Assembly (NCBI RefSeq): GCF_041276405.1
Contig: NZ_JBGGGT010000001.1
Span: forward strand, 293,501 to 357,500
Origin: Microvirga sp. TS319
GTDB taxonomy: Bacteria > Pseudomonadota > Alphaproteobacteria > Rhizobiales > Beijerinckiaceae
Direction: 5' to 3'
DNA length: 64,000 bases
Below, piece by piece: positions 1 to 64,000 of the stretch (the stretch's first letter is position 1; every line of letters begins with the position of its first letter). The translations under genes and the position numbers were made by a program. Under the pieces are notes generated by a model. That model was not told the origin of the DNA, did no database searches, and saw only the letters and a list, made by a program, of their open reading frames with translations.

Positions 1-989
1 GTCCCCGGATTCCCGGCGCCATTGAGTCGATCCATTTTCGCGAGGGATCGCTGGTCAGGAAAGGCGACCTGCTCTTCACCATCGATCCTGCGCCTTACCT
101 TGCAGAGGTCGAGAAAGCAGAGGCCCAGCTCAGCGCGGCCGAGGCCAATCTTGTCTTCGCCCGCGCTGAGCTGGAGCGTGGCCAGAGAATGACCGCCAAC
201 CAGACCATCGCCCAACGGGACCTCGACACACGATTGAACAATGTCCGTGAGGCTGAGGCCAACGTGAGTGCCGCCAATGCCGTCGCCAAGGCTGTACGCC
301 TCAACCTGTCCTACACCGAGGTGCGCGCACCGATCTCGGGGCGGGTGGGGAAGATCGAGGTGACCGCAGGCAACCTCGTCAATGGCGGATCCAGCGCGCC
401 GGTTCTGACGACAATCGTTTCGACCAACCCGATCTACGTCAACTTCGATGCGGATGAGCGGGCTGTACAGCGGGCTCTCGAGACGCTGCCGACCGGAGGC
501 GACCGGCGCGATCATCTCGCCCGTATCCCTGTCGAGATGCGCGTAGGCCCAGACACCGAGATCGTACGTGGCAAGCTGCAGCTCATCGATCATACGGTTA
601 ATAGCGCCAGCGGTACGGTTCGCGTGCGTGCGGTGTTCGAAAACAACAGCGACCGCCTGATGCCGGGCCAGTTCGCGCGCATCCGACTGGGCCAGGCCAA
701 GACGACGCCCGCGCTGGTCGTGCCCGAAAAGGCCATTGGAGTCGACCAAGACAAGAAGTACGTGCTTGTCGTCGATCCGGCCTCCAAGGCGAATTACCGC
801 GAGATCAAACTCGGAGCTGCAGTGGACGGGGGGCGGATTGTCACCAGCGGCCTCAACCCAGGCGAACGGATCGTCATCGAAGGCCTTCAAAAGGTCCGCC
901 CGGGCACCCTGATCGCTCCGCAAACCGAAGGGCCCGAGACATCGGCCGCACTCCAGACGCGGAGCTCCCCCGCTTCCGCGGCGAATTGA
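1..989 (+). CDS. RND efflux periplasmic adaptor (membrane fusion protein), 5' end missing
   Basis: The open frame is entered at base 3 and runs to a stop at 987-989, so the N-terminus (signal peptide, start of the lipoyl half) lies outside the window. Visible in order are the lipoyl/barrel segment (VRKGDLLFTIDPAPY), an alpha-helical hairpin rich in Ala/Glu (AEAQLSAAEANLVFARAELERG), the returning barrel strand (VRAPISGRVGKIEVTAGNLV) and the beta-barrel and membrane-proximal domains (ADERAVQRALE, GTVRVRAVFENN, LMPGQFARIRLG). This is the AcrA/MexE-type adaptor that links an inner-membrane RND pump to an outer-membrane channel. The pump gene follows after 30 bp, so the two form one operon. The substrate cannot be told from sequence. 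Confidence 0.93.
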   Translation, partial: PRIPGAIESIHFREGSLVRKGDLLFTIDPAPYLAEVEKAEAQLSAAEANLVFARAELERGQRMTANQTIAQRDLDTRLNNVREAEANVSAANAVAKAVRLNLSYTEVRAPISGRVGKIEVTAGNLVNGGSSAPVLTTIVSTNPIYVNFDADERAVQRALETLPTGGDRRDHLARIPVEMRVGPDTEIVRGKLQLIDHTVNSASGTVRVRAVFENNSDRLMPGQFARIRLGQAKTTPALVVPEKAIGVDQDKKYVLVVDPASKANYREIKLGAAVDGGRIVTSGLNPGERIVIEGLQKVRPGTLIAPQTEGPETSAALQTRSSPASAAN

Positions 990-1019
990 TCGCAATCCAA
1001 GGGCTCAAGGGCCAGTGCC

Positions 1020-4000
1020 ATGAACATCTCCCGTTTCTTTATCAACCGCCCGATCTTTGCCGGGGTTCTATCCGTGCTCATCTTCGTGGTCGGGCTGCTC
1101 GCATTGCGGGTTCTGCCGGTCTCGGAATATCCCGAGGTTGTGCCGCCCCAGGTGGTCGTCCGCGCGCAATATCCGGGCGCGAATCCGAAGGTCATCTCCG
1201 AGACCGTGGCGGCCCCGATCGAGGAGGCCGTCAACGGGGTCGAGGACATGCTCTACATGAGCAGCCAAGCGACCACCGACGGCGTGCTGACGCTTACCGT
1301 GACCTTCGCCCTCGGTACCGATCCCGACAAGGCGCAGCAGCTCGTGCAGAACCGGGTCTCGCAGGCTGAGCCTCGATTGCCCGAGGAAGTGCGGCGTCTG
1401 GGCGTGACGACCGTCAAGAGTTCGCCAGACCTGATGATGGTGGTTCACCTGCTCTCGCCCGACAGCCGCTACGACGTCACTTATCTGCGCAACTACGCGG
1501 CACTCAACGTCAAGGACCGGCTTGCCCGGATCCAGGGCGTAGGTCAGGTCCAGTTGTTCGGATCGGGCGAATATTCGATGCGCGTCTGGCTCGACCCTCA
1601 GAAGATCGCCGAGCACGGCCTCTCCGCAAGCGATGTGGTCAACGAGATCCGCGCCCAGAACGTACAGGCGGCCGCAGGCGTCGTCGGCGCTTCGCCTGGC
1701 CTGCCGGGAGTCGATCATCAATTGTCGATCAACGCGCAGGGGCGTCTCCAGGATGAGGAGCAGTTCGGCGAGATCATCGTCAAGACCGGGAAGAACGGGG
1801 AGATCACCCGCCTGCGCGACGTCGCCCGCCTTGAACTGGGCGCGGCCGACTACGCCCTGAGGTCTCTTCTGAACAACAAGCCGGCAGTCGCCATTCCGAT
1901 CCTCCAGGCACCGGGGTCGAACGCCATCGAGATCGCCGACAAGGTTCGCGCCGAGATGGCAGACATCAAGGCTAACATGCCCGAAGGCATCGACTTCCAG
2001 ATCGTCTACGACACGACGCAGTTCGTGCGCGCCTCGATCGACGCAGTGGTCGATACGCTGCTTGAGGCCGTGCTTCTGGTGGTGCTCGTGGTGATCCTGT
2101 TCCTGCAGACCTGGCGGGCGTCCATCATTCCTCTTGCGGCGGTTCCGGTCTCGATCGTCGGCACGTTCGCTGTGCTGCAGGTCCTGGGCTTCTCCATCAA
2201 TGCCCTGAGCCTGTTCGGGTTGGTGCTGGCCATCGGCATCGTGGTCGACGACGCCATTGTGGTCGTCGAGAACGTGGAGCGGAACATCGAGAAGGGGTTG
2301 AGCCCTCGTCAGGCGACCTACCAGGCTATGCGGGAGGTCTCCGGACCGATCATTGCCATCGCATTGGTGCTGGTGGCAGTCTTCATCCCGCTTGCGTTCA
2401 TCAGCGGCCTGACAGGGCAGTTCTACAAGCAGTTCGCCGTCACCATCGCCATCTCAACGGTGATCTCGGCGATCAATTCGCTAACCCTGTCGCCTGCCTT
2501 AGCGGCCCTTCTCCTTCGCGATCACCATGCGCCGAAGGACCGGCTGACCCGGATGATGGACGCGCTGTTCGGCTGGCTGTTCCGCCGCTTCAACGCGGCG
2601 TTCCATCGGGGAGCGGATGCCTATGGCACTGGCGTGAGGCGGGCGATCGCGACGAAGACCCTGATGCTCTTCGTGTATGTCGCTTTGCTGGGAGCGACGG
2701 GCATCCTGTTCAAGACGGTCCCCGGCGGCTTCGTTCCAGGGCAGGACAAGCAGTATCTGGTCGGCTTCGCTCAACTGCCGGATGCTGCGACCCTCGACCG
2801 GACCGAGAACGTCATCAGGCAGATGACCGACATCGCTCTGAAGCAACCAGGCGTCGAGCACGCTGTTGCGTTCCCGGGCCTGTCGATCAACGGCTTCACC
2901 AACAGCTCGAATGCCGGCATTGTGTTTCTGACCCTTGCACCCTTCGAGGATCGTCGGGATCCGAGCCTGAGTGCCGGAGCGATCGCAGGTCAGCTGAACC
3001 AGAAGTTCGCTGCCATCACAGAGGCTGTGACTGCCATCTTTCCTCCTCCGCCGGTGCAGGGGCTGGGCACGATCGGTGGATTCAAGCTGCAGATCGAGGA
3101 CCAGGCCGGCCTCGGCTACGAAGCGCTCGACCGGGCCACGAAGGACTTCCTGGCCAAGGCCTCGACGGCGCCCGAGCTTGCGGGATTGTTCTCGAGCTAT
3201 TCGATCAATGTCCCTCAGCTCTACGCGGATATTGATCGGGCCAAGGTGCGCCAGCTCGGCGTTGCGATCTCGGATGTGTTCAGCACTCTTCAGATCTATC
3301 TCGGTTCAGTCTACGTGAACGACTTCAACAAATTTGGGCGGACCTACTCGGTGCGGGTTCAGGCGGATGCTCCGTTCCGGGCCCGCGCGGACGATATAGG
3401 CTTCCTGAAGGTGCGTTCGAGTTCGGGCGAGATGGTTCCGCTGACGGCCCTGTTGAACATCCGGTCGAGCGTAGGGCCGGAGCGCGCGATGCGATACAAC
3501 GGCTTCCTCTCAGCCGACGTCAACGGACAGGCGGCTCCGGGGTATTCGTCGGGTCAGGCTCAGGCAGCCATCGAACAGATCGTGGCCGAGACCCTGCCAA
3601 AAGGTTTCAGGGCCGAGTGGACCGAGTTGACCTATCAGGAGATCCTGGCCGGCAATTCCGGCATTCTGGTCTTCCCCATTGCCATTCTGCTCGTCTTCCT
3701 GGTCCTCGCGGCGCAGTACGAGAGCCTGATGCTTCCGGTGGCGATCATCCTGATCGTGCCGCTGGCGTTGCTTGCGGCCTTGGCCGGCGTGTGGCTGACG
3801 GCGGGCGACAACAATGTATTCACCCAGATCGGGCTCATCGTCCTGGTCGGCCTGTCGGCCAAGAACGCGATCCTGATTGTGGAGTTCGCCCGTGAACTCG
3901 AGTTCGAGGGGCGCACCCCTGTTGAAGCGGCAATTGAGGCCAGCCGCCTGCGCCTGCGGCCGATCCTGATGACCTCACTCGCCTTCATCATGGGCGTCGT

Positions 4001-4226
4001 GCCGTTGGTGGTTTCGACCGGAGCGGGAGCCGAGATGCGGGCTGCCATGGGTGTGGCGGTGTTCGCCGGCATGATCGGCGTGACGGCATTCGGTCTGTTC
4101 TTCACACCGGTCTTCTACGCCCTCGTCCGCCGATTGACGGGGAACCGCCGCCTTCAGCATCACTCTGAGCCGGCAGTCTCGGATTCGGACACAAAGGCGC
4201 TCCCCGTGGAGGAATTGGTGAACTGA
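1020..4226 (+). CDS. RND efflux pump, inner-membrane permease (AcrB/MexF type)
   Basis: This 1068-aa protein has full family length and belongs to the hydrophobe/amphiphile efflux-1 family, which exports drugs or other amphiphiles by proton motive force. It opens with the typical NISRFFINRPIFAGVLSV first membrane helix, followed by a large periplasmic porter domain, the TM4 motif GIVVDDAIVVVENVERN with the proton-relay Asp pair at about residues 409-410, a second periplasmic half and six C-terminal helices (GLSAKNAILIVEFARELE). No frameshift or missing motif is seen. The start is the ATG at 1020, 30 bp after the adaptor stop. No outer-membrane channel gene follows, so the pump probably uses one encoded elsewhere. 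Confidence 0.96.
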   Translation: MNISRFFINRPIFAGVLSVLIFVVGLLALRVLPVSEYPEVVPPQVVVRAQYPGANPKVISETVAAPIEEAVNGVEDMLYMSSQATTDGVLTLTVTFALGTDPDKAQQLVQNRVSQAEPRLPEEVRRLGVTTVKSSPDLMMVVHLLSPDSRYDVTYLRNYAALNVKDRLARIQGVGQVQLFGSGEYSMRVWLDPQKIAEHGLSASDVVNEIRAQNVQAAAGVVGASPGLPGVDHQLSINAQGRLQDEEQFGEIIVKTGKNGEITRLRDVARLELGAADYALRSLLNNKPAVAIPILQAPGSNAIEIADKVRAEMADIKANMPEGIDFQIVYDTTQFVRASIDAVVDTLLEAVLLVVLVVILFLQTWRASIIPLAAVPVSIVGTFAVLQVLGFSINALSLFGLVLAIGIVVDDAIVVVENVERNIEKGLSPRQATYQAMREVSGPIIAIALVLVAVFIPLAFISGLTGQFYKQFAVTIAISTVISAINSLTLSPALAALLLRDHHAPKDRLTRMMDALFGWLFRRFNAAFHRGADAYGTGVRRAIATKTLMLFVYVALLGATGILFKTVPGGFVPGQDKQYLVGFAQLPDAATLDRTENVIRQMTDIALKQPGVEHAVAFPGLSINGFTNSSNAGIVFLTLAPFEDRRDPSLSAGAIAGQLNQKFAAITEAVTAIFPPPPVQGLGTIGGFKLQIEDQAGLGYEALDRATKDFLAKASTAPELAGLFSSYSINVPQLYADIDRAKVRQLGVAISDVFSTLQIYLGSVYVNDFNKFGRTYSVRVQADAPFRARADDIGFLKVRSSSGEMVPLTALLNIRSSVGPERAMRYNGFLSADVNGQAAPGYSSGQAQAAIEQIVAETLPKGFRAEWTELTYQEILAGNSGILVFPIAILLVFLVLAAQYESLMLPVAIILIVPLALLAALAGVWLTAGDNNVFTQIGLIVLVGLSAKNAILIVEFARELEFEGRTPVEAAIEASRLRLRPILMTSLAFIMGVVPLVVSTGAGAEMRAAMGVAVFAGMIGVTAFGLFFTPVFYALVRRLTGNRRLQHHSEPAVSDSDTKALPVEELVN

Positions 4227-4233
4227 ACGAGGG

Positions 4234-4264
4234 CGAGGGACGCTGTCTCAGGCGGCGTCCCTCG
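4234..4264 (+). terminator. Hairpin after the RND pump gene, terminator-like
   Basis: CGAGGGACGC (4234-4243) pairs perfectly with GCGTCCCTCG (4255-4264) across an 11-nt loop, 7 bp after the pump stop. No U-tract follows, so it may be a Rho-assisted stop or a 3'-end stabiliser rather than an intrinsic terminator. Confidence 0.55.
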
Positions 4265-4298
4265 ATGCCTTCTGCCAAAGCAAAATTGGGCACGTTCT

Positions 4299-4769
4299 AT
4301 GGATCGGTCTTGGAGAAACCTTCGACTTGTTGTCGTTTCCGTATTGTCTCTCGCCACAAGCATACTTTCGGAAGATGTGAGGGCAGAGGAGGATTACCGG
4401 ATCACGAACGAGGTTGTTCTAAGCGACGTGCGTGTCTCGCCGGCGAAGACGGGCGGCCAGACGCAGATTACGTTCTTGCTGGAAAACCGGAGTGCGGAGC
4501 GGGTTTCGTTCGGAGGGATAACGATTGCCGATGCCCGGCAGTCCTCGATTGTCGCCTCTCTCGGCAACGGGGGCACGACAATCCTGGACTCGATTCCGGT
4601 CGCTCCGGGGGAGGTCCTTTCAGTGGATGGAGAGGCACTCTGGATCGAGGTCGACGGGCTGGCCAAGAACCTTCAGCCTGGTGGAGCGATCGAGGCGACT
4701 GTGAACTTTGGAGCCGTCGTTATTCCGATCACCCTAACGGTCGCTGACGTCAACAAACCATCAAATTGA
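4299..4769 (+). CDS. Secreted hypothetical protein, possibly a degenerate PCu(A)C-like domain
   Basis: This 156-aa protein has an N-terminal signal peptide (NLRLVVVSVLSLATSIL, cleavage probably after VRA near residue 29). The mature part is one beta-sandwich-like domain whose layout (VRVSPAKTGGQTQITFLLENRSAE, VAPGEVLSVDGEALWIEVDG, LQPGGAIEATVNF) recalls the periplasmic PCu(A)C copper-chaperone family. The His/Met ligands expected there are absent, so copper binding is not predicted. The gene follows the pump and its hairpin by 35 bp and may be co-transcribed at a low level. The fold assignment is my inference from pattern, not a database hit. Confidence 0.7.
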   Translation: MDRSWRNLRLVVVSVLSLATSILSEDVRAEEDYRITNEVVLSDVRVSPAKTGGQTQITFLLENRSAERVSFGGITIADARQSSIVASLGNGGTTILDSIPVAPGEVLSVDGEALWIEVDGLAKNLQPGGAIEATVNFGAVVIPITLTVADVNKPSN

Positions 4770-4791
4770 GGAATAGGGAGCGATCCAGCCT

Positions 4792-5382
4792 TCAGCGCGA
4801 GACAGTTGGCCAACTTCGCATAGAGACGTCGACCACACGGTGGAGCTCCTCGCGGGAGGCCCCCGATGCGGCTCTGACCGCCATCCCGAGGCCGATCGAC
4901 ACGACATAGCGGGCCCAGTCGGCGGGATCCTCATCGCCGGGAAAATCGCCCTCGGAGCGGGCAGTCTCCAGCCGGTCACGCAGATTATTCTCATTGACCA
5001 TCCGACGGGCGATGAGCTCCTCGCGGATGGGCTCGCTCGCCTCGCTGCAGGCGACGGCCCCATTCACGCCGAGACAGCCGGGAGGGCTCATGGGGTCGGT
5101 CAGGACGTCGACATAGCCGCGCAGAAGCCGCTCGACCGCCTCCCGAGCCGTCGACGCCTGAAGGGCTTCGTGCGCGAAGCACAGGTGCTGGCGTTCATAG
5201 AGATCGAGGGTCCGGCGGAAGAGATCCTCCTTGTTGCCGAACGCGGCATAGAGACTGGGGCGAGTGATGCCCATGGCCTCCGTCAGGTCGGAGATGGAGG
5301 TGCCCTCGTAGCCTCGACGGCGAAACACCTGAAGCGCGATGTGTAATGCCTCGTCAGGATCGAATTCGCGATGGCGGCCCAT
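4792..5382 (-). CDS. TetR/AcrR family transcriptional regulator
   Basis: A 196-aa repressor-type protein. The N-terminal helix-turn-helix is clear (GYEGTSISDLTEAMGITRPSLYAAFGNKEDLFRRTLDLYE, about residues 20-60). The C-terminal ligand-binding half ends with ARYVVSIGLGMAVRAASGASREEL, as in the TetR_C regulators that control efflux pumps. It is convergent with the RND genes, its stop lying 22 bp from that of the preceding secreted-protein gene. A dyad at its own promoter (5441-5456) suggests autoregulation. Control of the adjacent pump is a reasonable inference, but the pump promoter is outside the window. Confidence 0.92.
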   Translation of the reverse strand: MGRHREFDPDEALHIALQVFRRRGYEGTSISDLTEAMGITRPSLYAAFGNKEDLFRRTLDLYERQHLCFAHEALQASTAREAVERLLRGYVDVLTDPMSPPGCLGVNGAVACSEASEPIREELIARRMVNENNLRDRLETARSEGDFPGDEDPADWARYVVSIGLGMAVRAASGASREELHRVVDVSMRSWPTVSR

Positions 5383-5440
5383 GGTTCTCTCACCCTGCTG
5401 CCGGAACGGCGGTTAGATCACGGACGTTACGGCTGCATAA

Positions 5441-5456
5441 TATACCAATCAGTATA
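5441..5456. promoter_or_regulatory. Probable TetR operator upstream of the tetR gene
   Basis: TATAC (5441-5445) and GTATA (5452-5456) form an inverted repeat with a 6-nt spacer in an AT-rich patch 59 bp upstream of the TetR start. Size and placement suit a TetR-family operator overlapping the promoter. Confidence 0.55.
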
Positions 5457-5459
5457 GTA

Positions 5460-5884
5460 AACATTTCTTCGGAGATTTCAAGATCTTATCCGGGTAAGTT
5501 TTAAGGGTTCTGTCAAGCATGGCGACTGTTTTCCGGTCGCCGTGACCTTCGCTGCCTAAAGTCAGGTTGAGGGCTGCACGAGTGCTGCGCGAGAGGTCGG
5601 GCATTTCCCCGCAACGGCCTATGCGGATATCGTCGGCCATTGTGGGGCGCACAGAATCGCCGGCCAAAGGCCACCACGTCGAGATCAACCTGCTTGAGCG
5701 GGCGAAATGGTGAATCGCGAGGACTTGGGCGGAATCTCTCCTCCTGGAAGGCAGCGATGAATTGAATTCGCTTGAGGGTCTCGAAGGTTAGCCACTGGCA
5801 CTCCTGAGACGTACCCCGTTGGTCCGCTTCGATACTCAAGTGCCGACGTTCGTTAAGCGGCCGGAACGTGAATTTTTGACCCCG
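5460..5884. other. 425-bp stretch without a recognisable gene
   Basis: Nothing with convincing coding features is visible between the TetR promoter and the IS1182 left end. Short open frames on the minus strand have no family I recognise. It may hold remnants of older insertions. Confidence 0.5.
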
Positions 5885-7569
5885 GTTGTGTAAAAACGCT
5901 GGCGGCGGGACAAGGCACACGGTGGTAGGACAGCCCAGCCTTGTTTGGGAGATCCGATGAGACGCTTTGTTGAAGGCGTGGATCGCAGCCAGACCACCCT
6001 GTTTCCCGAAAGCCTGGACGACTGGGTTGATGAGAACAACCCAGTCCGCGTCATCGACGCTTTTGTCGAGGCGCTCGATCTGAGGGCGCTTGGCTTTGCC
6101 GGCGTCGTACCCGACGCCACAGGACGCCCGTCATACCATCCCGCTATCCTGCTCAAGCTCTACATCTACGGCTACCTCAACCGGGTGCAGTCGAGCCGGC
6201 GCTTGGAACGCGAGGCCAGTCGCAATGTCGAGCTGATGTGGCTGACCGGCCGCCTGATGCCGGATCACAAGACCATTGCCAACTTCCGCAAGGACAATGG
6301 CCGCGCCATCCGTCAGGTCTGTGCCCAGTTCGTCACCCTCTGCCGTAAGCTGGGACTTCTGAACGCCGCCAGCGTGGCCATCGACGGCTCCAAGTTCAAG
6401 GCGGTCAACAATCGCGATAAGAACTTCACGCGGGCGAAGGTCGAGCGCCGCCGGGCTCAGATCGATGAGAGCGTTGGGCGCTATCTTCGGCAACTCGACA
6501 CGGCGGATCGGCATGAACCGACAGAGGCCCTGGCGGCCAGGACCACCCGGCTCAAAGAGAAGATTGCCAGGCTCGAGCAGGAGATGCAGCGTCTGGCCGA
6601 GGTGGAGGCGCAGGTGCTGGCCTCTCCCGACCAGCAGATCTCACTGACGGATCCGGATGCCCGCTCGATGGCGACCGGCGGGCGCGGCTCCGGAGTGGTG
6701 GGCTACAATGTGCAGGTGGCGGTCGAGACTGAGCACCATCTCATCGTGGCGCATGAGGTGACCAACGATGGCTGCGACCGTGCTCAGCTTTCCGCGATGA
6801 GCAAGGAAGCCAAGGCTGTTCTGGAGGTGGAGACGCTCGAAGCGGTCGCTGATCGCGGCTACTGGGACAGTGAGGAGATCCTGGCCTGCGACCAGGCGGG
6901 AGTGACCGTCACCTTGCCGAAGCCGATGACCTCCGGCTCGAAAGCGGATGGCCGGTTTGGCAAGCAGGACTTCGTCTATCTGCCCGACGAGGACGCCTAC
7001 CGCTGCCCGGCCGGCGAGACGCTCAGGTACTACTACAGCAACGTCGAGCGGGGGCTGACGCTGCGGCGCTACTGAACCACCGCCTGTCACACCTGCCCGA
7101 TCAAGAGCCGCTGCACGACAGCGAAAGAGCGCCGGATTGTGTGCTGGGAGCACGAGGATGTGTTGGAGGCGGTGCAGCGCCGGCTGGATCTGAACCCAGG
7201 GGCCATGCGCCAGCGGCGCGAGGTGGTCGAGCATCCGTTCGGCACGATCAAGCTGCGCATGGGTGCGACGCACTTCCTGCTGAAGCGACTGCCGAAGGTG
7301 AGGGGCGAGTTGGCGCTGCATGTGGTCGCCTACAATCTCACCCGAGTGCTGAACATCCTGGGCATCCAGCCGTTGATGACCGCCCTCAGAGCATAGGAGG
7401 CGGGCTTTGCTCGTGCCACCACGCCTCTGAGGCGTCCAAGGCTCGCCTCAGAGGCGATGGGAGCCCCAGACCGCCGATGATCAACCAAGTCGTGCTTACT
7501 AATGATGTTGAAGGGCTTTGGAGCGTGGAAAGCCGCTACCCGACCTCTGCCAAAGCGTTTTGACACGAC
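5885..7569 (+). mobile_element. IS1182-family insertion sequence with nonsense-interrupted transposase
   Basis: The ends are imperfect inverted repeats: GTTGTGTAAAAACGCT at 5885-5900 and AGCGTTTTGACACGAC at 7554-7569. They enclose a transposase frame and about 1.7 kb in all, a normal size for the family. A related end (GCGTTTTGACACACCC) bounds the second copy at about 41286-41301, which supports the boundary call. No clear target duplication was identified. Confidence 0.75.
5945..7396 (+). pseudogene. IS1182 transposase, broken by an in-frame TGA
   Basis: The frame would give about 483 aa, the normal family length. The N-terminal DUF772-type domain (NPVRVIDAFVEALDLRALGF, GRPSYHPAILLKLYIYGYLNR) is followed by the DDE core (VAIDGSKFKAVN, VADRGYWDSEE, then VEHPFGTIKLRMGA). 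Translation stops at TGA 7073-7075 within LRRY*TTACHTCPIKSRC. Relatives carry Trp here, so a TGG-to-TGA change is likely. The same frame then stays open to 7396, so both halves of the DDE core are present but separated. The element is probably immobile unless helped in trans. Confidence 0.88.
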
Positions 7570-7863
7570 CAAGACCCATTCCTGACCCTGCTCCAAGGAG
7601 GGGGACAGCAGGTCCGCCCCCGAACAAGCCCCGTTGCCGTTCGGTAACATGCCTCGACAAAACCTTAGTCAGCCGCATTCCAACCTGGAAACCTAGGCTT
7701 TTTCTCTTAATGTCTAGCCCGGTCGAAGGCGTTGCTGATTTGCCTGCAGGCCACCGGCAGGAGGTCAAATGCGCTAGCTTTCCCCAACTACTGTGGAACC
7801 GTTCCGTCGTCCGGAGCCAGGATCCGCGAGAAGGGGGCGGCGCCTGCCCATCGTTGCAAAATA
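7570..7863. other. 294-bp stretch without a recognisable gene
   Basis: This lies between the IS1182 right end and the 3' end of the GntR gene. Open frames here have no family resemblance I can name, and no clear hairpin terminator was found. Confidence 0.45.
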
Positions 7864-8544
7864 TTACTTGAGCATCCTCTCGAGCACCTCGGCAGCATTC
7901 CCGATATCGCTTCGGATTCCCCGCTCAAGTGCTTTGGGGTCACCTACCCTCAATGCCTGCAGGATCTGTTTATGTGCGGCATTCGCAACGCCATAGTTTC
8001 CCGCCTCGTGAAGCAGGTTGAAAAACGGGCTGATCCGGAGCCAGAGCGTTTCGATGAGGCCCAGAAGCACTTCAGAGCCGGAGGCTGAGTAGATCTTGAA
8101 GTGGAACTCCCGGTTTCCGTGCAGATACCGCTTCACGTCGCCGTCGGCGATGGCGCCGTCCATCAGGATCACCAGGTGATCGAGCCGGGCGATATCGTCC
8201 GATGTCAAACAAGCGAGAGCCCAGACGGCCGCCAGAGTTTCTACCTCGAGCCGTACGCGCCGCAAGTCGGTCAGGAGGTCCAGCGACAGTTTCGGAATCC
8301 CGATTGAACGTCCGCTGATCACCGTGAGGGCTTTGGCTGTCGTGAGCCGCTGAAGAGCCTCCCGCACCGGCATTGCGCTCACCCCGAACGCATCGGCCAA
8401 GCCTTGGATCGTCACAAGTTGGCCAGGAGCAATCTCTCCGTCGAGGATGAGGTCGCAGACACGCCGGTAAATCTCGTCCTGGAGCGTCCCGCGTTTGACG
8501 GGCATCACCGGCAGGGTCAATGGTTTTGCGCCAGGGTCGCTCAT
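7864..8544 (-). CDS. GntR family regulator, FadR/FCD subfamily
   Basis: A 226-aa protein with an N-terminal winged helix (LQDEIYRRVCDLILDGEIAPGQLVTIQGLADAFGVSAMPVREALQRL, about residues 20-68). The C-terminal all-helical FCD ligand domain includes RRVRLEVETLAAVWA, NREFHFKIYSASG and HKQILQALRVGD, whose Asp/His pattern usually binds a metal and an organic acid. It is transcribed away from the sugar-importer operon starting at 8737, with a 192-bp shared control region holding a dyad. It is the likely local regulator of cluster 1, and its ligand is probably a pathway acid. Confidence 0.93.
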   Translation of the reverse strand: MSDPGAKPLTLPVMPVKRGTLQDEIYRRVCDLILDGEIAPGQLVTIQGLADAFGVSAMPVREALQRLTTAKALTVISGRSIGIPKLSLDLLTDLRRVRLEVETLAAVWALACLTSDDIARLDHLVILMDGAIADGDVKRYLHGNREFHFKIYSASGSEVLLGLIETLWLRISPFFNLLHEAGNYGVANAAHKQILQALRVGDPKALERGIRSDIGNAAEVLERMLK

Positions 8545-8630
8545 TCCTACTCCCTAAGTGGAACTCGGCTACCCCATAGTCGCGAGGGGGACCACGTCGA
8601 GTTGGAATAGCTTGCCACATTTTGGATCAA

Positions 8631-8643
8631 TGATCTATGATCA
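8631..8643. promoter_or_regulatory. Candidate GntR operator in the divergent region
   Basis: TGATCTATGATCA is an inverted repeat of TGATC/GATCA with a 3-nt centre. A further related half (GGATCA) lies just before it at 8624-8629. It sits between the divergent GntR gene and the importer operon, about 94 bp before the binding-protein start. FCD regulators commonly bind short dyads of this type. Assignment is by position and symmetry only. Confidence 0.5.
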
Positions 8644-8736
8644 AAAGGAACGGGCCCGAAAGCTAAGGAGGTCCGGCACACGAGGTAACCCGCGGCAATG
8701 CCGGGCACCGGGATCGCCGTTCCAGAGGAGGGAGAC

Positions 8737-9867
8737 ATGACGCATTTCCCTATCAAGGCTTCGATGGCGGTCTGTTTGGCGATGCTTGGGCTTGTAACCG
8801 CAACGTCCGACCGCGCGATCGCGGCGGAGAAGAAAAAGATCTTCCTGTCGATGAGCTACATCGGCAACGACTGGCAGGCCGAGGCCGCGAACATGGTCAA
8901 GGCCATGGCGGCCCACAAGGACTTCGTCGACAAGGTCGACCTCCAGGTACAGGTCGCAGGCCCGAATGCGCAGCGCCAGATCCAGCAAATCAATGCGATG
9001 GTCCAGCAGGGCGCTCAGGCGATTATCGTCTATCCGATCTCTCCAACCGCCCTGAACTCCGCCGTGAAGAACGCCTGCGAGAAAGGCGTGATGATCATTG
9101 CCTACGACGCCGAAATCACGGAACCCTGCGCCTACAATGTCGCAATCGACCAGGAGGAGGCCGGGCGCGTGACGGCCGAATGGCTCGCGAAAAAGCTGAA
9201 CGGTAAGGGCAACATCCTTATGGTAACCGGCGTGCCGGGTACTTCGGTCGACACCCTGCGCACGAAGGCCGCCAAGGAGGTACTGGCCAAGTATCCGGAC
9301 ATCAAGGTCGTGGCCGAGGCGGTCGGCATGTGGAGCCAGGCGGTGGCCCGGACGGAACTCTCCAAGATCCTTGCCACGCGGAACTGGGACCAGATCGATG
9401 GCCTATGGATGCAGGTCGGGTGCTATACCGCCAACACGATGCAGATCGAAGCCGGAAAGAAGCCCGACCAGCTGAAGCCCTGCGCCGGCGAAGGGTCCAA
9501 TGGCGGTCGCATTCAGATGCTGCCCGCAAACTCCGATGTGGAGGGCGCTAACGGCACCTATGCGCCAATGGGTGCGCCGCGGATCTCATACGCTTCGCCC
9601 CCTTATGCGGGCGGCTATGCCCTGAAGCTTGCCTTGCAAAAGCTCGAGGGCAAGGAGATTCCCAAGAAGATCACGCTCCCCCTGCCGCTCGTGACCAACG
9701 AGACGATCAAGTACTGCAAGGAAGGCAGCTGGGCGGAGATGAGCCAAGGCTGCAATGCCTTCCCACCGGCCCTGGTGCCCAATCCAGGCTGGTTCGCCTC
9801 GATCTACTCGCCGGAAACGCCTGAGATCGGATTGCAGGCCGCCCTCGTGGGCCAGCCGGAACCTTAA
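8737..9867 (+). CDS. Sugar ABC transporter, periplasmic substrate-binding protein
   Basis: A 376-aa binding protein of the Peripla_BP_4/RbsB-like group. The ATG at 8737 is chosen because GGAGGGAG lies just upstream and a signal peptide follows directly (MAVCLAMLGLVTATSDRAIAA, cleavage near residue 29). The mature protein shows the two-lobed family pattern: IFLSMSYIGNDWQAEAANMVKAM, AIIVYPISPTALNSAVKNACEKGVMIIAYDAEI, GKGNILMVTGVPGTSVDTLR and ATRNWDQIDGLWMQVG. It captures the substrate for the ATPase and fused permease encoded next. It is the first gene of the operon, and a strong hairpin follows it, fitting the excess of binding protein such systems need. Confidence 0.94.
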   Translation: MTHFPIKASMAVCLAMLGLVTATSDRAIAAEKKKIFLSMSYIGNDWQAEAANMVKAMAAHKDFVDKVDLQVQVAGPNAQRQIQQINAMVQQGAQAIIVYPISPTALNSAVKNACEKGVMIIAYDAEITEPCAYNVAIDQEEAGRVTAEWLAKKLNGKGNILMVTGVPGTSVDTLRTKAAKEVLAKYPDIKVVAEAVGMWSQAVARTELSKILATRNWDQIDGLWMQVGCYTANTMQIEAGKKPDQLKPCAGEGSNGGRIQMLPANSDVEGANGTYAPMGAPRISYASPPYAGGYALKLALQKLEGKEIPKKITLPLPLVTNETIKYCKEGSWAEMSQGCNAFPPALVPNPGWFASIYSPETPEIGLQAALVGQPEP

Positions 9868-9891
9868 CCGACGCCCGGCCGATCAGCAGCC

Positions 9892-9916
9892 GGCGGTGCG
9901 CTCCGGGCGCACCGCC
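9892..9916 (+). other. Intercistronic hairpin between binding-protein and ATPase genes
   Basis: GGCGGTGCGC (9892-9901) pairs perfectly with GCGCACCGCC (9907-9916) around a 5-nt loop. There is no U-tract, so it is unlikely to stop all transcripts. Such hairpins often protect the upstream binding-protein message and lower downstream expression. Confidence 0.6.
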
Positions 9917-9955
9917 CTTCATTCTGGACGAGCGCCCCGTTGCCACAGGTGCATC

Positions 9956-11509
9956 ATGTCTGAGACCGCTCCGATGCCGGCGGTCCGCCCGGCAATTTCC
10001 ATCGAGCACATCCGGAAGGCCTACGGCGCCACGGTGGCGGTCGACGATGTTTCCTTCACGATCGCGGAGGGCAGCGTCCATGCCCTTCTCGGCGAGAATG
10101 GAGCCGGCAAATCGACCCTTGTGAAACTGCTGTCGGGGCTCGTTCTCCCGGATACGGGAGAGTTCCGGATCTTCGGTGAGACGATCCGCCTGGCAACACC
10201 GCGCGCGGCCCACCGCCATGGCATCCAGACCGCCTTTCAGGAGATGACCCTCGTCGACGACCTCACCGTTCTCGACAACATGCTTCTGCCGTACGGACCC
10301 GTCGGGCCGTCCGGGATGATCCGCCGACGGAGGGCGCACGAACTCGTCGCGGCCCATTTCGAAGCCCTGGGCCTCACCGCCATTCATCTCGACGAGGAGG
10401 TGGGGCAACTCGACCTCGCCGTCCAACAGAAGATCGAGATCGCACGCGCCATCTTCCGCAGGCCGCGCGTTCTGCTTCTCGATGAGCCGACGTCCACCCT
10501 TTCCGGACGTGACGTGGACTGGCTCGGCAATATCATCGCCGATCTTCGACGCAAGGGCGTCACCATCGTGTTCATTTCTCACCGGCTGCGCGAGGTACGC
10601 GCCTTTTGCGATACCATGACGGTGCTCCGCAACGGACGTCACATCGCAACCGGATCCATCTCTTCGTTCGATGACGGCGAAGTGATCCGCATGATCGCCG
10701 GACGCTCACTCTCGCATGCCTTCCCGCCGCGGCCCGCACGAACGCAGCGCTTCGGCCCGGAGGTTCTCGGGGCCGATCAACTTGCCACGACCGGCAAGCT
10801 GCGGCAGGCCTCGTTCAGCCTTCGCTCCGGTGAGATTCTGGGCGTTGCCGGCCTGCAGGGCATGGGACAGCTCGATTTCTTCCTGGCCTGCTTCGGCATG
10901 GCCGATCTGTCCGGTGGCACCCTGCGCGTGGATGCTAAGCCGATCGTTCTCACGTCGCCCGCCGATGCGGTGAAGGCCAATATCGGTATCAGCCTCGTGC
11001 CCGAAGATCGCAAGACGGAGGCCCTGTTTCTCAAGCTCACCGGCAAGCACAATGCCTCTCTGCCGGTGATAGACCGCTTCGTCCACGGCGTACTGATCGA
11101 TCGCAAAGCCGAGACCGAGGCAGTGTCGCGTGTCTTCCAACAGGTCGAGGTGGATGGCCGGGCTCTGTGGACGCGCGTGAGCGCCTTCTCGGGAGGCAAC
11201 CAGCAGAAGATCGCGATCGCCAAGTGGCTTATCGCCGAGAGCCGCGTCCTGCTGCTGTTCGATCCCACACGCGGAATCGACGTCGGCACCAAGAACGAAC
11301 TGTATCGTCTCATTCGGGCCTATGCCGATGCCGGCGGGGCGGTGCTGTTCCACTCGACGGAGATCCCCGAACTCGTCCACCTCTCGGACCGGGTCATCGT
11401 CTTCTACGGTGGCCGGGTGGCGGCCGAGATTGCGGGGGACCACCTCACCGAAGAGGAAATCCTACGCGCTGCGCTCGGCACAGAGCATCAACCGGAGAAG
11501 GCGGCGTGA
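9956..11509 (+). CDS. Sugar ABC transporter ATP-binding protein (two NBDs, RbsA/MglA type)
   Basis: A 517-aa ATPase with two nucleotide-binding domains, as usual in carbohydrate uptake CUT2 systems. NBD1 has a good Walker A (GENGAGKSTLVKLLSG) and Walker B (PRVLLLDEPTSTLS). NBD2 has the degenerate P-loop of the family (GVAGLQGMGQLDFF) but a clear signature (FSGGNQQKIAIAKWL) and Walker B-like LLLFDPTRGIDVGT. A longer frame exists upstream, but the ATG at 9956 (MSETAPMPAVRPAISIEHIRKAYG) starts just before the first NBD and clears the preceding hairpin. The TGA at 11507-11509 overlaps the GTG start of the permease, so translation is coupled. Confidence 0.94.
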   Translation: MSETAPMPAVRPAISIEHIRKAYGATVAVDDVSFTIAEGSVHALLGENGAGKSTLVKLLSGLVLPDTGEFRIFGETIRLATPRAAHRHGIQTAFQEMTLVDDLTVLDNMLLPYGPVGPSGMIRRRRAHELVAAHFEALGLTAIHLDEEVGQLDLAVQQKIEIARAIFRRPRVLLLDEPTSTLSGRDVDWLGNIIADLRRKGVTIVFISHRLREVRAFCDTMTVLRNGRHIATGSISSFDDGEVIRMIAGRSLSHAFPPRPARTQRFGPEVLGADQLATTGKLRQASFSLRSGEILGVAGLQGMGQLDFFLACFGMADLSGGTLRVDAKPIVLTSPADAVKANIGISLVPEDRKTEALFLKLTGKHNASLPVIDRFVHGVLIDRKAETEAVSRVFQQVEVDGRALWTRVSAFSGGNQQKIAIAKWLIAESRVLLLFDPTRGIDVGTKNELYRLIRAYADAGGAVLFHSTEIPELVHLSDRVIVFYGGRVAAEIAGDHLTEEEILRAALGTEHQPEKAA

Positions 11510-13593
11510 GCTCGGTATCCGAAACGTCACGGTTCCCTCTGGCTTCATCGGCCGCCTCGCTGAGCATGCCGCGGCGCATCGTTCGGTCCCGCGGGCTACT
11601 GATCGCGATTGCCGTATTCCTTCTGCTGCTGGCAGCCGTATCCAGTATCGGGTCCGTGAGCCTGTCCTACTACGATCTCTCCCAAATGGCCACGAGCGGC
11701 GCGACTCTTGCGCTCGCCGCCATCGGCCAGACGATCGTGATCCTGTCGGGCGGGTTCGATCTGTCTGCAGGCGCGGTGATCTCCCTCGTCAACGCGGTTC
11801 TGGCGTCGTTCTTTCAGGATGCGACCACTTCGCCCTCGCTCATCATCGCGGTCGGCGTCGGAATCGGCCTGATCTCGGGGGCATTCAACGGCTTCTTCGT
11901 TGCCGTGCTGCAAATGCAGCCGATCGTGGTCACCCTCTCGACCATGTTCATCGTCCAGGGCATCACGCTCCTGATCATGGAGAAGCCAGGTGGCATGGTT
12001 TCTCCGGGCCTGAGCGATTTCCTGATGGGGGATGCCGTTCCGAACGCCTTGCCGAAACCGATCCTGCTCATTCTGATCGTGCTGGCGCTTTGGACATGGC
12101 TGAAGCGCACTCGTTTCGGGACGGCCATCTACGCAATCGGCAGCGACTTGGACTCGGCTCGCGCGGCCGGCGTATCGACGCGCTTCGTCCAGTTTGCGGT
12201 CTACGTCATCGGCGGCGGGTGCTATGGGCTCGCGGGAACCTTCATCAGCGCCCAGACCGGATCGGGCGATCCGCTTGTCGGCAATCCGATGCTCCTGCAG
12301 ATGTTTGCTGCCGTCGTTGTGGGCGGGACCGTACTCGGGGGCGGACGGGGCGGTCCGCTCGGGACCGTGTTCGGCGCGTACATCCTGATGATGGTCGTCA
12401 ACATCCTCCTGGTCCTCAATGTCTCGGCCTATTATTCGACTGTTGCCGAGGGGATGATCCTGATCCTAGCCGTGCTCGCCGGATCCCTCGGCCGCACGTC
12501 GCGACTGAGCAAGCATATCCGGCTCCTTATCCTCCGGATCCAGGCCCGCCGGCGGAACCTGTTGCCCGAACAGCGCAGCCATCGGCCACAGTTCCTGCGC
12601 CTTCCTGACGCCGGATTCACGGCAGAGCGGACACCAGCGGAGATGCCGGGGGTCCTCGTTCGCAACCGCGAGACCCTGCGTTTCGCGCTTCCGGCTTACA
12701 TCTGCTTCGTCGTCGTGGTCCTGGTGACGCAGTTCACCCTCGGCCACGCGCTGACAAGTTGGTCCTACTTCAATTCGCTGATCGTTCTCTCGTCCTTCCT
12801 GACCGTGATGGCCCTCGGGCAGGGGGCCGTGATCCTCACCGGCGGGCTCGACCTGTCGCTGCCCTGGACCATCGGCTTATGCGGCATCCTCCTTGCCGGG
12901 CTCGTGAAGGGATCCGATGCGGCTCTCATTTACGCCCTGCCGGCGGTCCTGGCGATCGGGCTCGTGGTCGGCTTCATCAACGGCACCGGCATCGTCTTTC
13001 TCGGGATCTCTCCGATCGTGATGACGCTGGCCGTCAACGGGATCCTGCAGGGCGCGGCGCTGGTCTATTCCAATGGGACGCCGGCCGGCTTCTCGTCTCC
13101 TCTGCTTCGCCGCCTCATGACGGACCGGGAGTTCCTCGTCACTCCGGTGGTGCTCTTCGTGCTCCTGTTCGTCGTGATCGCCGTGATGCTCCTGGGACGA
13201 ACCGTCTTCGGACGCCGGATCTATGCCGTCGGCAACGGCGAACGCGTGGCCGCCCTGTCGGGAGTGCCCGTGGGGCGGACATTGATCGGCGTCTACATGC
13301 TGTCCGGCCTGTGCTCCGCCATTGTCGGCGTCCTGCTGACGGGGTTTTCCGGTCAGGCCAGCCTCGGCATGGGAGACGAATACCTTCTGCCTTCCATCGC
13401 TGTCGTGGTCATCGGCGGTGCGCTCATCACCGGCGGCCGGGGCCATTACCTCGGCATGTTCGGCGGCGTGCTCCTGTTGACGAGTCTGCAGACTCTTCTG
13501 GCCGGAACAACCCTTCCGTATGCCACCCGAGCCATCCTCTTCGGCTTGGTCGTTCTCGCCGCCGTGATGGCGTTGCGTGAACGGCGGCCCTGA
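11506..13593 (+). CDS. Fused double permease of a CUT2-type sugar ABC transporter
   Basis: A single 695-aa frame contains two RbsC-like permease domains. Domain 1 spans about residues 25-325 (GATLALAAIGQTIVILSGGFDLSAGAVISLVNA, AVVVGGTVLGGGRGGPLGTVFGA). A hydrophilic Arg-rich linker follows (KHIRLLILRIQARRRNLLPEQ). Domain 2 spans about 380-690 (VMALGQGAVILTGGLDLSLPW, VVVIGGALITGGRGHYLGM). CUT2 importers normally have one permease of about 320-340 aa acting as a dimer, so here the dimer is encoded as one chain of two diverged halves. The GTG at 11506 is chosen because it overlaps the ATPase stop (GTGA). No frameshift or stop lies in the linker, so the fusion is real in this sequence. Confidence 0.9.
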   Translation: MSSVSETSRFPLASSAASLSMPRRIVRSRGLLIAIAVFLLLLAAVSSIGSVSLSYYDLSQMATSGATLALAAIGQTIVILSGGFDLSAGAVISLVNAVLASFFQDATTSPSLIIAVGVGIGLISGAFNGFFVAVLQMQPIVVTLSTMFIVQGITLLIMEKPGGMVSPGLSDFLMGDAVPNALPKPILLILIVLALWTWLKRTRFGTAIYAIGSDLDSARAAGVSTRFVQFAVYVIGGGCYGLAGTFISAQTGSGDPLVGNPMLLQMFAAVVVGGTVLGGGRGGPLGTVFGAYILMMVVNILLVLNVSAYYSTVAEGMILILAVLAGSLGRTSRLSKHIRLLILRIQARRRNLLPEQRSHRPQFLRLPDAGFTAERTPAEMPGVLVRNRETLRFALPAYICFVVVVLVTQFTLGHALTSWSYFNSLIVLSSFLTVMALGQGAVILTGGLDLSLPWTIGLCGILLAGLVKGSDAALIYALPAVLAIGLVVGFINGTGIVFLGISPIVMTLAVNGILQGAALVYSNGTPAGFSSPLLRRLMTDREFLVTPVVLFVLLFVVIAVMLLGRTVFGRRIYAVGNGERVAALSGVPVGRTLIGVYMLSGLCSAIVGVLLTGFSGQASLGMGDEYLLPSIAVVVIGGALITGGRGHYLGMFGGVLLLTSLQTLLAGTTLPYATRAILFGLVVLAAVMALRERRP

Positions 13594-13607
13594 CACCGGA
13601 GTGCCCC

Positions 13608-14399
13608 ATGCCGCAAGCTCCCGACACCTTCGCGATCCAGCCCGGGCTCCGGGTTCTCGTCACGGCGGGTGCATCCGGCATCGGCCGCGCGATCAGCGAG
13701 CTCCTGATCGTCCACGGAGCCAGAGTGCACATTTGCGATGTGTCCGACACCTTTCTGGAGGACTTCAGGGCGGCGCATCCCCAAGCCGGGGCAACCACAG
13801 CCGACGTCTCGTCAGAAGCCGATGTCGAGCACCTGTTCGCCGATCTCAAAGCCGCTCTCGGCGGCCTCGATGCCCTGATCAATAACGCCGGCATCGCCGG
13901 GCCGACGGGAGGCGTCGAGCAGATCGCGCCCGCCGAGTGGCGCCACACGCTCGACGTCTGCCTCACCGGGCAGTTCCTGTGCGCGCACCATGCCGTGCCC
14001 CTGATCAGAGCCGCCGGAGGAGGAGCGATCATCAATCTGTCCTCGGCGGCTGGACGGTTCGGCTACGCGTTCCGCACGCCTTACTCGGCCGCCAAGTGGG
14101 GCGTGATCGGATTCACCCAGAGCCTTGCCAAGGAGCTCGGACCCGCGAACATCCGCGTCAATGCGATCCTTCCCGGCATCGTCGAAGGGCCGCGCATGGA
14201 GGGTGTCATCGAGGCCCGCGCGAAGCAGACCGGCGTCGGCTATGCCGAGATGGAGAAGACCTACCTCGAGCGCATCTCGCTGCGCCGGATGGTCACGACT
14301 GGCGACGTGGCCTCCACGGTAGCCTTCCTCCTTTCGGCCGCGGGGCGGAACATCTCGGGTCAATCGCTTGGAGTCGACGGCAACGTCGAGAGCCTCTGA
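13608..14399 (+). CDS. Short-chain dehydrogenase/reductase (SDR)
   Basis: A 263-aa classical SDR. The NAD(P)-binding motif is TAGASGIGRAI (about residues 24-34), followed by NNAGIAG, the catalytic Ser in INLSSAAG, and YSAAK with the Tyr/Lys pair. NIRVNAILPGIVEGPRM and the C-terminal SGQSLGVDGN are typical. It starts 14 bp after the permease stop in the same operon. In this context it probably oxidises a sugar or sugar-acid hydroxyl, giving the lactone or ketone handled by the downstream enzymes. Cofactor and exact substrate are not readable from sequence. Confidence 0.93.
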   Translation: MPQAPDTFAIQPGLRVLVTAGASGIGRAISELLIVHGARVHICDVSDTFLEDFRAAHPQAGATTADVSSEADVEHLFADLKAALGGLDALINNAGIAGPTGGVEQIAPAEWRHTLDVCLTGQFLCAHHAVPLIRAAGGGAIINLSSAAGRFGYAFRTPYSAAKWGVIGFTQSLAKELGPANIRVNAILPGIVEGPRMEGVIEARAKQTGVGYAEMEKTYLERISLRRMVTTGDVASTVAFLLSAAGRNISGQSLGVDGNVESL

Positions 14400-14436
14400 T
14401 GCGTGGAGAGAGGCTAGACCATCGAGGGAGCTTACC

Positions 14437-15384
14437 ATGAGCAGAGTCGCCGTCATCGGGTCGGGGTTCATCGGGCGGGCGTGGGCCATCAGCTATGCCC
14501 GCGCCGGCCACGACGTTGTCTTGTGGGACGAGGAACGGGACGCACCCGGCAGGGCTTTGGCCTATATCGAGACGATCCTGCCCGACCTGGAGGCGAACGA
14601 TCTTCTGGAGGGGGCGTCCGCGACCGATGTGCGGGCGCGCATGCAATCCGCGACAACCCTGGAGGAGGCTGTCGCGGGCGCGGTGCACGTACAGGAGAAC
14701 ACGCCGGAGGACGTCGAGATCAAGCGCAACGTCTTCGGCTGCCTCGACGCGGCAGCAGGCCCCGACACTGTGTTGGCGAGTTCGACATCGGCGATCTTGC
14801 CTTCGGCCTTCACGATGGATCTGAAGGGGCGCGCGCGCTGCCTCGTCGTGCATCCGATCAATCCGCCCTATCTGATCCCGGCTGCAGAACTTGTCCCCGC
14901 GCCCTGGACGGATCCGGCCGTGGTGGAGCGCACAGCAGCGTTTCTGCGCACCGCCGGCCATTCGCCGATCGTGATGAAGCGCGAAATCGACGGCTTCGTC
15001 ATGAACCGCATGCAAGGGGCGCTGCTGGAGGAGGCTTTCCGGCTCGTCGCCGAGGGCTATGCCAGCGTCGAAGACATCGACATCGGCCTGCGCGAAGGCC
15101 TCGCGCTCCGCTGGTCGTTCATCGGGCCGTTCGAAACGATCGACCTCAATGCGCCAGGGGGCATCCGCGATTATGCCGAGCGATATCAGCAGATCTACGC
15201 CCGCATCTTCCCGAGTGCTCAATGGCGTGCCGATTGGACGGGTCCGGTCATGGAAGACATCGAGGCGGAGCGGCGTCGCCAGCTGCCGGCCGACAGGCTG
15301 GCCGAGCGGCAGAACTGGCGCGATCGCAGGCTGATCGCATTGGCGGCCCACAAGCGTCGCGCCGACAGAGAGATCGGGCGCTGA
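14437..15384 (+). CDS. 3-hydroxyacid dehydrogenase, lambda-crystallin / L-gulonate 3-dehydrogenase type
   Basis: A 315-aa NAD-dependent enzyme of the 3-hydroxyacyl-CoA dehydrogenase superfamily. The Rossmann motif is VIGSGFIGRAWAISYARAGHDVVLWD, the catalytic His lies in HPINPPYLIPAAELVP, and the C-terminal domain includes GFVMNRMQGALLEEAFRLV and GLALRWSFIGPFETIDLNAPGG. These stretches resemble the lambda-crystallin branch, which oxidises the C3 hydroxyl of free sugar acids such as L-gulonate, and the related L-carnitine dehydrogenases, more than fatty-acid enzymes. GAGGGAG precedes the ATG at 14437. With the BKACE gene next door, the expected product is a 3-keto (beta-keto) acid. Confidence 0.9.
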   Translation: MSRVAVIGSGFIGRAWAISYARAGHDVVLWDEERDAPGRALAYIETILPDLEANDLLEGASATDVRARMQSATTLEEAVAGAVHVQENTPEDVEIKRNVFGCLDAAAGPDTVLASSTSAILPSAFTMDLKGRARCLVVHPINPPYLIPAAELVPAPWTDPAVVERTAAFLRTAGHSPIVMKREIDGFVMNRMQGALLEEAFRLVAEGYASVEDIDIGLREGLALRWSFIGPFETIDLNAPGGIRDYAERYQQIYARIFPSAQWRADWTGPVMEDIEAERRRQLPADRLAERQNWRDRRLIALAAHKRRADREIGR

Positions 15385-15414
15385 ACCCGGAAACAGCAGA
15401 GGAGGCGAGACGCC

Positions 15415-16347
15415 ATGGTGTCGAACAGGAAGGTCATCATCACATGCGCCGTGACCGGCGCGATACACACCCCTTCGATGTCGCCGCACCTGCCGGTTAC
15501 GCCCGAGGAGATTGCCGACGCCGCCATCGGCGCGGCAGAGGCAGGGGCCGCCATCGTGCATCTGCACGCGCGGGACCCTCAGACCGGCAAGCCCGATCAG
15601 ACCCCGGACGCATTCGCCCGCTTTCTGCCGCGCATCAAGCAGGCCACGAATGCCGTCATCAATCTCACGACGGGCGGGGCACCCTATATGACCGTGCAGG
15701 AACGTGTGAAGCCCGCCGAGGTCTTCAGGCCTGAAGTCGCCTCGCTCAATATGGGCTCGATGAACTTCGGCCTGTTCCCCATGCTGAACCGGTTCAAGAC
15801 GTTCCAGCACGACTGGGAGGAGCAGGCTCTGGAAAATTCCAAGGATCTGATCTTCCGCAATACCTTCAAAGATATCGAGTTCGTCCTGCAGACCTTGAGC
15901 GACGGCGGTACGCGCTTCGAATTCGAATGCTACGATACCGGCCACCTCTATAACCTCGCTCACTTTCTTGAGCGCGGCCTCGTCCAGCCACCGCTCTTCG
16001 TGCAGACCGTGTTCGGCATCCTGGGAGGAATCGGGACGCATCCGGAGGACGTCATGCACATGAAGCGAGCCGCCGACCGGCTGTTCGGCGACCGATACAC
16101 ATGGTCGGTGCTGGGCGCCGGTCGCAGCCAGCTCCCGATCGCGGCGCAGGCGGCGGCCATGGGAGGCAACGTGCGCGTGGGGCTGGAGGATTCCCTTTGG
16201 GCCGGCCCGGGACGATTGGCTCAATCGAGCGCCGAACAAGTTCGGGCCGTCCGGCAGATCATCGAGGGCCTCGGCCTGTCCGTGGCCTCTCCCGACGAGG
16301 CCCGTGAGATCTTGCACCTTAAGGGAGCCGACAAGGTCGCCTTCTAG
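15415..16347 (+). CDS. BKACE family beta-keto acid cleavage enzyme (DUF849)
   Basis: A 310-aa TIM-barrel enzyme of the 3-keto-5-aminohexanoate cleavage (Kce/BKACE) family. These zinc enzymes react a beta-keto acid with acetyl-CoA to give acetoacetate plus a new acyl-CoA. Visible are the N-terminal VIITCAVTGAIHTPSMSPHLPVTPEEIA, the metal-binding His-x-His in IVHLHARDPQTGKPDQ, the strands LTTGG and EVASLNMGSMNFG, FEFECYDTGHL, and GNVRVGLEDSLW near the C-terminus. Substrate specificity varies widely within the family. The neighbouring sugar importer, SDR, gulonate-3-dehydrogenase-type enzyme and lactonases point to a 3-keto sugar acid, most simply a 2-deoxy-3-keto-aldonate, rather than an amino acid. 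Confidence 0.93.
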   Translation: MVSNRKVIITCAVTGAIHTPSMSPHLPVTPEEIADAAIGAAEAGAAIVHLHARDPQTGKPDQTPDAFARFLPRIKQATNAVINLTTGGAPYMTVQERVKPAEVFRPEVASLNMGSMNFGLFPMLNRFKTFQHDWEEQALENSKDLIFRNTFKDIEFVLQTLSDGGTRFEFECYDTGHLYNLAHFLERGLVQPPLFVQTVFGILGGIGTHPEDVMHMKRAADRLFGDRYTWSVLGAGRSQLPIAAQAAAMGGNVRVGLEDSLWAGPGRLAQSSAEQVRAVRQIIEGLGLSVASPDEAREILHLKGADKVAF

Positions 16348-16372
16348 TCAGAGCGGGAATGGAACGCCGATC

Positions 16373-17251
16373 ATGCTGCACATCGAGCTTCTCATCGACG
16401 CCCGCGCGGAACTCGGGGAGGGCCCCCTGTGGGACGTGGCCGAACAGCGACTCTATTGGATCGACAGCTTGGGCGCGAAGGTCCATTCCTGCGATGCCCA
16501 GGGCGGCTTGCCACGTTCCTGGGAGGTTCCGGAGCACATCGGTTCCCTTGCCCTGTGCGAGAGCGGCGGTGCCATCGTGGCGCTGCGCGACGGCTTCTAC
16601 CGCCTGGATTTCGAGACCGGCGCCTGCCGCAAGCTCGCCGACCCCGATCCGGGCAAGCCTCGGATCCGCATGAACGACGGCAAGGTCGACCGCCAAGGCC
16701 GCTTCGTTGCGGGCTACATGGATTACGACGAGAGCGATCCGGTCTGTTCTGTCTTCCGGCTTGATCCGGATGGCTCTGTCGCAAGGATCGACGAGGGCAT
16801 CGTGTGCTCGAACGGGCCATGCTGGAGCCCCGACGGACGCACGTTCTACTTCGCGGACACCTACACGAGGGGCATCTGGGCCTACGACTACGACCCGGCT
16901 ACCGGAGCCGCGACGAGGCGGCGGATCTTCTGCTCATTTCCGGCCTGCGGGCTGAGAGGGCTTCCGGACGGCGCCACCGTGGATGCCGAGGGCTTCGTGT
17001 GGAGCGTTTCCGTCTATGAGGGCAAACTCGCCCGCTTTGCGCCCGATGGCAGGCTCGATCGCGTGGTCGGCCTCCCGGTCGAAAGCGCCACCAGCCTGAC
17101 CTTCGGAGGGCCGGATCTCGACGTCGCCTACGTCACATCGATGGCCCGCTCCGTGAAGGGCGTTGCCCCGAAGGAACGCGAGGCAGGCGGATTGTTTGCC
17201 GTGCACGGGCTCGGGGTTCAGGGCCTGCCCGAACCGCGGTTCAGGGGCTGA
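16373..17251 (+). CDS. SMP-30/gluconolactonase/LRE family lactonase (copy 1)
   Basis: A 292-aa six-bladed beta-propeller hydrolase that opens sugar-acid lactones with a divalent metal. Family landmarks are the metal-binding Glu in ELGEGPLWDV (near residue 15), RMNDGKVDRQGRFVAGYM, CSNGPCWSPDGRTFYFADT, DGATVDAEGFVWS and TSLTFGGPDLDVAYVTS. The ATG at 16373 is chosen because the family N-terminus begins there. It starts 25 bp after the BKACE stop. It shares its layout with the next gene, so the pair arose by duplication or serves two lactones. Confidence 0.93.
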   Translation: MLHIELLIDARAELGEGPLWDVAEQRLYWIDSLGAKVHSCDAQGGLPRSWEVPEHIGSLALCESGGAIVALRDGFYRLDFETGACRKLADPDPGKPRIRMNDGKVDRQGRFVAGYMDYDESDPVCSVFRLDPDGSVARIDEGIVCSNGPCWSPDGRTFYFADTYTRGIWAYDYDPATGAATRRRIFCSFPACGLRGLPDGATVDAEGFVWSVSVYEGKLARFAPDGRLDRVVGLPVESATSLTFGGPDLDVAYVTSMARSVKGVAPKEREAGGLFAVHGLGVQGLPEPRFRG

Positions 17252-17305
17252 TCAGCGGAGAGGCCCCGGCGCCGGCGGGACAAGACGAGGGAGGAGAAGG
17301 GACAC

Positions 17306-18181
17306 ATGCGTATCGAGGTGCTGATCGACGTCAAGACGATCCTCGGCGAGGGACCCCTCTGGGACGTCGATGAAGAACGACTCTATTTCATCGACAGTTT
17401 CGGCTGCAGCGTGTTCCGCTGTACGGCAGACGGAGGTGAGGTGCGGGCCTGGGATGTGCCCGCCAAGATCGGGTCGATGGCCTTGCGGAAGCAGGGTGGT
17501 GCGGTCGTTTCACTGGCGAACGGCTTCCATTTCCTCGATTTCAAAACGGGCGAAACACAGCTGATCATCGACCCGGAGCCGGGCAAGCCCGGCAACCGCA
17601 TCAACGATGGCAAGGTGGACAAGCGCGGGCGTTTCGTCGCGGGTTCCATGGACACCATGGAGGAAGGGCCGAATGGCGCCCTCTACCGTCTCGATCCGGA
17701 TCTCTCTTTGCACATGCTCGACGACGGCATTGTCGTGTCCAACGGACCATGCTGGAGCCCGGATGGGCGGATCTTCTATTTCGCCGATACGTGGTCGGGC
17801 GAGATCTGGGCCTACGATTATGACCACGAGACCGGCGCCGTATCCAATCGGCGAACCTTCACCACCGTCGACACCTCACGTGGCGGCGCAGCCGATGGAT
17901 CCACGGTCGACGAGGAGGGGTTCCTCTGGAATGCCCAGGTCTATGACGGCAAGGTCGTACGCTACACCCCGGATGGGACGATCGACCGGGTGATCGACAT
18001 GCCGGTCAAGAAGGTGACCAGTGTGATGTTCGGCGGACCGAACCTCGACATTCTCTTCGTCACCTCCATGGCCAAGCCGCCGTTGCCGCGCTTCCCCGGG
18101 GACGGTGTTCAACGCGGCAGCCTTTTTGCAATTTATGACCTCGGCATCCGGGGCGTGCCAGAGCCGCGCTTCGCTGGATGA
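17306..18181 (+). CDS. SMP-30/gluconolactonase/LRE family lactonase (copy 2)
   Basis: A 291-aa paralogue of the preceding gene with the same propeller signature: ILGEGPLWDVDEERLYFIDS, RINDGKVDKRGRFVAGSMD, VSNGPCWSPDGRIFYFADTWSGEIWAYDYD, DGSTVDEEGFLWNAQVYDGKVVRY and TSVMFGGPNLDILFVTS. All expected metal ligands (Glu, Asn, Asp) appear present. GGAGGAG precedes the ATG at 17306. It is the last gene of the cluster: an IS6 element begins 9 bp after the stop, so any further pathway gene on this side has been displaced. Confidence 0.93.
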   Translation: MRIEVLIDVKTILGEGPLWDVDEERLYFIDSFGCSVFRCTADGGEVRAWDVPAKIGSMALRKQGGAVVSLANGFHFLDFKTGETQLIIDPEPGKPGNRINDGKVDKRGRFVAGSMDTMEEGPNGALYRLDPDLSLHMLDDGIVVSNGPCWSPDGRIFYFADTWSGEIWAYDYDHETGAVSNRRTFTTVDTSRGGAADGSTVDEEGFLWNAQVYDGKVVRYTPDGTIDRVIDMPVKKVTSVMFGGPNLDILFVTSMAKPPLPRFPGDGVQRGSLFAIYDLGIRGVPEPRFAG

Positions 18182-18190
18182 CGCCATGGC

Positions 18191-19006
18191 GGGCACTGTC
18201 AGGTTAACCTGTGGGTGACGGGATGCTGGCATAGGCGAGGGCATGAAACCGACCCGCCATGCTCGAGATGCCCGTCACCGCTTCCCGGCTGAGGTGATCA
18301 GCCATGCCATTTGGCTTTACTTCCGGTTTCCGCTCAGCCTGCGCATGGGCGAGGAAATGCTGGCCGCCAGAGGCATCAAGGTCAGCCATGAGACGGTCCG
18401 GCAATGGGCATTGAAGTTCGGCCAGAGCTTTGCCACCCAAATTCGCCGGCGTCTTCCGGCAACTGCAGACAAATGGCACCTTGATGAGGTCGCGATCGGC
18501 ATCGCGGGCAAGAAGCAATGGCTCTGGCGCGCAGTGGATCAGAACGGAGTTGTGCTCGATGTCCTGGTCCAGAGCCGTCGCGATGCGAAAGCGGCAAAGC
18601 GTTTGCTGCGCAAACCGCTGAAGCGGCAGTGCCGGTCACCGCGTGTGATGATCACGGACAAGCTACCCAGCTGTGGAGCAGCCAAGCGCGAAATCATGCC
18701 GGCTGTCGAACACCGTCAGCACAAGAGGCTCAACAATCGGGCGGAGAATTCTCACCAGTCGACCCGGCGACGCGAACGCATCATGAAGCGCTTCAAATCA
18801 GCCAGGCAGGCGCAGCGTTTCCTCTCGGTTCATGACCAGGTGGCAAACCTTTTCCTCCGTCCCGCAAACACCAATGCCGCTGATCATCGCCAGTCCCGCG
18901 CTCGGGCGTTCCAGGCCTGGACCGAGATAACCGGTGCCGCGACGGTTGCCTGGTCCAGCCTCGAACCAGGATCGGCGTATCCGTCGTCAATAACTTGACG
19001 GTGCCC
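18191..19006 (+). mobile_element. IS6-family element, complete
   Basis: The ends match as inverted repeats: GGGCACTGTCAGGTTAA at 18191-18207, and on the other strand GGGCACCGTCAAGTTAT at 19006-18990. Length is about 816 bp. The flanking 8-mers differ, so recombination or deletion at one side is likely. The right end abuts a remnant of a different IS6-family copy. Confidence 0.82.
18243..18998 (+). CDS. IS6-family transposase
   Basis: A 251-aa DDE transposase. The N-terminal HTH (HRFPAEVISHAIWLYFRFPLSLRMGEEMLAARGI) is followed by catalytic Asp in KWHLDEVAIGIAGKKQWLWRAVD, Asp in RVMITDKLPSCG and Glu in LNNRAENSHQSTRRRERIMKRF. The core is intact. The C-terminus is slightly longer than usual because the stop lies in the right terminal repeat. 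Confidence 0.9.
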   Translation: MKPTRHARDARHRFPAEVISHAIWLYFRFPLSLRMGEEMLAARGIKVSHETVRQWALKFGQSFATQIRRRLPATADKWHLDEVAIGIAGKKQWLWRAVDQNGVVLDVLVQSRRDAKAAKRLLRKPLKRQCRSPRVMITDKLPSCGAAKREIMPAVEHRQHKRLNNRAENSHQSTRRRERIMKRFKSARQAQRFLSVHDQVANLFLRPANTNAADHRQSRARAFQAWTEITGAATVAWSSLEPGSAYPSSIT

Positions 19007-19008
19007 GC

Positions 19009-19181
19009 GATAGCTGATCGGAAATTGTAGATACCAGCGGACCGCCTAGAGGATGATCTCCGCCTGAACTGCCGACCCTTGAACAGGTTCTTGTTATTTC
19101 GCTTCACACCAGCCCCTCGCAATACCCTCGTGTCGTAGCTTAGGCAGAGCAAGCTTCAACGCTGCAACAGAACCGGGTTAT
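19009..19181 (-). mobile_element. Remnant of a second IS6-type element (5' part only)
   Basis: On the minus strand this has the start of an IS6 transposase (KRNNKNLFKGRQFRRRSSSRRSAGIYNFRSAIAG) and the terminal repeat GGTTCTGTTGCAGCGTT near 19179. It matches base for base in long stretches the 5' end of the IS6 copy at 32520-32702 (NKNPFKGRQF..., shared start-region spacing). The rest of the gene is missing, replaced by the IS6 element at 18191-19006. Confidence 0.72.
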
Positions 19182-19223
19182 GTCAGTCCGGTTCAGTTCG
19201 AAAAGCCGGCCCGATAGCTGCGA

Positions 19224-20264
19224 GAGCCATTTCCGGCTATTTCGAGTCAGAGGGATTCCGCCCTGAGCTCTGATGTGGCTTGCTGGCTTCCAGACATGGA
19301 GGCCCGGCATGGCACGTGCTTACAGTCAGGATCTACGGGATCGGGTGATCAAGACGGCCCTGGGTGGCGTCTCGGTGCGGCAGGCCGCCGCCCGCTATGG
19401 CGTTGGCGCCTCAACGGCCATTCTGTGGGTGCGCCGCGCTCGATCCGGCGAGGTGGCGGCCCGCCGGCAGGGACAGCCCAGAGGCTCCAAGCTCGATGCG
19501 CATGCGGCCTTTCTGGTGGAGCTGATTGACGCCTCCTCGCATATCAGTCTTCACGAGATGCAGGCCCGCTTAAGGGAGGAGCGCGGCGTCTCGGCTGGCA
19601 TCGGCACGCTCTGGCGCTTCTTCCACGCGCGGGCGATCACCGTCAAAAAAAACCGCGCACGCCTGCGAGCGCGACCGGCCTGACGTCAGAGCCGCGCGGG
19701 AGGCTTGGTTTGACGGGCAACTGGATCTCGATCCGGACCGGCTGGTGTTCATCGACGAGACCAGCGCCTCGACCAAGATGGCGCGCCTGTATGGCCGTTG
19801 CGCACGGGGGCAGCGTTTGCGGGTCGGCCTTCCGCACGGACACTGGAAGACCACCACCTTTGTGGCCGGCCTGCGCCTGAGCGGGTTCTCCGCCCCGATG
19901 GTGCTGGACGGGCCGATGACCGGCCCGTAGTTTGCAGCTTACGTCGAGCAGATCCTGGTGCCGACCCTCCGACCGGGCGACGTGGTGATTTTGGACAACC
20001 TGCCGCCCCACAGAAGTGCGGCCGTGCGAGAGCTTGTTGAGGCGACCGGCGCCAGGCTGATGCGCCTGCCGCCGTATTCGCCCGACTTCAACCCGATTGA
20101 GAATGCCTTTGCCAAGCTCAAGGCCCTGCTACGCAAGGCAGCCGCCCGGACGAAAGAAACACTCTGGCAGACCATCGGCGAGTTGCTGGACGAGTTCTCG
20201 CCCGAGGAATGTGCCAACTACTTCAGGGCCGCTGGATATGAACCGGAGTAAGCGGAAATGGCTC
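19224..20264 (+). mobile_element. IS630-family element, degenerate
   Basis: The inverted ends share GAGCCATTTCCG (19224-19235, and on the minus strand 20264-20253). The interior is an IS630 transposase with a frameshift and a stop. Its right edge has been hit by the IS5 element at 20268. Confidence 0.7.
19309..20251 (+). pseudogene. IS630 transposase: frameshift at an A8 run plus an in-frame TAG
   Basis: Part 1 (19309-19683) has the HTH half: YSQDLRDRVIKTALGGVSVRQAAARYGVGASTAILWVRR. Part 2, in the next frame, continues from the AAAAAAAA run at 19645-19652 as the DDE domain: VFIDETSASTKMARLYGRC, GDVVILDNLPPHRSAAVRELVEATGA and YSPDFNPIENAFAKLK. IS630 elements often use programmed frameshifting at an A-run, so the shift alone may be normal, although the step needed here is +1 (or -2). 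The TAG at 19928-19930 (DGPMTGP*FAAYVEQ) is a true nonsense change. The catalytic triad is otherwise preserved. Confidence 0.83.
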
Positions 20265-20267
20265 TAA

Positions 20268-21221
20268 GAGGCTGGTGAGCAATTTTATTGCTCAATCTAA
20301 GTACTTGATTCAACATAGGTTTGGAGCTGGCTGCTGCTGCGGATGCGGGCTGTGTGACGGTCTGGGAGCCCCGCCATGGATGCCTGTCTCTACGCCAGCG
20401 ACCTCACCGATGCCGAATGGGCGTTGCTCGAGCCCCTCGTTCCCCGCAGCCATCCGGCCGGACGACCGCAGACCTATCCGTTACGGCGCATCGTCGATGC
20501 GATCTTTTACCTGCTACGCACTGGCGCACAATGGCGGCTGCTGCCGCACGAGTATCCGCCGCGTGGTGCCGTCTTCTACCACTATGCGCAGTGGCGCGAG
20601 GATGGCACCTGGGAGCACGTGACCCAGGTTCTGCGGGAGAGGTATCGCCGCGCGATCGGGCGGGCTGCTCAGCCGACAGCAGCGATCATCGACAGCCAAT
20701 CAGTTAAAACCACTGAGATGGGCGGCCCACGGGGGTACGATGGCGGCAAAAAGGTCAAGGGCCGCAAGCGTCATTTGCTGGTCGACACGCAAGGCACGCT
20801 GCTGAAGACCAAAGTCCATCCGGCCGACATCCATGACCGCGCCGGAGCTGAGATGCTGTTGGCAGGTCTGCAGCAACTCTTTCCAGCCATCGAGCGGATG
20901 TGGGCTGACACGGCTTATCGCGGATTGAAGGACTGGCTGCGCCGAGCACTCGGCTGGAAGCTGTCGATCCCGCAACACTGGTGGAGCGGCGGCGTCTGGA
21001 CACGGATTGATGCAGAGCCGCCGACGCGGCCGAGTGGCTTTCAGGTGCTCGCACGAAGGTGGGTGGTTGAGCGAACACTGGCGTGGCTTACCACCAGTCG
21101 ACGGCTCGCCAAGGACTACGAACGCCTGATCGAGACCGGCGAAATGCTGCTCTATCTCGCCATGAGCCGCATCCTGCTGCGCCGGCTCACGCGAAAGGAA
21201 AGATAATTGCTCACCAGCCTC
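20268..21221 (+). mobile_element. IS5-family element, complete, with TAA target duplication
   Basis: Perfect 17-bp inverted repeats GAGGCTGGTGAGCAATT (20268-20284) and AATTGCTCACCAGCCTC (21205-21221) bound 954 bp. The flanks are TAA at 20265-20267 and at 21222-21224, a 3-bp duplication of the kind made by IS5 subgroups. It inserted directly next to the right end of the IS630 copy. It looks like a recent, potentially active insertion. Confidence 0.9.
20376..21206 (+). CDS. IS5-family transposase
   Basis: A 276-aa intact DDE transposase. The N-terminal DUF4096-like part (LYASDLTDAEWALLEPLVPR, RRIVDAIFYLLRTGAQWRLLP) is followed by catalytic Asp in AAIIDSQSVKTTEMGG, Asp in MWADTAYRGLKDW and Glu in RWVVERTLAWL. 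Length is normal and no break is seen. Confidence 0.93.
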   Translation: MDACLYASDLTDAEWALLEPLVPRSHPAGRPQTYPLRRIVDAIFYLLRTGAQWRLLPHEYPPRGAVFYHYAQWREDGTWEHVTQVLRERYRRAIGRAAQPTAAIIDSQSVKTTEMGGPRGYDGGKKVKGRKRHLLVDTQGTLLKTKVHPADIHDRAGAEMLLAGLQQLFPAIERMWADTAYRGLKDWLRRALGWKLSIPQHWWSGGVWTRIDAEPPTRPSGFQVLARRWVVERTLAWLTTSRRLAKDYERLIETGEMLLYLAMSRILLRRLTRKER

Positions 21222-21355
21222 TAAGTCGCTCTCCACTAATCCGAAGCAAATCCAGCATTCACCTTAGCCGTAAGAGTGGTTGCTTATAGTAGCTGGATTG
21301 GGCTTGGATTTGATGGCTCAATGCACGCACTGTCAAGGCTTGGTGCATTGGCAAA

Positions 21356-22111
21356 CTACCGGCTTTCAAATTCCGACACGCGCAGCTCATACAAAAGGAA
21401 GGCCTCGATCAGAATCGAAGCCCTGGCGACGAGACGAGCGTGAAAGCCTGCCCTCTCGATCGCGGCGCTCATCAAGGTCAGGTCAGAATCCGACGACAGG
21501 AGGATATAGAAGGAGCCACCTGGCGCAATTCTTGCACGTGCCTGCTCAAAAACCGGCAGGATATCCCGATACCCGGGGCCGGCGTGCCAAGCCCGGTCGG
21601 CTATGTCACGAGGCTCGTCTGGGAACGAGGGCGGACTGAACAGAATGATATCGAACCGCCGGTACTCCGGAACCGCCGCGAACAAATCAGAGCATACGGC
21701 TTCCACACGGTCCCCGAGGCCGTTCGCCGGTGCGTTCTCGGTCACGGATTGTACGGCCTTCGGATTGACGTCGATAGCCAAGACGCTAACTGCGCCAGCT
21801 CGGGCAGCCGCGAGTGCCAGAACTCCGGATCCCGTACCTACATCCGCAATGTGCTTGCCGGAGAGATCAAGCCGACCGATAAAGGTTGCAAAGAACTTAC
21901 TCGATAGAAACCAGCGCGGGTGGAACACGGTCGGATAGACAATAAGGCGAAAGCCAGCTGCGCGCACGGTCCTCGTCCTGCGCCACTCGAACACGAAACG
22001 GTAGGCAAGGAGATGAATGGCGCGGCGGAGAAACCGCCGTGCGAAACCTTGCTCGGCACCCGGGCGGTTGGACTCACTCACGAGCGAAAGAGTGTCGATC
22101 AGCTTATCCAC
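21356..22111 (-). CDS. Class I SAM-dependent methyltransferase
   Basis: A 251-aa protein with a Rossmann methyltransferase core: motif I ADVGTGSGVLALAAARAGA (about residues 90-108), VLAIDVNPKAVQSVTENA (motif II/acidic residue) and DIILFSPPSFPDEPRD. In the last, SPPS takes the place of the NPPY motif of HemK/PrmC-type amino-group methyltransferases. An N-terminal helical segment (RFLRRAIHLLAYRFVFEWRRTRTVRAAGFRL) precedes it. The target is not predictable. The gene is isolated between the IS5 and an IS6 fragment and is not in an evident operon. It appears intact. Confidence 0.82.
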   Translation of the reverse strand: MDKLIDTLSLVSESNRPGAEQGFARRFLRRAIHLLAYRFVFEWRRTRTVRAAGFRLIVYPTVFHPRWFLSSKFFATFIGRLDLSGKHIADVGTGSGVLALAAARAGAVSVLAIDVNPKAVQSVTENAPANGLGDRVEAVCSDLFAAVPEYRRFDIILFSPPSFPDEPRDIADRAWHAGPGYRDILPVFEQARARIAPGGSFYILLSSDSDLTLMSAAIERAGFHARLVARASILIEAFLLYELRVSEFESR

Positions 22112-22181
22112 TGCTGTCCATCAATTGCCGTTGCGCCATAGCAGAAAACAGCCGAAAGTCCAGGAAGTTCATCTTCTCTCG

Positions 22182-22331
22182 GGTGATGTCACGGTAATTA
22201 TTAACCCGAGGCCTGTGGCTTAAGAGTGGCGGCATGACCAAGCCCGTCAGCCACAAGCGCCACCGGTTCCCACCGCGGATCATCGCTCCTGCCGTCTGGT
22301 TATATTCAGATTTCCACTGAGCTTGCGATGG
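22182..22331 (+). mobile_element. IS6 fragment, left end and transposase N-terminus
   Basis: It begins with the terminal repeat GGTGATGTCACGGTAATT at 22182. The transposase start is at 22234 (MTKPVSHKRHRFPPRIIAPAVWLY), which soon loses frame and stops. It resembles the IS6 copies at 35859-36669 and 23490-24091. Everything after about 22331 is unrelated, so this is a truncated relic. Confidence 0.75.
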
Positions 22332-22667
22332 TTCCGATGCTGCTGGTGAATGGGTTGGAGCGTTTAAGGCGGGGTCGGTGTTCAAGCTGCGGGCTTGGAT
22401 CCAGACCCGGGGCGTGCCATGGCATTCCACCCGGCTTTGAGAGGAGATGCCCCAGCTTCGACCGCAACCGTTGCCCCGAGCGGCCTTTCTCCGTGGCAAT
22501 AACCGTGTTGCACAGATCTGCTGGGAACCGCACTCAGCCCACTCGATGGCTTTCGTTAAGCAGTGCGGACGGACTTCGGGCGTCCAAGCTCGAGCATGCG
22601 GTTCAAGACCGTGACGGCGATGGCGACTTCTGTCCTACGACGCCGGGCCATCCGCGAGCGTAGGGCG
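22332..22667. other. Chimeric debris between IS6 fragments, with a gene-tail relic
   Basis: Most of this stretch has no recognisable gene. On the minus strand at 22556-22642 a short frame ends in EVAIAVTVLNRMLELGRPKSVRTA, the apparent C-terminus of a truncated gene. A similar tail lies at 50808-50882 beside another IS6. I do not recognise the parent family. Confidence 0.5.
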
Positions 22668-23489
22668 GGTTCTGTCGCAAATCCGGAACAGAGACGAGAA
22701 AGGATCGCGCGTTTGTGGCGAGTTCATGCGGCGAGCCGCTCGAACTGCTCTGCAAGCGATAGATTTGAATTGCAGGTGTACTTCGCCTGTCCTTTCCGCA
22801 TCATGTGAACCATTTCAATCCCGCCCAAGATCACACGAGCGCTGTTGATGGACTTGAACCCGAGCGTCGTCCGGATCCGTCGCTTGATCGCCCGATGATC
22901 CTGCTCGATCCGATTGTTTAAGTAGGCACTTTGCCGGATGCGAATGGGCTTCACATCACGCCGCGCTCTAACCTGGAGCCGATCGGCAGTATCGCAGGAG
23001 AGGATCGCTTCTCGGTTCGTCTGGCTGCCGTCGATCACGATCCGCTCCGGACGGCCATGTCGCTTCAGCGCCTTGCGCAGGAACCGCTTGGCAGCAGCCA
23101 GATTACGCCGCTCGCTGAACCAGAACTCGACCGTATCGCCGTTGCTGTCGATGGCCCGGTAGAGATATTTCCACTGCCCGCGGACTTTGATGTAAGTTTC
23201 GTCGATATGCCATTTCCGGCCAACGGGTCGCTTGCGGCGATTGAATTGCTCGAGCAGGAGCGGAGCATAGTGGACAGTCCAGCGATGAATGGTTGTGTGG
23301 TCAACGGAGATGCCGCGCTCGTTCATCATCTCCTCAAGATTCCGCAGGCTGAGATTGTAGGCCAGATACCAGCGGACGCACAGCAGGATCACCGAACAAT
23401 CGAAATGGCGGCCTTTGAACATTATGTACCTCCGGAACGTGCCGAAGGCGTAGACCGAACTGCGTTACTGAAGGGTTTGCAACAGATCC
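22668..23489 (-). mobile_element. IS6-family element, complete (IS26-like ends)
   Basis: The ends are GGTTCTGTCGCAAATCC (22668-22684) and, on the other strand, GGATCTGTTGCAAACCC (23489-23473). These are of the GG-CTGT-GCAAA type typical of IS6/IS26. Length is 822 bp. The flanking 8-mers differ, so this copy no longer shows a target duplication. Its right edge cuts another IS6 transposase gene. Confidence 0.85.
22724..23422 (-). CDS. IS6-family transposase
   Basis: A 232-aa intact protein. It begins MFKGRHFDCSVILLCVRWYLAYNLSLRNLEEMM (HTH region), with catalytic Asp in KWHIDETYIKVRGQWKYLYRAID, Asp in IVIDGSQTNREAI and Glu in LNNRIEQDHRAIKRR. The C-terminus LAEQFERLAA is complete. It is the full-length homologue of the truncated copy at about 39822-40394. 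Confidence 0.93.
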   Translation of the reverse strand: MFKGRHFDCSVILLCVRWYLAYNLSLRNLEEMMNERGISVDHTTIHRWTVHYAPLLLEQFNRRKRPVGRKWHIDETYIKVRGQWKYLYRAIDSNGDTVEFWFSERRNLAAAKRFLRKALKRHGRPERIVIDGSQTNREAILSCDTADRLQVRARRDVKPIRIRQSAYLNNRIEQDHRAIKRRIRTTLGFKSINSARVILGGIEMVHMMRKGQAKYTCNSNLSLAEQFERLAA

Positions 23490-24091
23490 ACCGAAAGCCC
23501 TGCATCATCCGTTCCCGCTTTCGCAACGGGAGATGGGAGTTCTCAGCCCTGTTGTTGAGGCCCTTGTGGGACCGGTGCTCCACCCTTGGCAGGACCTGCC
23601 GCCTGGCGGCGGCATACGAGGGCAGCTTGTCAGTAATGATGCGCCTGGGTGCGATGCCTTGTTTCTTCATCAGCCGGGTCAGCAAACGCTTGGCCGCCTT
23701 TGTGTCGCGTCGACTCTGGAGGATTTCATCGAGCACATATCCATCCTGATCAACCGCCCTTCAGAGCCAATGTTTCTTGCCAGAGATCGTGACCACGACC
23801 TCATCCAAGTGCCAGATGTCGCGGCGGCTTGGCGTCTTGCACCTGAGACGGCGAGCGTACGCCGGCCCAAACTTCAGCGCCCATCGGCGGATGGTCTTAT
23901 ACGAAACGGCGATGCCGCGCTCAAGCAGCAACTCCTCGACCAAGCGCAGGCTCAGAGGAAATCTGAAGTACAACCAGACCGCATGGGCGATGATCTGGGA
24001 CGGAAACCGGTGGCGCTTGTAGCTGATGGAGTTGATCATGCCGCGGCTCTTAAGCCAAATGCCGCTGACCAAAAGTTATCGTGACATCACC
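23490..24091 (-). pseudogene. IS6-family transposase/element, truncated and nonsense-interrupted
   Basis: On the minus strand the left end GGTGATGTCACGATAAC lies at 24091-24075. The transposase runs from about 24036 (MINSISYKRHRFPSQIIAHAVWLYFRFPLSLRLVEELLLERG) to 23490, where it is cut after RERMMQGFR by the IS6 at 22668-23489. An in-frame TGA replaces the second Trp of KKHWLW (KKHWL*RAVDQDG, stop at about 23760). The frame then continues with LDEILQSRRDTKAAKRLL and NNRAENSHLPLRKRE. It is therefore doubly dead: nonsense plus loss of the C-terminus. Confidence 0.85.
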
Positions 24092-24497
24092 GACAGGATC
24101 AGGCCGTTCGGGATGAGCTTGGCCAGCTGTCGATTTGCACTTTAGAATCGGACTGGCAGCCGCTGAGAGATCACTGACTTAGCTGAGGCTGGAGTGCAGA
24201 AGACGACATTTCATTCGAGACCGCTTGCATTTCCTATGAGACTGGACGCTTCCTCAGTCTCACAGGAAGGACACCATTAGCGTTCAAATCGCCCAGTCCC
24301 ATCATGAAGTGCAAATCGAGAGCTGTGTCTGCATCCGTGCATAGCACTGGGCAGATCTCATCCGGATTGCCGTATTGGCCGCGCGAGCGAGCCTTCCTTG
24401 AGGCTGACCAAGTTGTTGTGCTCTCACCTCTGTCCGGACTTTATCCGGGATCATGCTTCTCCGCCGGTAGAGGGCACGCCTTGTGGCCAGTTCACAG
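24092..24497. other. 406-bp stretch without a recognisable gene
   Basis: It lies between the IS6 relic and the 3' end of the phosphatase gene. Short frames on either strand have no family I recognise. No hairpin terminator is obvious. It could contain decayed mobile DNA. Confidence 0.45.
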
Positions 24498-25775
24498 TCA
24501 CGGCTGCTTTGGCGGCTCATGCGTTTTCGGTTCGATGATGATGCTCGGAGGGGTGGGCTTAGAGCCGGTCTCGATCAGATGCTGCAGGTCACCCTGTGAC
24601 ACGGCGTCCGCCGTTTGCGACGGCGTGGCCCGCTGGAGCCCATAGGTGTTCGTCTGCGGCTGAGCCTCGGGGGCAGCAGCTTTCTCACTCCTGACGTCCG
24701 ATAGGGTCTCCGGCGCAACAAGGCCAAGTCTTGCGGCGTGCTCGACCATCGCCACGCTGTTGGCTGCGAGCACCAAGCTGCTTCCTGCGCCCGCCACGAC
24801 CTTGGCGAGCTCTTCGATCTGCCTGATCATCTTTGGGTCTCGGGAAACATTCCGAATGTAGACCACCAGCACCCGCCCGGGATGCTCCTCGACAATCTGG
24901 CGGTAGATCTCGGGATCGTGCTGCCCACTATCGCCGATGAGAATGAAAGGCAGCTCACTGTAGAGCGCCAGCATGTTGTGGATCAGCTCGCGCTTGTGAT
25001 TTTCGGCCTTTCGCGGCAGCGGGCTTGTCCAGGAGATGCCCCATTCCCGCAGAAACAGGACCGGGCCGACCGGAATCCCGTGCAGGCTAAAGAATTCCTC
25101 CAACACCTCGTAAATGCCCCAGGGCGCTCGCGAGACATAGAGCATGGGATTTTGCTGATCGCCGGAGGTGCCGACGTGCAGGGCCCGGTACAAGGCGGCG
25201 ACACCGGGAAACGCGACCCGGCTTGGCGCGTCCTCAACGAACAGGCGCCAGAGCATCGCGAGCTTGTTGGCCACGCCGGTTTGCATGATGGTGTCATCAA
25301 TGTCGCTGATGACCACATACCGGCAGCTGGCCGGTGGAATGAAGATCTTCGCTTGCGCCTGGGCGGATTGCGGCTGAGCCAAAGCCAGATCCATGAGGTG
25401 CCACGAACGGTCGGATGGTGGCGGCAGGGGAGGGGACAGGTGCACCCGGAAGTAGCCATCACGGTCCGTGGTGAAGGAGCCTTCGGCACCAGAGAAGCGG
25501 GCCGTCACCGCGGCATCCGAGACTGCGCGGCGGGCGATGCGCTGACCGATGTCGCGTAAGTTGGCGAGGAGGTCGCCTCGTCCGGGTCCGGGGGCTGATC
25601 GCGATTGCCGGAACACCCGGCCGATCAAAAAGACCTCGTGGCGAGATCCATAGCCTCGGTAGGGCTGGATAACCACGCCACCCTCGCCCTGCGCCTCGTG
25701 CACGGGCCGGGCCACAACGCCCAGGATGCGGGTGAGGGCTGCCAGCCACCTCTTGGCCGTTCCGCTGAGGCTCAT
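24498..25775 (-). CDS. App1-like phosphatase domain protein (DUF2183)
   Basis: A 425-aa protein with a C-terminal App1/DUF2183 catalytic domain of the HAD type. The nucleophile motif is VVISDIDDTIMQTG (DxDxT), followed by FPGVAALYRALH, NPMLYVSRAPWGIYEVLEEFFSLHGIPVGPVLFLREWG, FILIGDSGQHDPEIY and VLVVYIRNVSRD. The yeast relative is a phosphatidate phosphatase; bacterial members are largely uncharacterised. The N-terminal ~170 residues (VIQPYRGYGSRHEVFLIGRVFRQS) form the usual beta-rich partner domain. A Pro/Gln-rich tail ends the protein. The ATG at 25775 is preferred over an upstream TTG because it overlaps the stop of the 48-aa ORF (ATGA). Confidence 0.88.
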   Translation of the reverse strand: MSLSGTAKRWLAALTRILGVVARPVHEAQGEGGVVIQPYRGYGSRHEVFLIGRVFRQSRSAPGPGRGDLLANLRDIGQRIARRAVSDAAVTARFSGAEGSFTTDRDGYFRVHLSPPLPPPSDRSWHLMDLALAQPQSAQAQAKIFIPPASCRYVVISDIDDTIMQTGVANKLAMLWRLFVEDAPSRVAFPGVAALYRALHVGTSGDQQNPMLYVSRAPWGIYEVLEEFFSLHGIPVGPVLFLREWGISWTSPLPRKAENHKRELIHNMLALYSELPFILIGDSGQHDPEIYRQIVEEHPGRVLVVYIRNVSRDPKMIRQIEELAKVVAGAGSSLVLAANSVAMVEHAARLGLVAPETLSDVRSEKAAAPEAQPQTNTYGLQRATPSQTADAVSQGDLQHLIETGSKPTPPSIIIEPKTHEPPKQP

Positions 25776-25918
25776 GACGTTCGCTCGCACCTTTGTCCTG
25801 CCAGGCAAGGCTTAGGAAGGGCAGGCGCCATCGTCGAGACTTTGGACTGATGAAGGGCACGGTCCAGAACGCTGATGAGATTGTAGATGGTGTCTCGAAT
25901 GCTGGTGCTGTTGGCCAT
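25772..25918 (-). CDS. 48-aa small protein translationally coupled to the App1-like gene
   Basis: MANSTSIRDTIYNLISVL begins at 25918 after a strong GGAGGA site and ends with a TGA at 25774-25772 that overlaps the ATG of the phosphatase gene. The N-terminal half is amphipathic (IRDTIYNLISVLDRALHQ); the rest is Pro/Cys-containing. I recognise no family. The ribosome site and the 4-bp overlap argue that it is translated, either as a small partner protein or as a leader that feeds ribosomes to the phosphatase gene. Confidence 0.62.
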   Translation of the reverse strand: MANSTSIRDTIYNLISVLDRALHQSKVSTMAPALPKPCLAGQRCERTS

Positions 25919-26200
25919 CGGGCATCCTCCTCCGCGGTCAAGGACGCTTGAGGAATACCGAGCCGGGCAGGAGGGTTCCCGTACCGATCCGGCTGCGCAT
26001 CCTATTGCAGCTTCCGGCATCGTTCCGCTGCGTAGTTGCACGTGAAATCCATGCAACGAAGCTCGTCAGGATGGATCCCTTCTCGACCGTCGCTGTCTTA
26101 GGTCTATCCTGCTGCCATAACCCACAAGCACCGATCTTGCCCGATCCTATACGGCCAAGGCTATCGAGCCCGTCAGACGGCAGTGTTCCACGCCAGCTGC

Positions 26201-26306
26201 TAGAGCCTTTTCCATGAACTTCGGTTCACGGAAAAGGCATTTGTTGTTTGAGAAAGACGCCTTTTCTTCGCAAAACCGGCATCCACTTTTGCGGAAAAGG
26301 CTCTAG
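26201..26306. repeat. Compound palindromic repeat (REP-like)
   Basis: The outer arms TAGAGCCTTTTCC (26201-26213) and GGAAAAGGCTCTA (26294-26306) are perfect inverted repeats. Inside, GCCTTTTCCATGAAC (26205-26219) pairs with GTTCACGGAAAAGGC (26224-26238) around TTCG. It lies in the ~510-bp gap between the 48-aa ORF and the GH1 gene, which otherwise shows no gene. It resembles the dispersed intergenic palindromes of Rhizobiales. Confidence 0.7.
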
Positions 26307-26428
26307 GTGTAAGCTCTCAATCAACCCGGATCCAAGATCCGATCGGGTTAGCGCTAAGGGCTCCAAAGCCCCTGTACTGCCGGGCTGCCGCAAGACGGTG
26401 GAGCGCTTTGCTCGCGAGGCCCACGCCC

Positions 26429-27736
26429 ATGACAGCTCCTCTTTTCATGTTCGCCACCGGGATCGAAAACAGCTATCCCACAATCGGTGATCGCCGGCTG
26501 CGCGTCGACGAGATGGACAAGTGCGGCCATTACCAGCACTGGCGAACCGATTTCGACCTGCTTGAAGACCTGAACATCCACACCCTGCGCTACGGCCCAC
26601 CGATCCATAAGATTTGGCTTGGGCAGGGACATTACGATTTGGAGTTTTGCGATCTCACCTTCGGCGAGCTGCGCCAGCGCAATATCATCCCGATCGTCGA
26701 CCTCTGCCATTTCGGTGTGCCCGACTGGATCGGCGACTTTCAGAACCCGGATTTTCCCGATCTTTTTGCCGAGTACGCCCGCGCGTTCGCCGAGCGCTTT
26801 CCCTGGATCCAGCTCTACACCCCAGTAAACGAGATGTTCATCTGCGCCACGTTCTCGGCGGCCTTTGGCTGGTGGAACGAGCAGCTCAAAGGGGACCAGG
26901 CGTTCGTGACCGCCCTCAAGCACATCGTCAAAGCCAACGTCCTCGCCATGGCGGCAATCCTTGAGGTGCGGGCTGACGCGATTTTCATCCAGAGCGAGTC
27001 CTCGGAGTACTTCCATGCTGAAAGCCCGGCCGCCATCAAGCCAGCCGAGTTCTACAATGCACGCCGCTTCCTGTCGCTCGATCTCAACTATGGCCGGCAG
27101 GTCGAGTCCGACATGTTCATGTACCTGATGGACAATGGCATGAGCCGGGAGGAATACACCTTCTTCATGGGCCAGAACCTGAAGCGGCACTGCATCATGG
27201 GCAACGACTACTACATCACCAACGAGCACATGGTCGGCTCCGACGGGCAGGCGTGGGCCTCAGGGGAGGTCTTCGGCTATGCCGAGATCACGCGCCAGTA
27301 CCACGACCGTTACAGTCTGCCCGTGATGCACACCGAGACGAACCTGATGGAAGGGGCGGCCGGAGACGAAGCGGTCAGGTGGTTGTGGAAGGAGTGGGTG
27401 AACGTGTTTCGGGTGCGCAACAACGGTGTGCCGATCGTCGGGTTCACCTGGTACTCGCTGACCGATCAGGTGGATTGGGACACGGCTCTGCGGGAGAACA
27501 ACGGCACCGTCAACCCGCTCGGCCTTTACGATCTTGATCGGAATATCCGTGCCGTCGGGCGTGCGTATAAGAAGCTGGTCGAGGACTGGTGCGAGATCCT
27601 TCCGGCCCAGAGCGTGTGCCTGCGCGCTCCTGTGGTGCGGCCGCAGGATTATCATGAGCCGATGGCTCAGCGCCAGAGAGAGGCCGCCCGCAAAATCTGC
27701 GGGACAACGCCGACCGAGCCGTCGGTGGGGACCTGA
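26429..27736 (+). CDS. Glycoside hydrolase family 1-like enzyme
   Basis: A 435-aa (beta/alpha)8 protein of the GH1/beta-glucosidase type. The acid/base Glu is in LYTPVNEMF (residue 135) and the nucleophile Glu in VMHTETNLM (residue 303). Other landmarks are FATGIENSYPTI at the N-terminus, DLEDLNIHTLRYGPP-like segments, PIVDLCHFGVPDWIGDFQNPDFPDLFAEYARAFAERFPW and GFTWYSLTDQVDWD near the C-terminus. The classical NEP and TENG boxes are altered (NEM, TETN), so it is a divergent clade and its sugar specificity is uncertain. There is no signal peptide, so it is cytoplasmic. It stands alone, with no transporter beside it. Confidence 0.85.
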   Translation: MTAPLFMFATGIENSYPTIGDRRLRVDEMDKCGHYQHWRTDFDLLEDLNIHTLRYGPPIHKIWLGQGHYDLEFCDLTFGELRQRNIIPIVDLCHFGVPDWIGDFQNPDFPDLFAEYARAFAERFPWIQLYTPVNEMFICATFSAAFGWWNEQLKGDQAFVTALKHIVKANVLAMAAILEVRADAIFIQSESSEYFHAESPAAIKPAEFYNARRFLSLDLNYGRQVESDMFMYLMDNGMSREEYTFFMGQNLKRHCIMGNDYYITNEHMVGSDGQAWASGEVFGYAEITRQYHDRYSLPVMHTETNLMEGAAGDEAVRWLWKEWVNVFRVRNNGVPIVGFTWYSLTDQVDWDTALRENNGTVNPLGLYDLDRNIRAVGRAYKKLVEDWCEILPAQSVCLRAPVVRPQDYHEPMAQRQREAARKICGTTPTEPSVGT

Positions 27737-27848
27737 GCCTGAAGGCTCAGGGCGCACGGGCTTGCGGCTCCGGTCTGATCATGGGTCAAGCTGATGCCCC
27801 GACGTCGTTTGACATCAAAAAGCCTGCTGCGCGTCTTATCCTCTCAGC

Positions 27849-28235
27849 ATGAGCAAAGCTCCGAAACATCCGAGCCAGCGTGACGATCTCAAGCGGTGGG
27901 ATGATGAGGGTGGTGCGCCTCGCTCAGCTCATCCTTCCGGCCGACCGCCATCCACGCCCGAGCAACGGCCAGAGTCCGCTCTGTATTACCTCAATATTCG
28001 AACCGAGGGTGGCCTCGTCGAAGATCCCGAAGGGGACAAGTATCCTGACCTCCAGGCGGCGAGAGAGGCCGCTGTCGCCCAAGCTCGCGACTTGATCACG
28101 GAAGGCGACCAGAAAGGCGAGGACCGGCGAAACTGGTGCGTCGAGGTCATGGACCGCGCCAATCGACAGGTGCTGACAGTGGCGTTCTCGGACGTTCTCG
28201 CCTCCAAGGCACCCAATGAGCCGGGACAACGTTAG
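27849..28235 (+). CDS. DUF6894-like hypothetical protein
   Basis: A 128-aa soluble protein. The C-terminal two-thirds (LYYLNIRTEGGLVEDPEGDKYPDLQAAREAAVAQARDLI...RNWCVEVMDRANRQVLTVAFSDVL) follow the DUF6894 pattern found in many copies in Methylobacterium, Microvirga and Bradyrhizobium: a YFxI strand, an acidic turn, PDLxAAR and a terminal VxF strand. The first ~45 residues are polar and probably disordered. Function is unknown. It appears monocistronic. Confidence 0.75.
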   Translation: MSKAPKHPSQRDDLKRWDDEGGAPRSAHPSGRPPSTPEQRPESALYYLNIRTEGGLVEDPEGDKYPDLQAAREAAVAQARDLITEGDQKGEDRRNWCVEVMDRANRQVLTVAFSDVLASKAPNEPGQR

Positions 28236-28274
28236 CGCTGTAGGACGACTGTAGCCTAAGAAAGCGAGCCACTC

Positions 28275-28445
28275 ATGAGCATAAGCCATACCAGCCTCGC
28301 CCAGAGGGTCGTGAACTCGGTCTGGAAAGCTGTGAAGATGCTGGAAGATCGCCCCGCACCGCCCCCGAAGGTGAAGCTCAACGGGCGGCGCGGCTACGGC
28401 GATCGCGACATTCCATCTTCGGATCGAAACCCTGACGGCGAGTGA
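28275..28445 (+). CDS. 56-aa hypothetical protein
   Basis: ATG at 28275 opens a frame reading MSISHTSLAQRVVNSVWKAV, then KMLEDRPAPPPKVKLNGRRG and a charged tail ending at TGA 28443-28445. Composition is that of a small basic cytoplasmic protein. The ribosome site is weak (AAAGCGAG). It begins 40 bp after the DUF6894 gene and may share its transcript. No family recognised. Confidence 0.45.
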   Translation: MSISHTSLAQRVVNSVWKAVKMLEDRPAPPPKVKLNGRRGYGDRDIPSSDRNPDGE

Positions 28446-28557
28446 CTCAACATCCAGGCTCACGCCGCCCAAGCCAAAATTTATGCCGCATGGGATGGGC
28501 CATCGTCTCGCTGTTACACTGAGGCAGCGTTGACTGACTTCGAAGACGGCTTTGAAC

Positions 28558-28875
28558 TCACGTCCGGGTCGGCTCGGGTGTAAATGGCGAGCGCTCTATC
28601 AGGAGGACTTGGGCTGTCACTCCAACAGAGTGCAAACCATCCAGAACGCTCCGCAACGGCTCGGATGCTTGCGCCCAGCGAGCCTCCTCCACTGTGCGAA
28701 ACTCCAGCATGGTGATCGTGTTCGGACTTGCCCCATCAGCAGTGCGATAGGCCATGAACGACACTGCCCCTGGGATGTGCAGAAGCTGGGTGATCCAGCC
28801 TTTGACCCGCTGGTTGTAATCATTCCAGCGATGCGCGTCGGTCGGACGATCATACTGAAGCATGACATACGCCAT
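28558..28875 (-). CDS. Small alpha/beta-barrel-like hypothetical protein
   Basis: A 105-aa protein, MAYVMLQYDRPTDAHRWNDYNQRV followed by ITQLLHIPGAVSFMAYRTADG, TITMLEFRTVEEARWAQASEPLRSVLDGLHSVGV and QVLLIERSPF. The strand-helix-strand-strand-helix-strand rhythm and the EFRTVEEARWAxxSE segment fit the dimeric ferredoxin-like alpha/beta-barrel group (EthD/NIPSNAP/ABM-like). ATG 28875 is chosen because GGAGGT lies 7 bp upstream; the frame also extends 12 codons further without a good site. Function unknown. Confidence 0.68.
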   Translation of the reverse strand: MAYVMLQYDRPTDAHRWNDYNQRVKGWITQLLHIPGAVSFMAYRTADGASPNTITMLEFRTVEEARWAQASEPLRSVLDGLHSVGVTAQVLLIERSPFTPEPTRT

Positions 28876-28934
28876 AGGCCACCTCCGGGGAGCGTATCTG
28901 GAAGGTTCCATCTATCTCCTGCTTCAGGGCTCCC

Positions 28935-29018
28935 TCAGTATCCAGACTTGATCGCGAGCACGTAGATCGCGACAACCGCAGCCATCAGGAGCAATGCGAT
29001 CAAAGTTTGAGAGAGCAC
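28935..29018 (-). CDS. 27-aa single-membrane-span small protein
   Basis: A GTG at 29018 opens MLSQTLIALLLMAAVVAIYV followed by LAIKSGY and a TGA. Nearly the whole chain is one hydrophobic helix. The G of the upstream ORF's TAG is the first base of this GTG (TAGTG), so the two ORFs are coupled. Too short for family assignment. Confidence 0.45.
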   Translation of the reverse strand: MLSQTLIALLLMAAVVAIYVLAIKSGY

Positions 29019-29122
29019 TACATGAAACCCAGGATCACGGCCCCGCAGAACAGGACTGCCAGAGCCGCCGCAAAGAGCGCTTCATGGCCATAGGAAAGAT
29101 AGGATCGCATTCTTTGAGCCAT
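29018..29122 (-). CDS. 34-aa single-membrane-span small protein
   Basis: ATG at 29122 follows a good GGGAGGA site and reads MAQRMRSYLSYGHEALFAAA then LAVLFCGAVILGFM and TAG. A positively charged N-terminus precedes one transmembrane helix, giving a predicted N-in orientation. It is directly coupled to the 27-aa ORF. The pair looks like a tiny bicistronic membrane unit. Confidence 0.52.
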   Translation of the reverse strand: MAQRMRSYLSYGHEALFAAALAVLFCGAVILGFM

Positions 29123-29329
29123 GGCATCCTCCCAATTTGTTGAAGTATACTCTCTCCTCACCGGCAGGGATATGTTTGTTCTTGGCGATAGCGAGGCTGA
29201 GAACAGACATCCGTTTGCCCTAAGCAGTAAGCCTAAATAGGACGTCGGCTCGGATGACTTGCCATCCCGGTTCCGTTGCAAATCCTACTGTAGGTCAAAC
29301 GACGGCCGAACGTGATCTCAGTTTAGGCA

Positions 29330-29475
29330 GCAGTGCTGAAGAGAGCAGCAACCAAATCACGCTGAGCCTTCATGCTGTTTGCTGGTGCGATCGCGACTTG
29401 TCTCTTGCGGATTATCGCCATAGCCTCATAGCCAGCGATTGTCTGGGAGGCCGTCTGGAGGTTTTTGAAGCCTAG
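29330..29475 (-). pseudogene. IS6 transposase, C-terminal part (outer nest layer)
   Basis: The minus-strand frame reads LGFKNLQTASQTIAGYEAMA then IIRKRQ and on to LVAALFSTAA with a stop. This is the usual IS6 C-terminus (AGYEAMxxIRK). It continues exactly from the N-terminal part that ends at about 32072 with RRIKRLVRPGL, the break falling at a CTAG where IS481 entered. Confidence 0.8.
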
Positions 29476-29717
29476 ATGTTCAGTCCCGGCATTTGATGGA
29501 CCGGATCAAGTTTGAAGCGTTTGGGCTCCTTGAGCCAGGTTTTGCAGATGAACTCGTAGGGTGTGAGCCCTTTCAGGGTCTTGAGCCGTCGGGCGAAGTT
29601 GTAGGCGCTCACAAAGTCAGCCAGATGCTGCCGGAGCTGGTCATGGCTGTCGTAGTAGTAGCGTTTGACCGTCGCATCCTTGAGGGTGCGGTTCATCCGC
29701 TCGACCTGACCGTTATC
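29472..29717 (-). pseudogene. IS481 transposase, C-terminal part
   Basis: The frame DNGQVERMNRTLKDATVKRY then YYDSHDQLRQHLADFVSAYNFARRLKTLKGLTPYEFICKTWLKEP and KRFKLDPVHQMPGLN is the rve-type C-terminus with the catalytic Glu in NGQVERMNR. It joins directly to the N-terminal part ending ...RHPWT at about 31325 once the IS110 insert is removed. Confidence 0.85.
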
Positions 29718-29975
29718 GGGCATGATGTTTGCGGTGCCTTATGCGTCCATCTGCTTTCTTCGGAAAGCGGTGCTATGGTGAGCCCATCTGGGACGCGGGG
29801 CACCGGGAGCACGAAGGTGCGGGCAGGCCGCCAATAGACGTTGGGCTGAGAGCCCGAGCTCGTTACATGGCCGCCCCCTTGCGACTTGCCCGGATGCGCT
29901 GCGAGCGCGGATCAGTAGGTGTCGTGTTGCCCGCCAGCTCCCGTTTTGGACGAGCACAGCTCGGAGGGAGCCGGC
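29718..29975 (+). ncRNA. Candidate IS110 bridge-RNA region (left noncoding end)
   Basis: IS110-group elements encode a structured bridge RNA in the noncoding end upstream of the recombinase gene (shown for IS621). Here 258 bp precede the ATG, with several local stem possibilities, for example CTTTCTTCGGAAAG at 29755-29768 and TTGGGCTGAGAGCCC near 29841. No guide loop could be assigned with confidence. A 6-nt match (ATCAGT) to the right-hand target flank may be chance. Confidence 0.4.
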
Positions 29976-31211
29976 ATGCGCATCATCGGACTGGATATCC
30001 ATCGCGCCTTCGCCGAGGCGGTCGCCTGGCAGGAGGGCAAGCTCAAGCGGATCGGGCGCATCGACATGCGCCGCGACCAGCTGACCGCCTTCGCAGCCTC
30101 GCTGTTGAGCACTGACGTGGTCGTGGTGGAGGCGACCGGCAACGCAGCAGCCGTGGCGGCGGTGATCAGCCCGCATGTGAAGCGGGTCGTCGTTGCCAAT
30201 CCCATGCAGGTAAGGGTGATCGCCCATGCCAAGATCAAGACCGACACCATTGATGCCGGCGTCCTGGCCCAGCTCTATGCCAGTGGGTTCCTGCCGGAGG
30301 TCTGGTTTGCTGACGAGGCGACCCAGGCATTGCGGCGGCAGGTCACACGGCGCAATCAGGTCGTGCGCCAGCGCTCCCGGCTCAAGAATATCATCCAATC
30401 GATCCTGCATGCTCATCTGATCCCCGCGTGTCCCGCGGCTGATCTGTGTGGCCCTAAAGGACGGGCCTGGCTATCGGAACGGGTCCTGCCGGACGATGAG
30501 CGCTTTGCCATTGAGCGCCATCTGCGGGAATTCGACCGGTTGGCGGACGATCTACGGGTCATCGAGCGCGACCTCGCGCGCTCCGCTCTGGCTAACGAGA
30601 GCGTCGCGCGCCTGATGACCATCCCGGGCGTCGACATGGTGGTGGCGCTCGCGCTGACGGCAGCCATCGGCGATATCCAGCGCTTCGAGGCACCCGAGAA
30701 GCTGGTCAGCTATCTCGGGCTGAACCCGAGTGTGCGCCAGTCCGGTCCTGGGCCAGCCCATCACGGCCGGATCACCAAGCAGGGACGCGGGCATGCCCGC
30801 GGCATGCTGGTCGAGGCCGCCTGGGCCGCGGCGCGAGCCCCTGGTCCCCTGCGGGCGTTCTTCCTCCGGGTGAGCAGCCGGCGCGGCCAGCATGTGGCGG
30901 CGGTGGCAACAGCCCGCAAGCTGGCTGTCCTCATCTGGCATTTGCTGCACAAGGGTGAGAGCTACCTGTGGGCCCGCCCGGCGCTGCATGCCAAGAAGAT
31001 GCGTGAGCTCGAACTCAAGGCCGGATACCCGGTCACCCGTGGCCAGAAAGGAGCGGCCCACGCCTACAATCTCAAGAGCCATCGTGATCAGGAACGCCGC
31101 TGGGTCGAGCAGGCCGAGGCGGCCTACACGCGGTTTGTGGCCGGCTGGAATCCTCGTGGTCCGAGATCCGGAAAGGTGCGCACGGGCGCTCTAAAGGAGG
31201 AGCGACGATAA
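29976..31211 (+). CDS. IS110-family transposase (DEDD recombinase)
   Basis: A 411-aa protein. The N-terminal RuvC-like DEDD domain shows MRIIGLDIHRAFAEAVAWQ (first Asp), VVVVEATGNAAAVAAVISPHVKRVVVANP (Glu) and AHAKIKTDTIDAGVLAQLYAS (Asp pair). A coiled linker follows, then the C-terminal Transposase_20 domain with IPGVDMVVALALTAAIGDIQRFEAPEKLVSYLGLNPS and the catalytic Ser region QSGPGPAHHGRITKQGRGHARGMLVEAAW. GGAGGGAG lies before ATG 29976. No break is seen, so it is potentially active. Confidence 0.92.
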   Translation: MRIIGLDIHRAFAEAVAWQEGKLKRIGRIDMRRDQLTAFAASLLSTDVVVVEATGNAAAVAAVISPHVKRVVVANPMQVRVIAHAKIKTDTIDAGVLAQLYASGFLPEVWFADEATQALRRQVTRRNQVVRQRSRLKNIIQSILHAHLIPACPAADLCGPKGRAWLSERVLPDDERFAIERHLREFDRLADDLRVIERDLARSALANESVARLMTIPGVDMVVALALTAAIGDIQRFEAPEKLVSYLGLNPSVRQSGPGPAHHGRITKQGRGHARGMLVEAAWAAARAPGPLRAFFLRVSSRRGQHVAAVATARKLAVLIWHLLHKGESYLWARPALHAKKMRELELKAGYPVTRGQKGAAHAYNLKSHRDQERRWVEQAEAAYTRFVAGWNPRGPRSGKVRTGALKEERR

Positions 31212-31321
31212 AGGCTGCGCGGCAGGGTTTGCACCTCAAGCCCTGCTCTTTGCCACAGAGTCACCCGTGCGCGAGAGGAGAATACACCAGTTGAGGCAAA
31301 AAAGCTCTTGTCGATCACATC

Positions 31322-32024
31322 AGTGGTCCAGGGATGCCTCGGCTTGGTCAGGCGATGGTCCACATCGTTTTGGGCACAGGCATACTCAAAGGCATGGGCC
31401 CGGAAGAGCTCGCCGCGTTTCATCGCTTTCTTGATCAGCGGGACAGCAGAAGCTGTGTTGCTGGGAGTGGTGAAGTGAATGCCATGGTCGGTCAGGACCG
31501 TGTGCACCTTGTACGGCACCGCCTTGATCAGCGAGCGCAGGAAGTCGCCGGCGATCGCGGTCGTCACCTTCTCGTTCAGTTCCACGAAGGCAAACTTGCT
31601 GGTGCGATCAATCGCAACGAGCAGATAAAGCCGTCCCTCCTCAGTGCGCACTTCAGCGATGTCGATATGGAAGTAGCCGATGGGGTAGGCCTTGAACGTC
31701 TTCCTGGCGGGCTTGTCGCCGGTCACCTCGGGCAAGCGGCTGATGCCATGCCGCTGCAGGCAACGATGGAGCGATGACCGCGTCAGGTGCGGGATTGTGG
31801 CTTGCAGGGCATAGAGACAGTCATCCAGCGGCAGGAGCGTGTGCCGGCGGAAGGCGATCTGCGGTGGTGTCCCGCTTCCTCCATTTGGCGACCGTCTTGG
31901 GGTTGATGCCATGGCGTTCGGCCAGGGCTCTCAGGCTCGCTTGACTATTTTGTATTGCTCGACGGATCGCCTCTGTCGTTGTGGCGCTCCCATGGAGAAC
32001 TTGGCCCATAGCGCGTCCCTCCAT
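31322..32024 (-). pseudogene. IS481 transposase, N-terminal part with a frameshift
   Basis: ATG near 32009 starts MGQVLHGSATTTEAIRRAIQ with the HTH (ASLRALAERHGINPKTVAKWRKR). A frameshift or small deletion at about 31850-31870 then moves to the frame of AFRRHTLLPLDDCLYALQAT, FHIDIAEVRTEEGRLYLLVAIDRTSKFAFVEL, VLTDHGIHFT and HRLTKPRHPWT, where IS110 interrupts. The gene is thus disabled by both a frameshift and an insertion. Confidence 0.83.
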
Positions 32025-32071
32025 CCTGAGGATAATATCGCACCATCAAACCCCGGGATCAAACATCTAGT

Positions 32072-32652
32072 CCTGGCCTAACCAACCGCTTGATGCGCCG
32101 GTGATCCTGCTCGACGATATTGTTCAGGAATTTCACCTGTCGGAGTTTGGCAAACCGCCAGAGCTCTTCCTCTCGTTTCATAGCTTTTGCGGCAATGGGA
32201 TAGGCGGCATTCTTGTCAACCGTGATGGTCCGCGGATTGACCGTATGCGCCTGGCCCAATGCCTTTCGGAAGAAGCGCCGGGCCGCAGCCGCATCCCGCC
32301 TGGGCGAAAGCAGAAGGTCGATCGTCTGCCCGGCCGCATCGACGGCGCGGTAGAGATACTCCCACTCGCCCTTCACGCGACTATATGTTTCGTCCACGCG
32401 CCAGGATCCATTTGTCGTCCGCAGATACGGACGGATGCGCTTGTCGAGCTCAGGCGCATATGCCTGAATCCGGCGAAAGAGGGTCGTGTAGTCTACCTTG
32501 ATGCCACGGTCGGCGAGCATGCATTCGAGATCACGACAGCAGATCGGGAACCGCAGATACCAGCGCACCGCCCACAGGATGATCTCGGCCGTGAATTGCC
32601 GCCCCTTGAACGGGTTCTTGTTATCTTGCTTCACCCTCTCCCCTTCCAGCAC
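32072..32652 (-). pseudogene. IS6 transposase, N-terminal part (outer nest layer)
   Basis: The frame has KQDNKNPFKGRQFTAEIILWAVRWYLRFPICCRDLECMLADRG, catalytic Asp in SWRVDETYSRVKGEWEYLYRAVD, Asp in RTITVDKNAAYP and Glu in FLNNIVEQDHRRIKRLVRPG, and is then cut by IS481. The C-terminus lies 2.6 kb away at 29330-29475. No other lesion is seen, so this copy was intact before IS481 arrived. Confidence 0.87.
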
Positions 32653-32702
32653 CCCCTTGTCGTAGCTCAGGTGGGGGAGCGCTCAAAGCTGCAACAGATC
32701 CG

Positions 32703-33150
32703 CCCGTGGCCGCCCCGCACACCATGACCGGGCACTGACAAGCGTGGGCCGGGGCCTATCTGTCAGGATAGGCTCAAATCCGTCTCGTCAGGATGCCACG
32801 TGTCACTGGCTGTTTTCAGGGACCGTCTCTGGGATCTCGCCATCGCCTTCGGCGGCGTGTCCGTCGTCGCCCGGGTGATGGCCCGGCAGGCCTGGAAGCG
32901 CTTTGAGGTCTCGCTGAGGACCGACATCGCCCACGACACAGATGACGTACCCGACCTGCACGAATGGGATTTCAGGTACTAGGACAGGATCGGGCTTCCG
33001 ACAGCGGAATTCTCGATCCTTTGCTCCGGCGTGTGGCTCATGTCCAGGCTGATCGACCTGTGATCGGTCTCGCATAACTGGCTTGGGCATCCCTGAGACT
33101 GGGGTGGCTGCTCTGATCGGGACCCTCTTTCGCTACGACCATGCCCCCGG
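32703..33150. other. 448-bp gap with one doubtful 60-aa frame
   Basis: A GTG-started frame at 32800-32982 (MSLAVFRDRLWDLAIAFGGV ... LHEWDFRY) has plausible composition, but its ribosome site is weak and I recognise no family. Nothing else is supported before the Kup gene. Confidence 0.35.
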
Positions 33151-35061
33151 TCAGATCGTGATCCGTGAACCCACCTCGACCGCACGGTCCTCTGGGATGC
33201 AGAATTGGTCCGTGATGTCGCTCGCGGAGCGGGCCAGCGGGATGAAGATGTAGTCCTGCCAGAGCGGCAGTCCCGAGGTGGGCGAGGCTTGCAAGGCCCG
33301 CCGCGACAGGAAGAACGACGCGTTGTCGAGATCGAACCCGGCCACCCGGAGCGCCTTCGGGAGATTGGGGCTCTCCATGAAGCCGAACCGCACCGTCACC
33401 CGCGAGAACCGGTCCGAGAGCTTTTCCACGGTGACGCGGCCCTCGTCCGGACGACGTGGGATCTCCTCGGTCACCACGGTCAGGATGATATTGTGCTCAT
33501 GCAATACCTTGTTGTGCTTCATGTTGTGCAGCAGGGCGGCGGGCACGTCCTGGGCGTTCCCGGTCGGGAAGATCGCCGTGCCAGGCACCCGCGGCACCGA
33601 GCCGCTCTCGGCCATGCGCATGAATTCGGACAAGGGCGGGCGGCCGCGGTGCGAGATCTCGGCCAGCAGGCGCGTGCCCTTGCGCCAGGTTCGCATCAGG
33701 ATGAACAGCCCCGTCCCGACCAGCAGCGGGAACCAGCCGCCGTGCGGAATCTTGAGCGCGTTCGCGCCGAGAAACACGAGCTCGATGGCCAGGAAGGGCG
33801 CGATCACCAGTGCGGCCACGGCCGGGGACCAGCGCCAGAACTTCCAGGCCACGATGAACAGCAGGCTTGAGGTGATCACCATGTCCCCAGTCACGGCAAG
33901 GCCATAAGCCGCCGCCAGGGCGCTCGACGTCTCGAACAGGACGACGATCAGGATGACCGCCACGAGCAGGAGCCAGTTGATGGTGGGAACGTAGATCTGG
34001 CCCTTCTCGGTCTCGGAAGTGCGCATCACCCGGAAGCGGGGCAGCACGCCGAGGTTCATCGCCTGCTCCGAGATCGAGAACGCGCCCGTGATCACCGCCT
34101 GACTGGCGATGATGGTGGCCACCGTGGCGAGGATCACCATCGGCAGCAGCGCCCACGAGGGATAGAGCAGAAAGAACGGATTCTCCAGGTGCTCGGGGTG
34201 GGCCAGCAGCATCGCACCCTGGCCGAGATAGTTGAGGGCGAGCGCCGGCAGGACCAAGCCGAGCCACGCGGTGCGGATTGGGGAACGGCCGAAGTGGCCC
34301 ATGTCGGCATAGAGCGCCTCCGCCCCGGTCACGGACAGGAACACCGCGCCCAGGGCAAGGAGACCGGCGGTGCCGTGGTTGGCCACGAAGCCGAGGCCAT
34401 GCACCGGGTTGATTGCAGCGAGGATGCCCAGATCGTCCCGGAGGTGCATCAGGCCGCCCAGGGCCATGACGAGGAACCAGAAGGCGGTTATCGGGCCGAA
34501 CCAGGCGGCCACGCTGGCGGTGCCGAAGCGCTGGACGGCGAACAGAGCGATCAGGATCGCGAGACTGAGCGGCACCACGTAAGGATCGAAGGCCGGCGTG
34601 ACCAGCTTGAGGCCCTCGACGGCCGAGAGGACGGAGATCGCCGGGGTGATGATAGTGTCGCCGTAGAACAGCGAGGCGCCGACCATGCCGAGGACGATGG
34701 TGATCCCGGTGCTGCGCCCGAGGGCGCGCTGCGCCAGGGTCACGAGCGAGAGGGTGCCGCCCTCGCCGTTGTTGTCGGCCCGCAGGACAAAGACCACGTA
34801 CTTGACGGTCACAATGATGATCAGTGTCCACAGGATGAGGGAGACCACCCCCAGCACCATCTCGCGGGTGAGGGCGCCCGAGCCCGCATGCCCGGTGGCG
34901 GCGGCGAGGCTTTCCTTGAGCGCATAGAGCGGGCTGGTGCCGATGTCGCCGTAGACCACCCCGATCGAGCCAAGGGTCAGGGCCCAAAAGGAGGTCGGGG
35001 TCGCCTGGCCATGCTCGGCAGCACCGACACCCACCCGTTCGCTGATCCCGGTTGCGGCCAT
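33151..35061 (-). CDS. kup: Kup-type low-affinity potassium uptake protein
   Basis: A 636-aa K+/H+ symporter of the KUP/HAK/KT family. The signature LGSIGVVYGDIGTSPLYALKE lies near residue 30, followed by about 12 membrane helices (IIIVTVKYVVFVLRADNNGEGG, SLFYGDTIITPAISVLSAVEGL, LTGADALYADMGHFG-like VTGAEALYADMGHFGRSPIRTAW) and a ~190-residue cytoplasmic tail (LFLxxNxxVPxAL-like DVPAALLHNMKHNKVLHEHNIILTVVTEEIPR). It looks intact. Translation could start at GTG 35073 or ATG 35061; the ATG has GGAAGGG upstream and is preferred. Confidence 0.96.
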   Translation of the reverse strand: MAATGISERVGVGAAEHGQATPTSFWALTLGSIGVVYGDIGTSPLYALKESLAAATGHAGSGALTREMVLGVVSLILWTLIIIVTVKYVVFVLRADNNGEGGTLSLVTLAQRALGRSTGITIVLGMVGASLFYGDTIITPAISVLSAVEGLKLVTPAFDPYVVPLSLAILIALFAVQRFGTASVAAWFGPITAFWFLVMALGGLMHLRDDLGILAAINPVHGLGFVANHGTAGLLALGAVFLSVTGAEALYADMGHFGRSPIRTAWLGLVLPALALNYLGQGAMLLAHPEHLENPFFLLYPSWALLPMVILATVATIIASQAVITGAFSISEQAMNLGVLPRFRVMRTSETEKGQIYVPTINWLLLVAVILIVVLFETSSALAAAYGLAVTGDMVITSSLLFIVAWKFWRWSPAVAALVIAPFLAIELVFLGANALKIPHGGWFPLLVGTGLFILMRTWRKGTRLLAEISHRGRPPLSEFMRMAESGSVPRVPGTAIFPTGNAQDVPAALLHNMKHNKVLHEHNIILTVVTEEIPRRPDEGRVTVEKLSDRFSRVTVRFGFMESPNLPKALRVAGFDLDNASFFLSRRALQASPTSGLPLWQDYIFIPLARSASDITDQFCIPEDRAVEVGSRITI

Positions 35062-35198
35062 GAACCCTTCCACCTCTTCAGCGGAGAACAGACCCCCCTC
35101 GGCTCAACGTGGCTGCACGGCGGAGGGTTTCCCTCCTGGAAGGCGGTGTGTTGCGAATACCGAAAAGCGATCGAACGCGGCTGCGATGGCGGGACAGG

Positions 35199-35390
35199 TC
35201 ACTCCGCGTCGGGTGGATCGGCGGGAACCGGCAGCCAATGGGAGGGCTCCAGCACGACGCTGGTATCGATGTAGGCCAGCCATTTCCCCGGAACCAGACG
35301 CCCGTATGCCAGCCACCCTGATCGGGGCAATAGAGGAGAAGAGCCTGGTCGTCCTTCTGCGGTGCAGTGGAGATCAGTTGTGGGGTCAAG
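35199..35390 (-). pseudogene. DUF551-like protein remnant, frameshifted
   Basis: Two minus-strand frames join as LISTAPQKDDQALLLYCPDQ-GGWHTGVWFRG, then, shifted, KWLAYIDTSVVLEPSHWLPV and PADPPDAE. IxTAPxDxxxxLLYxP and the closing PTHWxPLP-type motif fit the DUF551-like family. The single-base slip falls in CGGGGAAATGG at about 35290-35300. The start is unclear. Family and lesion are inferred by eye. Confidence 0.48.
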
Positions 35391-35553
35391 CTTGCCTCCG
35401 CTGGCGCTGAGCCTCCTGTGCGACATGCAGAAGCGCAAGGCAAGGCCCGTATCCGCCTGGCAGGGGATTGTCCCCGGCGGAGCGCTTGGAGGCTGCGCCT
35501 CGGGCCGGTCCCGACCTCTGGCACCGGACGATCCTGCTGTGCGTTGGTTGACC

Positions 35554-35858
35554 ATGGTGGATGCTCTCAGGCTCGTTCCCGTGCAGTCCGGCGACCCTTC
35601 CGGCGTGGTCGCCTCGGCCGCCTATGCGGGGGCGGCGGATAGCCGACGTGCCGATCGAGGACGTCGGCGAATGGTCGCGCAAGCCCGGGCACGTGGTCTG
35701 GATCGGCTTGCACGAGCCCGGCTCGGACGTCCTCCGCCAGCTCCAGGTGGAGTTCGGCCTGCATGAGTTGGCCATCGAGGATGCCCTCAAGGCGCACCAG
35801 TGGCCCAAGCTCGAACAATACGGCGAGGCACTCTTCGTGGTCGCCAGGACGGCCCAGG
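35554..35858 (+). pseudogene. CorA-type Mg2+/Co2+ transporter, N-terminal remnant
   Basis: ATG 35554 begins MVDALRLVPVQSGDPSGVVA. A one-base loss in the G-run at about 35629-35633 shifts the frame; in the next frame it continues RRIADVPIEDVGEWSRKPGH, VVWIGLHEPGSDVLRQLQVEFGLHELAIEDALKAHQWPK and LEQYGEALFVVARTAQ. This is the cytoplasmic alpha/beta domain of CorA. The IS6 element at 35859 then removes the funnel helix and the two membrane helices (GMN motif), and I find no CorA sequence after it. The gene is dead. Confidence 0.85.
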
Positions 35859-36669
35859 GGCATGTCACATTAACCCAAGGATGGCGAGAGGCCATGTAGA
35901 CGGGCCGGCATGACCCAGCCTGTCAGCTACAAACGCCATCGCTTCCCACCCGAGATCATCGCCCATGCGGTCTGGTTATACTTCCGGTTCCCGCTGAGCC
36001 TGCGACGGGTCGAAGAGATGCTCCTGGAGCGCGGCATCGTCGTCTCCTATGAGACTGTGCGTCGCTGGGCTCTGAAGTTTGGGCCAGGCTATGCTCGGCG
36101 CCTCAAACGCAAGAGGCCGAGCCGGCGCGGCATCTGGCATCTCGACGAGGTCGTGATCACCATTGCTGGCCAGAAGCACTGGCTATGGCGTGCCGTCGAT
36201 CAGGATGGCTACGTGCTGGATGAGATCGTCCAGACGCGGCGCGACACCAAGGCTGCTAAGCGCTTGTTGAAGCGTCTATTGAAGAAGCAGGGCCGTCCGC
36301 CGCGGTGGATGATCACCGACAAACTCGGCTCCTACGCCGCCGCCCGCTGTCAGATCATACCGAGAACCGAGCACCGCTCGCACAAAGGCCTGAATAATCG
36401 TGCGGAGAATTCGCATCTGCCGCTGCGCCGGCGAGAACACGCGATGCAAGGCTTCCGATCACCGGGAGGGCTACAGAGGTTCACCTTTGTGCTTTCCGCC
36501 ATCCGCAATCTCTTCGTTCCGCCCTGTTCCCGCCGTTCTGCCCTTGCCACCCACCTGCACCGCCTCAATGCCATGGCGGAATGGAAAGCCGCGGCGGGCC
36601 TCATCGCTTGAGCCAGTTAAGCAGTCGAGTTGCGCTCGATGCGTTCGGTGTCAGTTAACGTGACATCCC
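35859..36669 (+). mobile_element. IS6-family element, complete
   Basis: The ends are GGCATGTCACATTAACC (35859-35875) and, on the other strand, GGGATGTCACGTTAACT (36669-36653). Length is 811 bp. The flanking 8-mers differ (GGCCCAGG and CGTCTCGG), so adjacent DNA was deleted or rearranged, consistent with the loss of the corA 3' part. Confidence 0.87.
35910..36611 (+). CDS. IS6-family transposase
   Basis: A 233-aa intact protein: KRHRFPPEIIAHAVWLYFRFPLSLRRVEEMLLERGIVVSYETVRRW (HTH), catalytic Asp in GIWHLDEVVITIAGQKHWLWRAVD, Asp in RWMITDKLGSYAAA and Glu in LNNRAENSHLPLRRREHAMQGF. It is the functional relative of the broken copies at 22182-22331 and 23490-24091. Confidence 0.93.
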   Translation: MTQPVSYKRHRFPPEIIAHAVWLYFRFPLSLRRVEEMLLERGIVVSYETVRRWALKFGPGYARRLKRKRPSRRGIWHLDEVVITIAGQKHWLWRAVDQDGYVLDEIVQTRRDTKAAKRLLKRLLKKQGRPPRWMITDKLGSYAAARCQIIPRTEHRSHKGLNNRAENSHLPLRRREHAMQGFRSPGGLQRFTFVLSAIRNLFVPPCSRRSALATHLHRLNAMAEWKAAAGLIA

Positions 36670-36825
36670 CGTCTCGGGCGAGATGACGGAGATCGGTTAT
36701 ACCCCGTTCCGCGCCTGGACCTTCACGCGTCGTCCTTGCTTCTCTCCCGTCCCAGAAGCCCGGTTCGTCCTCTTCGCTGAGTCAGGGAAAGCCTACGCAG
36801 TCCTGTGATTGCCTCGAGATCCCGG
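36670..36825. other. Short gap without a recognisable gene
   Basis: This follows the IS6 right end. It does not continue the corA gene, so the transporter's 3' part is absent rather than displaced. Confidence 0.5.
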
Positions 36826-37029
36826 TCAGCCTCCCTTAAGCACCTTATCGGCTTTGGCATCGACCTTCTTCTCGTCAGCCTTTGACAGCTTTCCGGCCTT
36901 GACCTGCTGAGCGGCCCGCGCCTTCGCATTGCGCGCGTGAGCAGCGTCCTCGACGGGATACTTGTGCCCAGGGAGCGCGAACTTGCTGTCGGGCAACTTG
37001 TCTCGTTCCTTCGTGGTAAGTTTCGCCAT
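36826..37029 (-). CDS. Small conserved Lys/Ala-rich hypothetical protein
   Basis: A 67-aa protein, MAKLTTKERDKLPDSKFALPGHKYPVEDAAHARNAKARAAQQVKAGKLSKADEKKVDAKADKVLKGG in pattern. The motif LPxxxFAxPxxxYPIxDxxHARNAxAR is common in a small family carried by alphaproteobacteria and their phages. It is highly charged and soluble, probably a structural or stress-related protein; function unknown. A good AGGAGG site precedes ATG 37029. Confidence 0.8.
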   Translation of the reverse strand: MAKLTTKERDKLPDSKFALPGHKYPVEDAAHARNAKARAAQQVKAGKLSKADEKKVDAKADKVLKGG

Positions 37030-37273
37030 TTGAGCCTCCTATGAGGAAGGAAACGGCAGCCTTTGGCAAAGGTTCATGCTCACGATGCAACAACCTCCCA
37101 TGCCGCACCCCGTGGGCTTCCAAACGCCTCGAGGCGACACCCAGCACCCTACCAATCGGGACCAGCCCCACAATGAAAGCGTGAAGGGCTGATCCTCAGG
37201 GCGCCGTCCTCACCGACGGATGAGGGTGCAGATGGTTAGGAAGGAACTCGCTGGCCGGGGATGCGTTACGCCC

Positions 37274-37302
37274 TTGACTGTATCTCAATTGAGATACATA
37301 TA
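37274..37302 (+). promoter_or_regulatory. Toxin-antitoxin promoter with a perfect 20-bp operator palindrome
   Basis: TGTATCTCAATTGAGATACA at 37279-37298 is a perfect palindrome. It overlaps a -35-like TTGACT (37274-37279) and a -10-like CATATA (37297-37302) spaced 17 bp apart. This is the expected site for autorepression by the RelB-type antitoxin encoded 29 bp downstream. Confidence 0.78.
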
Positions 37303-37326
37303 TGACCCACCAGCAAGGAGCGTGAT

Positions 37327-37602
37327 ATGGCTGCCACCAAAATGATCCATGTCCGGGTCGATGACGACATTCGGGAGGAGGCCTCCGCCGTTCTTGGGTC
37401 GCTCGGCCTTTCGCTCTCGGAGGCCGTTCGGGTGTTCCTCCATCGCGTTGCCGCGACCCACAGCTTCCCTCTCGAGCTCAAGGTGCCCAACGAGGAGACC
37501 CAAGCCGCGATCGCTGAGGCTCGTGCGATGCGGAAGGCCCGCAAGGCGCGGTTTGCTACCCCGGACGAGCTTTTCGACAGCCTCGGCGGAAGCAAGAAGT
37601 AA
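37327..37602 (+). CDS. RelB/DinJ family antitoxin
   Basis: A 91-aa ribbon-helix-helix antitoxin. The N-terminal strand and helices (MIHVRVDDDIREEASAVLGSLGLSLSEAVRVFLHRVAATHSFPLEL, residues 6-51) match the RelB/DinJ pattern. The C-terminal part (KVPNEETQAAIAEARAMRKARKARFATPDELFDSLGGSKK) is the flexible toxin-wrapping region. It neutralises the YafQ-like RNase encoded next and should repress the operon at the palindrome upstream. AAGGAGCG precedes ATG 37327. Confidence 0.93.
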   Translation: MAATKMIHVRVDDDIREEASAVLGSLGLSLSEAVRVFLHRVAATHSFPLELKVPNEETQAAIAEARAMRKARKARFATPDELFDSLGGSKK

Positions 37603-37620
37603 GCGCCGAGAGGGGGCATC

Positions 37621-37932
37621 TTGAAGAAATCGAGCGCCGACAAGCGGGCTCCGCTTCCGAGGGCATCGGACTACACGAAGCAATTTCATAAGGACTGGGA
37701 CCGATACAACAAGGCCGGGAAGATGGACATGAACCGCGCCATCGAACTGATGACGTTGCTCATCCTGAAGAAGCCCCTCGGCGCGGAATGGGCCGACCAC
37801 GAGCTTTCCGGAGCGTGGAAAGAGACGCGGGAGGCGCACATCGGGGGCGACTTCCTTCTCATGTACATCGCCGATGACGATTCCATCGAGTTTGTGCGGC
37901 TCGGAACGCACTCGGAGTTGTTCGGGCGATAG
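37621..37932 (+). CDS. YafQ-type toxin (RelE/ParE superfamily mRNA interferase)
   Basis: A 103-aa toxin starting at TTG 37621 after GAGAGGGGG, 18 bp behind the antitoxin stop. The family pattern is clear: YTKQFHKDWDRYNKAGKMDMNRAIELMTLLI, LGAEWADHELSGAWKETREAHIGGDFLLMYIADDDSIEFVRLGTHSELFG. The His of GTHSELF near the C-terminus matches the catalytic His of YafQ, and His/Asp residues in the LSGxWKxxREAHIxxDxLLxY block are present. It cleaves mRNA on the ribosome in characterised members. It appears active. Confidence 0.92.
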   Translation: MKKSSADKRAPLPRASDYTKQFHKDWDRYNKAGKMDMNRAIELMTLLILKKPLGAEWADHELSGAWKETREAHIGGDFLLMYIADDDSIEFVRLGTHSELFGR

Positions 37933-37958
37933 CGGCCGGCCTCCCTGGACGATCACGG

Positions 37959-37989
37959 AACCCACCCTCGCGGTGGGTTTTTCTTTTTC
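37959..37989 (+). terminator. Rho-independent terminator of the toxin-antitoxin operon
   Basis: AACCCACC (37959-37966) pairs with GGTGGGTT (37972-37979) across a 5-nt loop and is followed by TTTCTTTTT. It lies 27 bp after the toxin stop, the clearest intrinsic terminator in the window. Confidence 0.9.
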
Positions 37990-38195
37990 GGCGACCTTCC
38001 CCGGCACTTGCGCCGACCACCTTGTGCATACACCCTTCCACGACCTTTGAGAAAATCGCTTCGGCGGATGCGATGAGATCTGTTTACTCTCCTGGCTTTC
38101 GTGACGGCGGCAAGAGCGAGCAAGCCGCCATTCAGCGGACAATGGGTTCCATCAGGAGCGCAGCTTGGAGCTGAGCGCCTGACGCTCCGCTCCTA

Positions 38196-39700
38196 TCAGG
38201 TTCTGATCTCTTCGAAGCGCGGGCGCCAGCGCAAACGGATCCATTGCTGAATGTTGTAGGTCAGCACCGCCCAGAGCGCTTCGGTGCCGACCTTGGCCAA
38301 TCCACGCACATGGAAGCGCCGGAAATCGAGCTTCTCCTTCAGCCATGCGTTGACCAACTCCGCCACGCGTCCACGCTCGCGGAGCAAGCTCCGTGTTTCT
38401 GAACTTGCGTGACGGCTTCGGAAGGCGCTCACCACGGGGTTCTCATGTGTGACGACAATCGAGCGCCCATAGGTGCGATTGCCCGAGCAGCACTGCCGGC
38501 GGCTGGGACAGACCCGACAATCGGTCTTGCTGGCCTGGTAGCGCACCAGCCTTCGTCCCGGCCGGTCATGACCGTCGCGGGCCGTCAGATGCTTACCTTC
38601 CGGGCAAATGTACGTATCCGATGCTGGATCGTACTGAAACTTGTCGGGCAGAAAGGCATCCGTCACGCCAACGCGCGCAAACCGCTGCTGGACACGGCTA
38701 TCGGTCTCAACCCACGGGCCGATCAGTTCGACATGCTTGGCGTGTGCCGCCAGGATGTTCTCGCGACTGGTATAGCCGGCATCCACCACCAACTGGTGAG
38801 GCGTTTGTCCCAGCCGCTCTTCGATCTGCTCAACGGCTGGAGCAAGATACTCGTAATCAGGGGCTGCCTGCCCGACAGCCAAGCCGATTGCGATGCCATG
38901 GGCTGCATCGGTGGAGATTTGAACGTTGTAGCTCAAGGCATAGTGACCATCGCCATGGCGCATGATCCGCGCCTCCGGATCAGTTGCGCTGACCCCGGTC
39001 TGCCGCTGCCTCGCGCGAGCATAGCCGGGGCGCTTGGCCTGAGTGATCTGCTGGACATTGATCAGCGCCTGCTCGAGCCGCTCAACCCGCTCCCGCCGGG
39101 CTCGCTCGCGAGCGGCGGTCTGCCGGGGCGTTTCCGCCTCACGGCGCGGATCTCCCATGGCCGCAACATGCTCCCGAGCCGCAGCCAGATGCTTCCGGAT
39201 CTGCTCCTCTTGGTTGAACGAGCTTGGTCCGGCCTGCGCGGTGATCCTCGTGCCGTCGTGCATGACGGTCTTCAAGGTAATCAGCCCCTCCGCACTCAAG
39301 ATCCCAAGAACCTGCGTGAAGACCTCGTCCAACGCGTCATGGTGGGCCAAGCGAAAGTCGGACAGGGTGTGATGATTGACGATAAGCAGCCCCGTCAGCC
39401 AGCGAAAGCCGGGATCGTACTCGCAACGTCGCTCGACCTCTCGCGCCGAACCGATGCCGCGGCTGTCGGCGTAGAGCCATAAGCTCACCAAAAGCTGAGG
39501 ATCGTAGGCGGGGCGTCCAGCTCCACCCTCAAGCGAACCGATCCGGTCGACAAAGGCTGACAGATCAAGCCGGGTCGCCAACTCCCAGATTGCTCGAACC
39601 GGATGGTCTTCATCCACTCATCGCTCGACGTCGAGCATGGTCCAACACAACTGCCGGCGATCAACGTGCACCAGCCGAACGCGCTTCCGTCGCGATGGAT
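38196..39700 (-). pseudogene. IS1182-family transposase (second type), early in-frame TGA
   Basis: From about 39700 the minus-strand frame reads RKRVRLVHVDRRQLCWTMLD-VER, then TGA at 39620-39618, then VDEDHPVRAIWELATRLDLS and on to 38196 (473 aa). Landmarks are RPAYDPQLLVSLWLYADSRG, MHDGTRITAQAG (Asp), LVVDAGYTSRENI (Asp), CRVCPSRRQCCSG and the Glu region AELVNAWLKEKLDFRRFHVRGLAKV. A GTG directly after the TGA could restart translation and make a nearly full protein, so loss of activity is not certain. Terminal repeats were not identified. Confidence 0.83.
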
Positions 39701-39761
39701 CTGAGCAGGGTGATTGAGCCGCCTCACTTGAGGCGCGCGGATCGACAGGGTCCATCACTTG

Positions 39762-39814
39762 ATCTCCCTGGGAAAGCTCCGGCTATTGTAGCACGTCGGG
39801 CCTCCCAGGGAGAT
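39762..39814. repeat. 12-bp inverted repeat next to the IS junction
   Basis: ATCTCCCTGGGA (39762-39773) and TCCCAGGGAGAT (39803-39814) are perfect inverted repeats 29 bp apart, just before the truncated IS6. They may be ends of a lost small element or a hairpin. Confidence 0.5.
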
Positions 39815-40450
39815 TTTCTCACAGGTCGTTCACAGGTGGATTATCCGCTACTCGCCTGAACTTCTGAACCGCTTCAACTCACGCAAGCGAGCCGTCACTG
39901 CCAAGTGGCACGTTGACGAAACGTACATCAAAGTCCGAGCCGAATGGATGTATCTCTATCGAGCCATTGACAGCAATGGCGAAACCGTCGAGTTCTGGTT
40001 CAGCGAGCGGCGCAATCTGGCTGCTGCGAAGCGCTTCCTGCGCAAAGCATTCACGCGGCATGGCCGGCCCGAGCGGATTGTGATCGACGGCAGCCAGACC
40101 AACCGCGAGGCGATCCTGTTCTGCGATACGACAAACCGGCTGCAGGACCGATCACAACGGAAGCTCAAGCCGATCCAGATCCGGCAAAGTGCCTACCTGA
40201 ACAACCGCATCGAGCAGGATCACCGCGCCATCAAGGGGCGGGTGCGGCCGATGCTGGGCCTCCAATCCATGCCCACTGCCCGTGTGATCCTCGGTGGGAT
40301 CGAGATGATCCACATGATGCGTAAGCAGCAGGCAAAGTATGCCTGCAATCGGCAGCCGTCGCTGGCTGAGCAGTTTCACCTGCTCGCTGCATGAGCGTTG
40401 TACAAAATATCTGCTTTATCCCGTCCCTCTCCCAGATTTGCGACGGAACC
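39815..40450 (+). pseudogene. IS6-family element, 5'-truncated
   Basis: The frame is recognisable from about 39825 (VVHRWIIRYSPELLNRFNSRKR) through TAKWHVDETYIKVRAEWMYL, IVIDGSQTNREAI and YLNNRIEQDHRAIKGRVRPM to the normal C-terminus LAEQFHLLAA at 40394. The right terminal repeat GGTTCCGTCGCAAATCT lies at 40450-40434 on the minus strand. The DDE triad is present but about 70-80 N-terminal residues and the left end are missing. It is closely related to the complete copy at 22668-23489 and truncates the IS1182 copy on its right. Confidence 0.85.
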
Positions 40451-41301
40451 CGACGATCAGGTGGCGCTGGATATCCACCGCGGCTTGCACGTTGTAGCCC
40501 ACGATCCCTGTGCCGATGCCCCGGTTGGTCATGGCCCGCGCATCTGGATCGGTGAGCGAGATCTGCTGGTCCGGGGCTGCCAGCACCTGTTGCTCCAGCT
40601 CCCGGAACTGCTGCATCTGCTCTCTGAGGGCCACGATCTTGTCCTTGATCCGCCCGGCCTTCTCCTGCGCCCGTTCGCTCTCCTGTCGATCCGGCGTGTC
40701 GAGGGCAGAGAGGTAGTGTGCGATGCTGGCCTCCATCTGCTCGATGCGCTTGGCGAGTTTGGCCGGCGTGAAGTTCTTGTCGCGCGTGTTGACCGCCTTG
40801 AACTTGGAACCGTCGATGGCCACCACCGCCTGCGAGAACAGGGAGAGCTTGCGGCACAGCCCGACGAACTGGCGGCATACCGCCTGGAGGGCCAATCCGT
40901 TGTCCTTGCGGAAGCGGGCAATGGTCTTGTGATCGGGCTGGAGCTGGCCGGTGAGCCACATCAGCTCGAGATTGCGGCCGGTCTCCTGCTCGAGCCGGCG
41001 GCTGGATGGGATACGGTTGAGGGAGCCGTAGATGTAGAGCTTGAGCAGGGCCGCCGGATGGTAGGCCGGGCGGCCTGTGGCGTGCGGGATGACACTCTCG
41101 AACCCCAGAGCGCGCAGATCGAGTTCCTCGACAAAGACGTCGATCACCCGCACCGGATTGTCGTCGCTGATGTACTCGTCGAGGCAGACCGGGAACAAGG
41201 TGCCCTGGCTGCGCTCCTGGCCTTGGACAAACCGCTTCATCGCGATCCCTCCAGTCCATGTGACCCCATCAGACTACCAGATCTCGCGTTTTGACACACC
41301 C
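40451..41301 (-). pseudogene. IS1182-family element, 3'-truncated by IS6
   Basis: ATG 41240 starts MKRFVQGQERSQGTLFPVCL, a close relative of the transposase at 5945. The frame holds NPVRVIDVFVEELDLRALGF, GRPAYHPAALLKLYIYGSLNR, VVAIDGSKFKAVNTRDKNFTPAKL and SLTDPDARAMTNRGIGTGIVGYNVQAAVDIQRHLIV, then ends at 40451 where the IS6 repeat begins. The second half with the remaining catalytic residues is missing. The element's left end is GGGTGTGTCAAAACGC at 41301-41286 (minus strand). Confidence 0.86.
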
Positions 41302-41436
41302 TCGACCCGTTTTGGACTTTCTGTGCCCATTATTGCAAGCACGGGGGCCCATACACATTCCTCAAACGAGCTGCTGAAGTAACCGGTGGACCCGCGAGCT
41401 CCTCGATAGGAGAGGGCTCCTGAAACGTCGTGGAGA

Positions 41437-42360
41437 TCATTCCTCCGAAGCAATGCGCACGGTGCCGGATGCCTTTGCTACAACCTCGGTAACGAAGAGA
41501 TCGACAAAGGCCTCTGCCGATTTCGACAGCGGCAGATCCGGCAGGGAGATGATCCCGTAATCGGATGTGCGGGCGGGGCGGAAAGGGCGCATCTCGATTT
41601 CAGGAGAGCGGAAGAAGCTTGCGATCAGCGCCGGAACGACCGCGACCCCGAGACCGGCAGCGGCGCAGGCGCAGGCGGCTTCGACGGAATGAACCTCGAC
41701 GCGGCAATGATGGGGAGCCCTTGCTTCCCGAAGCTCGTATTCGAGCTCATGCCGCGCGGTCCTCTGGCGGCCCAGCAGGATGAGATCGTTGCGCGCCAGG
41801 TCCGCCAACCTGATCTGCTCCTTCGAGGCGAGCGGGTGTCCTTTGGGCATGACGCACGTCGTTTCGCCCCGAAGCACCGGGCGCACCTTGAAGCCCTGAT
41901 CCTCGGTCGGAAGGCGCACGAATCCGAGATCGGCGCTGCGCGCCTGGATCATCTGCTCGATGGTGCCATAAGGGCCAGATAACGTCTCGACCACGCCTTT
42001 CGGGTGCACCGCAAAGTATTGCGAGATGACTTCAGGCAGGACGGTGGTGGTAATGCTGTGCGGAAAAGCGACCCGAAGCAGCCCGTCCCCGGTCGAACCC
42101 GTTTTGATGTCGGCAGCCTTCCGCTTGACGCGCGCGAGGACCTCCGTCAACTCCTCGATCTCGGGCACGAGGGCACGAGCCTCCGGCCTGGGAATGAGGC
42201 GTCCCTTGTCCCGGATGAAGAGCTCGAAGCCGATTTCAGCCTCGAGAGCCGCCAAATGCCTGCTGATGGCGGACTGGGAAATCCTTAAGTTCGTAGAGGC
42301 TCCCACCGTCGAGCCGGTGGCAATGATAGCCTTCAAAACCTCGAGCTGCTTCAGATTCAT
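41437..42360 (-). CDS. LysR family regulator of cluster 2
   Basis: A 307-aa LysR-type protein. The wHTH is MNLKQLEVLKAIIATGSTVGASTNLRISQSAISRHLAALEAEIGFELFIRDKGRLIPRPEARAL (residues 1-64), and the effector domain follows (LRVAFPHSITTTVLPEVISQYFAVHPKGVVETLSGPYGTIEQMIQARSADLGFVRL, AACACAAAGLGVAVVPALIASFF). ATG 42360 is chosen because the LysR fold begins there; the frame extends 13 codons further. It diverges from the Dpp-type importer operon with only about 90-190 bp between, so it is the likely regulator of it. Confidence 0.93.
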   Translation of the reverse strand: MNLKQLEVLKAIIATGSTVGASTNLRISQSAISRHLAALEAEIGFELFIRDKGRLIPRPEARALVPEIEELTEVLARVKRKAADIKTGSTGDGLLRVAFPHSITTTVLPEVISQYFAVHPKGVVETLSGPYGTIEQMIQARSADLGFVRLPTEDQGFKVRPVLRGETTCVMPKGHPLASKEQIRLADLARNDLILLGRQRTARHELEYELREARAPHHCRVEVHSVEAACACAAAGLGVAVVPALIASFFRSPEIEMRPFRPARTSDYGIISLPDLPLSKSAEAFVDLFVTEVVAKASGTVRIASEE

Positions 42361-42405
42361 GAGCAGGACAAACCTCGGAAGCCTTCGAGGCATTCGCAAA
42401 ATTTC

Positions 42406-42415
42406 ATAGAGCTAT
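42406..42415. promoter_or_regulatory. Possible LysR-binding dyad in the cluster 2 divergent region
   Basis: ATAG (42406-42409) and CTAT (42412-42415) flank AG within an AT-rich tract (TTTCATAGAGCTATCTGATT) between the divergent lysR and permease genes. This is the only AT-rich patch there and probably holds both promoters. Weak evidence. Confidence 0.35.
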
Positions 42416-42448
42416 CTGATTTTCTCATACTATTGCGCACCTCCCCGG

Positions 42449-43537
42449 GTGATGAGTAACTGCCTCATACCATCCGAACGCGAGCGTGTTAATGAAACAT
42501 CACCTGCGGACATTCTCGAAGAGCCGATCGGGGCTCTGGCTCCCGTCACGGGGGTGTTTCCTGTGACCGTCTTCGTCATCCGGCGCCTGACGCAGAGCCT
42601 GCTCGTTCTTTTCATCACATCGATCATCGTCTTCGCTGGCATCTACGCGATCGGCAATCCCATCGATATCCTGATTGCCGGCGATGCGACGCCCGCCGAG
42701 CGGGAGCAGGCGATCCGGGCCCTCGGTCTCGACCGGTCGCTTCTCGAACAATATAGCACTTTCATATGGCATGCCCTCCAGGGCGATCTGGGCCGCTCCT
42801 TCGTCTTTAATCAGCCGTCCATCAACCTCATCCTCAGCCGGATGCCGGCGACCCTGGAGCTGGCCTTCGTCGCTCTCGCACTTTCCCTCAGCCTGGGCAT
42901 CCCCTTGGGGCTCTGGGCCGGTCTCAGACCCCGCACGGTTCTCGATGAGACCGTCATGACCGGGTCGATCCTCGGCTTCAGCCTGCCGAATTTCTGGCAG
43001 GGGATGATGCTCATCATGATCTTCTCGGTCTGGCTCGGATGGCTGCCATCCACGGGACGCGGAGAGGTCGGGAGCTTCTTGGGAATCCAGACCAGTCTCG
43101 TAACCTGGTCCGGCCTGACCCATCTCATCCTGCCGGCCCTCAATCTGGCCCTGTTCAACATCTCTCTGGTCATTCGCCTCACCCGAAGCGGCGTGCGGGA
43201 GACCATGCCCCTCGATTTCGTGAAGTTCGCGCGGGCCAAGGGGCTTTCCGAGCGCCGGATCGTCTTCGTGCACGTTCTCAAGAACATCCTGATACCCATC
43301 GTGACGGTCGTCGGCGTCGAATTCGGGAGTCTCATCGCCTTCGCGATCGTGACGGAAACGATCTTCGCTTGGCCAGGAATGGGTAAACTCCTGATCGACT
43401 CGATCATGCGACTCGACCGTCCCGTCGTCGTCGCCTACCTCCTCATCGTCGTGACATTGTTCATCGTCATCAACTTCGTGGTCGACATTCTCTATTCCCT
43501 GCTCGATCCGCGCATCCGGCTGGGAGGCACGCCATGA
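42449..43537 (+). CDS. ABC transporter permease, DppB/OppB type
   Basis: Up to 362 aa, with the family's usual ~310-330-aa core starting near VFVIRRLTQSLLVLFITSIIVFAGIYAIGNPIDIL. Six membrane helices and the BPD_transp_1 coupling motif (RSGVRETMPLDFVKFARAKGLSERRIVFVHVLKN) are visible, ending with the DppB-typical VVAYLLIVVTLFIVINFVVDILYSLLDPRIRLG. The long N-terminal extension has no family counterpart, so the true start is probably a GTG at 42554 or 42563. It is the first gene of the importer operon, and its stop overlaps the next ATG. Confidence 0.92.
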   Translation: MMSNCLIPSERERVNETSPADILEEPIGALAPVTGVFPVTVFVIRRLTQSLLVLFITSIIVFAGIYAIGNPIDILIAGDATPAEREQAIRALGLDRSLLEQYSTFIWHALQGDLGRSFVFNQPSINLILSRMPATLELAFVALALSLSLGIPLGLWAGLRPRTVLDETVMTGSILGFSLPNFWQGMMLIMIFSVWLGWLPSTGRGEVGSFLGIQTSLVTWSGLTHLILPALNLALFNISLVIRLTRSGVRETMPLDFVKFARAKGLSERRIVFVHVLKNILIPIVTVVGVEFGSLIAFAIVTETIFAWPGMGKLLIDSIMRLDRPVVVAYLLIVVTLFIVINFVVDILYSLLDPRIRLGGTP

Positions 43538-44436
43538 CTGTCATCGCTCTTCGAAAGCCGAGTTCGGATACGGTCCTCGGGCGCGCGCTCAACGGACTGC
43601 TCAAGAGCCCGAAGGCCACCATCGCGGCGATCGTCTTTCTGCTGCTGCTGTTCACGGCGGTCTTCGGGCCATCGCTTGCGCCGCAGGACCCTTACGATTT
43701 GATGCAGATCAGCATCATGGACGCCAAGCTCCCTCCGGGTTCGGAGAGCATGTCCGGCGGCATCTACTGGCTCGGCACGGACGGGCAGGGGCGCGACATG
43801 CTGTCGGCCATGATCTACGGCCTGCGCACGAGTCTCGCAGTCGGCGTCGTCAGTGGCGTCGTGGCGCTCGGGATCGGCACCGCGCTCGGCTTGATCGCGG
43901 CTTATTTCGGCGGCCGTGTCGATGCGCTGATCATGCGCCTCGTCGACCTGATGCTCGGCTTTCCGACCATCCTCGTGGCCCTGATGCTGCTTGCCACGAT
44001 AGGGCAGGGCGTCGGTAAGGTCATGTTCGCCCTGGTGCTGGTGCAATGGGCCCTCTTTACCCGTGCGGTCCGGAGTGCCGCGCTGGTCGAGAAGGGTAAG
44101 GAATATGTCGAGGCGGCAGCCTGTCTCGACCTGAGCAAAGCGCGCATTCTCTTCGGCCATCTCCTGCCGAACTGCCTGCCGCCCCTGATCGTGATCGGAA
44201 CATTGCAGGTGGCGAATGCCATCTCGGCGGAGGCGACCTTGAGCTTTCTCGGGATCGGGCTGCCGATCACCGAGCCGTCGCTCGGCCTCCTCATCGCCAA
44301 TGGTTACGAGGTTCTCATGTCGGGACAATACTGGATCAGCGTCTATCCGGGCCTTCTGCTAGTTCTTCTCGTCTTCAGCATCAACATCGTCGGCGATCGC
44401 CTGCGCGAAGTGCTGAACCCGCGGCTTGAGCGGTGA
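43534..44436 (+). CDS. ABC transporter permease, DppC/OppC type
   Basis: A 300-aa partner permease: an N-terminal membrane helix (ATIAAIVFLLLLFTAVFGPSLAPQDPYDL), the conserved periplasmic segment YWLGTDGQGRDMLSAMIYGLRTSLAVGV, and the coupling loop RSAALVEKGKEYVEAAACLDLSKARILFGHLLPNCLPPLIV. It ends with VYPGLLLVLLVFSINIVGDRLREVLNPRLE, as in DppC. The ATG at 43534 overlaps the dppB-type stop by 4 bp (ATGA), so stoichiometric translation is expected. Confidence 0.95.
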   Translation: MTVIALRKPSSDTVLGRALNGLLKSPKATIAAIVFLLLLFTAVFGPSLAPQDPYDLMQISIMDAKLPPGSESMSGGIYWLGTDGQGRDMLSAMIYGLRTSLAVGVVSGVVALGIGTALGLIAAYFGGRVDALIMRLVDLMLGFPTILVALMLLATIGQGVGKVMFALVLVQWALFTRAVRSAALVEKGKEYVEAAACLDLSKARILFGHLLPNCLPPLIVIGTLQVANAISAEATLSFLGIGLPITEPSLGLLIANGYEVLMSGQYWISVYPGLLLVLLVFSINIVGDRLREVLNPRLER

Positions 44437-44447
44437 AGGGGAGCAGC

Positions 44448-45418
44448 ATGAGCGGTTCGACTCTCATCGTCGAGAATCTCCAGACCCATTTCTTTACCGA
44501 CAAAGGCGTCGTCAAGGCTGTCGACGGCGTCAGCTTCGAGGTCGCGCGCGGCGAGGTGCTCGGCCTCGTCGGCGAATCCGGATCGGGCAAGTCGATCACC
44601 GGATTTTCCATTCTGGGGTTGGTCGATTCGCCTGGACGGGTCGCCGGTGGACGGATCATCTTCCAGGGCCAGGATCTCGTGGGCTTGCCAACGCACGAGA
44701 TGCAGAAGATCCGCGGCCGGCGGATCGCGATGATCTTTCAGGATCCCATGATGACGCTCAACCCGGTGCTCAGCGTCGGCACGCAGATGGTCGAGGCTGT
44801 TCTCGCCCATGAGAAGATGAGCGTCAGCGCGGCGCGCGAAAGGGCTCGCGATACGCTCGGCATGGTCGGCATCCCCTCGCCGGAGGAGCGGCTCGCCGCG
44901 TATCCCCACCAGTTCTCCGGGGGCATGCGCCAGCGGGTGGCCATTGCCATCGCGCTTCTGCATCGCCCCGACCTCATCATCGCGGACGAACCGACGACCG
45001 CCCTCGACGTCACCATCCAGTCGCAGATCCTCGCTCAGATCCAGCAGCTGTCGAAGGAACTCGGCATGGCGCTCGTGTGGATCAGTCACGATCTCGGCGT
45101 CGTCGCTGGACTCGCTCACCGGATCGCTGTGATGTATACCGGCCGCATCGTCGAGATCGGGCCCACGGACGATGTCCTTGACCGGCCCGTTCACCCCTAC
45201 ACGATCGGGCTGCTCCAGTCTGTTGCAGCCAATGTGCCACGTGGGGCCCCGCTGCAGGCTATTCCCGGAATGGCGCCATCCCCGCTGAACCGCCCCTCCG
45301 GTTGCGCCTTCCGGACCCGCTGCGCCTTCGCGACTGCGATCTGTGAGACCGAGCCGCATATCGAAAGCGCTGGGAGCATTGCATGGCGCTGCTTCCACCC
45401 CCAGGCGAGGAGAGCCGC

Positions 45419-45422
<4 letters not shown>
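44448..45422 (+). CDS. Oligopeptide/dipeptide ABC transporter ATPase, DppD type
   Basis: A 324-aa ATPase with Walker [18 protein letters not shown]-loop [12 protein letters not shown], signature [19 protein letters not shown], Walker [14 protein letters not shown] and switch His in WISHDLGVV. The C-terminal oligo_HPY domain ([38 protein letters not shown]) carries the Cys pattern found in DppD/OppD. ATG 44448 is chosen with AGGGGAGC upstream. The next ATPase gene overlaps its stop. Confidence 0.95.
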
Positions 45423-46450
<1,028 letters not shown>

Positions 46451-46468
46451 TCCAGAAGGGAGAACACC

Positions 46469-48055
46469 ATGAAACCGCTTCATCGCCTGAAAACCCTGAG
46501 CATCACCGTATCAGTAGCCGGACTGCTCGGATTGTCGCCTGCATACGCCGCCGACATCGTCATCGGCAGCTCCACGGAACCCTCAGCTCTTGATCCCCAT
46601 TTCTCGAGGACCGGCAACAACCAGAACATAGCCGCTCAAATCTTCGACCGGCTCATCACGCCCGATCCGAACCTGCAGGTCACGCCGGCCTTGGCCGAGT
46701 CATGGCAGAATACCGACCCGACCACATGGCGGATCAAGCTGCGGTCGGGCGTGACGTTCCAGGACGGCAGCCCGCTTACCGCCGAGGATGTGATCTTTTC
46801 CCTCAACCGGGTGAAGGATATCCCGAACAGCCCGGCGCCCTTCACGGGCAATGTCGGCGCCATCGCCAGCATGACGATCGTCGATCCACAGACGATCGAG
46901 TTCAAGACGAAGGGTCCGACGCCCGACTTCATCGAGCAGGTGGGGCTCGTTTACATCGTCCAGAAGAAGCTGGCTGAGGGCAAATCGATCGATGCCTTCA
47001 ACGATCGGTCGGCAGCGATCGGGACCGGCGCCTACAAGGTCAAGGAATGGGTGCCCGGCGATCACATCACGCTCGTGCGCAACGATGCCTTTTGGGGCAA
47101 GAAACCGGCCTTCGAGAACGTCACGATCAAGTTCATCGCCAATGACGCAGCGCGGGTGGCTGCTCTGCGCTCCGGCTCCGTGGATCTCATTGATGCCGTC
47201 CCGCCAGGGGATGTGAAGGCCTTGTCAGGCGTCAATGGCGTCAAGCTCTGGTCGATCCCATCGGCGCGTGTCGTGTATCTTGCTCTCGACGCAAGTCGCG
47301 ATGAGAGCCCCTTCGTGGTCGGGACGGATGGGAAACCCTTGAACCCGAACCCGCTCAAGGATGTGCGCGTTCGCCAGGCGCTCTCGAAGCTCATCAACCG
47401 TCAACTCATCGTCGACCGCATCCTCGACGGCGCTGGCGAGGCTGCCGGGCAGATCGTGCCGGACGGGATCGGCGGCGCCGATCCGTCGCTGAAGGCTCCT
47501 GCCGCTGATCCGGAGGGTGCCAAGAAGCTGCTCACTGAGGCCGGATACCCGCAGGGGTTTGGCCTGACCGTCCATACCTCCAATGATCGATTCCCCGGAG
47601 ATGCCGAATCTGCTCAGGCGATCGGGCAGATGTTCGCCCGAGGCGGCATCAAGGTGAACGGCGTGGTGGCCCAGCCCTACAATGTCTACGCCTCCGCCGC
47701 GGGCAAGCAGCAGTTCAGCGCCTTCATCTTCTCGCTTGGAACCACGACGCCCACATCCGCCACCAGCCTCCGCAATCTCATGATGACGCCCAATAAGGAA
47801 GCTGGGACAGGCTCCTTCAACCGCACGCGCTATTCCAGCGGGCAGTTCGACGAGAAGATGAAGGAGGCAACGTCGGAGTTCGAGTCGCAGAAGCGAATTG
47901 CCCTGCTGCAGGAAGCGACGCGGATCGCCATGAACGACGTCGCCGTCATCCCGCTGTTCTGGCCCAAGGTGTATTGGGCATCGAAGGTGAACGTCACCTA
48001 TACCCCAAACAGAGGCGAGGATCTGATGGCGACTCTCGCAGGAAGCGCTCAATGA
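46469..48055 (+). CDS. Peptide/nickel-type ABC transporter substrate-binding protein (SBP_bac_5)
   Basis: A 528-aa periplasmic protein. The signal peptide is LKTLSITVSVAGLLGLSPAYAA (cleavage near residue 28), followed by the SBP_bac_5 fold: IAAQIFDRLITPDPNLQVTPALAESWQ, WRIKLRSGVTFQDGSPLTAEDVIFSLNRV, LRSGSVDLIDAVPPGDVKAL, DVRVRQALSKLINRQLIVDRIL and AVIPLFWPKVYWA. It delivers a peptide-like or amide substrate to the Dpp-type importer. GAAGGGAG precedes the ATG. Its stop overlaps the start of the hydrolase gene, an unusual coupling of binding protein to enzyme. Confidence 0.95.
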   Translation: MKPLHRLKTLSITVSVAGLLGLSPAYAADIVIGSSTEPSALDPHFSRTGNNQNIAAQIFDRLITPDPNLQVTPALAESWQNTDPTTWRIKLRSGVTFQDGSPLTAEDVIFSLNRVKDIPNSPAPFTGNVGAIASMTIVDPQTIEFKTKGPTPDFIEQVGLVYIVQKKLAEGKSIDAFNDRSAAIGTGAYKVKEWVPGDHITLVRNDAFWGKKPAFENVTIKFIANDAARVAALRSGSVDLIDAVPPGDVKALSGVNGVKLWSIPSARVVYLALDASRDESPFVVGTDGKPLNPNPLKDVRVRQALSKLINRQLIVDRILDGAGEAAGQIVPDGIGGADPSLKAPAADPEGAKKLLTEAGYPQGFGLTVHTSNDRFPGDAESAQAIGQMFARGGIKVNGVVAQPYNVYASAAGKQQFSAFIFSLGTTTPTSATSLRNLMMTPNKEAGTGSFNRTRYSSGQFDEKMKEATSEFESQKRIALLQEATRIAMNDVAVIPLFWPKVYWASKVNVTYTPNRGEDLMATLAGSAQ

Positions 48056-49992
48056 CATCACAAGCCGCTCTGACGCCCGATGCCTCCACCGCTTACGCGG
48101 TGGAGATCCTTGCCGATGATGTCGTCGTTCAGCGGAACGTGATGGTCCGCATGCGCGACGGCATCCATCTCGCAACCGATGTGTACCGCCCCGCCATCGA
48201 CGGGCAACCTGTCACAACTCCTCTGCCTGTCATTCTGGAGAGGACGCCCTACGGAAAGACGCAGCGCTCGCGATCGGAGATCGAGCCTGGGATGAGCCAG
48301 CCTATGGCGCGAGCCGAGGTCGCGATGCACTTCGTGCGCGCCGGGTTCGTGGTGATCTATCAGGATTGCCGTGGGCGCTACAATTCAGAGGGCACGTTCA
48401 CGAAGTATCTCTCCGAAGGGCCCGACGGTTACGATACCTGTGCCTGGATCGTCGAGCAGCCTTGGTGCGACGGGAAGATCGGCACGATGGGCCTCTCCTA
48501 CGCCGCGCACACGCAGGCTGCTCTGGCCTGTCTCAACCCGCCCGGGCTCGCCTGCATGGTCCTCGATTCCGGGGGCTTCTCGAGCGCCTACCGCACGGGC
48601 ATTCGCCAGGGCGGTGCATTCGAGCTCAAGCAGCTTACCTGGGCTTACAACAACGCCAAGGAGAGCCCGGAGGCTCAGAACGATCCTCTGATTCTCAACG
48701 CCCTCGAGGCGGAGGACCTGAAATCCTGGTTCAAGGTCCTCCCGTGGTCCGAGGGGCGTTCGCCGGTACGCTGGGTTCCCGAATACGAGAGCTACGTTCT
48801 CGAGCAATGGCGCCAGGGCACGTTCGGTGATTTCTGGAAGAAGGTCGGCATCTATGCGGAGGGATCCTACGACACCTTCCCGCAGGTGCCGGTTGCTCTT
48901 CTGTCGAGCTGGTACGACGCCTATGTTCGAACGACCTTCGACAATTATGAGGGCTTGTCCCGTGGCGGAAAGCGTCCGATTTCGCTGATCATGGGCCCGT
49001 GGCTGCACGGCAACCGGAACACGACCTTCTCTGGCGACGCCTATTTCGGCGAGACCGCGATGATCGCCGGCAATGTGACGCCATCCTGGCTCGAGTTCCG
49101 GCGGCGCTGGTTCGAGCGGTGGCTCAAGGGCATCGGGAACAGCGTCGACACCGATCCGGCCGTTCACTTGTTCCTCATGGGCGGAGGCACCGGGGAGAAG
49201 ACGAAGGCGGGCAAGCTCGATCACGGCGGCCGCTGGATCGAGGCGACACGCTGGCCGCTGCCCGGGACGGAGTTCCGATCCTTCTATATTCGCAACAACG
49301 GAGTGCTGCATGCCGCGCCTGCAGAGCAGGAGGCCTCGCCCCTGAGCTACGATTTCGATCCATCGGATCCCGTGCCGACGATCGGCGGAGCCTTGACGAG
49401 CGGTCAGCCCGTTTTCGAGGGCGGCGCGTTCGACCAGCGCGAGGCAGCGCAGTTCTTCGGCTGTCGCAATCCGGGGCTGCCGCTCTCGGCGCGTCGGGAT
49501 GTCCTCTCATTCGAGACGCCTCCCCTGGAGGAGGACCTCGCGGTCATCGGACCGATTACGGTCGAGCTATGGGTCTCGTCGGATGCACGCGATACGGACT
49601 TCACGGCGAAGCTGATCGACGTCTATCCTCCCTCGAAGGATTACCCAACCGGCTACGCCATGAACCTGACCGACGGCATCCTGCGATGCCGCTACCGCAA
49701 ATCATGGGAGTATCCGGAACTCATCAATCCGGGTGAGGTCTTCCAGATTACGATAGAACTTTTTGCAACGGCCAATCTGTTCAAGAGAGGCCACCGGATA
49801 CGGTTGGACATCTCATCGTCCAATTTCCCCAAGTTCGACGTAAACTCGAATACGGGCGAACCGGAGGGCATGGGGCGGACACGCAAGGTCGCCCGCAATA
49901 CCGTCTATTGCGACGCGGTCCACGCCTCGCGCATCATTCTTCCGTGCGTGCCGCCGGATCGCATCATAAATCTGCAGAAGTGCGGTACCTGA
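48052..49992 (+). CDS. CocE/NonD family hydrolase
   Basis: A 646-aa serine hydrolase of the CocE/alpha-amino-acid-ester-hydrolase/X-prolyl-peptidase group. The N-terminal part RNVMVRMRDGIHLATDVYRPA and VIYQDCRGRYNSEGTF lead to the nucleophile elbow GTMGLSYAAHTQAALA (Ser in GLSYAA). A later PISLIMGPWLHGNRN supplies the His region, and the C-terminal jelly-roll (GPITVELWVSSDARDTDFTAKLIDVYPPS, FKRGHRIRLDISSSNFPKFDVN) is typical. No signal peptide is seen, so it acts on imported substrate. The ATG at 48052 overlaps the binding-protein stop (ATGA), which argues that it hydrolyses what the importer brings in, perhaps N-acyl peptides, amides or amino-acid esters. Confidence 0.94.
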   Translation: MTSQAALTPDASTAYAVEILADDVVVQRNVMVRMRDGIHLATDVYRPAIDGQPVTTPLPVILERTPYGKTQRSRSEIEPGMSQPMARAEVAMHFVRAGFVVIYQDCRGRYNSEGTFTKYLSEGPDGYDTCAWIVEQPWCDGKIGTMGLSYAAHTQAALACLNPPGLACMVLDSGGFSSAYRTGIRQGGAFELKQLTWAYNNAKESPEAQNDPLILNALEAEDLKSWFKVLPWSEGRSPVRWVPEYESYVLEQWRQGTFGDFWKKVGIYAEGSYDTFPQVPVALLSSWYDAYVRTTFDNYEGLSRGGKRPISLIMGPWLHGNRNTTFSGDAYFGETAMIAGNVTPSWLEFRRRWFERWLKGIGNSVDTDPAVHLFLMGGGTGEKTKAGKLDHGGRWIEATRWPLPGTEFRSFYIRNNGVLHAAPAEQEASPLSYDFDPSDPVPTIGGALTSGQPVFEGGAFDQREAAQFFGCRNPGLPLSARRDVLSFETPPLEEDLAVIGPITVELWVSSDARDTDFTAKLIDVYPPSKDYPTGYAMNLTDGILRCRYRKSWEYPELINPGEVFQITIELFATANLFKRGHRIRLDISSSNFPKFDVNSNTGEPEGMGRTRKVARNTVYCDAVHASRIILPCVPPDRIINLQKCGT

Positions 49993-50060
49993 AGGGTGAA
50001 ATTGAGCGTTGCTCGAGCCGGTACCCGATACCCTCGATAGAGGCGGTCATAGGCTCGGGC

Positions 50061-50800
50061 GGGCACTGTCACGGGAACAGCTGCCGGTCCACAGCGAGGC
50101 GCAGTAGCGTAGGGGTATGCATCCCATCTCCTATTCTCGTCACCAGTTCCCGCCCGAGATCATCTGGCACGCTGTCTGGCTCTACCTGCGCTTTACGCTC
50201 AGCTACCGTGATGTCGAGGATCTGCTCGTCGAACGCGGTCTCGATGTCTCGTATGAGACGGTCCGGCGGTGGGTGCTCAAATTCGGACCAGCCTTTGCCC
50301 GCAATCTCCGCCGGTTGCGGTCTCGCACTGCCGGTACTTGGCACCTGGATGAGATGGTGGTCTCGATCCAGGGCAGACGCATGTTTCTCTGGCGAGCGGT
50401 CGACAGCGAGGGCGAGGTCCTGGACGTCCTCGTCCAACCCAGGCGGGACAAAGCTGCAGCCCTGAAGCTCATGCGTAAGCTCCTGAAGAAGCACGGCTTC
50501 GCTCCGAGCGTACTTGTGACCGACAAGCTGCCGTCGTACGGTGCAGCCCGTCGAGAACTGGGCCTCGCGGCTCACCATGAGCAGGGCCTGCGTAAGAACA
50601 ACCGGGCCGAGAATTCTCATCAGGTGGTGCGACGACGAGAGCGCAAGATGCAGAGCTTCAAGTCTCCCGGGTCAGCCCAGCGATTTCTCTCTATTCTTTC
50701 CGCCGTCTACAACACCTTCAACCTCCAGCGCCATCTCGTCTCTCGCCGTTCGTTGCGCCTCTTCAGGGCCGCGGCTGCGGGCGCGTTCACGTCCTAATCA
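50061..50800 (+). mobile_element. IS6-family element with no identifiable right end
   Basis: The left end GGGCACTGTCACGGGAACAG begins at 50061 and is of the same type as the copy at 18191. No matching inverted repeat is found after the transposase stop; unrelated sequence, including a gene-tail relic at 50808-50882 (EVALAVDVLNRMIRIGKPVS), follows at once. The right end is probably lost. Confidence 0.7.
50117..50797 (+). CDS. IS6-family transposase
   Basis: A 226-aa intact frame: SYSRHQFPPEIIWHAVWLYLRFTLSYRDVEDLLVERGLDVSYETVRRW (HTH), catalytic Asp in GTWHLDEMVVSIQGRRMFLWRAVD, Asp in VLVTDKLPSYGAA and Glu in KNNRAENSHQVVRRRERKMQSF. It is a different subtype from the 22724 copy. The element may be immobile because its right end seems lost. 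Confidence 0.92.
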   Translation: MHPISYSRHQFPPEIIWHAVWLYLRFTLSYRDVEDLLVERGLDVSYETVRRWVLKFGPAFARNLRRLRSRTAGTWHLDEMVVSIQGRRMFLWRAVDSEGEVLDVLVQPRRDKAAALKLMRKLLKKHGFAPSVLVTDKLPSYGAARRELGLAAHHEQGLRKNNRAENSHQVVRRRERKMQSFKSPGSAQRFLSILSAVYNTFNLQRHLVSRRSLRLFRAAAAGAFTS

Positions 50801-51010
50801 ACAGGGAGAGGTGGCGCTCGCAGTCGATGTCCTTAACCGCATGATCCGGATCGGCAAGCCAGTATCGGTACGCGTCGCTTGAGCACCGTCAAGGAGGGGC
50901 CTCGGCGGCATCGTTGTGCCTTCATGCACCAACGCCTATTGTTGCGACAGGTTCGCTCCGCACGGGCAGGGGACTCATTCACTCAAGATTCATTCACGTA
51001 AGATTCAGCA

Positions 51011-52057
51011 GTGCCGGTTCATCCTGGTGGCTCAACAGAGCGCGTGAAGCCCCATGCCCTCGCCGCGATTGACCCAGTCCCGATGAGTCCTCCTCCCTCC
51101 GTCTCCGCCGTAGCGGACTGTCCGTCCGTCGCCGAAGGTATCACCGCGAGGCGCGCCGCTCCGGCCAAAGACACGACCTTCGCGGCCATCGGCCTGGCTG
51201 TCCTGTCGACCATCTTCTTCGCTATGGGTGATGTCACCGCGAAGGTTCTGACCGGCATGCTGCCTGCGATCGAGGTCACTTGGCTGCGCTACGTCGTGTT
51301 CTGCCTAGTGGTCGTTCCAACGGTCTTCATCGCACGTGGCGCGACGGCAATGCAGACGCAGCGCTTGCGCCTCCAGATCATCCGGGCGCTGGCGATGGCC
51401 GGCTCATCCGTCCTCTTCATCCTCGGACTGGGGCACCTCCAGATGGCTGAGGCGACGGCGATCAACTTCATTTCACCGCTCTTCATCACGGCCCTCTCGA
51501 TCCCCCTTCTCGGAGAAAGGGTGGGCATTCGGCGCTGGGCTGCGGCGGCGCTGGGTTTTCTGGGCGTGATGCTTGTCGTCCAGCCCGGCGGCTCGGCTTT
51601 CCAGCTGGCCGCCTTGCTCCCGATCGGCGCCGCGCTCTCATGGGCTGTGGCCGCTATCGTTACCCGCCGGATGATCTCTGAACGGCCCGAGGCGACCTTG
51701 GCATGGTCGGCGGCGGTTGGGCTGATCACCCTGTCAGCCTTCGTGCCGTTCAACTGGCGCACACCCGCTGTTGGGGAGATCGGCTTGGCCGTTCTAATGG
51801 GCGCGTTCTCGACCACGGGCCACTGGCTCATCATCCTGGCCTACCGGAAGGCAGCAGCCTCCACAGTCGCCCCGTTCTCCTACGTCCAGCTCCTGTTCGC
51901 CGGGCTGCTCGGCTTCGCCGTCTTCGGTACCGTCCCGGGGGCAATGACCCTCGCTGGCGGAGTCGTCATTGCGGCGAGCGGCCTCTACACGGCCCATCGC
52001 GAGCGCATCAGAGCCAGGGAGGCGAGGCTTGCTGCCGCCGGGCTCCGCCGTCCTTAA
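51011..52057 (+). CDS. DMT-superfamily (EamA) transporter
   Basis: Ten membrane helices in two EamA repeats. Repeat 1 starts at FAAIGLAVLSTIFFAMGDVTAKVLTGMLPAIEVTWLRYVVF with AEATAINFISPLFITALSIPLLGERVGIRRWAAAALGFLGVMLVVQPG. Repeat 2 has ALLPIGAALSWAVAAIVTRRM through VAPFSYVQLLFAGLLGFAVFGTVPGAMTLAGGVVIAASGLY. Such proteins export metabolites or amino acids. The start is uncertain: GTG 51011 gives 348 aa with a ~55-residue polar leader, ATG 51083 gives 324 aa. No neighbours suggest the substrate. Confidence 0.9.
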   Translation: MPVHPGGSTERVKPHALAAIDPVPMSPPPSVSAVADCPSVAEGITARRAAPAKDTTFAAIGLAVLSTIFFAMGDVTAKVLTGMLPAIEVTWLRYVVFCLVVVPTVFIARGATAMQTQRLRLQIIRALAMAGSSVLFILGLGHLQMAEATAINFISPLFITALSIPLLGERVGIRRWAAAALGFLGVMLVVQPGGSAFQLAALLPIGAALSWAVAAIVTRRMISERPEATLAWSAAVGLITLSAFVPFNWRTPAVGEIGLAVLMGAFSTTGHWLIILAYRKAAASTVAPFSYVQLLFAGLLGFAVFGTVPGAMTLAGGVVIAASGLYTAHRERIRAREARLAAAGLRRP

Positions 52058-52347
52058 CTTGCGGTGCACGGCGGCGACGGCTCTGATCGACAGGCGCGAA
52101 AAGGGTTTACCACCGCCAAGGACCGGATCGGGTCGATCCAGGTGTTTCGACGCAGCAGGCGACATGAAGCCCCGCGACAGGTCGGCAGCGGGAGCGGTCC
52201 ACCTGGGTTCGCCTCGAGGAGGACAGGGCCTGCTGATCCTCACCACGGTCAGCTCTTACGGGAGGTCGAGGACCAGACCGAAATCTCGCTGGTCCATGAA
52301 TTGTCGATCAGCGCGAAACCAAGGCTCGCGCGACGGCGGGGCCGGTT
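52058..52347. other. 290-bp convergent gap, no gene seen
   Basis: This lies between the stops of the convergent transporter and exonuclease genes. No convincing frame or U-tract terminator was found. Confidence 0.45.
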
Positions 52348-52860
52348 TCATTGTTCGGTGGGGCTGAGCTTCAGAAACAGATGGGCGGCCAGCAGTGCAT
52401 CGTTCAAGGCATCGTGCTCGGCACGCAGGTGAGCAATGCCGATGCCAACTTGCCTACAGGCCTGGCGAAGTTTGCCAGGAAGACCGGATCGTTTCGCCAG
52501 AGCCATCGTGCACAAGAAGCGGTCCCTTGCATAGGTCGGCTGATCTGCGCGCTCGAATTCCCGTCTGAGCGTGTTGTACTCGTAGGCGTAGTTGTGAGCG
52601 ATGATTGTGTCACTGCCCACGAAGTCAATCAGGTCGTGAACAACATGCTCAAAGTACGGCTCCTCCTCCAGGTCCGCCAACGAAATGCCGTGTACCGCAT
52701 AACAGAAAGGGCTCATGGCTGAGCGGGGCTTGACCCGCCTGACAAACGTGCGAGGGGAGATTGTCCTGCCGAGGACCTCAACAGCGGCAATTTCGATGAT
52801 ATGATCATACGACTGCGCAGTTTCGACGTCGATGACAACGTACCTGTCTTCCGGATTCAT
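52348..52860 (-). CDS. 3'-5' exonuclease, DEDDh (DnaQ-like) family
   Basis: A 170-aa protein with the four exonuclease blocks: Asp/Glu in RYVVIDVETAQSYDHIIEIAAVEV (ExoI), AVHGISLADLEEEPYFEHV, Asp/His context IIAHNYAYEYNTLRREFE (ExoII) and HLRAEHDALNDALLAAHLFL (ExoIII, His and Asp). The length is that of a stand-alone DnaQ-like or oligoribonuclease-like nuclease, not a full polymerase epsilon with its C-terminal binding tail. ATG 52860 starts just before the first strand. The dispersed palindrome at 52901 lies directly upstream. Confidence 0.9.
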   Translation of the reverse strand: MNPEDRYVVIDVETAQSYDHIIEIAAVEVLGRTISPRTFVRRVKPRSAMSPFCYAVHGISLADLEEEPYFEHVVHDLIDFVGSDTIIAHNYAYEYNTLRREFERADQPTYARDRFLCTMALAKRSGLPGKLRQACRQVGIGIAHLRAEHDALNDALLAAHLFLKLSPTEQ

Positions 52861-52900
52861 GGGGAATATCGTCAATGTATTGTAGCTCGGTGGGAGGTTA

Positions 52901-52949
52901 GAGCATCGAACGCGGGAAGTGGGAACCGGTTCTGCGTGAAAAGATGCTC
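52901..52949. repeat. Dispersed palindromic repeat (copy A)
   Basis: GAGCATCGAACGC...AAGTGGGAACCGGTT.TGCGTGAAAAGATGCTC: outer arms GAGCATC and GATGCTC flank a conserved core. The same module recurs at 54868-54915 and, inverted and diverged, at 53057-53106. Such units are widespread between genes in Rhizobiales. Confidence 0.8.
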
Positions 52950-53056
52950 AAGGTCAAAATGTTACAGCGTCCAACGCTATAGTGGGCGCGTAGCGTATGC
53001 GATACGGAAAGCCTGCGACGAAGAATACCCGCTCTCCATGCTCCCCTTATAGAAAA

Positions 53057-53106
53057 ACGCATCGTTTTTGCGAAAAACCGGGGCCACTTTTTCGCACGAT
53101 GCTCTA
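53057..53106. repeat. Dispersed palindromic repeat (copy B, inverted)
   Basis: GCATCGTTTTTGCGAAAAAC then GGGGCCACTTTTTCGCACGATGCTC is the reverse-oriented, diverged form of the module at 52901. The two copies face each other about 110 bp apart. Confidence 0.7.
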
Positions 53107-53240
53107 ACGTCGCAGAGCGTGCGACACGCCGGTGTTCCGTAGGCTTGCAGTGGCATGGCGCAAGCGTCGGACGGATCTGTATCAGAATCGTCGTTGTAGG
53201 GCGCGACGGTGCAGTCTCGAGCCTCAATCTCGAGTGGCCG

Positions 53241-53468
53241 TCACGAGGGGCCCGCCTCGGCCCCCTGCGCACCACGTTGGCTTTTGCCGTATGTCGGAAC
53301 GAAGACACGCTTGCGGTGCCACTCGCACCAGCTCGAGCCCTCTCGCGTCGGGGCTCCGCAGCACACAGCGCTCCGGAGATCATCCGAGACGATGTAGCGA
53401 CACTGCCGCAATCCTAGCTTGAGCATCTTGGCACGATGGCGGGGATCGGGCTCTTCGGCATCAGACAT
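53241..53468 (-). CDS. GcrA-like small Cys/His protein
   Basis: A 75-aa protein. The core LGLRQCRYIVSDDLRSAVCCGAPTREGSSWCEWHRKRVFVP matches the C-terminal module of the GcrA cell-cycle regulator family (CRW...CG....GxxYCxxH), with two Cys pairs and a His. GcrA itself is about 170 aa with an N-terminal HTH that is absent here, so this is a stand-alone C-terminal-type module. GcrA family members bind sigma70 through the C-terminal part in Caulobacter. Start ATG 53468 is chosen near the fold; an in-frame ATG two codons earlier is possible. Confidence 0.65.
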   Translation of the reverse strand: MSDAEEPDPRHRAKMLKLGLRQCRYIVSDDLRSAVCCGAPTREGSSWCEWHRKRVFVPTYGKSQRGAQGAEAGPS

Positions 53469-53551
53469 TGTCATCGCATGCGAGGCGGTTTCTGAGACAA
53501 TTATTGGGCCCTGATCCCCGGCAATCAATGGGCGTATCAAGGTGTGTCGTC

Positions 53552-53827
53552 TCACTTGCGGGCGGCCATGAGGTCGTGCGTCAGGACGGTGAGCTTACCG
53601 ATCAGGGATGCCATATCGCCAGAATCGCACGACCATTGGGTTCCGATCGCCGAACCATCCGCGGACACGGATACGACGGCAAGCGAGCGCAGCTTGCCCT
53701 CGCGAGCGAGCCGCAGATGCTCCTGCAAGAGGTCGATCATGGAAGCTGTATGCTCATCAATGGGCGGAGCCGCGACCGGCTGGAGTCTGGTTACCGATCC
53801 TCGTTGATTTGCGTGCGTATCGCTCAT
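53552..53827 (-). CDS. Hypothetical protein with a Rhizobiales-type small-protein fold
   Basis: A 91-aa soluble protein: a polar N-terminus, then PPIDEHTASMIDLLQEHLRLAREGKLRSLAVVSVSADGSAIGTQWSCDSGDMASLIGKLTVLTHDLMAARK. The arrangement of helix, LxxVAVVxVxxDG strand-turn-strand and final helix is familiar from many small uncharacterised alphaproteobacterial and phage proteins. AGGGGTG precedes the ATG. It reads in the same direction as the GcrA-like gene 83 bp downstream and may share its transcript. Confidence 0.6.
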   Translation of the reverse strand: MSDTHANQRGSVTRLQPVAAPPIDEHTASMIDLLQEHLRLAREGKLRSLAVVSVSADGSAIGTQWSCDSGDMASLIGKLTVLTHDLMAARK

Positions 53828-54105
53828 GGTGCACCCCTGACTGTCATAAATCCTGTGTTGCTGCAGCCTTGTGCTCGGCTGACGAGCCGTTACTGGACAT
53901 GAATGAAGTGTCAACACTAGGCCCGTATAGCAGAAACATTGACTGTGTCGCATTTCGACAACAGGCTGCGAATAAGCTTGGCCGACACTCCCGGAGTCGG
54001 CTGAAGACGGAGATCTTCCTTCAACGATACTGGAACCTCTCAAGGCGTTCGGCACATGTTCTCGGCCTGAACTCCACGTCTCGCCTCTAACCCTCCCTTT
54101 ACCTG

Positions 54106-54582
54106 TTGTGCCTAAACCATTGGGGATCCTTAACCGCGCCCGCCACGCGGCATCCAGGTGCCCAGAGATCATGCGACCGACTTCGAAACTCCCGTTTTGT
54201 CCGCCGCGCCGTCCTCTTGCGCCAGATCAACAGGGCCCTGGCGCCACCAATCTCTCCTGGAAGACGCCATGGGCCGCACGAGTTCTCCACCGAGGCAGAG
54301 GCGGCGCCGGCGACACTGATCGACATTGACGAGGCCGATCTCGATCTGGGCTATCTCGCTCTCTATGCGGATGAGCTTCACTTGGTCGCCAAGCCTGATT
54401 CCCAGCCAGGATTCGTTGCCGAAGAGATTAGGCTGAGGGCCGCCAGTGCGGCTGAGAGCGCCCAAACGACTGATCCGATCGTTCGTGTCCCGGCACCCTA
54501 TGGCGGCGGGGAGTTCTCGACGGGCGTCGACACGCCTGAGGATCTCGCGCGTCTTCCAGCCAACTACGCGGGTGGGGTCTGA
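54106..54582 (+). CDS. Doubtful hypothetical frame
   Basis: A 158-aa open frame whose second half (TLIDIDEADLDLGYLALYADELHLVAKPDSQPGFVAEEIRLRAA...GVDTPEDLARLPANYAGG) has protein-like composition, whereas the first 60 residues do not. No family recognised. An overlapping minus-strand frame (54169-54753) is equally long. Start and reality are uncertain. Confidence 0.25.
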   Translation: MCLNHWGSLTAPATRHPGAQRSCDRLRNSRFVRRAVLLRQINRALAPPISPGRRHGPHEFSTEAEAAPATLIDIDEADLDLGYLALYADELHLVAKPDSQPGFVAEEIRLRAASAAESAQTTDPIVRVPAPYGGGEFSTGVDTPEDLARLPANYAGGV

Positions 54583-55273
54583 ACTAACGAGGTCGAGCTT
54601 GTGGCTAGAGCCCTCAAGCAACGGGAGCAGTGAACATCTCGGTTCGCGATCCTTTCTGGGCGAACGTCCAGCCAGGTTAGCCGTCCTGAAGGGAGTCCTG
54701 AACCTGGAAGGTCTCTTGATGGCACGGGGCAGACGAAAGCCGAACTTCTGCACTTGCGGCGTAAGCCGACCATCATAGGCAAGGGCTCAATGGCTCAGTT
54801 TGACCCCGAGCGGAATCTAGTCGACCCGAAGCCCAAGCATTCATCCCATGGCTCTGGCAGCGGAGCTAGAGCATCGAACGCAAAAGTGGGAACCGGTTTT
54901 GCGTGAAAGGACGCTCGAGACCATCAACTGACTGCATCGGATGTGGGTTCGATGTCATGTCCGATGCTGTAGTTCAGCAGGATGATCGTTTCCGAGTGCG
55001 TTGCTCCCGGTAGCGCGCGAGCGTGACGGATACCCGAGGCTGGCAGGAGGTACTGTGACGCTGGCGGTCAGACATCTTGGGCACGGGGTGGAGCCACGCA
55101 CCGGGAATCGGTGCAGCCTCCGCCATTGTCCGATCGTCTCCCGGCACGCCAGGATCACATCGCCGACGGTCCACCCAAGGCTGGTCGCCGTGACCTAACG
55201 GCTCCCCTTGCGCCCCTTTGCAGAATTTCAGGTGCCTGATTAACATGGTTCGAATCCTTGATTGGAGAAGCCG
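54583..55273. other. 690-bp stretch with one dispersed repeat, no clear gene
   Basis: Apart from the palindromic repeat at 54868-54915, no frame here has convincing coding character. The AT-richer last 60 bp probably hold the GNAT promoter. Confidence 0.45.
54868..54915. repeat. Dispersed palindromic repeat (copy C)
   Basis: GAGCATCGAACGCAAAAGTG then GGAACCGGTTTTGCGTGAAA and closing GGACGCTC. It differs from the copy at 52901 at only a few positions and lies in the same orientation. Confidence 0.78.
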
Positions 55274-55771
55274 ATGCCTGATGAGATCCGGTTCGCGAAC
55301 ATCGAAGATGCCGCCGCCGTGGCGTTGCTGGTGCGGGACATGGATCGTCATTACCGTCCCGGCGAGGAGCTCCGACCCGAGGCCGATTATCGCCGGATCA
55401 TGGAAGAGGCGATTGCCAGCCATGAAGGCACGCGTTTCGTCCTCGCGCGGGATGCAAGAGGGCAGAATGTCGGCCTCGCATGTGTGGCGATCCTGCGGCC
55501 CGGTCGGGACCTGCGGAGCCTGCTGTACCTGAAGGACCTCTATGTGGTCGAGGAAGCCCGGGGAGCCGGCATAGGGACCCGCATCATCCGCTTCCTTGCA
55601 GCCTTTGCGGTCAGGAACGGGATCGGACGGATGGACTTCACGACGGATCACGGCAATGTCCCGGCACAGCGACTCTACGATGCGCTTGGAGGTGTGGTGA
55701 AGCACAAGGTGCACTACACCCTGTCAACAGAGGTGTTGGGGGCACTGGCCGCCGAATGCTTGGCCTCCTGA
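55274..55771 (+). CDS. GNAT family N-acetyltransferase
   Basis: A 165-aa acetyltransferase. The fold is complete: IRFANIEDAAAVALLVRDMDRHY (strand 1/helix 1), FVLARDARGQNVGLACVAIL, YLKDLYVVEEARGAGIGTRIIRFLAAFA with the acetyl-CoA pyrophosphate loop (RGAGIG), and MDFTTDHGNVPAQRLYDALGG. The acceptor is unknown. ATG 55274 is preferred to the TTG four codons earlier. It ends 8 bp before the putative LysR-controlled promoter block of the deacetylase, so it probably belongs to a separate unit. Confidence 0.92.
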   Translation: MPDEIRFANIEDAAAVALLVRDMDRHYRPGEELRPEADYRRIMEEAIASHEGTRFVLARDARGQNVGLACVAILRPGRDLRSLLYLKDLYVVEEARGAGIGTRIIRFLAAFAVRNGIGRMDFTTDHGNVPAQRLYDALGGVVKHKVHYTLSTEVLGALAAECLAS

Positions 55772-55778
55772 GAGCGGG

Positions 55779-55830
55779 CTATTCCATCTGCGACTAGCGG
55801 GATGGAAAACTATTCAATTGCCAAGTCCGA
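55779..55830 (+). promoter_or_regulatory. Promoter/operator block 1, shared with the lyase promoter
   Basis: CTATTCCAT (55779-55787), GACTAGC (55792-55798), GGAAA (55804-55808) and ATTCAATTG (55812-55820) recur with the same spacing at 57701-57752 in front of the ArgH-like gene. The block begins 88 bp upstream of the deacetylase start. Conserved spacing of four boxes suggests a LysR site plus core promoter elements. Confidence 0.7.
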
Positions 55831-55866
55831 TTGAGCTGACAGCATTAGGCGCTTGCGGAGATTGCC

Positions 55867-56736
55867 ATGTCGACTGACCCCACACCACGCCCGGCCAATC
55901 CGGCTCCGCCGGCTCCTCAATTCCCGTGGCCTGACGGCAAAAGATGCGCCCTGTTTCCTGGCTTCGACGTTGACGCCGAGTCCGTCTGGCTCGGCATGGA
56001 CCGCAGCAATGCGGACCGCCTCGTCACCATGTCCTATGGGGGGTACGAGGCCCGTGTCGGCATTCCGAAGCTGCTCGAGCTCCTGGCTCGCTACGAGGTC
56101 AAGGCGACGTTCTTCATCACCGGATGGACCGCTGAGGCGCATCCGGCAGCCTGCGAGGCCATCCTCAAGGGCGGCCATGAGATCGGTCACCACGGCTACT
56201 GGCACCTGCGGCCCGAGCCGGGTGATCTTGCCGCGATGGTGGAAGAGGTGGATCGCGGTTTCGATGCGCTCAAGCGCGTCCTTGGCGTGAAACCCACCGG
56301 CTACCGCGCGCCATCCGGCGAGAGCTTCACGGAACTTCTCGCGCTGCTGCGGGATCGCGGCATCCGCTATTCGAGCTCCTGGCGCGACGATATCCGGCCC
56401 TATCGTCATGTCCTGCCGACGGGTCCCGGTCCCATCGAGATTCCCGTAAACTACAGTTTCGATGACTGGAATTTCGGCATCACGCACCGCATGAGTCCGC
56501 GTGCGCTGTTCGGGCGTGAGGAAGTGCTGTCGATCTGGCGCGATGAGTTCGACCAGACGCGGGAATGGGGCGGTGTCGCCACTATGATCATGCATCCGCA
56601 AGTATCCGGCCGTCCCATGCGCTACAGGATCCTCGAGGAATTCCTGCAATATGTCCGTCGATACGACGACGTGTGGTGGACGACGGGTCGCGAGATCGCC
56701 GATCATTTCGAGGCATGCGAGCGCGCAGCACGATAG
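55867..56736 (+). CDS. Polysaccharide deacetylase (NodB-homology) family amidohydrolase
   Basis: A 289-aa protein with the NodB metal site: Asp in LFPGFDVDAESVW (about residue 40), HEIGHHGYWH with the His-x3-His pair (about 117-121), and later RAPSGESF, SSSWRDDIRPYRH and TMIMHPQVSGRP. There is no signal peptide or wall-binding domain, and the sequence resembles the cytoplasmic PuuE/HpPgdA-like branch, which includes allantoinase-like and cyclic-imide hydrolases, more than peptidoglycan deacetylases. Its promoter block matches that of the lyase gene, so it is probably part of the same pathway, hydrolysing an amide or imide bond. Its stop lies 4 bp from the convergent lysR stop. Confidence 0.9.
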   Translation: MSTDPTPRPANPAPPAPQFPWPDGKRCALFPGFDVDAESVWLGMDRSNADRLVTMSYGGYEARVGIPKLLELLARYEVKATFFITGWTAEAHPAACEAILKGGHEIGHHGYWHLRPEPGDLAAMVEEVDRGFDALKRVLGVKPTGYRAPSGESFTELLALLRDRGIRYSSSWRDDIRPYRHVLPTGPGPIEIPVNYSFDDWNFGITHRMSPRALFGREEVLSIWRDEFDQTREWGGVATMIMHPQVSGRPMRYRILEEFLQYVRRYDDVWWTTGREIADHFEACERAAR

Positions 56737-56740
56737 GTCC

Positions 56741-57670
56741 TCAAGAGCCGGCATCCTGTGCGATCGCGATCTCCATGGATTCCGTTTGTCGAGCCTCCCG
56801 GAGGAGCCATTCGCGCAGGGTCATGAGGCCGCCACTGACGGGCTTGGTTGCCGGCGTAGTCAGCCAGTAGCAATTTCGACTCTGGAATCCGAGACCGAGC
56901 GGATTGACCAACTGGCCGCTTTCGATCTCGTCAGAGATGAGGCTGCGCGGCACCAAGGCAAGGCCTTGCCCGCCGATCGCCGCACGGATCACAAGGGAAT
57001 AGTAGGCGAACCGCGTAATGCGTACAGGCGCAAAATCGTGGAGGTCGGAGGCCTGCGCGAAGTCGTTCCAGCGCAAGGGCGTCTGCCGATGTTCCAACAC
57101 CGGGAAGCGGCGGATATCCTCGATGGAACTGAGTCCGCCCCCTCTGTCGATGAATTGGGGCGCCCCGACCAGGATGACATCCCGACCGAGGAGATAGTCG
57201 GCTTTCCAGCCCGGCCAATTGCCGTCGCCAAAACGGAAGACCGCGTCCGCCTCTTCCACGGTATCGGCTGCCGCATAGGTCGTGAACTCGACCTCGATCT
57301 CCGGATGCCGTTCGGCAAAGCGCGAGAACCGGGGGATGAACCAGCGATCGCCGATAATGGGCAGCACATGCACAAGGATTGCGGGTTGGGCCCGGCGCAG
57401 GGCGGCCACACGGACCGCTGCTGTCTCCAGCGCGCCAAGGGCGATACGGGCCTGTTCGATGTAGATCACCCCGGCCTCGGTGGGCGTCAAACCTTGGCTG
57501 GTTCGATCGAAGAGGGGTATCCCCACCAATGTTTCGATGCTCTTGAGCTGCTTGCTCACGGCACTTTGGGTCAGATGAAGCACCTCGGAGGCCGCCGACA
57601 CGGTTCCATGTTGGGCGAGCGCCGCCACGACCCGCAAGCCGATCGTGCTGGGAAGCTGAGTTCTAGGCAT
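56741..57670 (-). CDS. LysR family regulator (GcvA-like) of cluster 3
   Basis: A 309-aa LysR protein. The wHTH is PSTIGLRVVAALAQHGTVSAASEVLHLTQSAVSKQLKSIETLVGIPLFDRTSQGLTPTEAGVIY (residues 7-70), followed by the PBP2-type effector domain (ILVHVLPIIGDRWFIPRFSRFAERHPEIEVEFTTYAA, FRFGDGNWPGWKADYLL, AAIGGQGLALVPRSLISDEIESGQLV) as in GcvA/AmpR-type proteins, whose effectors are often amino acids. It is transcribed away from the ArgH-like gene with 122 bp between and towards the deacetylase. It is the obvious candidate to bind both shared promoter blocks. Confidence 0.94.
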   Translation of the reverse strand: MPRTQLPSTIGLRVVAALAQHGTVSAASEVLHLTQSAVSKQLKSIETLVGIPLFDRTSQGLTPTEAGVIYIEQARIALGALETAAVRVAALRRAQPAILVHVLPIIGDRWFIPRFSRFAERHPEIEVEFTTYAAADTVEEADAVFRFGDGNWPGWKADYLLGRDVILVGAPQFIDRGGGLSSIEDIRRFPVLEHRQTPLRWNDFAQASDLHDFAPVRITRFAYYSLVIRAAIGGQGLALVPRSLISDEIESGQLVNPLGLGFQSRNCYWLTTPATKPVSGGLMTLREWLLREARQTESMEIAIAQDAGS

Positions 57671-57700
57671 GAGGCTCCGGTCCCGAATGCAACAACGACA

Positions 57701-57752
57701 CTATTCCATTTCGGACTAGCCTCACGGAAATCAATTCAATTGTCCAGATCGG
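57701..57752 (+). promoter_or_regulatory. Promoter/operator block 2, upstream of the ArgH-like gene
   Basis: CTATTCCAT (57701-57709), GACTAGC (57714-57720), GGAAA (57726-57730) and ATTCAATTG (57734-57742) align with block 1 at 55779 with no gaps. It lies in the lysR-lyase divergent region, 41 bp before the lyase start, the classical place for a LysR site. Confidence 0.72.
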
Positions 57753-57792
57753 AAACGGGTGCAAGCATCCTCCGCAACCAGGAGGATAGACA

Positions 57793-59199
57793 ATGACAGA
57801 GACCGTCAGACTTTGGGGCGCGCGATTCCGGACGCCGCCGTCTGCGGCGCTGATGCGCCTCTCCCGCGCTCCACAGAATTACTTTCGCCTCGTTCCCGAA
57901 GACCTGCGCTCCTCCATCGCCCACGCGAGCGAACTGGTCCGTTCCGGAATTCTCACCCAAGACGAGGGCGACAAGATCAGCAAAGCGCTGACGGCCATCG
58001 GCAACGACTACGCCGCCGGAACGGTCGCGCCATCGCATGGGGACGAGGACGTCCATACCTTCCTCGAGCGCGTGCTCGTCGAGCGCCTCGGCGTCGTGGG
58101 CGGCAAACTGCGTGCCGGGCGTTCGCGCAACGACCAGGCGGCAAACGATCTCAAGCTTCACCTGCGGGGAGTTGCGAAGCAGATCGCCGGCGACCTCCTT
58201 TCGCTTCAGGATGCCCTGATTGCGCAGGCGAGCGAACATCAGAATACGCTCGCGCCGGGCTTCACGCATCTTCAGCCGGCCCAGCCGGTCACCTTCGCGC
58301 ATCAGCTCCTTGCCCACGCGCAAGGATTCTCGCGCGATATCGAACGCCTTCAAGACTGGCATCGCCGTTCTTCCCGTTCGCCCTTGGGTGCAGCCGCCCT
58401 GGCGGGCTCCGCAATCGCACTTCATCCCGAGCTGTCGGCAAGGGAACTCGGCTACGATGCGCCGTGTGAGAACTCCATCGACGCGGTCGGCAGTCGCGAT
58501 CATGTGGCGGAGTTCCTGTTCGTCTGCGCGATGATCGGGGTCAATCTCTCGCGCTTGGCAGAAGAGGTGTTTCTCTGGTCGTCACGCCAGTTCCGCTGGG
58601 TCGTGCTCGATGACGGCTATGCTACGGGCTCCTCGATCATGCCGCAGAAGAAGAATGCGGATATCGCCGAACTCGCCCGTGGCCGCGCGGCACGCCTGAT
58701 CAGTGGCCTCAACGGCATGCTGGTGGCGCTGAAGGGATTGCCCTTCGCCTACAATCGCGATCTCTCCGAAGACAAATGGGCCGCCTTCGAGGCCATCGAC
58801 ACCTTGGGACTGGTATTGCCCGCCATGGCGGGCATGATCGAAACGATGCAGGTCGATGCCGCTCGTCTCAAGGCGCAATCGACCGAAGGCTTCACGCTGG
58901 CGACGGAGGTGGCCGACTGGCTTGCCCGCAACGGCGTGCCCTTCAGCGAGGCACATGAGATCACGGGCGCACTGGTCCGTTACTGCGAGGAAAAGGGTCT
59001 TGAGCTCTCCGACCTCACGCCTGCCGACCTCGGTGCCGTGGACGCGCGACTGGGCGAAGAGATGCTCGGTCATCTGACGCCCGAAGCGGCCGTCGCCGCA
59101 CGGGCAGGATATGGCGGAACCGCACCGGCACGCGTGGCCGAGCAGATCGGACGTTTGAAGGAGAATGTCTCGCGCCAGCGTGACTGGGCAAAGGCTTGA
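57793..59199 (+). CDS. Argininosuccinate lyase-superfamily C-N lyase, probably catabolic
   Basis: A 468-aa member of the fumarase/aspartase superfamily, ArgH branch. It has HGDEDVHTFLERVLVERLG, LRAGRSRNDQAANDLKLHL, THLQPAQPVTFAHQLLAHAQGFSRD with the catalytic His, and the signature loop TGSSIMPQKKNADIAELARG with the Ser pair at 280-281. Two features separate it from biosynthetic ArgH: the usual LHTGRSRND reads LRAGRSRND (Arg at 107), and the gene sits in a regulated transport operon, not with arg genes. Family enzymes eliminate fumarate from N-substituted aspartates; EDDS lyase and related aminopolycarboxylate lyases belong here. Fumarate release from an imported N-substituted aspartate is the most likely role. 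Confidence 0.88.
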   Translation: MTETVRLWGARFRTPPSAALMRLSRAPQNYFRLVPEDLRSSIAHASELVRSGILTQDEGDKISKALTAIGNDYAAGTVAPSHGDEDVHTFLERVLVERLGVVGGKLRAGRSRNDQAANDLKLHLRGVAKQIAGDLLSLQDALIAQASEHQNTLAPGFTHLQPAQPVTFAHQLLAHAQGFSRDIERLQDWHRRSSRSPLGAAALAGSAIALHPELSARELGYDAPCENSIDAVGSRDHVAEFLFVCAMIGVNLSRLAEEVFLWSSRQFRWVVLDDGYATGSSIMPQKKNADIAELARGRAARLISGLNGMLVALKGLPFAYNRDLSEDKWAAFEAIDTLGLVLPAMAGMIETMQVDAARLKAQSTEGFTLATEVADWLARNGVPFSEAHEITGALVRYCEEKGLELSDLTPADLGAVDARLGEEMLGHLTPEAAVAARAGYGGTAPARVAEQIGRLKENVSRQRDWAKA

Positions 59200-59308
59200 G
59201 CAGAGGGCCGGCGAGGGGAAGCACGCCGGCTCCGAGCTCTCTTAGACAAAACCAACGAGCTGCGGACAAAACCGTGGCCCAGATCCAACCAATGGGAACC
59301 ATGAAACG

Positions 59309-60169
59309 ATGAATACGCGCAACACGCTTGTCAGGACCCTCCGCAACGCCGCGCTTGGAACGGCTCTTTTCGCGCTACTGCCCGCCGCCGCAATGGCGCA
59401 GGACGCGGCCCTGCCGGAGAAGATCAAGGCTGCCAAGGCCCTTGTGGTCGGCATCGAGGCCACCTATCCGCCGATGGCGTACAAGGATCCGAAAACCAAC
59501 CAGCGGGTCGGTGTCAATGTCGACCTCGTCGAGAGCATCGCGAAGGAACTCGGGGTCTCGGTCAAGTGGGAGGAGATGACCTTCGAACAGCTCATGACGT
59601 CCCTCACTACCGGTCGCATCGACATGATCGGCACCGCGATCAGCGATCTCCCGTCGCGCCGTGAGAAATTGACATTCGTCGATTATCTCGTCACGGGAGC
59701 GCAGCCCTTCACGACGGTCACGAAGAAGGATGCGATCAAATCTGAAACCGACCTGTGCGGAAAAACCGTGGGTGCGCCGCGCACCACGAACTACTTCCCG
59801 GTCGCCCAGGCGTGGAGCGAGAAGAACTGCGTCGGTGCCGGCAAGCCCGCCGCGACCGTCAATGGCACGGCTGGGGCCACGGCTACGAGGCTCGATCTCA
59901 AGCAGGGCCGCCTCGATGCGGCGGTGCTCGGCCCGGAGTACGTTGCCTACCTGATGGCCGACGAACCCAACACCTATGCCCTGGCGGGCGAGCCGCTGAT
60001 CAAGACGCTCTTCGGCTTTGCCTTCGACAAGAAGGATACCGCCTTGCGGGATGCGGTCGCGACGGCTTTGAGGGCCACGATCAAGAATGGCAGCTACCAA
60101 CAGGCACTGCAGAAGTTCGGCCTCGAACGTCAGGCCGTGACCGAAGTGACGATCGACGCCGGTACCTGA
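59309..60169 (+). CDS. Polar amino acid ABC transporter substrate-binding protein (first copy)
   Basis: A 286-aa SBP_bac_3 protein. The signal peptide is LGTALFALLPAAAMAQ (cleavage near residue 31), then KALVVGIEATYPPMAYKDPKTNQRVGVNVDLVESIAKELGVSVKWEEMTFEQLMTSLTTGRIDMIGTAISDLPSRREKLTFVDYLVTG and DLCGKTVGAPRTT. The LxTGRxDMIxxxISDxxxRR stretch is the amino-acid-binding signature, where the Arg usually contacts the ligand alpha-carboxylate. The gene lies 109 bp after the lyase. A homologue at 62895 shares the architecture, so the importer may serve two related ligands. Confidence 0.94.
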   Translation: MNTRNTLVRTLRNAALGTALFALLPAAAMAQDAALPEKIKAAKALVVGIEATYPPMAYKDPKTNQRVGVNVDLVESIAKELGVSVKWEEMTFEQLMTSLTTGRIDMIGTAISDLPSRREKLTFVDYLVTGAQPFTTVTKKDAIKSETDLCGKTVGAPRTTNYFPVAQAWSEKNCVGAGKPAATVNGTAGATATRLDLKQGRLDAAVLGPEYVAYLMADEPNTYALAGEPLIKTLFGFAFDKKDTALRDAVATALRATIKNGSYQQALQKFGLERQAVTEVTIDAGT

Positions 60170-60192
60170 CGGACCCAACTTCGGAGACGAAC

Positions 60193-61179
60193 ATGCGCGC
60201 TGTCATTCTGCCCCACACCGGAGGGCCGGAGTCCTTGGTCCTGGCTGAGGTTCCCGACCCGCATCCCTCATCCGGCGAGGTGGTCATCGACGTTCACGCG
60301 ACCGCGCTGAACTTCGCCGATCTCTTGCAGCGGAAGGGGACCTACGGCACACCGGCGAGCCTGCCCGGCATCCTCGGCATCGAATGCTCTGGGACGATCC
60401 ACGCCATTGGCCAGAACGTGCAAGGCTGGAAAGTCGGCGATGAGGTCTGCGCATTGGTTTCCGGAGGAGCCTATGCCGAGAGGGTGGCGGTTCCCGCCAC
60501 CCAACTCCTCAAGCGACCCCATAATGTCGACATCATCGCAGCGGCTGCGCTGCCAGAGGCCGCTTGTACGGTGTGGTCCAACATCATCGACATTTCCGGA
60601 CTCGCAGCCGGGGAAGTCGTCCTCGTTCATGGCGGAGCCGGAGGGATCGGCACCTTCGCCATCCAGGCCGGGCGCGCCATGGGAGCGCGGGTCTTCGCCA
60701 CCGCCGGCGATAGCGACAAGATGCAACGTTGCGTAGATCTGGGTGCCGAGCGGGCCATCTCCTATCGCGACGAGGACTTCGTCACGATCGTCAGGGACGA
60801 AACGGCCCAGCACGGCGCCGATGTCATTCTGGACAACATGGGCGCCGCCTATCTGTCCCGAAATATCGACGCACTTGCCCCGGATGGACGGATTGCGATC
60901 ATCGGCCTCCAGAGTGGGCGCGACGCACAGATCCCCCTCGGCCGCATGATGGCCAAGCGTGGCTCACTCTTCACGACGTCGCTCCGGGACCGCCCCCTGG
61001 CAGCCAAGGCTCGGATCGTGGAGGGCGTCAGGCGGGATCTGTGGCCGCACGTGGAGAGTGGGCGTATCCTGCCGACCGTCGACAGGATCTTCCCCTTGGA
61101 CGAGATGGCCGCAGCGCATCGGTACATGGAAGCTGGGCGGCATGTCGGCAAGATCGTCGTGAGTGTCAAAGAGAGCTAG
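60193..61179 (+). CDS. Zinc-free quinone oxidoreductase-like MDR protein
   Basis: A 328-aa medium-chain reductase: MRAVILPHTGGPESLVLAEVPDPHPSSGEVVIDVHATALNFADLLQRKGTY, LPGILGIECSGTIHAIGQNVQGWKVGDEVCAL, the NADPH-binding loop VLVHGGAGGIGTFAIQAGRAMGARVFAT and VILDNMGAAYLSRNIDALAPDGRIAIIGLQSG. No zinc ligands are seen, as in QOR/PIG3-like NADPH quinone reductases. It starts 23 bp after the binding-protein stop, inside the transport operon. Its role there is unclear; reduction of an alpha,beta-unsaturated or quinone product is possible. ATG 60193 matches the family N-terminus. Confidence 0.93.
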   Translation: MRAVILPHTGGPESLVLAEVPDPHPSSGEVVIDVHATALNFADLLQRKGTYGTPASLPGILGIECSGTIHAIGQNVQGWKVGDEVCALVSGGAYAERVAVPATQLLKRPHNVDIIAAAALPEAACTVWSNIIDISGLAAGEVVLVHGGAGGIGTFAIQAGRAMGARVFATAGDSDKMQRCVDLGAERAISYRDEDFVTIVRDETAQHGADVILDNMGAAYLSRNIDALAPDGRIAIIGLQSGRDAQIPLGRMMAKRGSLFTTSLRDRPLAAKARIVEGVRRDLWPHVESGRILPTVDRIFPLDEMAAAHRYMEAGRHVGKIVVSVKES

Positions 61180-61210
61180 ACATCAAAGGCCGAGGAGGAG
61201 GAACCAACCC

Positions 61211-62056
61211 ATGACCGATACGGTCTATCAAATCAGTCACCTTACGCTTGTCCCGAAACGCCACTACGGACGCATGATTGCCGCCGTGCTCGTCCTGACG
61301 GTCCTTGCCGTCGTCATCCATGCCTTCGCCGTCGGTCAGATCGAGTGGAATTACGTCGCGGAGTTCCTGACCGTTCCGGTCATCATGGAAGGGCTCGTGA
61401 ACACCATCGTCATGGCGATCCTCGCCATGGTCGTCGGTATCGTGCTTGGCATCGTCTTCGCGATCATGCGCCTATCTGACAACCCGGTCCTCTCCATGAC
61501 GGCATTGGGCTACGTCTGGCTCTTCCGTGCCATTCCGGCCCTGCTGCAATTGCTCTTATGGTTCAACCTCGCCCTGGTCTTCCCGACCATCGGGATCCCC
61601 GGCCTGTTCTCGGTCAACACCGTCGATGTGATGACACCCTTCGTCGCGGCGCTCCTCGGTTTGGGCATCCAGCAGGGCGCCTTCACGGCCGAGGTCGTGC
61701 GCGCCGGCCTGCTCTCCGTCGACCGTGGCCAATACGAGGCGGCGCAGACCATCGGCATGACGCGGTTGCAAATGCTGCGCCGGATCGTCATGCCCCAAGC
61801 GATGCGGGTCATCGTGCCGCCGGTCGGCAACGAGTTCATCGGCATGGTCAAGCTGACATCGCTGGCCAGCGTCATCCAGTACGCTGAGATCCTCCACAGC
61901 GCGCAGAACATCTACTACGCCAACTCGCGGGTCATCGAACTCCTGATCGTTGCCGCGATCTGGTACCTCGTCGTGGTCACCATCCTCAGCCTGATCCAGG
62001 GCCGTATCGAGAAGTACTTCTCGAGGGGCGTGGCTGCGACCGGAAACACGAAATAG
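61211..62056 (+). CDS. Polar amino acid ABC transporter permease (HisM/GlnP type)
   Basis: A 281-aa permease. After an N-terminal helix (IAAVLVLTVLAVVIHAFAV), the His/Glu/Gln/Arg TM region begins VPVIMEGLVNTIVMAILAMVVGIVLGIVFAIMRLSDNP, with WLFRAIPALLQLLLWFNLALVFP and the coupling helix AEVVRAGLLSVDRGQYEAAQTIGMTRLQMLRRIVMPQAMRVIVPPVGNEFIGMVKLTSLASVI. A single permease is present, so it probably homodimerises. GAGGAGGAAC precedes ATG 61211. Confidence 0.95.
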   Translation: MTDTVYQISHLTLVPKRHYGRMIAAVLVLTVLAVVIHAFAVGQIEWNYVAEFLTVPVIMEGLVNTIVMAILAMVVGIVLGIVFAIMRLSDNPVLSMTALGYVWLFRAIPALLQLLLWFNLALVFPTIGIPGLFSVNTVDVMTPFVAALLGLGIQQGAFTAEVVRAGLLSVDRGQYEAAQTIGMTRLQMLRRIVMPQAMRVIVPPVGNEFIGMVKLTSLASVIQYAEILHSAQNIYYANSRVIELLIVAAIWYLVVVTILSLIQGRIEKYFSRGVAATGNTK

Positions 62057-62069
62057 GGAGGAGCAGGAC

Positions 62070-62858
62070 ATGGATACGCAGAGTCTTTCCGCCGATGCTC
62101 CACTCGTGGTGGCCGCCGATGTCCGCAAGCAATTCGGCTCCCTCGAGGTCCTGAAAGGGATCAACGTAAAGGTGCCGAAGGGTGAGGTGCTGTGCATCAT
62201 CGGTCCCTCCGGCTCCGGCAAGAGCACCTTCCTGCGCTGCATCAACCAGCTCGAGCGCATCAACGGCGGTGCGATCTGGGTCGGCGGCGAGCTGGTCGGA
62301 TTCCGGCGTGAAGGCGACACCCTTCACGAACTCGATGACGCACAGATCGCACGTCAGAGACGCACCATCGGGATGGTCTTCCAGCGTTTCAACCTGTTTC
62401 CGCATCTTACCGTGACCGAGAACATCATCGAGGGTCCCGTGCAGGTGCTGAAGGAAAGCAAGACCGAGGCGAAGGACCGCGCCCACGCATTGCTGGAACG
62501 CGTGGGCCTGATCGACAAGCGTGATGTCTATCCCGTCCATCTCTCGGGCGGGCAGCAGCAGCGCGTCGCGATCGCCCGGGCCCTTGCCATGCGCCCCCAG
62601 CTCCTGCTCTTCGACGAGCCGACCTCGGCGCTGGACCCCGAGCTCGTCGGCGAGGTCCTGAACGTGATGAGAGACCTGGCGCATTCCGGGATGACGATGA
62701 TCGTCGTGACCCACGAGCTGGGTTTTGCCCGCGAGGTCAGCCACCGCACAGCCTTTATGGATCAAGGGCAACTCGTCGAGATCGGGGACTCGCGCTCCGT
62801 CCTCGCGAGTCCGCAACAGGCACGCACCCGCGAGTTCATCTCGGCCGTGCATAAATGA
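62070..62858 (+). CDS. Polar amino acid ABC transporter ATP-binding protein (GlnQ/HisP type)
   Basis: A 262-aa ATPase with Walker A GPSGSGKSTFLRCINQLE, Q-loop MVFQRFNLFPHLTV, signature LSGGQQQRVAIARALAMRP, Walker B LLLFDEPTSALDPELVGEVL and switch His in MIVVTHELGFAREVSHRTAFMDQGQLVEIG. All motifs are canonical. It starts 13 bp after the permease and energises import with both binding proteins available as donors. Confidence 0.96.
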   Translation: MDTQSLSADAPLVVAADVRKQFGSLEVLKGINVKVPKGEVLCIIGPSGSGKSTFLRCINQLERINGGAIWVGGELVGFRREGDTLHELDDAQIARQRRTIGMVFQRFNLFPHLTVTENIIEGPVQVLKESKTEAKDRAHALLERVGLIDKRDVYPVHLSGGQQQRVAIARALAMRPQLLLFDEPTSALDPELVGEVLNVMRDLAHSGMTMIVVTHELGFAREVSHRTAFMDQGQLVEIGDSRSVLASPQQARTREFISAVHK

Positions 62859-62894
62859 GAATGATGCAAAGCTAACCGGGGAAGGAGCCCGAAC

Positions 62895-63737
62895 ATGAAA
62901 TCAACGACGATCCTCTTCTCATTTGCCGCCCTGCTGGTGGCGGGCGGTGTCGCCATGGCGCAGCAATTGCCCGAGCGAATTGCCGCCAAGAAGACACTGG
63001 TGGTCGCGAACGTGCCGAACTACCCGCCTCTCGAGTTCAAGGACCCGAAGACGGGAACGCTCACCGGTCTGGACATCGATCTCGGCAATGCGCTCGCGAA
63101 GAAACTCGGCATTGAGATCAAGTGGGAGGAGATCAGTTTCGAGCAGATGGTCAGCGCCCTGACGACCGGCCGTGCCGACATGATCCTTTCGGGCATGAGC
63201 GATCTTCCGGGCCGCCGGGATACGCTCGACTTCGTCGACTACCTGGAGTCGGGTGCGCAGTTCTACACGACGAACGACCGCAAGGATCAATACAAGACCC
63301 TGACCGACCTGTGTGGCAAGACCGTCGGCGCAAGCCGTCGCACGTCATTCCCGAACGAAATGGAGACCTGGAGCAAGACGGCATGCGAAGGTGCCGGCAA
63401 GCCGCCCCTGAAGATCGTCGGGACGGAAGGCTCCGCGGACGCGCGGACACAGCTTCGTCAGAAGCGTCTCGATGCCGCGGTCCAGGGGTCCGAGACCCTG
63501 CCGTACCTGTTGAACCTGGAGCCGAACACCTACGCCATCATCGGTGAGCCCTTCACATCGGTTTATCAGGGTATGGCCTTCGCCAAGAAGGATACGCAGC
63601 TTCGTGACGCGGTCGCCAAGGCCTTCGGTGAGATGATCAAGGACGGCACCTATGCGGAAGTGCTCAAGAAGTGGGAACTGCCTTCCGCCAAGGTCGAGAA
63701 AGTCATGATCAACGGCGAGGCCGTCAAAACCCAGTAG
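62895..63737 (+). CDS. Polar amino acid ABC transporter substrate-binding protein (second copy)
   Basis: A 280-aa SBP_bac_3 protein homologous to the one at 59309. The signal peptide is LFSFAALLVAGGVAMAQ, then KTLVVANVPNYPPLEFKDPKTGTLTGLDIDLGNALAKKLGIEIKWEEISFEQMVSALTTGRADMILSGMSDLPGRRDTLDFVDYLESGAQ and DLCGKTVGASRRTS. Both copies keep the EExxFEQxxxxLTTGRxDMI block and a Cys-containing DLCGKTVGA segment, so they probably bind related acidic amino-acid-like ligands with different preference. Spacing to the ATPase stop is 36 bp. Confidence 0.94.
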   Translation: MKSTTILFSFAALLVAGGVAMAQQLPERIAAKKTLVVANVPNYPPLEFKDPKTGTLTGLDIDLGNALAKKLGIEIKWEEISFEQMVSALTTGRADMILSGMSDLPGRRDTLDFVDYLESGAQFYTTNDRKDQYKTLTDLCGKTVGASRRTSFPNEMETWSKTACEGAGKPPLKIVGTEGSADARTQLRQKRLDAAVQGSETLPYLLNLEPNTYAIIGEPFTSVYQGMAFAKKDTQLRDAVAKAFGEMIKDGTYAEVLKKWELPSAKVEKVMINGEAVKTQ

Positions 63738-63746
63738 CCTCCCAAC

Positions 63747-63778
63747 GCACCGCCGGCCGAGGCCGATGCCGGCGGTGC
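63747..63778 (+). other. Strong hairpin after the second binding-protein gene
   Basis: GCACCGCCGGC (63747-63757) pairs perfectly with GCCGGCGGTGC (63768-63778) around a 10-nt loop. No U-tract follows. It sits between the binding-protein and MmgE/PrpD genes, like the hairpin after the cluster 1 binding protein, and may protect the upstream message. Confidence 0.6.
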
Positions 63779-63827
63779 ATGTCCGGAGCGCGGCCCCGAT
63801 GGTCTTTTCGACAGGATTCATTGCATA

Positions 63828-64000
63828 TGAGCACGCATGCCCCGGCATCGCGCATCATCGCGCTTGCCCAGTTCGTCACCGCCGCCACGCCGACGGATCT
63901 GCCTGAGCCGATCCGCGTCAAGGCCGCGCGCCATGCCCTCGATACGCTGGCTTGCGGCGTCGCAGGGGCTGCGTCGCAGGAGGCCCAGTCCACTCTCGAC
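63828..64000 (+). CDS. MmgE/PrpD family protein, 3' end outside the window
   Basis: ATG 63828 begins MSTHAPASRIIALAQFVTAA, then TPTDLPEPIRVKAARHALDTLACGVAGAASQEAQSTLD to the window end. The pattern LP..V...A...LLDTLACGVAG is the N-terminal helix set of the MmgE/PrpD family (2-methylcitrate dehydratase, cis-aconitate decarboxylase, iminodisuccinate epimerase). Only 57 residues are visible, so the family is fairly clear but not the member. With the ArgH-like lyase and the acidic-amino-acid importers in the same run, an epimerase or dehydratase acting on an aminodicarboxylate is the best guess. Confidence 0.8.

Follow-up and report, generated by a model that had tools for sequence, protein, structure and literature searches.

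A gene cluster of Microvirga sp. TS319 that may catabolize 2-deoxypentonates through BKACE cleavage

By a narrow preference, we read the gene run at positions 7864–18181 of the window, the 64,000-nucleotide stretch of Microvirga sp. TS319 DNA that was analyzed, as a cluster that breaks down 2-deoxypentonates, most likely imported as the lactone, and ends in cleavage by a beta-keto acid cleavage enzyme (BKACE). It seems to be a new version of the recently described deoxyribonate-type pathway. We infer the substrate, its stereochemistry and the order of steps as follows. A neutral, furanose-like 2-deoxypentonate lactone would most likely enter through a CUT2 importer and be opened in the cytoplasm by SMP-30 enzymes. 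C3 of the free acid would be oxidized by an SDR and a lambda-crystallin-type dehydrogenase (LCR), presumably acting on opposite C3 configurations, to 2-deoxy-3-ketopentonate, which BKACE would convert with acetyl-CoA to glyceryl-CoA and acetoacetate. Glyceryl-CoA would be hydrolyzed to glycerate and phosphorylated to 2-phosphoglycerate, while acetoacetate would yield acetyl-CoA; in the window's own genome, these last steps would fall to unlinked host genes. The initial annotation had likewise proposed that a sugar acid is processed and finally cleaved by BKACE, and that a 2-deoxy acid suits this chemistry best. Both proposals gain support here from the recurrence of the genes as a unit, the clade of the SDR, a GntR-type regulator and a TGATCA core resembling those of Pseudomonas simiae, and linked downstream genes in relatives. 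A recurring operon without an assigned role thereby becomes a pathway that can be tested and whose substrate class is defined, and its relatives supply candidates for pathway steps without assigned genes. Deoxyribonate-type catabolism may also be broader in transport, and perhaps in stereochemistry, than the described MFS/deoxyribonate form.

All reading frames of the cluster were confirmed at their initially annotated coordinates, and its gene content and families were borne out by a Pfam/NCBIfam scan of ten proteins and by catalytic residues. A GntR/FCD transcriptional regulator (7864–8544, minus strand; PF00392 and PF07729) is followed on the plus strand by a CUT2 periplasmic solute-binding protein (SBP; 8737–9867; PF13407, Peripla_BP_4), a CUT2 double ATPase (9956–11509; PF00005 in two stretches) and a fused double CUT2 permease (11506–13593), in which PF02653 (BPD_transp_2) occurs twice in a single long ORF. 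The SDR (13608–14399), the LCR (14437–15384), the BKACE (DUF849; 15415–16347) and two SMP-30 lactonases, SMP30-1 (16373–17251) and SMP30-2 (17306–18181; both PF08450, SGL), lie on the same strand, and transposase genes come after SMP30-2. Starts at 9956, 11506 and 16373 are the most likely refinements for the ATPase, permease and SMP30-1. A single ARAGORN call of tRNA-Pro at 9847–9939 overlaps the 3′ end of the SBP gene and is probably spurious, and an Rfam scan of positions 5000–20000 gave no match.

The gene run is a true unit, beyond chance, since the importer, SDR and BKACE genes are found together again in 18 other loci. These make 19 with the window counted, spread over Alpha- and Betaproteobacteria, and 18 of them have LCR. 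Thirteen loci were removed before this count: repeats of the window or of places in its own genome (L001–L004, L085, L098 and L108–L110), a short locus (L099, G340), the second record of R-7 (L136), the latter half of the R. ruizarguesonis locus (L125), and L138, a locus counting against the preferred reading, which has the importer (SBP identity at least 60%) and no SDR, LCR or BKACE in its available stretch. Two Caballeronia loci and L142 start with GntR, SDR, BKACE and lactonase genes and continue with the CUT2 importer, LCR and SMP-30. Their first four gene types, in the same order, are those of the opening four locus tags of the P. simiae cluster (PMC6365646, in excerpt), with the lactonase matched by type of activity and not by family.

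The closest known system is the oxidative 2-deoxyribonate pathway of P. simiae and Paraburkholderia bryophila (Price et al. 2019, PMC6365646, in excerpt). Both it and the window cluster combine an SDR of the 3-dehydrogenase type with BKACE, and the route proposed for the window, like the known one, would need a glycerate kinase downstream; P. simiae also has the lactonase and the GntR regulator with its TGATCA-core site, and P. bryophila a second hydroxyacyl dehydrogenase. The window differs in having a CUT2 importer where the known system has an MFS transporter, a lactonase of the SMP-30 type, and no deoxyribose dehydrogenase. The second dehydrogenase is LCR in the window, whereas it is a FabG-like SDR in loci L114 and L115, which were matched to the tested Paraburkholderia (P. 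bryophila) 2-deoxyribonate cluster by gene order, not by tested sequences.

The SDR, a putative 2-deoxyaldonate (D-3-hydroxy) 3-dehydrogenase, has the catalytic residues Y159 and K163. It is 52–54% identical to the SDRs of the clusters in P. bryophila deoxyribonate gene order, and a quick tree placed it with the L114 and L115 SDRs in one 41-row clade (SH-aLRT 98). Because of this common clade, the SDR is, as judged from sequence, more likely a C3 dehydrogenase than the aldose 1-dehydrogenase initially annotated. If it acts at C3, the window cluster has no aldose dehydrogenase, making a lactone the more likely imported compound. A protein search with the L115 SDR returned no characterized name among the best 120 of 7522 matches.

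LCR scored 472 bits against the 3HCDH model NF004783 (cut-off 347) and would be an L-3-hydroxy acid dehydrogenase acting on the free acid. Among solved structures, its best relatives are two lambda-crystallins, 3ado and 3f3s. Lambda-crystallin acts on L-gulonate, but no gulonate pathway genes were recognized in the window cluster. Residues H139, S118 and N190 are present, located by matching the spacing of their counterparts in PMC10470551 (in excerpt). LCR may be a second C3 dehydrogenase, of a hand opposite to that of the SDR. The view that the two enzymes are mere alternatives for one step was rejected, as they co-occur. Among 52 loci flanked on each side by more than 4 kb, 23 had both, 7 LCR only, 4 SDR only and 18 neither (thresholds of 45% identity for SDR and 42% for LCR, within 9 kb), with a Fisher p of 5e-5 computed on rows that are not independent. 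The 28 of 80 loci excluded for short flanks divided into 4 with both, 4 with LCR only, 1 with SDR only and 19 with neither.

The BKACE gene, two genes from that of the SDR, encodes a protein that scored 374 bits against PF05853 and 560 bits against NF053538 (cut-off 430). Its best solved relatives are 3e49 and 8rio, and it has H49, H51 and E258, which we take to be the metal (Zn) ligands. Also present are E171 and R254, named as catalytic residues in excerpts of PMC11961710. The specificity position 17, equated with E14 of the lysine enzyme Kce through a common GA- motif, is Ile in the window, as in 103 of 106 aligned BKACEs. Ile instead of Glu here, together with a score under the cut-off of the Kce model NF052387 (242 bits against 382), makes a lysine fermentation role unlikely; the initial annotation had named placement in a lysine-pathway clade as a possible refutation. 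Position 17 is Thr in the deoxyribonate-type BKACEs of L114 and L115, to which the window BKACE is 56–58% identical and from which it falls in another group. This residue, the degree of identity and the window's lack of linked downstream genes speak against 2-deoxypentonate as the substrate. The BKACEs of two CUT2 loci, L135 and L137, fall inside the six-row group holding L114 and L115, though with Ile17.

A candidate operator with a TGATCA core lies between the regulator and SBP genes (8621–8647, no strand assigned). The regulator is divergent from the SBP gene in all 12 loci with an extractable intergenic region (13 loci given), and TGATCA is found in 9 of these 12 regions, being absent from L044, L082 and L139. 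Random pieces from the same loci contained it in a mean of 1.0 and at most 6 of 12 (2000 draws). The GntR motif of the P. simiae deoxyribonate cluster is GTGATCAC (PMC6365646, in excerpt). The predicted SBP structure (model pLDDT 86.6) was nearest to 4pe6 and ribose-type binding proteins in a fold search, which returned generic sugar-binding folds only. Relatives likewise have one permease gene, of about 2.0–2.1 kb.

SMP30-2 is the more conserved of the two lactonases, with a 71–81% identical match in 13 of the 18 other loci, compared with a 54–64% identical match to SMP30-1 in 6 of 18. SMP-30 was detected in 17 of the 19 loci with this importer and in 0 of 36 SDR- and BKACE-containing loci without it. 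The pair of lactonases annotated as a cluster feature is indeed present in the window, but two SMP-30 matches are a minority trait, seen in just 4 of the 19 importer loci.

Downstream genes in rhizobial relatives point to a C5 substrate, a 2-deoxypentonate or its lactone, cleaved to glyceryl-CoA and acetoacetate. Three loci, L084, L123 and L122/L125, have genes downstream for a chemoreceptor, a glycerate 2-kinase and a hydroxyisobutyryl-CoA-hydrolase (HIBCH)-like protein; the last of these, in R. ruizarguesonis, additionally has larA/C/E/B (a nickel racemase set), a CoA transferase and a thiolase. In R. lusitanum (L084), the HIBCH-like gene occupies positions 15642–16709 of the locus. This kinase/HIBCH linkage is limited to 3 of 19 loci, which are all from Rhizobiaceae and from one SDR subclade, and thus possibly reflects a single acquisition. 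None of these downstream genes is present in the window; the other contig of its own genome encodes a glycerate kinase (52% identical) and a HIBCH homologue (43%). Nine of 397 genomes in the order contained HIBCH homologues of 52–62% identity, none of which had BKACE or this kinase as a neighbor within the 16.5–19.5 kb read around each. The HIBCH-like gene beside the glycerate kinase is a candidate for the glyceryl-CoA hydrolase, listed as unknown by the authors of GapMind (PMC9007349, in excerpt). The cluster also suggests a physiological setting for glycerate-racemizing LarA enzymes, whose significance is said to remain to be determined in the excerpted text of PMC11770544. In a possible but doubtful extension, the pathway would be stereochemically indifferent. 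The unrelated SDR (D-3-hydroxy) and LCR (L-3-hydroxy) would erase the C3 center, so that erythro- and threo-2-deoxypentonates entering as lactones converge on one 3-keto acid, a nickel-dependent glycerate racemase would erase the remaining center in some relatives, and the HIBCH-like protein would be the missing glyceryl-CoA hydrolase.

The same module could serve another chain length, with 2-deoxytetronate (3,4-dihydroxybutyrate or its lactone) or 2-deoxyhexonate cleaved by BKACE to glycolyl-CoA or a C4 acyl-CoA and acetoacetate. The window holds nothing that fixes chain length, and one BKACE from the family is active on several neutral 3-keto acids (PMC11961710, in excerpt), but the glycerate kinase encoded a few genes past the cluster in three relatives, which adjoins the LarA set in one of them, makes this rather unlikely. 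Somewhat less credible is the initially annotated order, in which the SDR oxidizes C1 of an aldose, SMP-30 opens the lactone, LCR alone forms the 3-keto acid and BKACE cleaves it. The importer and lactonases are compatible with a sugar, and LCR and BKACE occur without SDR in 7 of the 52 well-flanked loci. Against it stand the deoxyribonate-dehydrogenase-type clade of the SDR and its retention in the 36 loci that lack this importer and in which no SMP-30 was detected. In addition, SDR and BKACE occur without LCR (42% identity threshold) in 4 of the 52 loci, and also in L080, L113–L116, L120 and L121, where L120, like L064, does have a 3HCDH relative nearby, of 34–35%.

Two readings outside sugar-acid catabolism fare worse. 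The anaerobic phloroglucinol cluster of Clostridium scatologenes unites an SDR with a 3HCDH-type free-acid (S)-3-hydroxy acid dehydrogenase and BKACE (PMC10470551, in excerpt), and NF053538, matched by the window BKACE, carries the name of 3,5-dioxohexanoate. By analogy, the SDR would reduce an aromatic compound, a hydrolase would open the ring, LCR would act as (S)-3-hydroxy-5-oxohexanoate dehydrogenase and BKACE as triacetate acetoacetate-lyase. Unlike the window cluster, the C. scatologenes cluster has a cyclase-family hydrolase, a phloroglucinol reductase and a major-facilitator type transporter, according to the same excerpts. No such hydrolase (dihydrophloroglucinol cyclohydrolase) was found among the ten scanned proteins, and the CUT2 importer, SMP-30 enzymes, SDR clade and glycerate kinase in relatives further render this reading very unlikely. 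Carnitine clusters, for example in SAR11, unite carnitine dehydrogenase and BKACE together with betaine/choline genes and a transporter that are absent from the window cluster (PMC12421898, in excerpt). LCR is a distant relative of carnitine dehydrogenases, yet its scores of 169 bits against NF005716 (cut-off 592) and 165 bits against NF005471 (cut-off 414), as well as the sugar-type importer, the lactonases and the linked glycerate kinase in relatives, make a carnitine role highly improbable, in agreement with the initial annotation. The importer, which that annotation had invoked on this point, counts against carnitine, but its sugar type alone is no proof of a sugar substrate, since the SDR, LCR and BKACE trio also adjoins TRAP and branched-chain-type importers.

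A literature search covering apionate or 3-hydroxyacyl-CoA dehydrogenase listed no paper that mentions apionate. Locus L093 counts against the preferred reading: its SDR and LCR closely resemble those of the CUT2 locus L140, yet they lie beside a different type of ABC importer, a GMC oxidoreductase, an aldehyde dehydrogenase and an M20-type hydrolase.

The cluster at 7864–18181 of the window looks like a member of the known oxidative deoxyribonate pathway in a new make-up. ORF and domain searches bore out the genes and domains named in the initial annotation: a GntR/FCD regulator, a CUT2 solute-binding protein (SBP) with its ATPase and permease, an SDR, a lambda-crystallin-type dehydrogenase (LCR), a beta-keto acid cleavage enzyme (BKACE) and two SMP-30 proteins. 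The permease is a single ORF with two BPD_transp_2 stretches. The expected catalytic residues are all present in the BKACE (H49, H51, E171, R254 and E258), in the SDR (Y159 and K163) and in the LCR (S118, H139 and N190, located by spacing). In the proposed route, a 2-deoxypentonolactone would be imported, opened by SMP-30, oxidized at C3 and cleaved to glyceryl-CoA and acetoacetate. No description of the CUT2/LCR/BKACE/SMP-30 combination was noticed in the open-licence papers searched.

In P. simiae, Price et al. showed that deoxyribonate is oxidized by an SDR and proposed cleavage by a BKACE, for which direct evidence is lacking by their own statement; consecutive locus tags there comprise GntR, SDR, BKACE, lactonase and two MFS genes, while the P. 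bryophila cluster holds an AraC regulator, BKACE, transporter, beta-hydroxyacyl-CoA dehydrogenase and SDR (PMC6365646). The gene order of the latter cluster recurs in plasmid loci L114 and L115. Their last SDR is 52–54% identical to the window SDR, similar to the 50–60% reported between the tested enzymes (PMC6365646), and the SDRs of the window and of both plasmid loci fall in one 41-row clade (SH-aLRT 98, quick tree). Two Caballeronia loci and L142 start with GntR-SDR-BKACE-lactonase and continue with the importer, LCR and SMP-30; in L091, this first lactonase belongs to the metallo-beta-lactamase family. These findings make the aldose 1-dehydrogenase role first given to the SDR less likely.

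Recurrence was assessed from a BKACE genome scan, in which the best 80 of 504 relatives were kept, with plasmid records and further genomes added. Counting the window and dropping repeats, a close SBP (at least 60% identity) occurs together with the ATPase, permease, SDR and BKACE in 19 loci, 18 of which also carry the LCR. The taxa include Rhizobiaceae, Aurantimonadaceae, Phyllobacteriaceae, Rhodospirillaceae, Rhodovibrionaceae and Burkholderiaceae. In the stretch examined of a further importer locus, L138, no SDR, LCR or BKACE was found. This importer is rare: the SBP had matches at E 1e-90 in 7 of 385 class genomes, the own genome included, with only three at 70% identity or more, and the A. 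tumefaciens SBP matched in 5 of 398 phylum genomes at E 1e-110, again including the own genome.

The assembly comprises two contigs and 6.26 Mb; the window is part of its contig C1 (2.07 Mb). The cluster is flanked by a transposase-like ORF (5945–7075, by eye) on one side and an IS6 transposase (18243–18998) on the other. The former is IS1182-like by eye and apparently a broken copy spanning 5945–7397, as its frame ends early at 7073–7075 and codons like its remainder continue. Transposase-like genes follow in series directly behind the cluster (18243–23500), the IS6 member being confirmed and the rest assigned by eye. An ARAGORN tRNA-Pro call at 9847–9939 on the minus strand overlaps the SBP 3' end and is probably spurious.

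The LCR, a member of NF004783, has lambda-crystallins as its best relatives of solved structure. Across 52 well-flanked BKACE loci, 23 had both SDR and LCR, 7 the LCR alone, 4 the SDR alone and 18 neither, a co-occurrence with Fisher p 5e-5 when relatedness of the loci is ignored. LCR-type enzymes presumably take L-3-hydroxy acids and SDRs of this type D-3-hydroxy acids, an assignment drawn from family knowledge and a C. scatologenes precedent. The C. scatologenes enzyme, of 3HCDH type and encoded in a cluster with a BKACE, uses a free acid as substrate and favours (S)-3-hydroxybutyrate over the (R) form (PMC10470551). As proposed here, the SDR and LCR pair would take both C3 epimers. The second dehydrogenase of L114/L115 is a FabG-like SDR, a possible analogue of the LCR.

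The three enzymes group differently. The window LCR is sister to that of Methylocapsa locus L005 (SH-aLRT 95), the SDR lies in a starred 22-row group with most CUT2-cluster SDRs, and the BKACE, in no starred group, is nearest to those of LCR-BKACE pairs. The BKACEs of importer loci L135 and L137 fall instead in the six-row group of L114/L115 (SH-aLRT 99, midpoint-rooted), which also contains two own-genome paralogues. Given these placements, the cluster seems able to swap one BKACE for another, which speaks for a single substrate class but does not prove it. Residue 17 of the BKACE was counted against the assignment: it is an Ile in the window, as in the 18 other CUT2 loci, and a Thr in L114/L115.

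Genes for the fate of glyceryl-CoA lie behind SMP-30 in some loci. R. lusitanum (L084) and A. tumefaciens pQ15_94_2 (L123) carry a chemoreceptor, a glycerate kinase and a hydroxyisobutyryl-CoA-hydrolase-like (HIBCH-like) gene; the L084 copy matches NF004127 with 442 bits, against a cut-off of 274. The R. ruizarguesonis locus (L122/L125) combines the chemoreceptor, glycerate kinase and HIBCH-like gene with larA, larC, larE and larB, a CoA transferase and a thiolase. These plausibly form a full set leading glyceryl-CoA and acetoacetate into central metabolism. Linkage is seen in 3 of the 19 loci, all Rhizobiaceae of one SDR subclade, the flanks of some others being too short to show it. Two findings were counted against the pathway reading: the window has none of these downstream genes, and nine HIBCH homologues elsewhere are unlinked. 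On its other contig, the own genome has homologues of the glycerate kinase (52%) and of HIBCH (43%). The HIBCH-like protein of the relatives is a candidate for the glyceryl-CoA hydrolase, which GapMind's authors call unknown (PMC9007349). The titles and abstract openings from a glyceryl-CoA literature search report no glyceryl-CoA hydrolase. In the Roseobacteraceae loci L020, L021 and L023, a CoA-transferase pair lies between BKACE and LCR and might provide an alternative means of discharging glyceryl-CoA.

Glycerate is the preferred substrate of some LarA homologues (PMC11770544). Since the best solved relative of the R. ruizarguesonis LarA is described as broad-spectrum, we infer glycerate as its putative substrate from the gene neighbours. 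LarA of this type had matches in 8 of 72,556 plasmid records at E 1e-60, among which the R. ruizarguesonis copy sits inside this cluster; four other Rhizobium records place LarA ~14–16 kb from a glycerate kinase. On a Rhodovastum plasmid (L156), larA-larC-larE-larB is followed by a kinase of a different glycerate kinase family, likely a glycerate racemase setting. This run adjoins a 2-keto-3-deoxygluconate permease gene.

SMP-30 was detectable in 17 of the 19 importer loci versus none of 36 SDR and BKACE loci lacking the importer, although the homology search can miss divergent members, such as that in the gene run of L135, and importers were typed for part of the 36. Such a split is consistent with a neutral lactone being taken up by this importer and the open acid at the other loci. 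It does not hold generally, as P. simiae pairs its lactonase with MFS importers (PMC6365646). Locus L093 also counts against it: its SDR and LCR are close to those of CUT2 locus L140, and its neighbours are another ABC importer, a GMC oxidoreductase, an aldehyde dehydrogenase and an M20-type hydrolase. The predicted SBP model (pLDDT 86.6) resembles ribose-type and other sugar-binding proteins, a fold resemblance that does not fix the ligand.

TGATCA occurs in 9 of the 12 regulator–SBP intergenic regions obtained from 13 loci. Control pieces, which could contain the true sites, gave a mean of 1.0 and a maximum of 6 of 12 when drawn randomly from the same loci, and 3.4 and 7 when GC-poor pieces came from nine of them. 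The site proposed for the P. simiae regulator is GTGATCAC (PMC6365646).

Related loci show other settings. At C1 444000–460000 (L113), the own genome has a further BKACE, 59% identical to that of the window. Close to it are a branched-chain-type binding protein (by eye) and another SDR from the same wider family (52%), and the locus may encode a sister pathway. In L006, L007, L009 and L012, LCR-BKACE pairs without SDR, a convergent amidase-family gene lies within ~1.5 kb behind the BKACE (PF01425 confirmed in L007, the others by eye), which suggests an amide-linked 3-hydroxy acid substrate. The LCR-BKACE pair of L005 (519–10930) adjoins RuBisCO-like protein, DUF1537 kinase, triosephosphate-isomerase-like and RpiB-like genes and a CUT2-like importer (by eye). 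In L092, L094 and L096 the LCR has histidinol-dehydrogenase-like genes and a CUT2-type importer close by, with no BKACE in the stretch; L092 and L096 also have AHL-lactonase-like genes. Importers in L102–L107 have SBPs 43–50% identical and no cluster-type SDR/BKACE match, and some lie near CocE/NonD-type hydrolase-like genes (by eye). L020, L021, L023 and L041 combine a TRAP-type importer (by eye, in the loci inspected), SDR, BKACE and a divergent LCR; within this set, the first three have a CoA transferase, and a galactarate/altronate-dehydratase-family gene is present in L021 (Pfam) and L041 (by eye).
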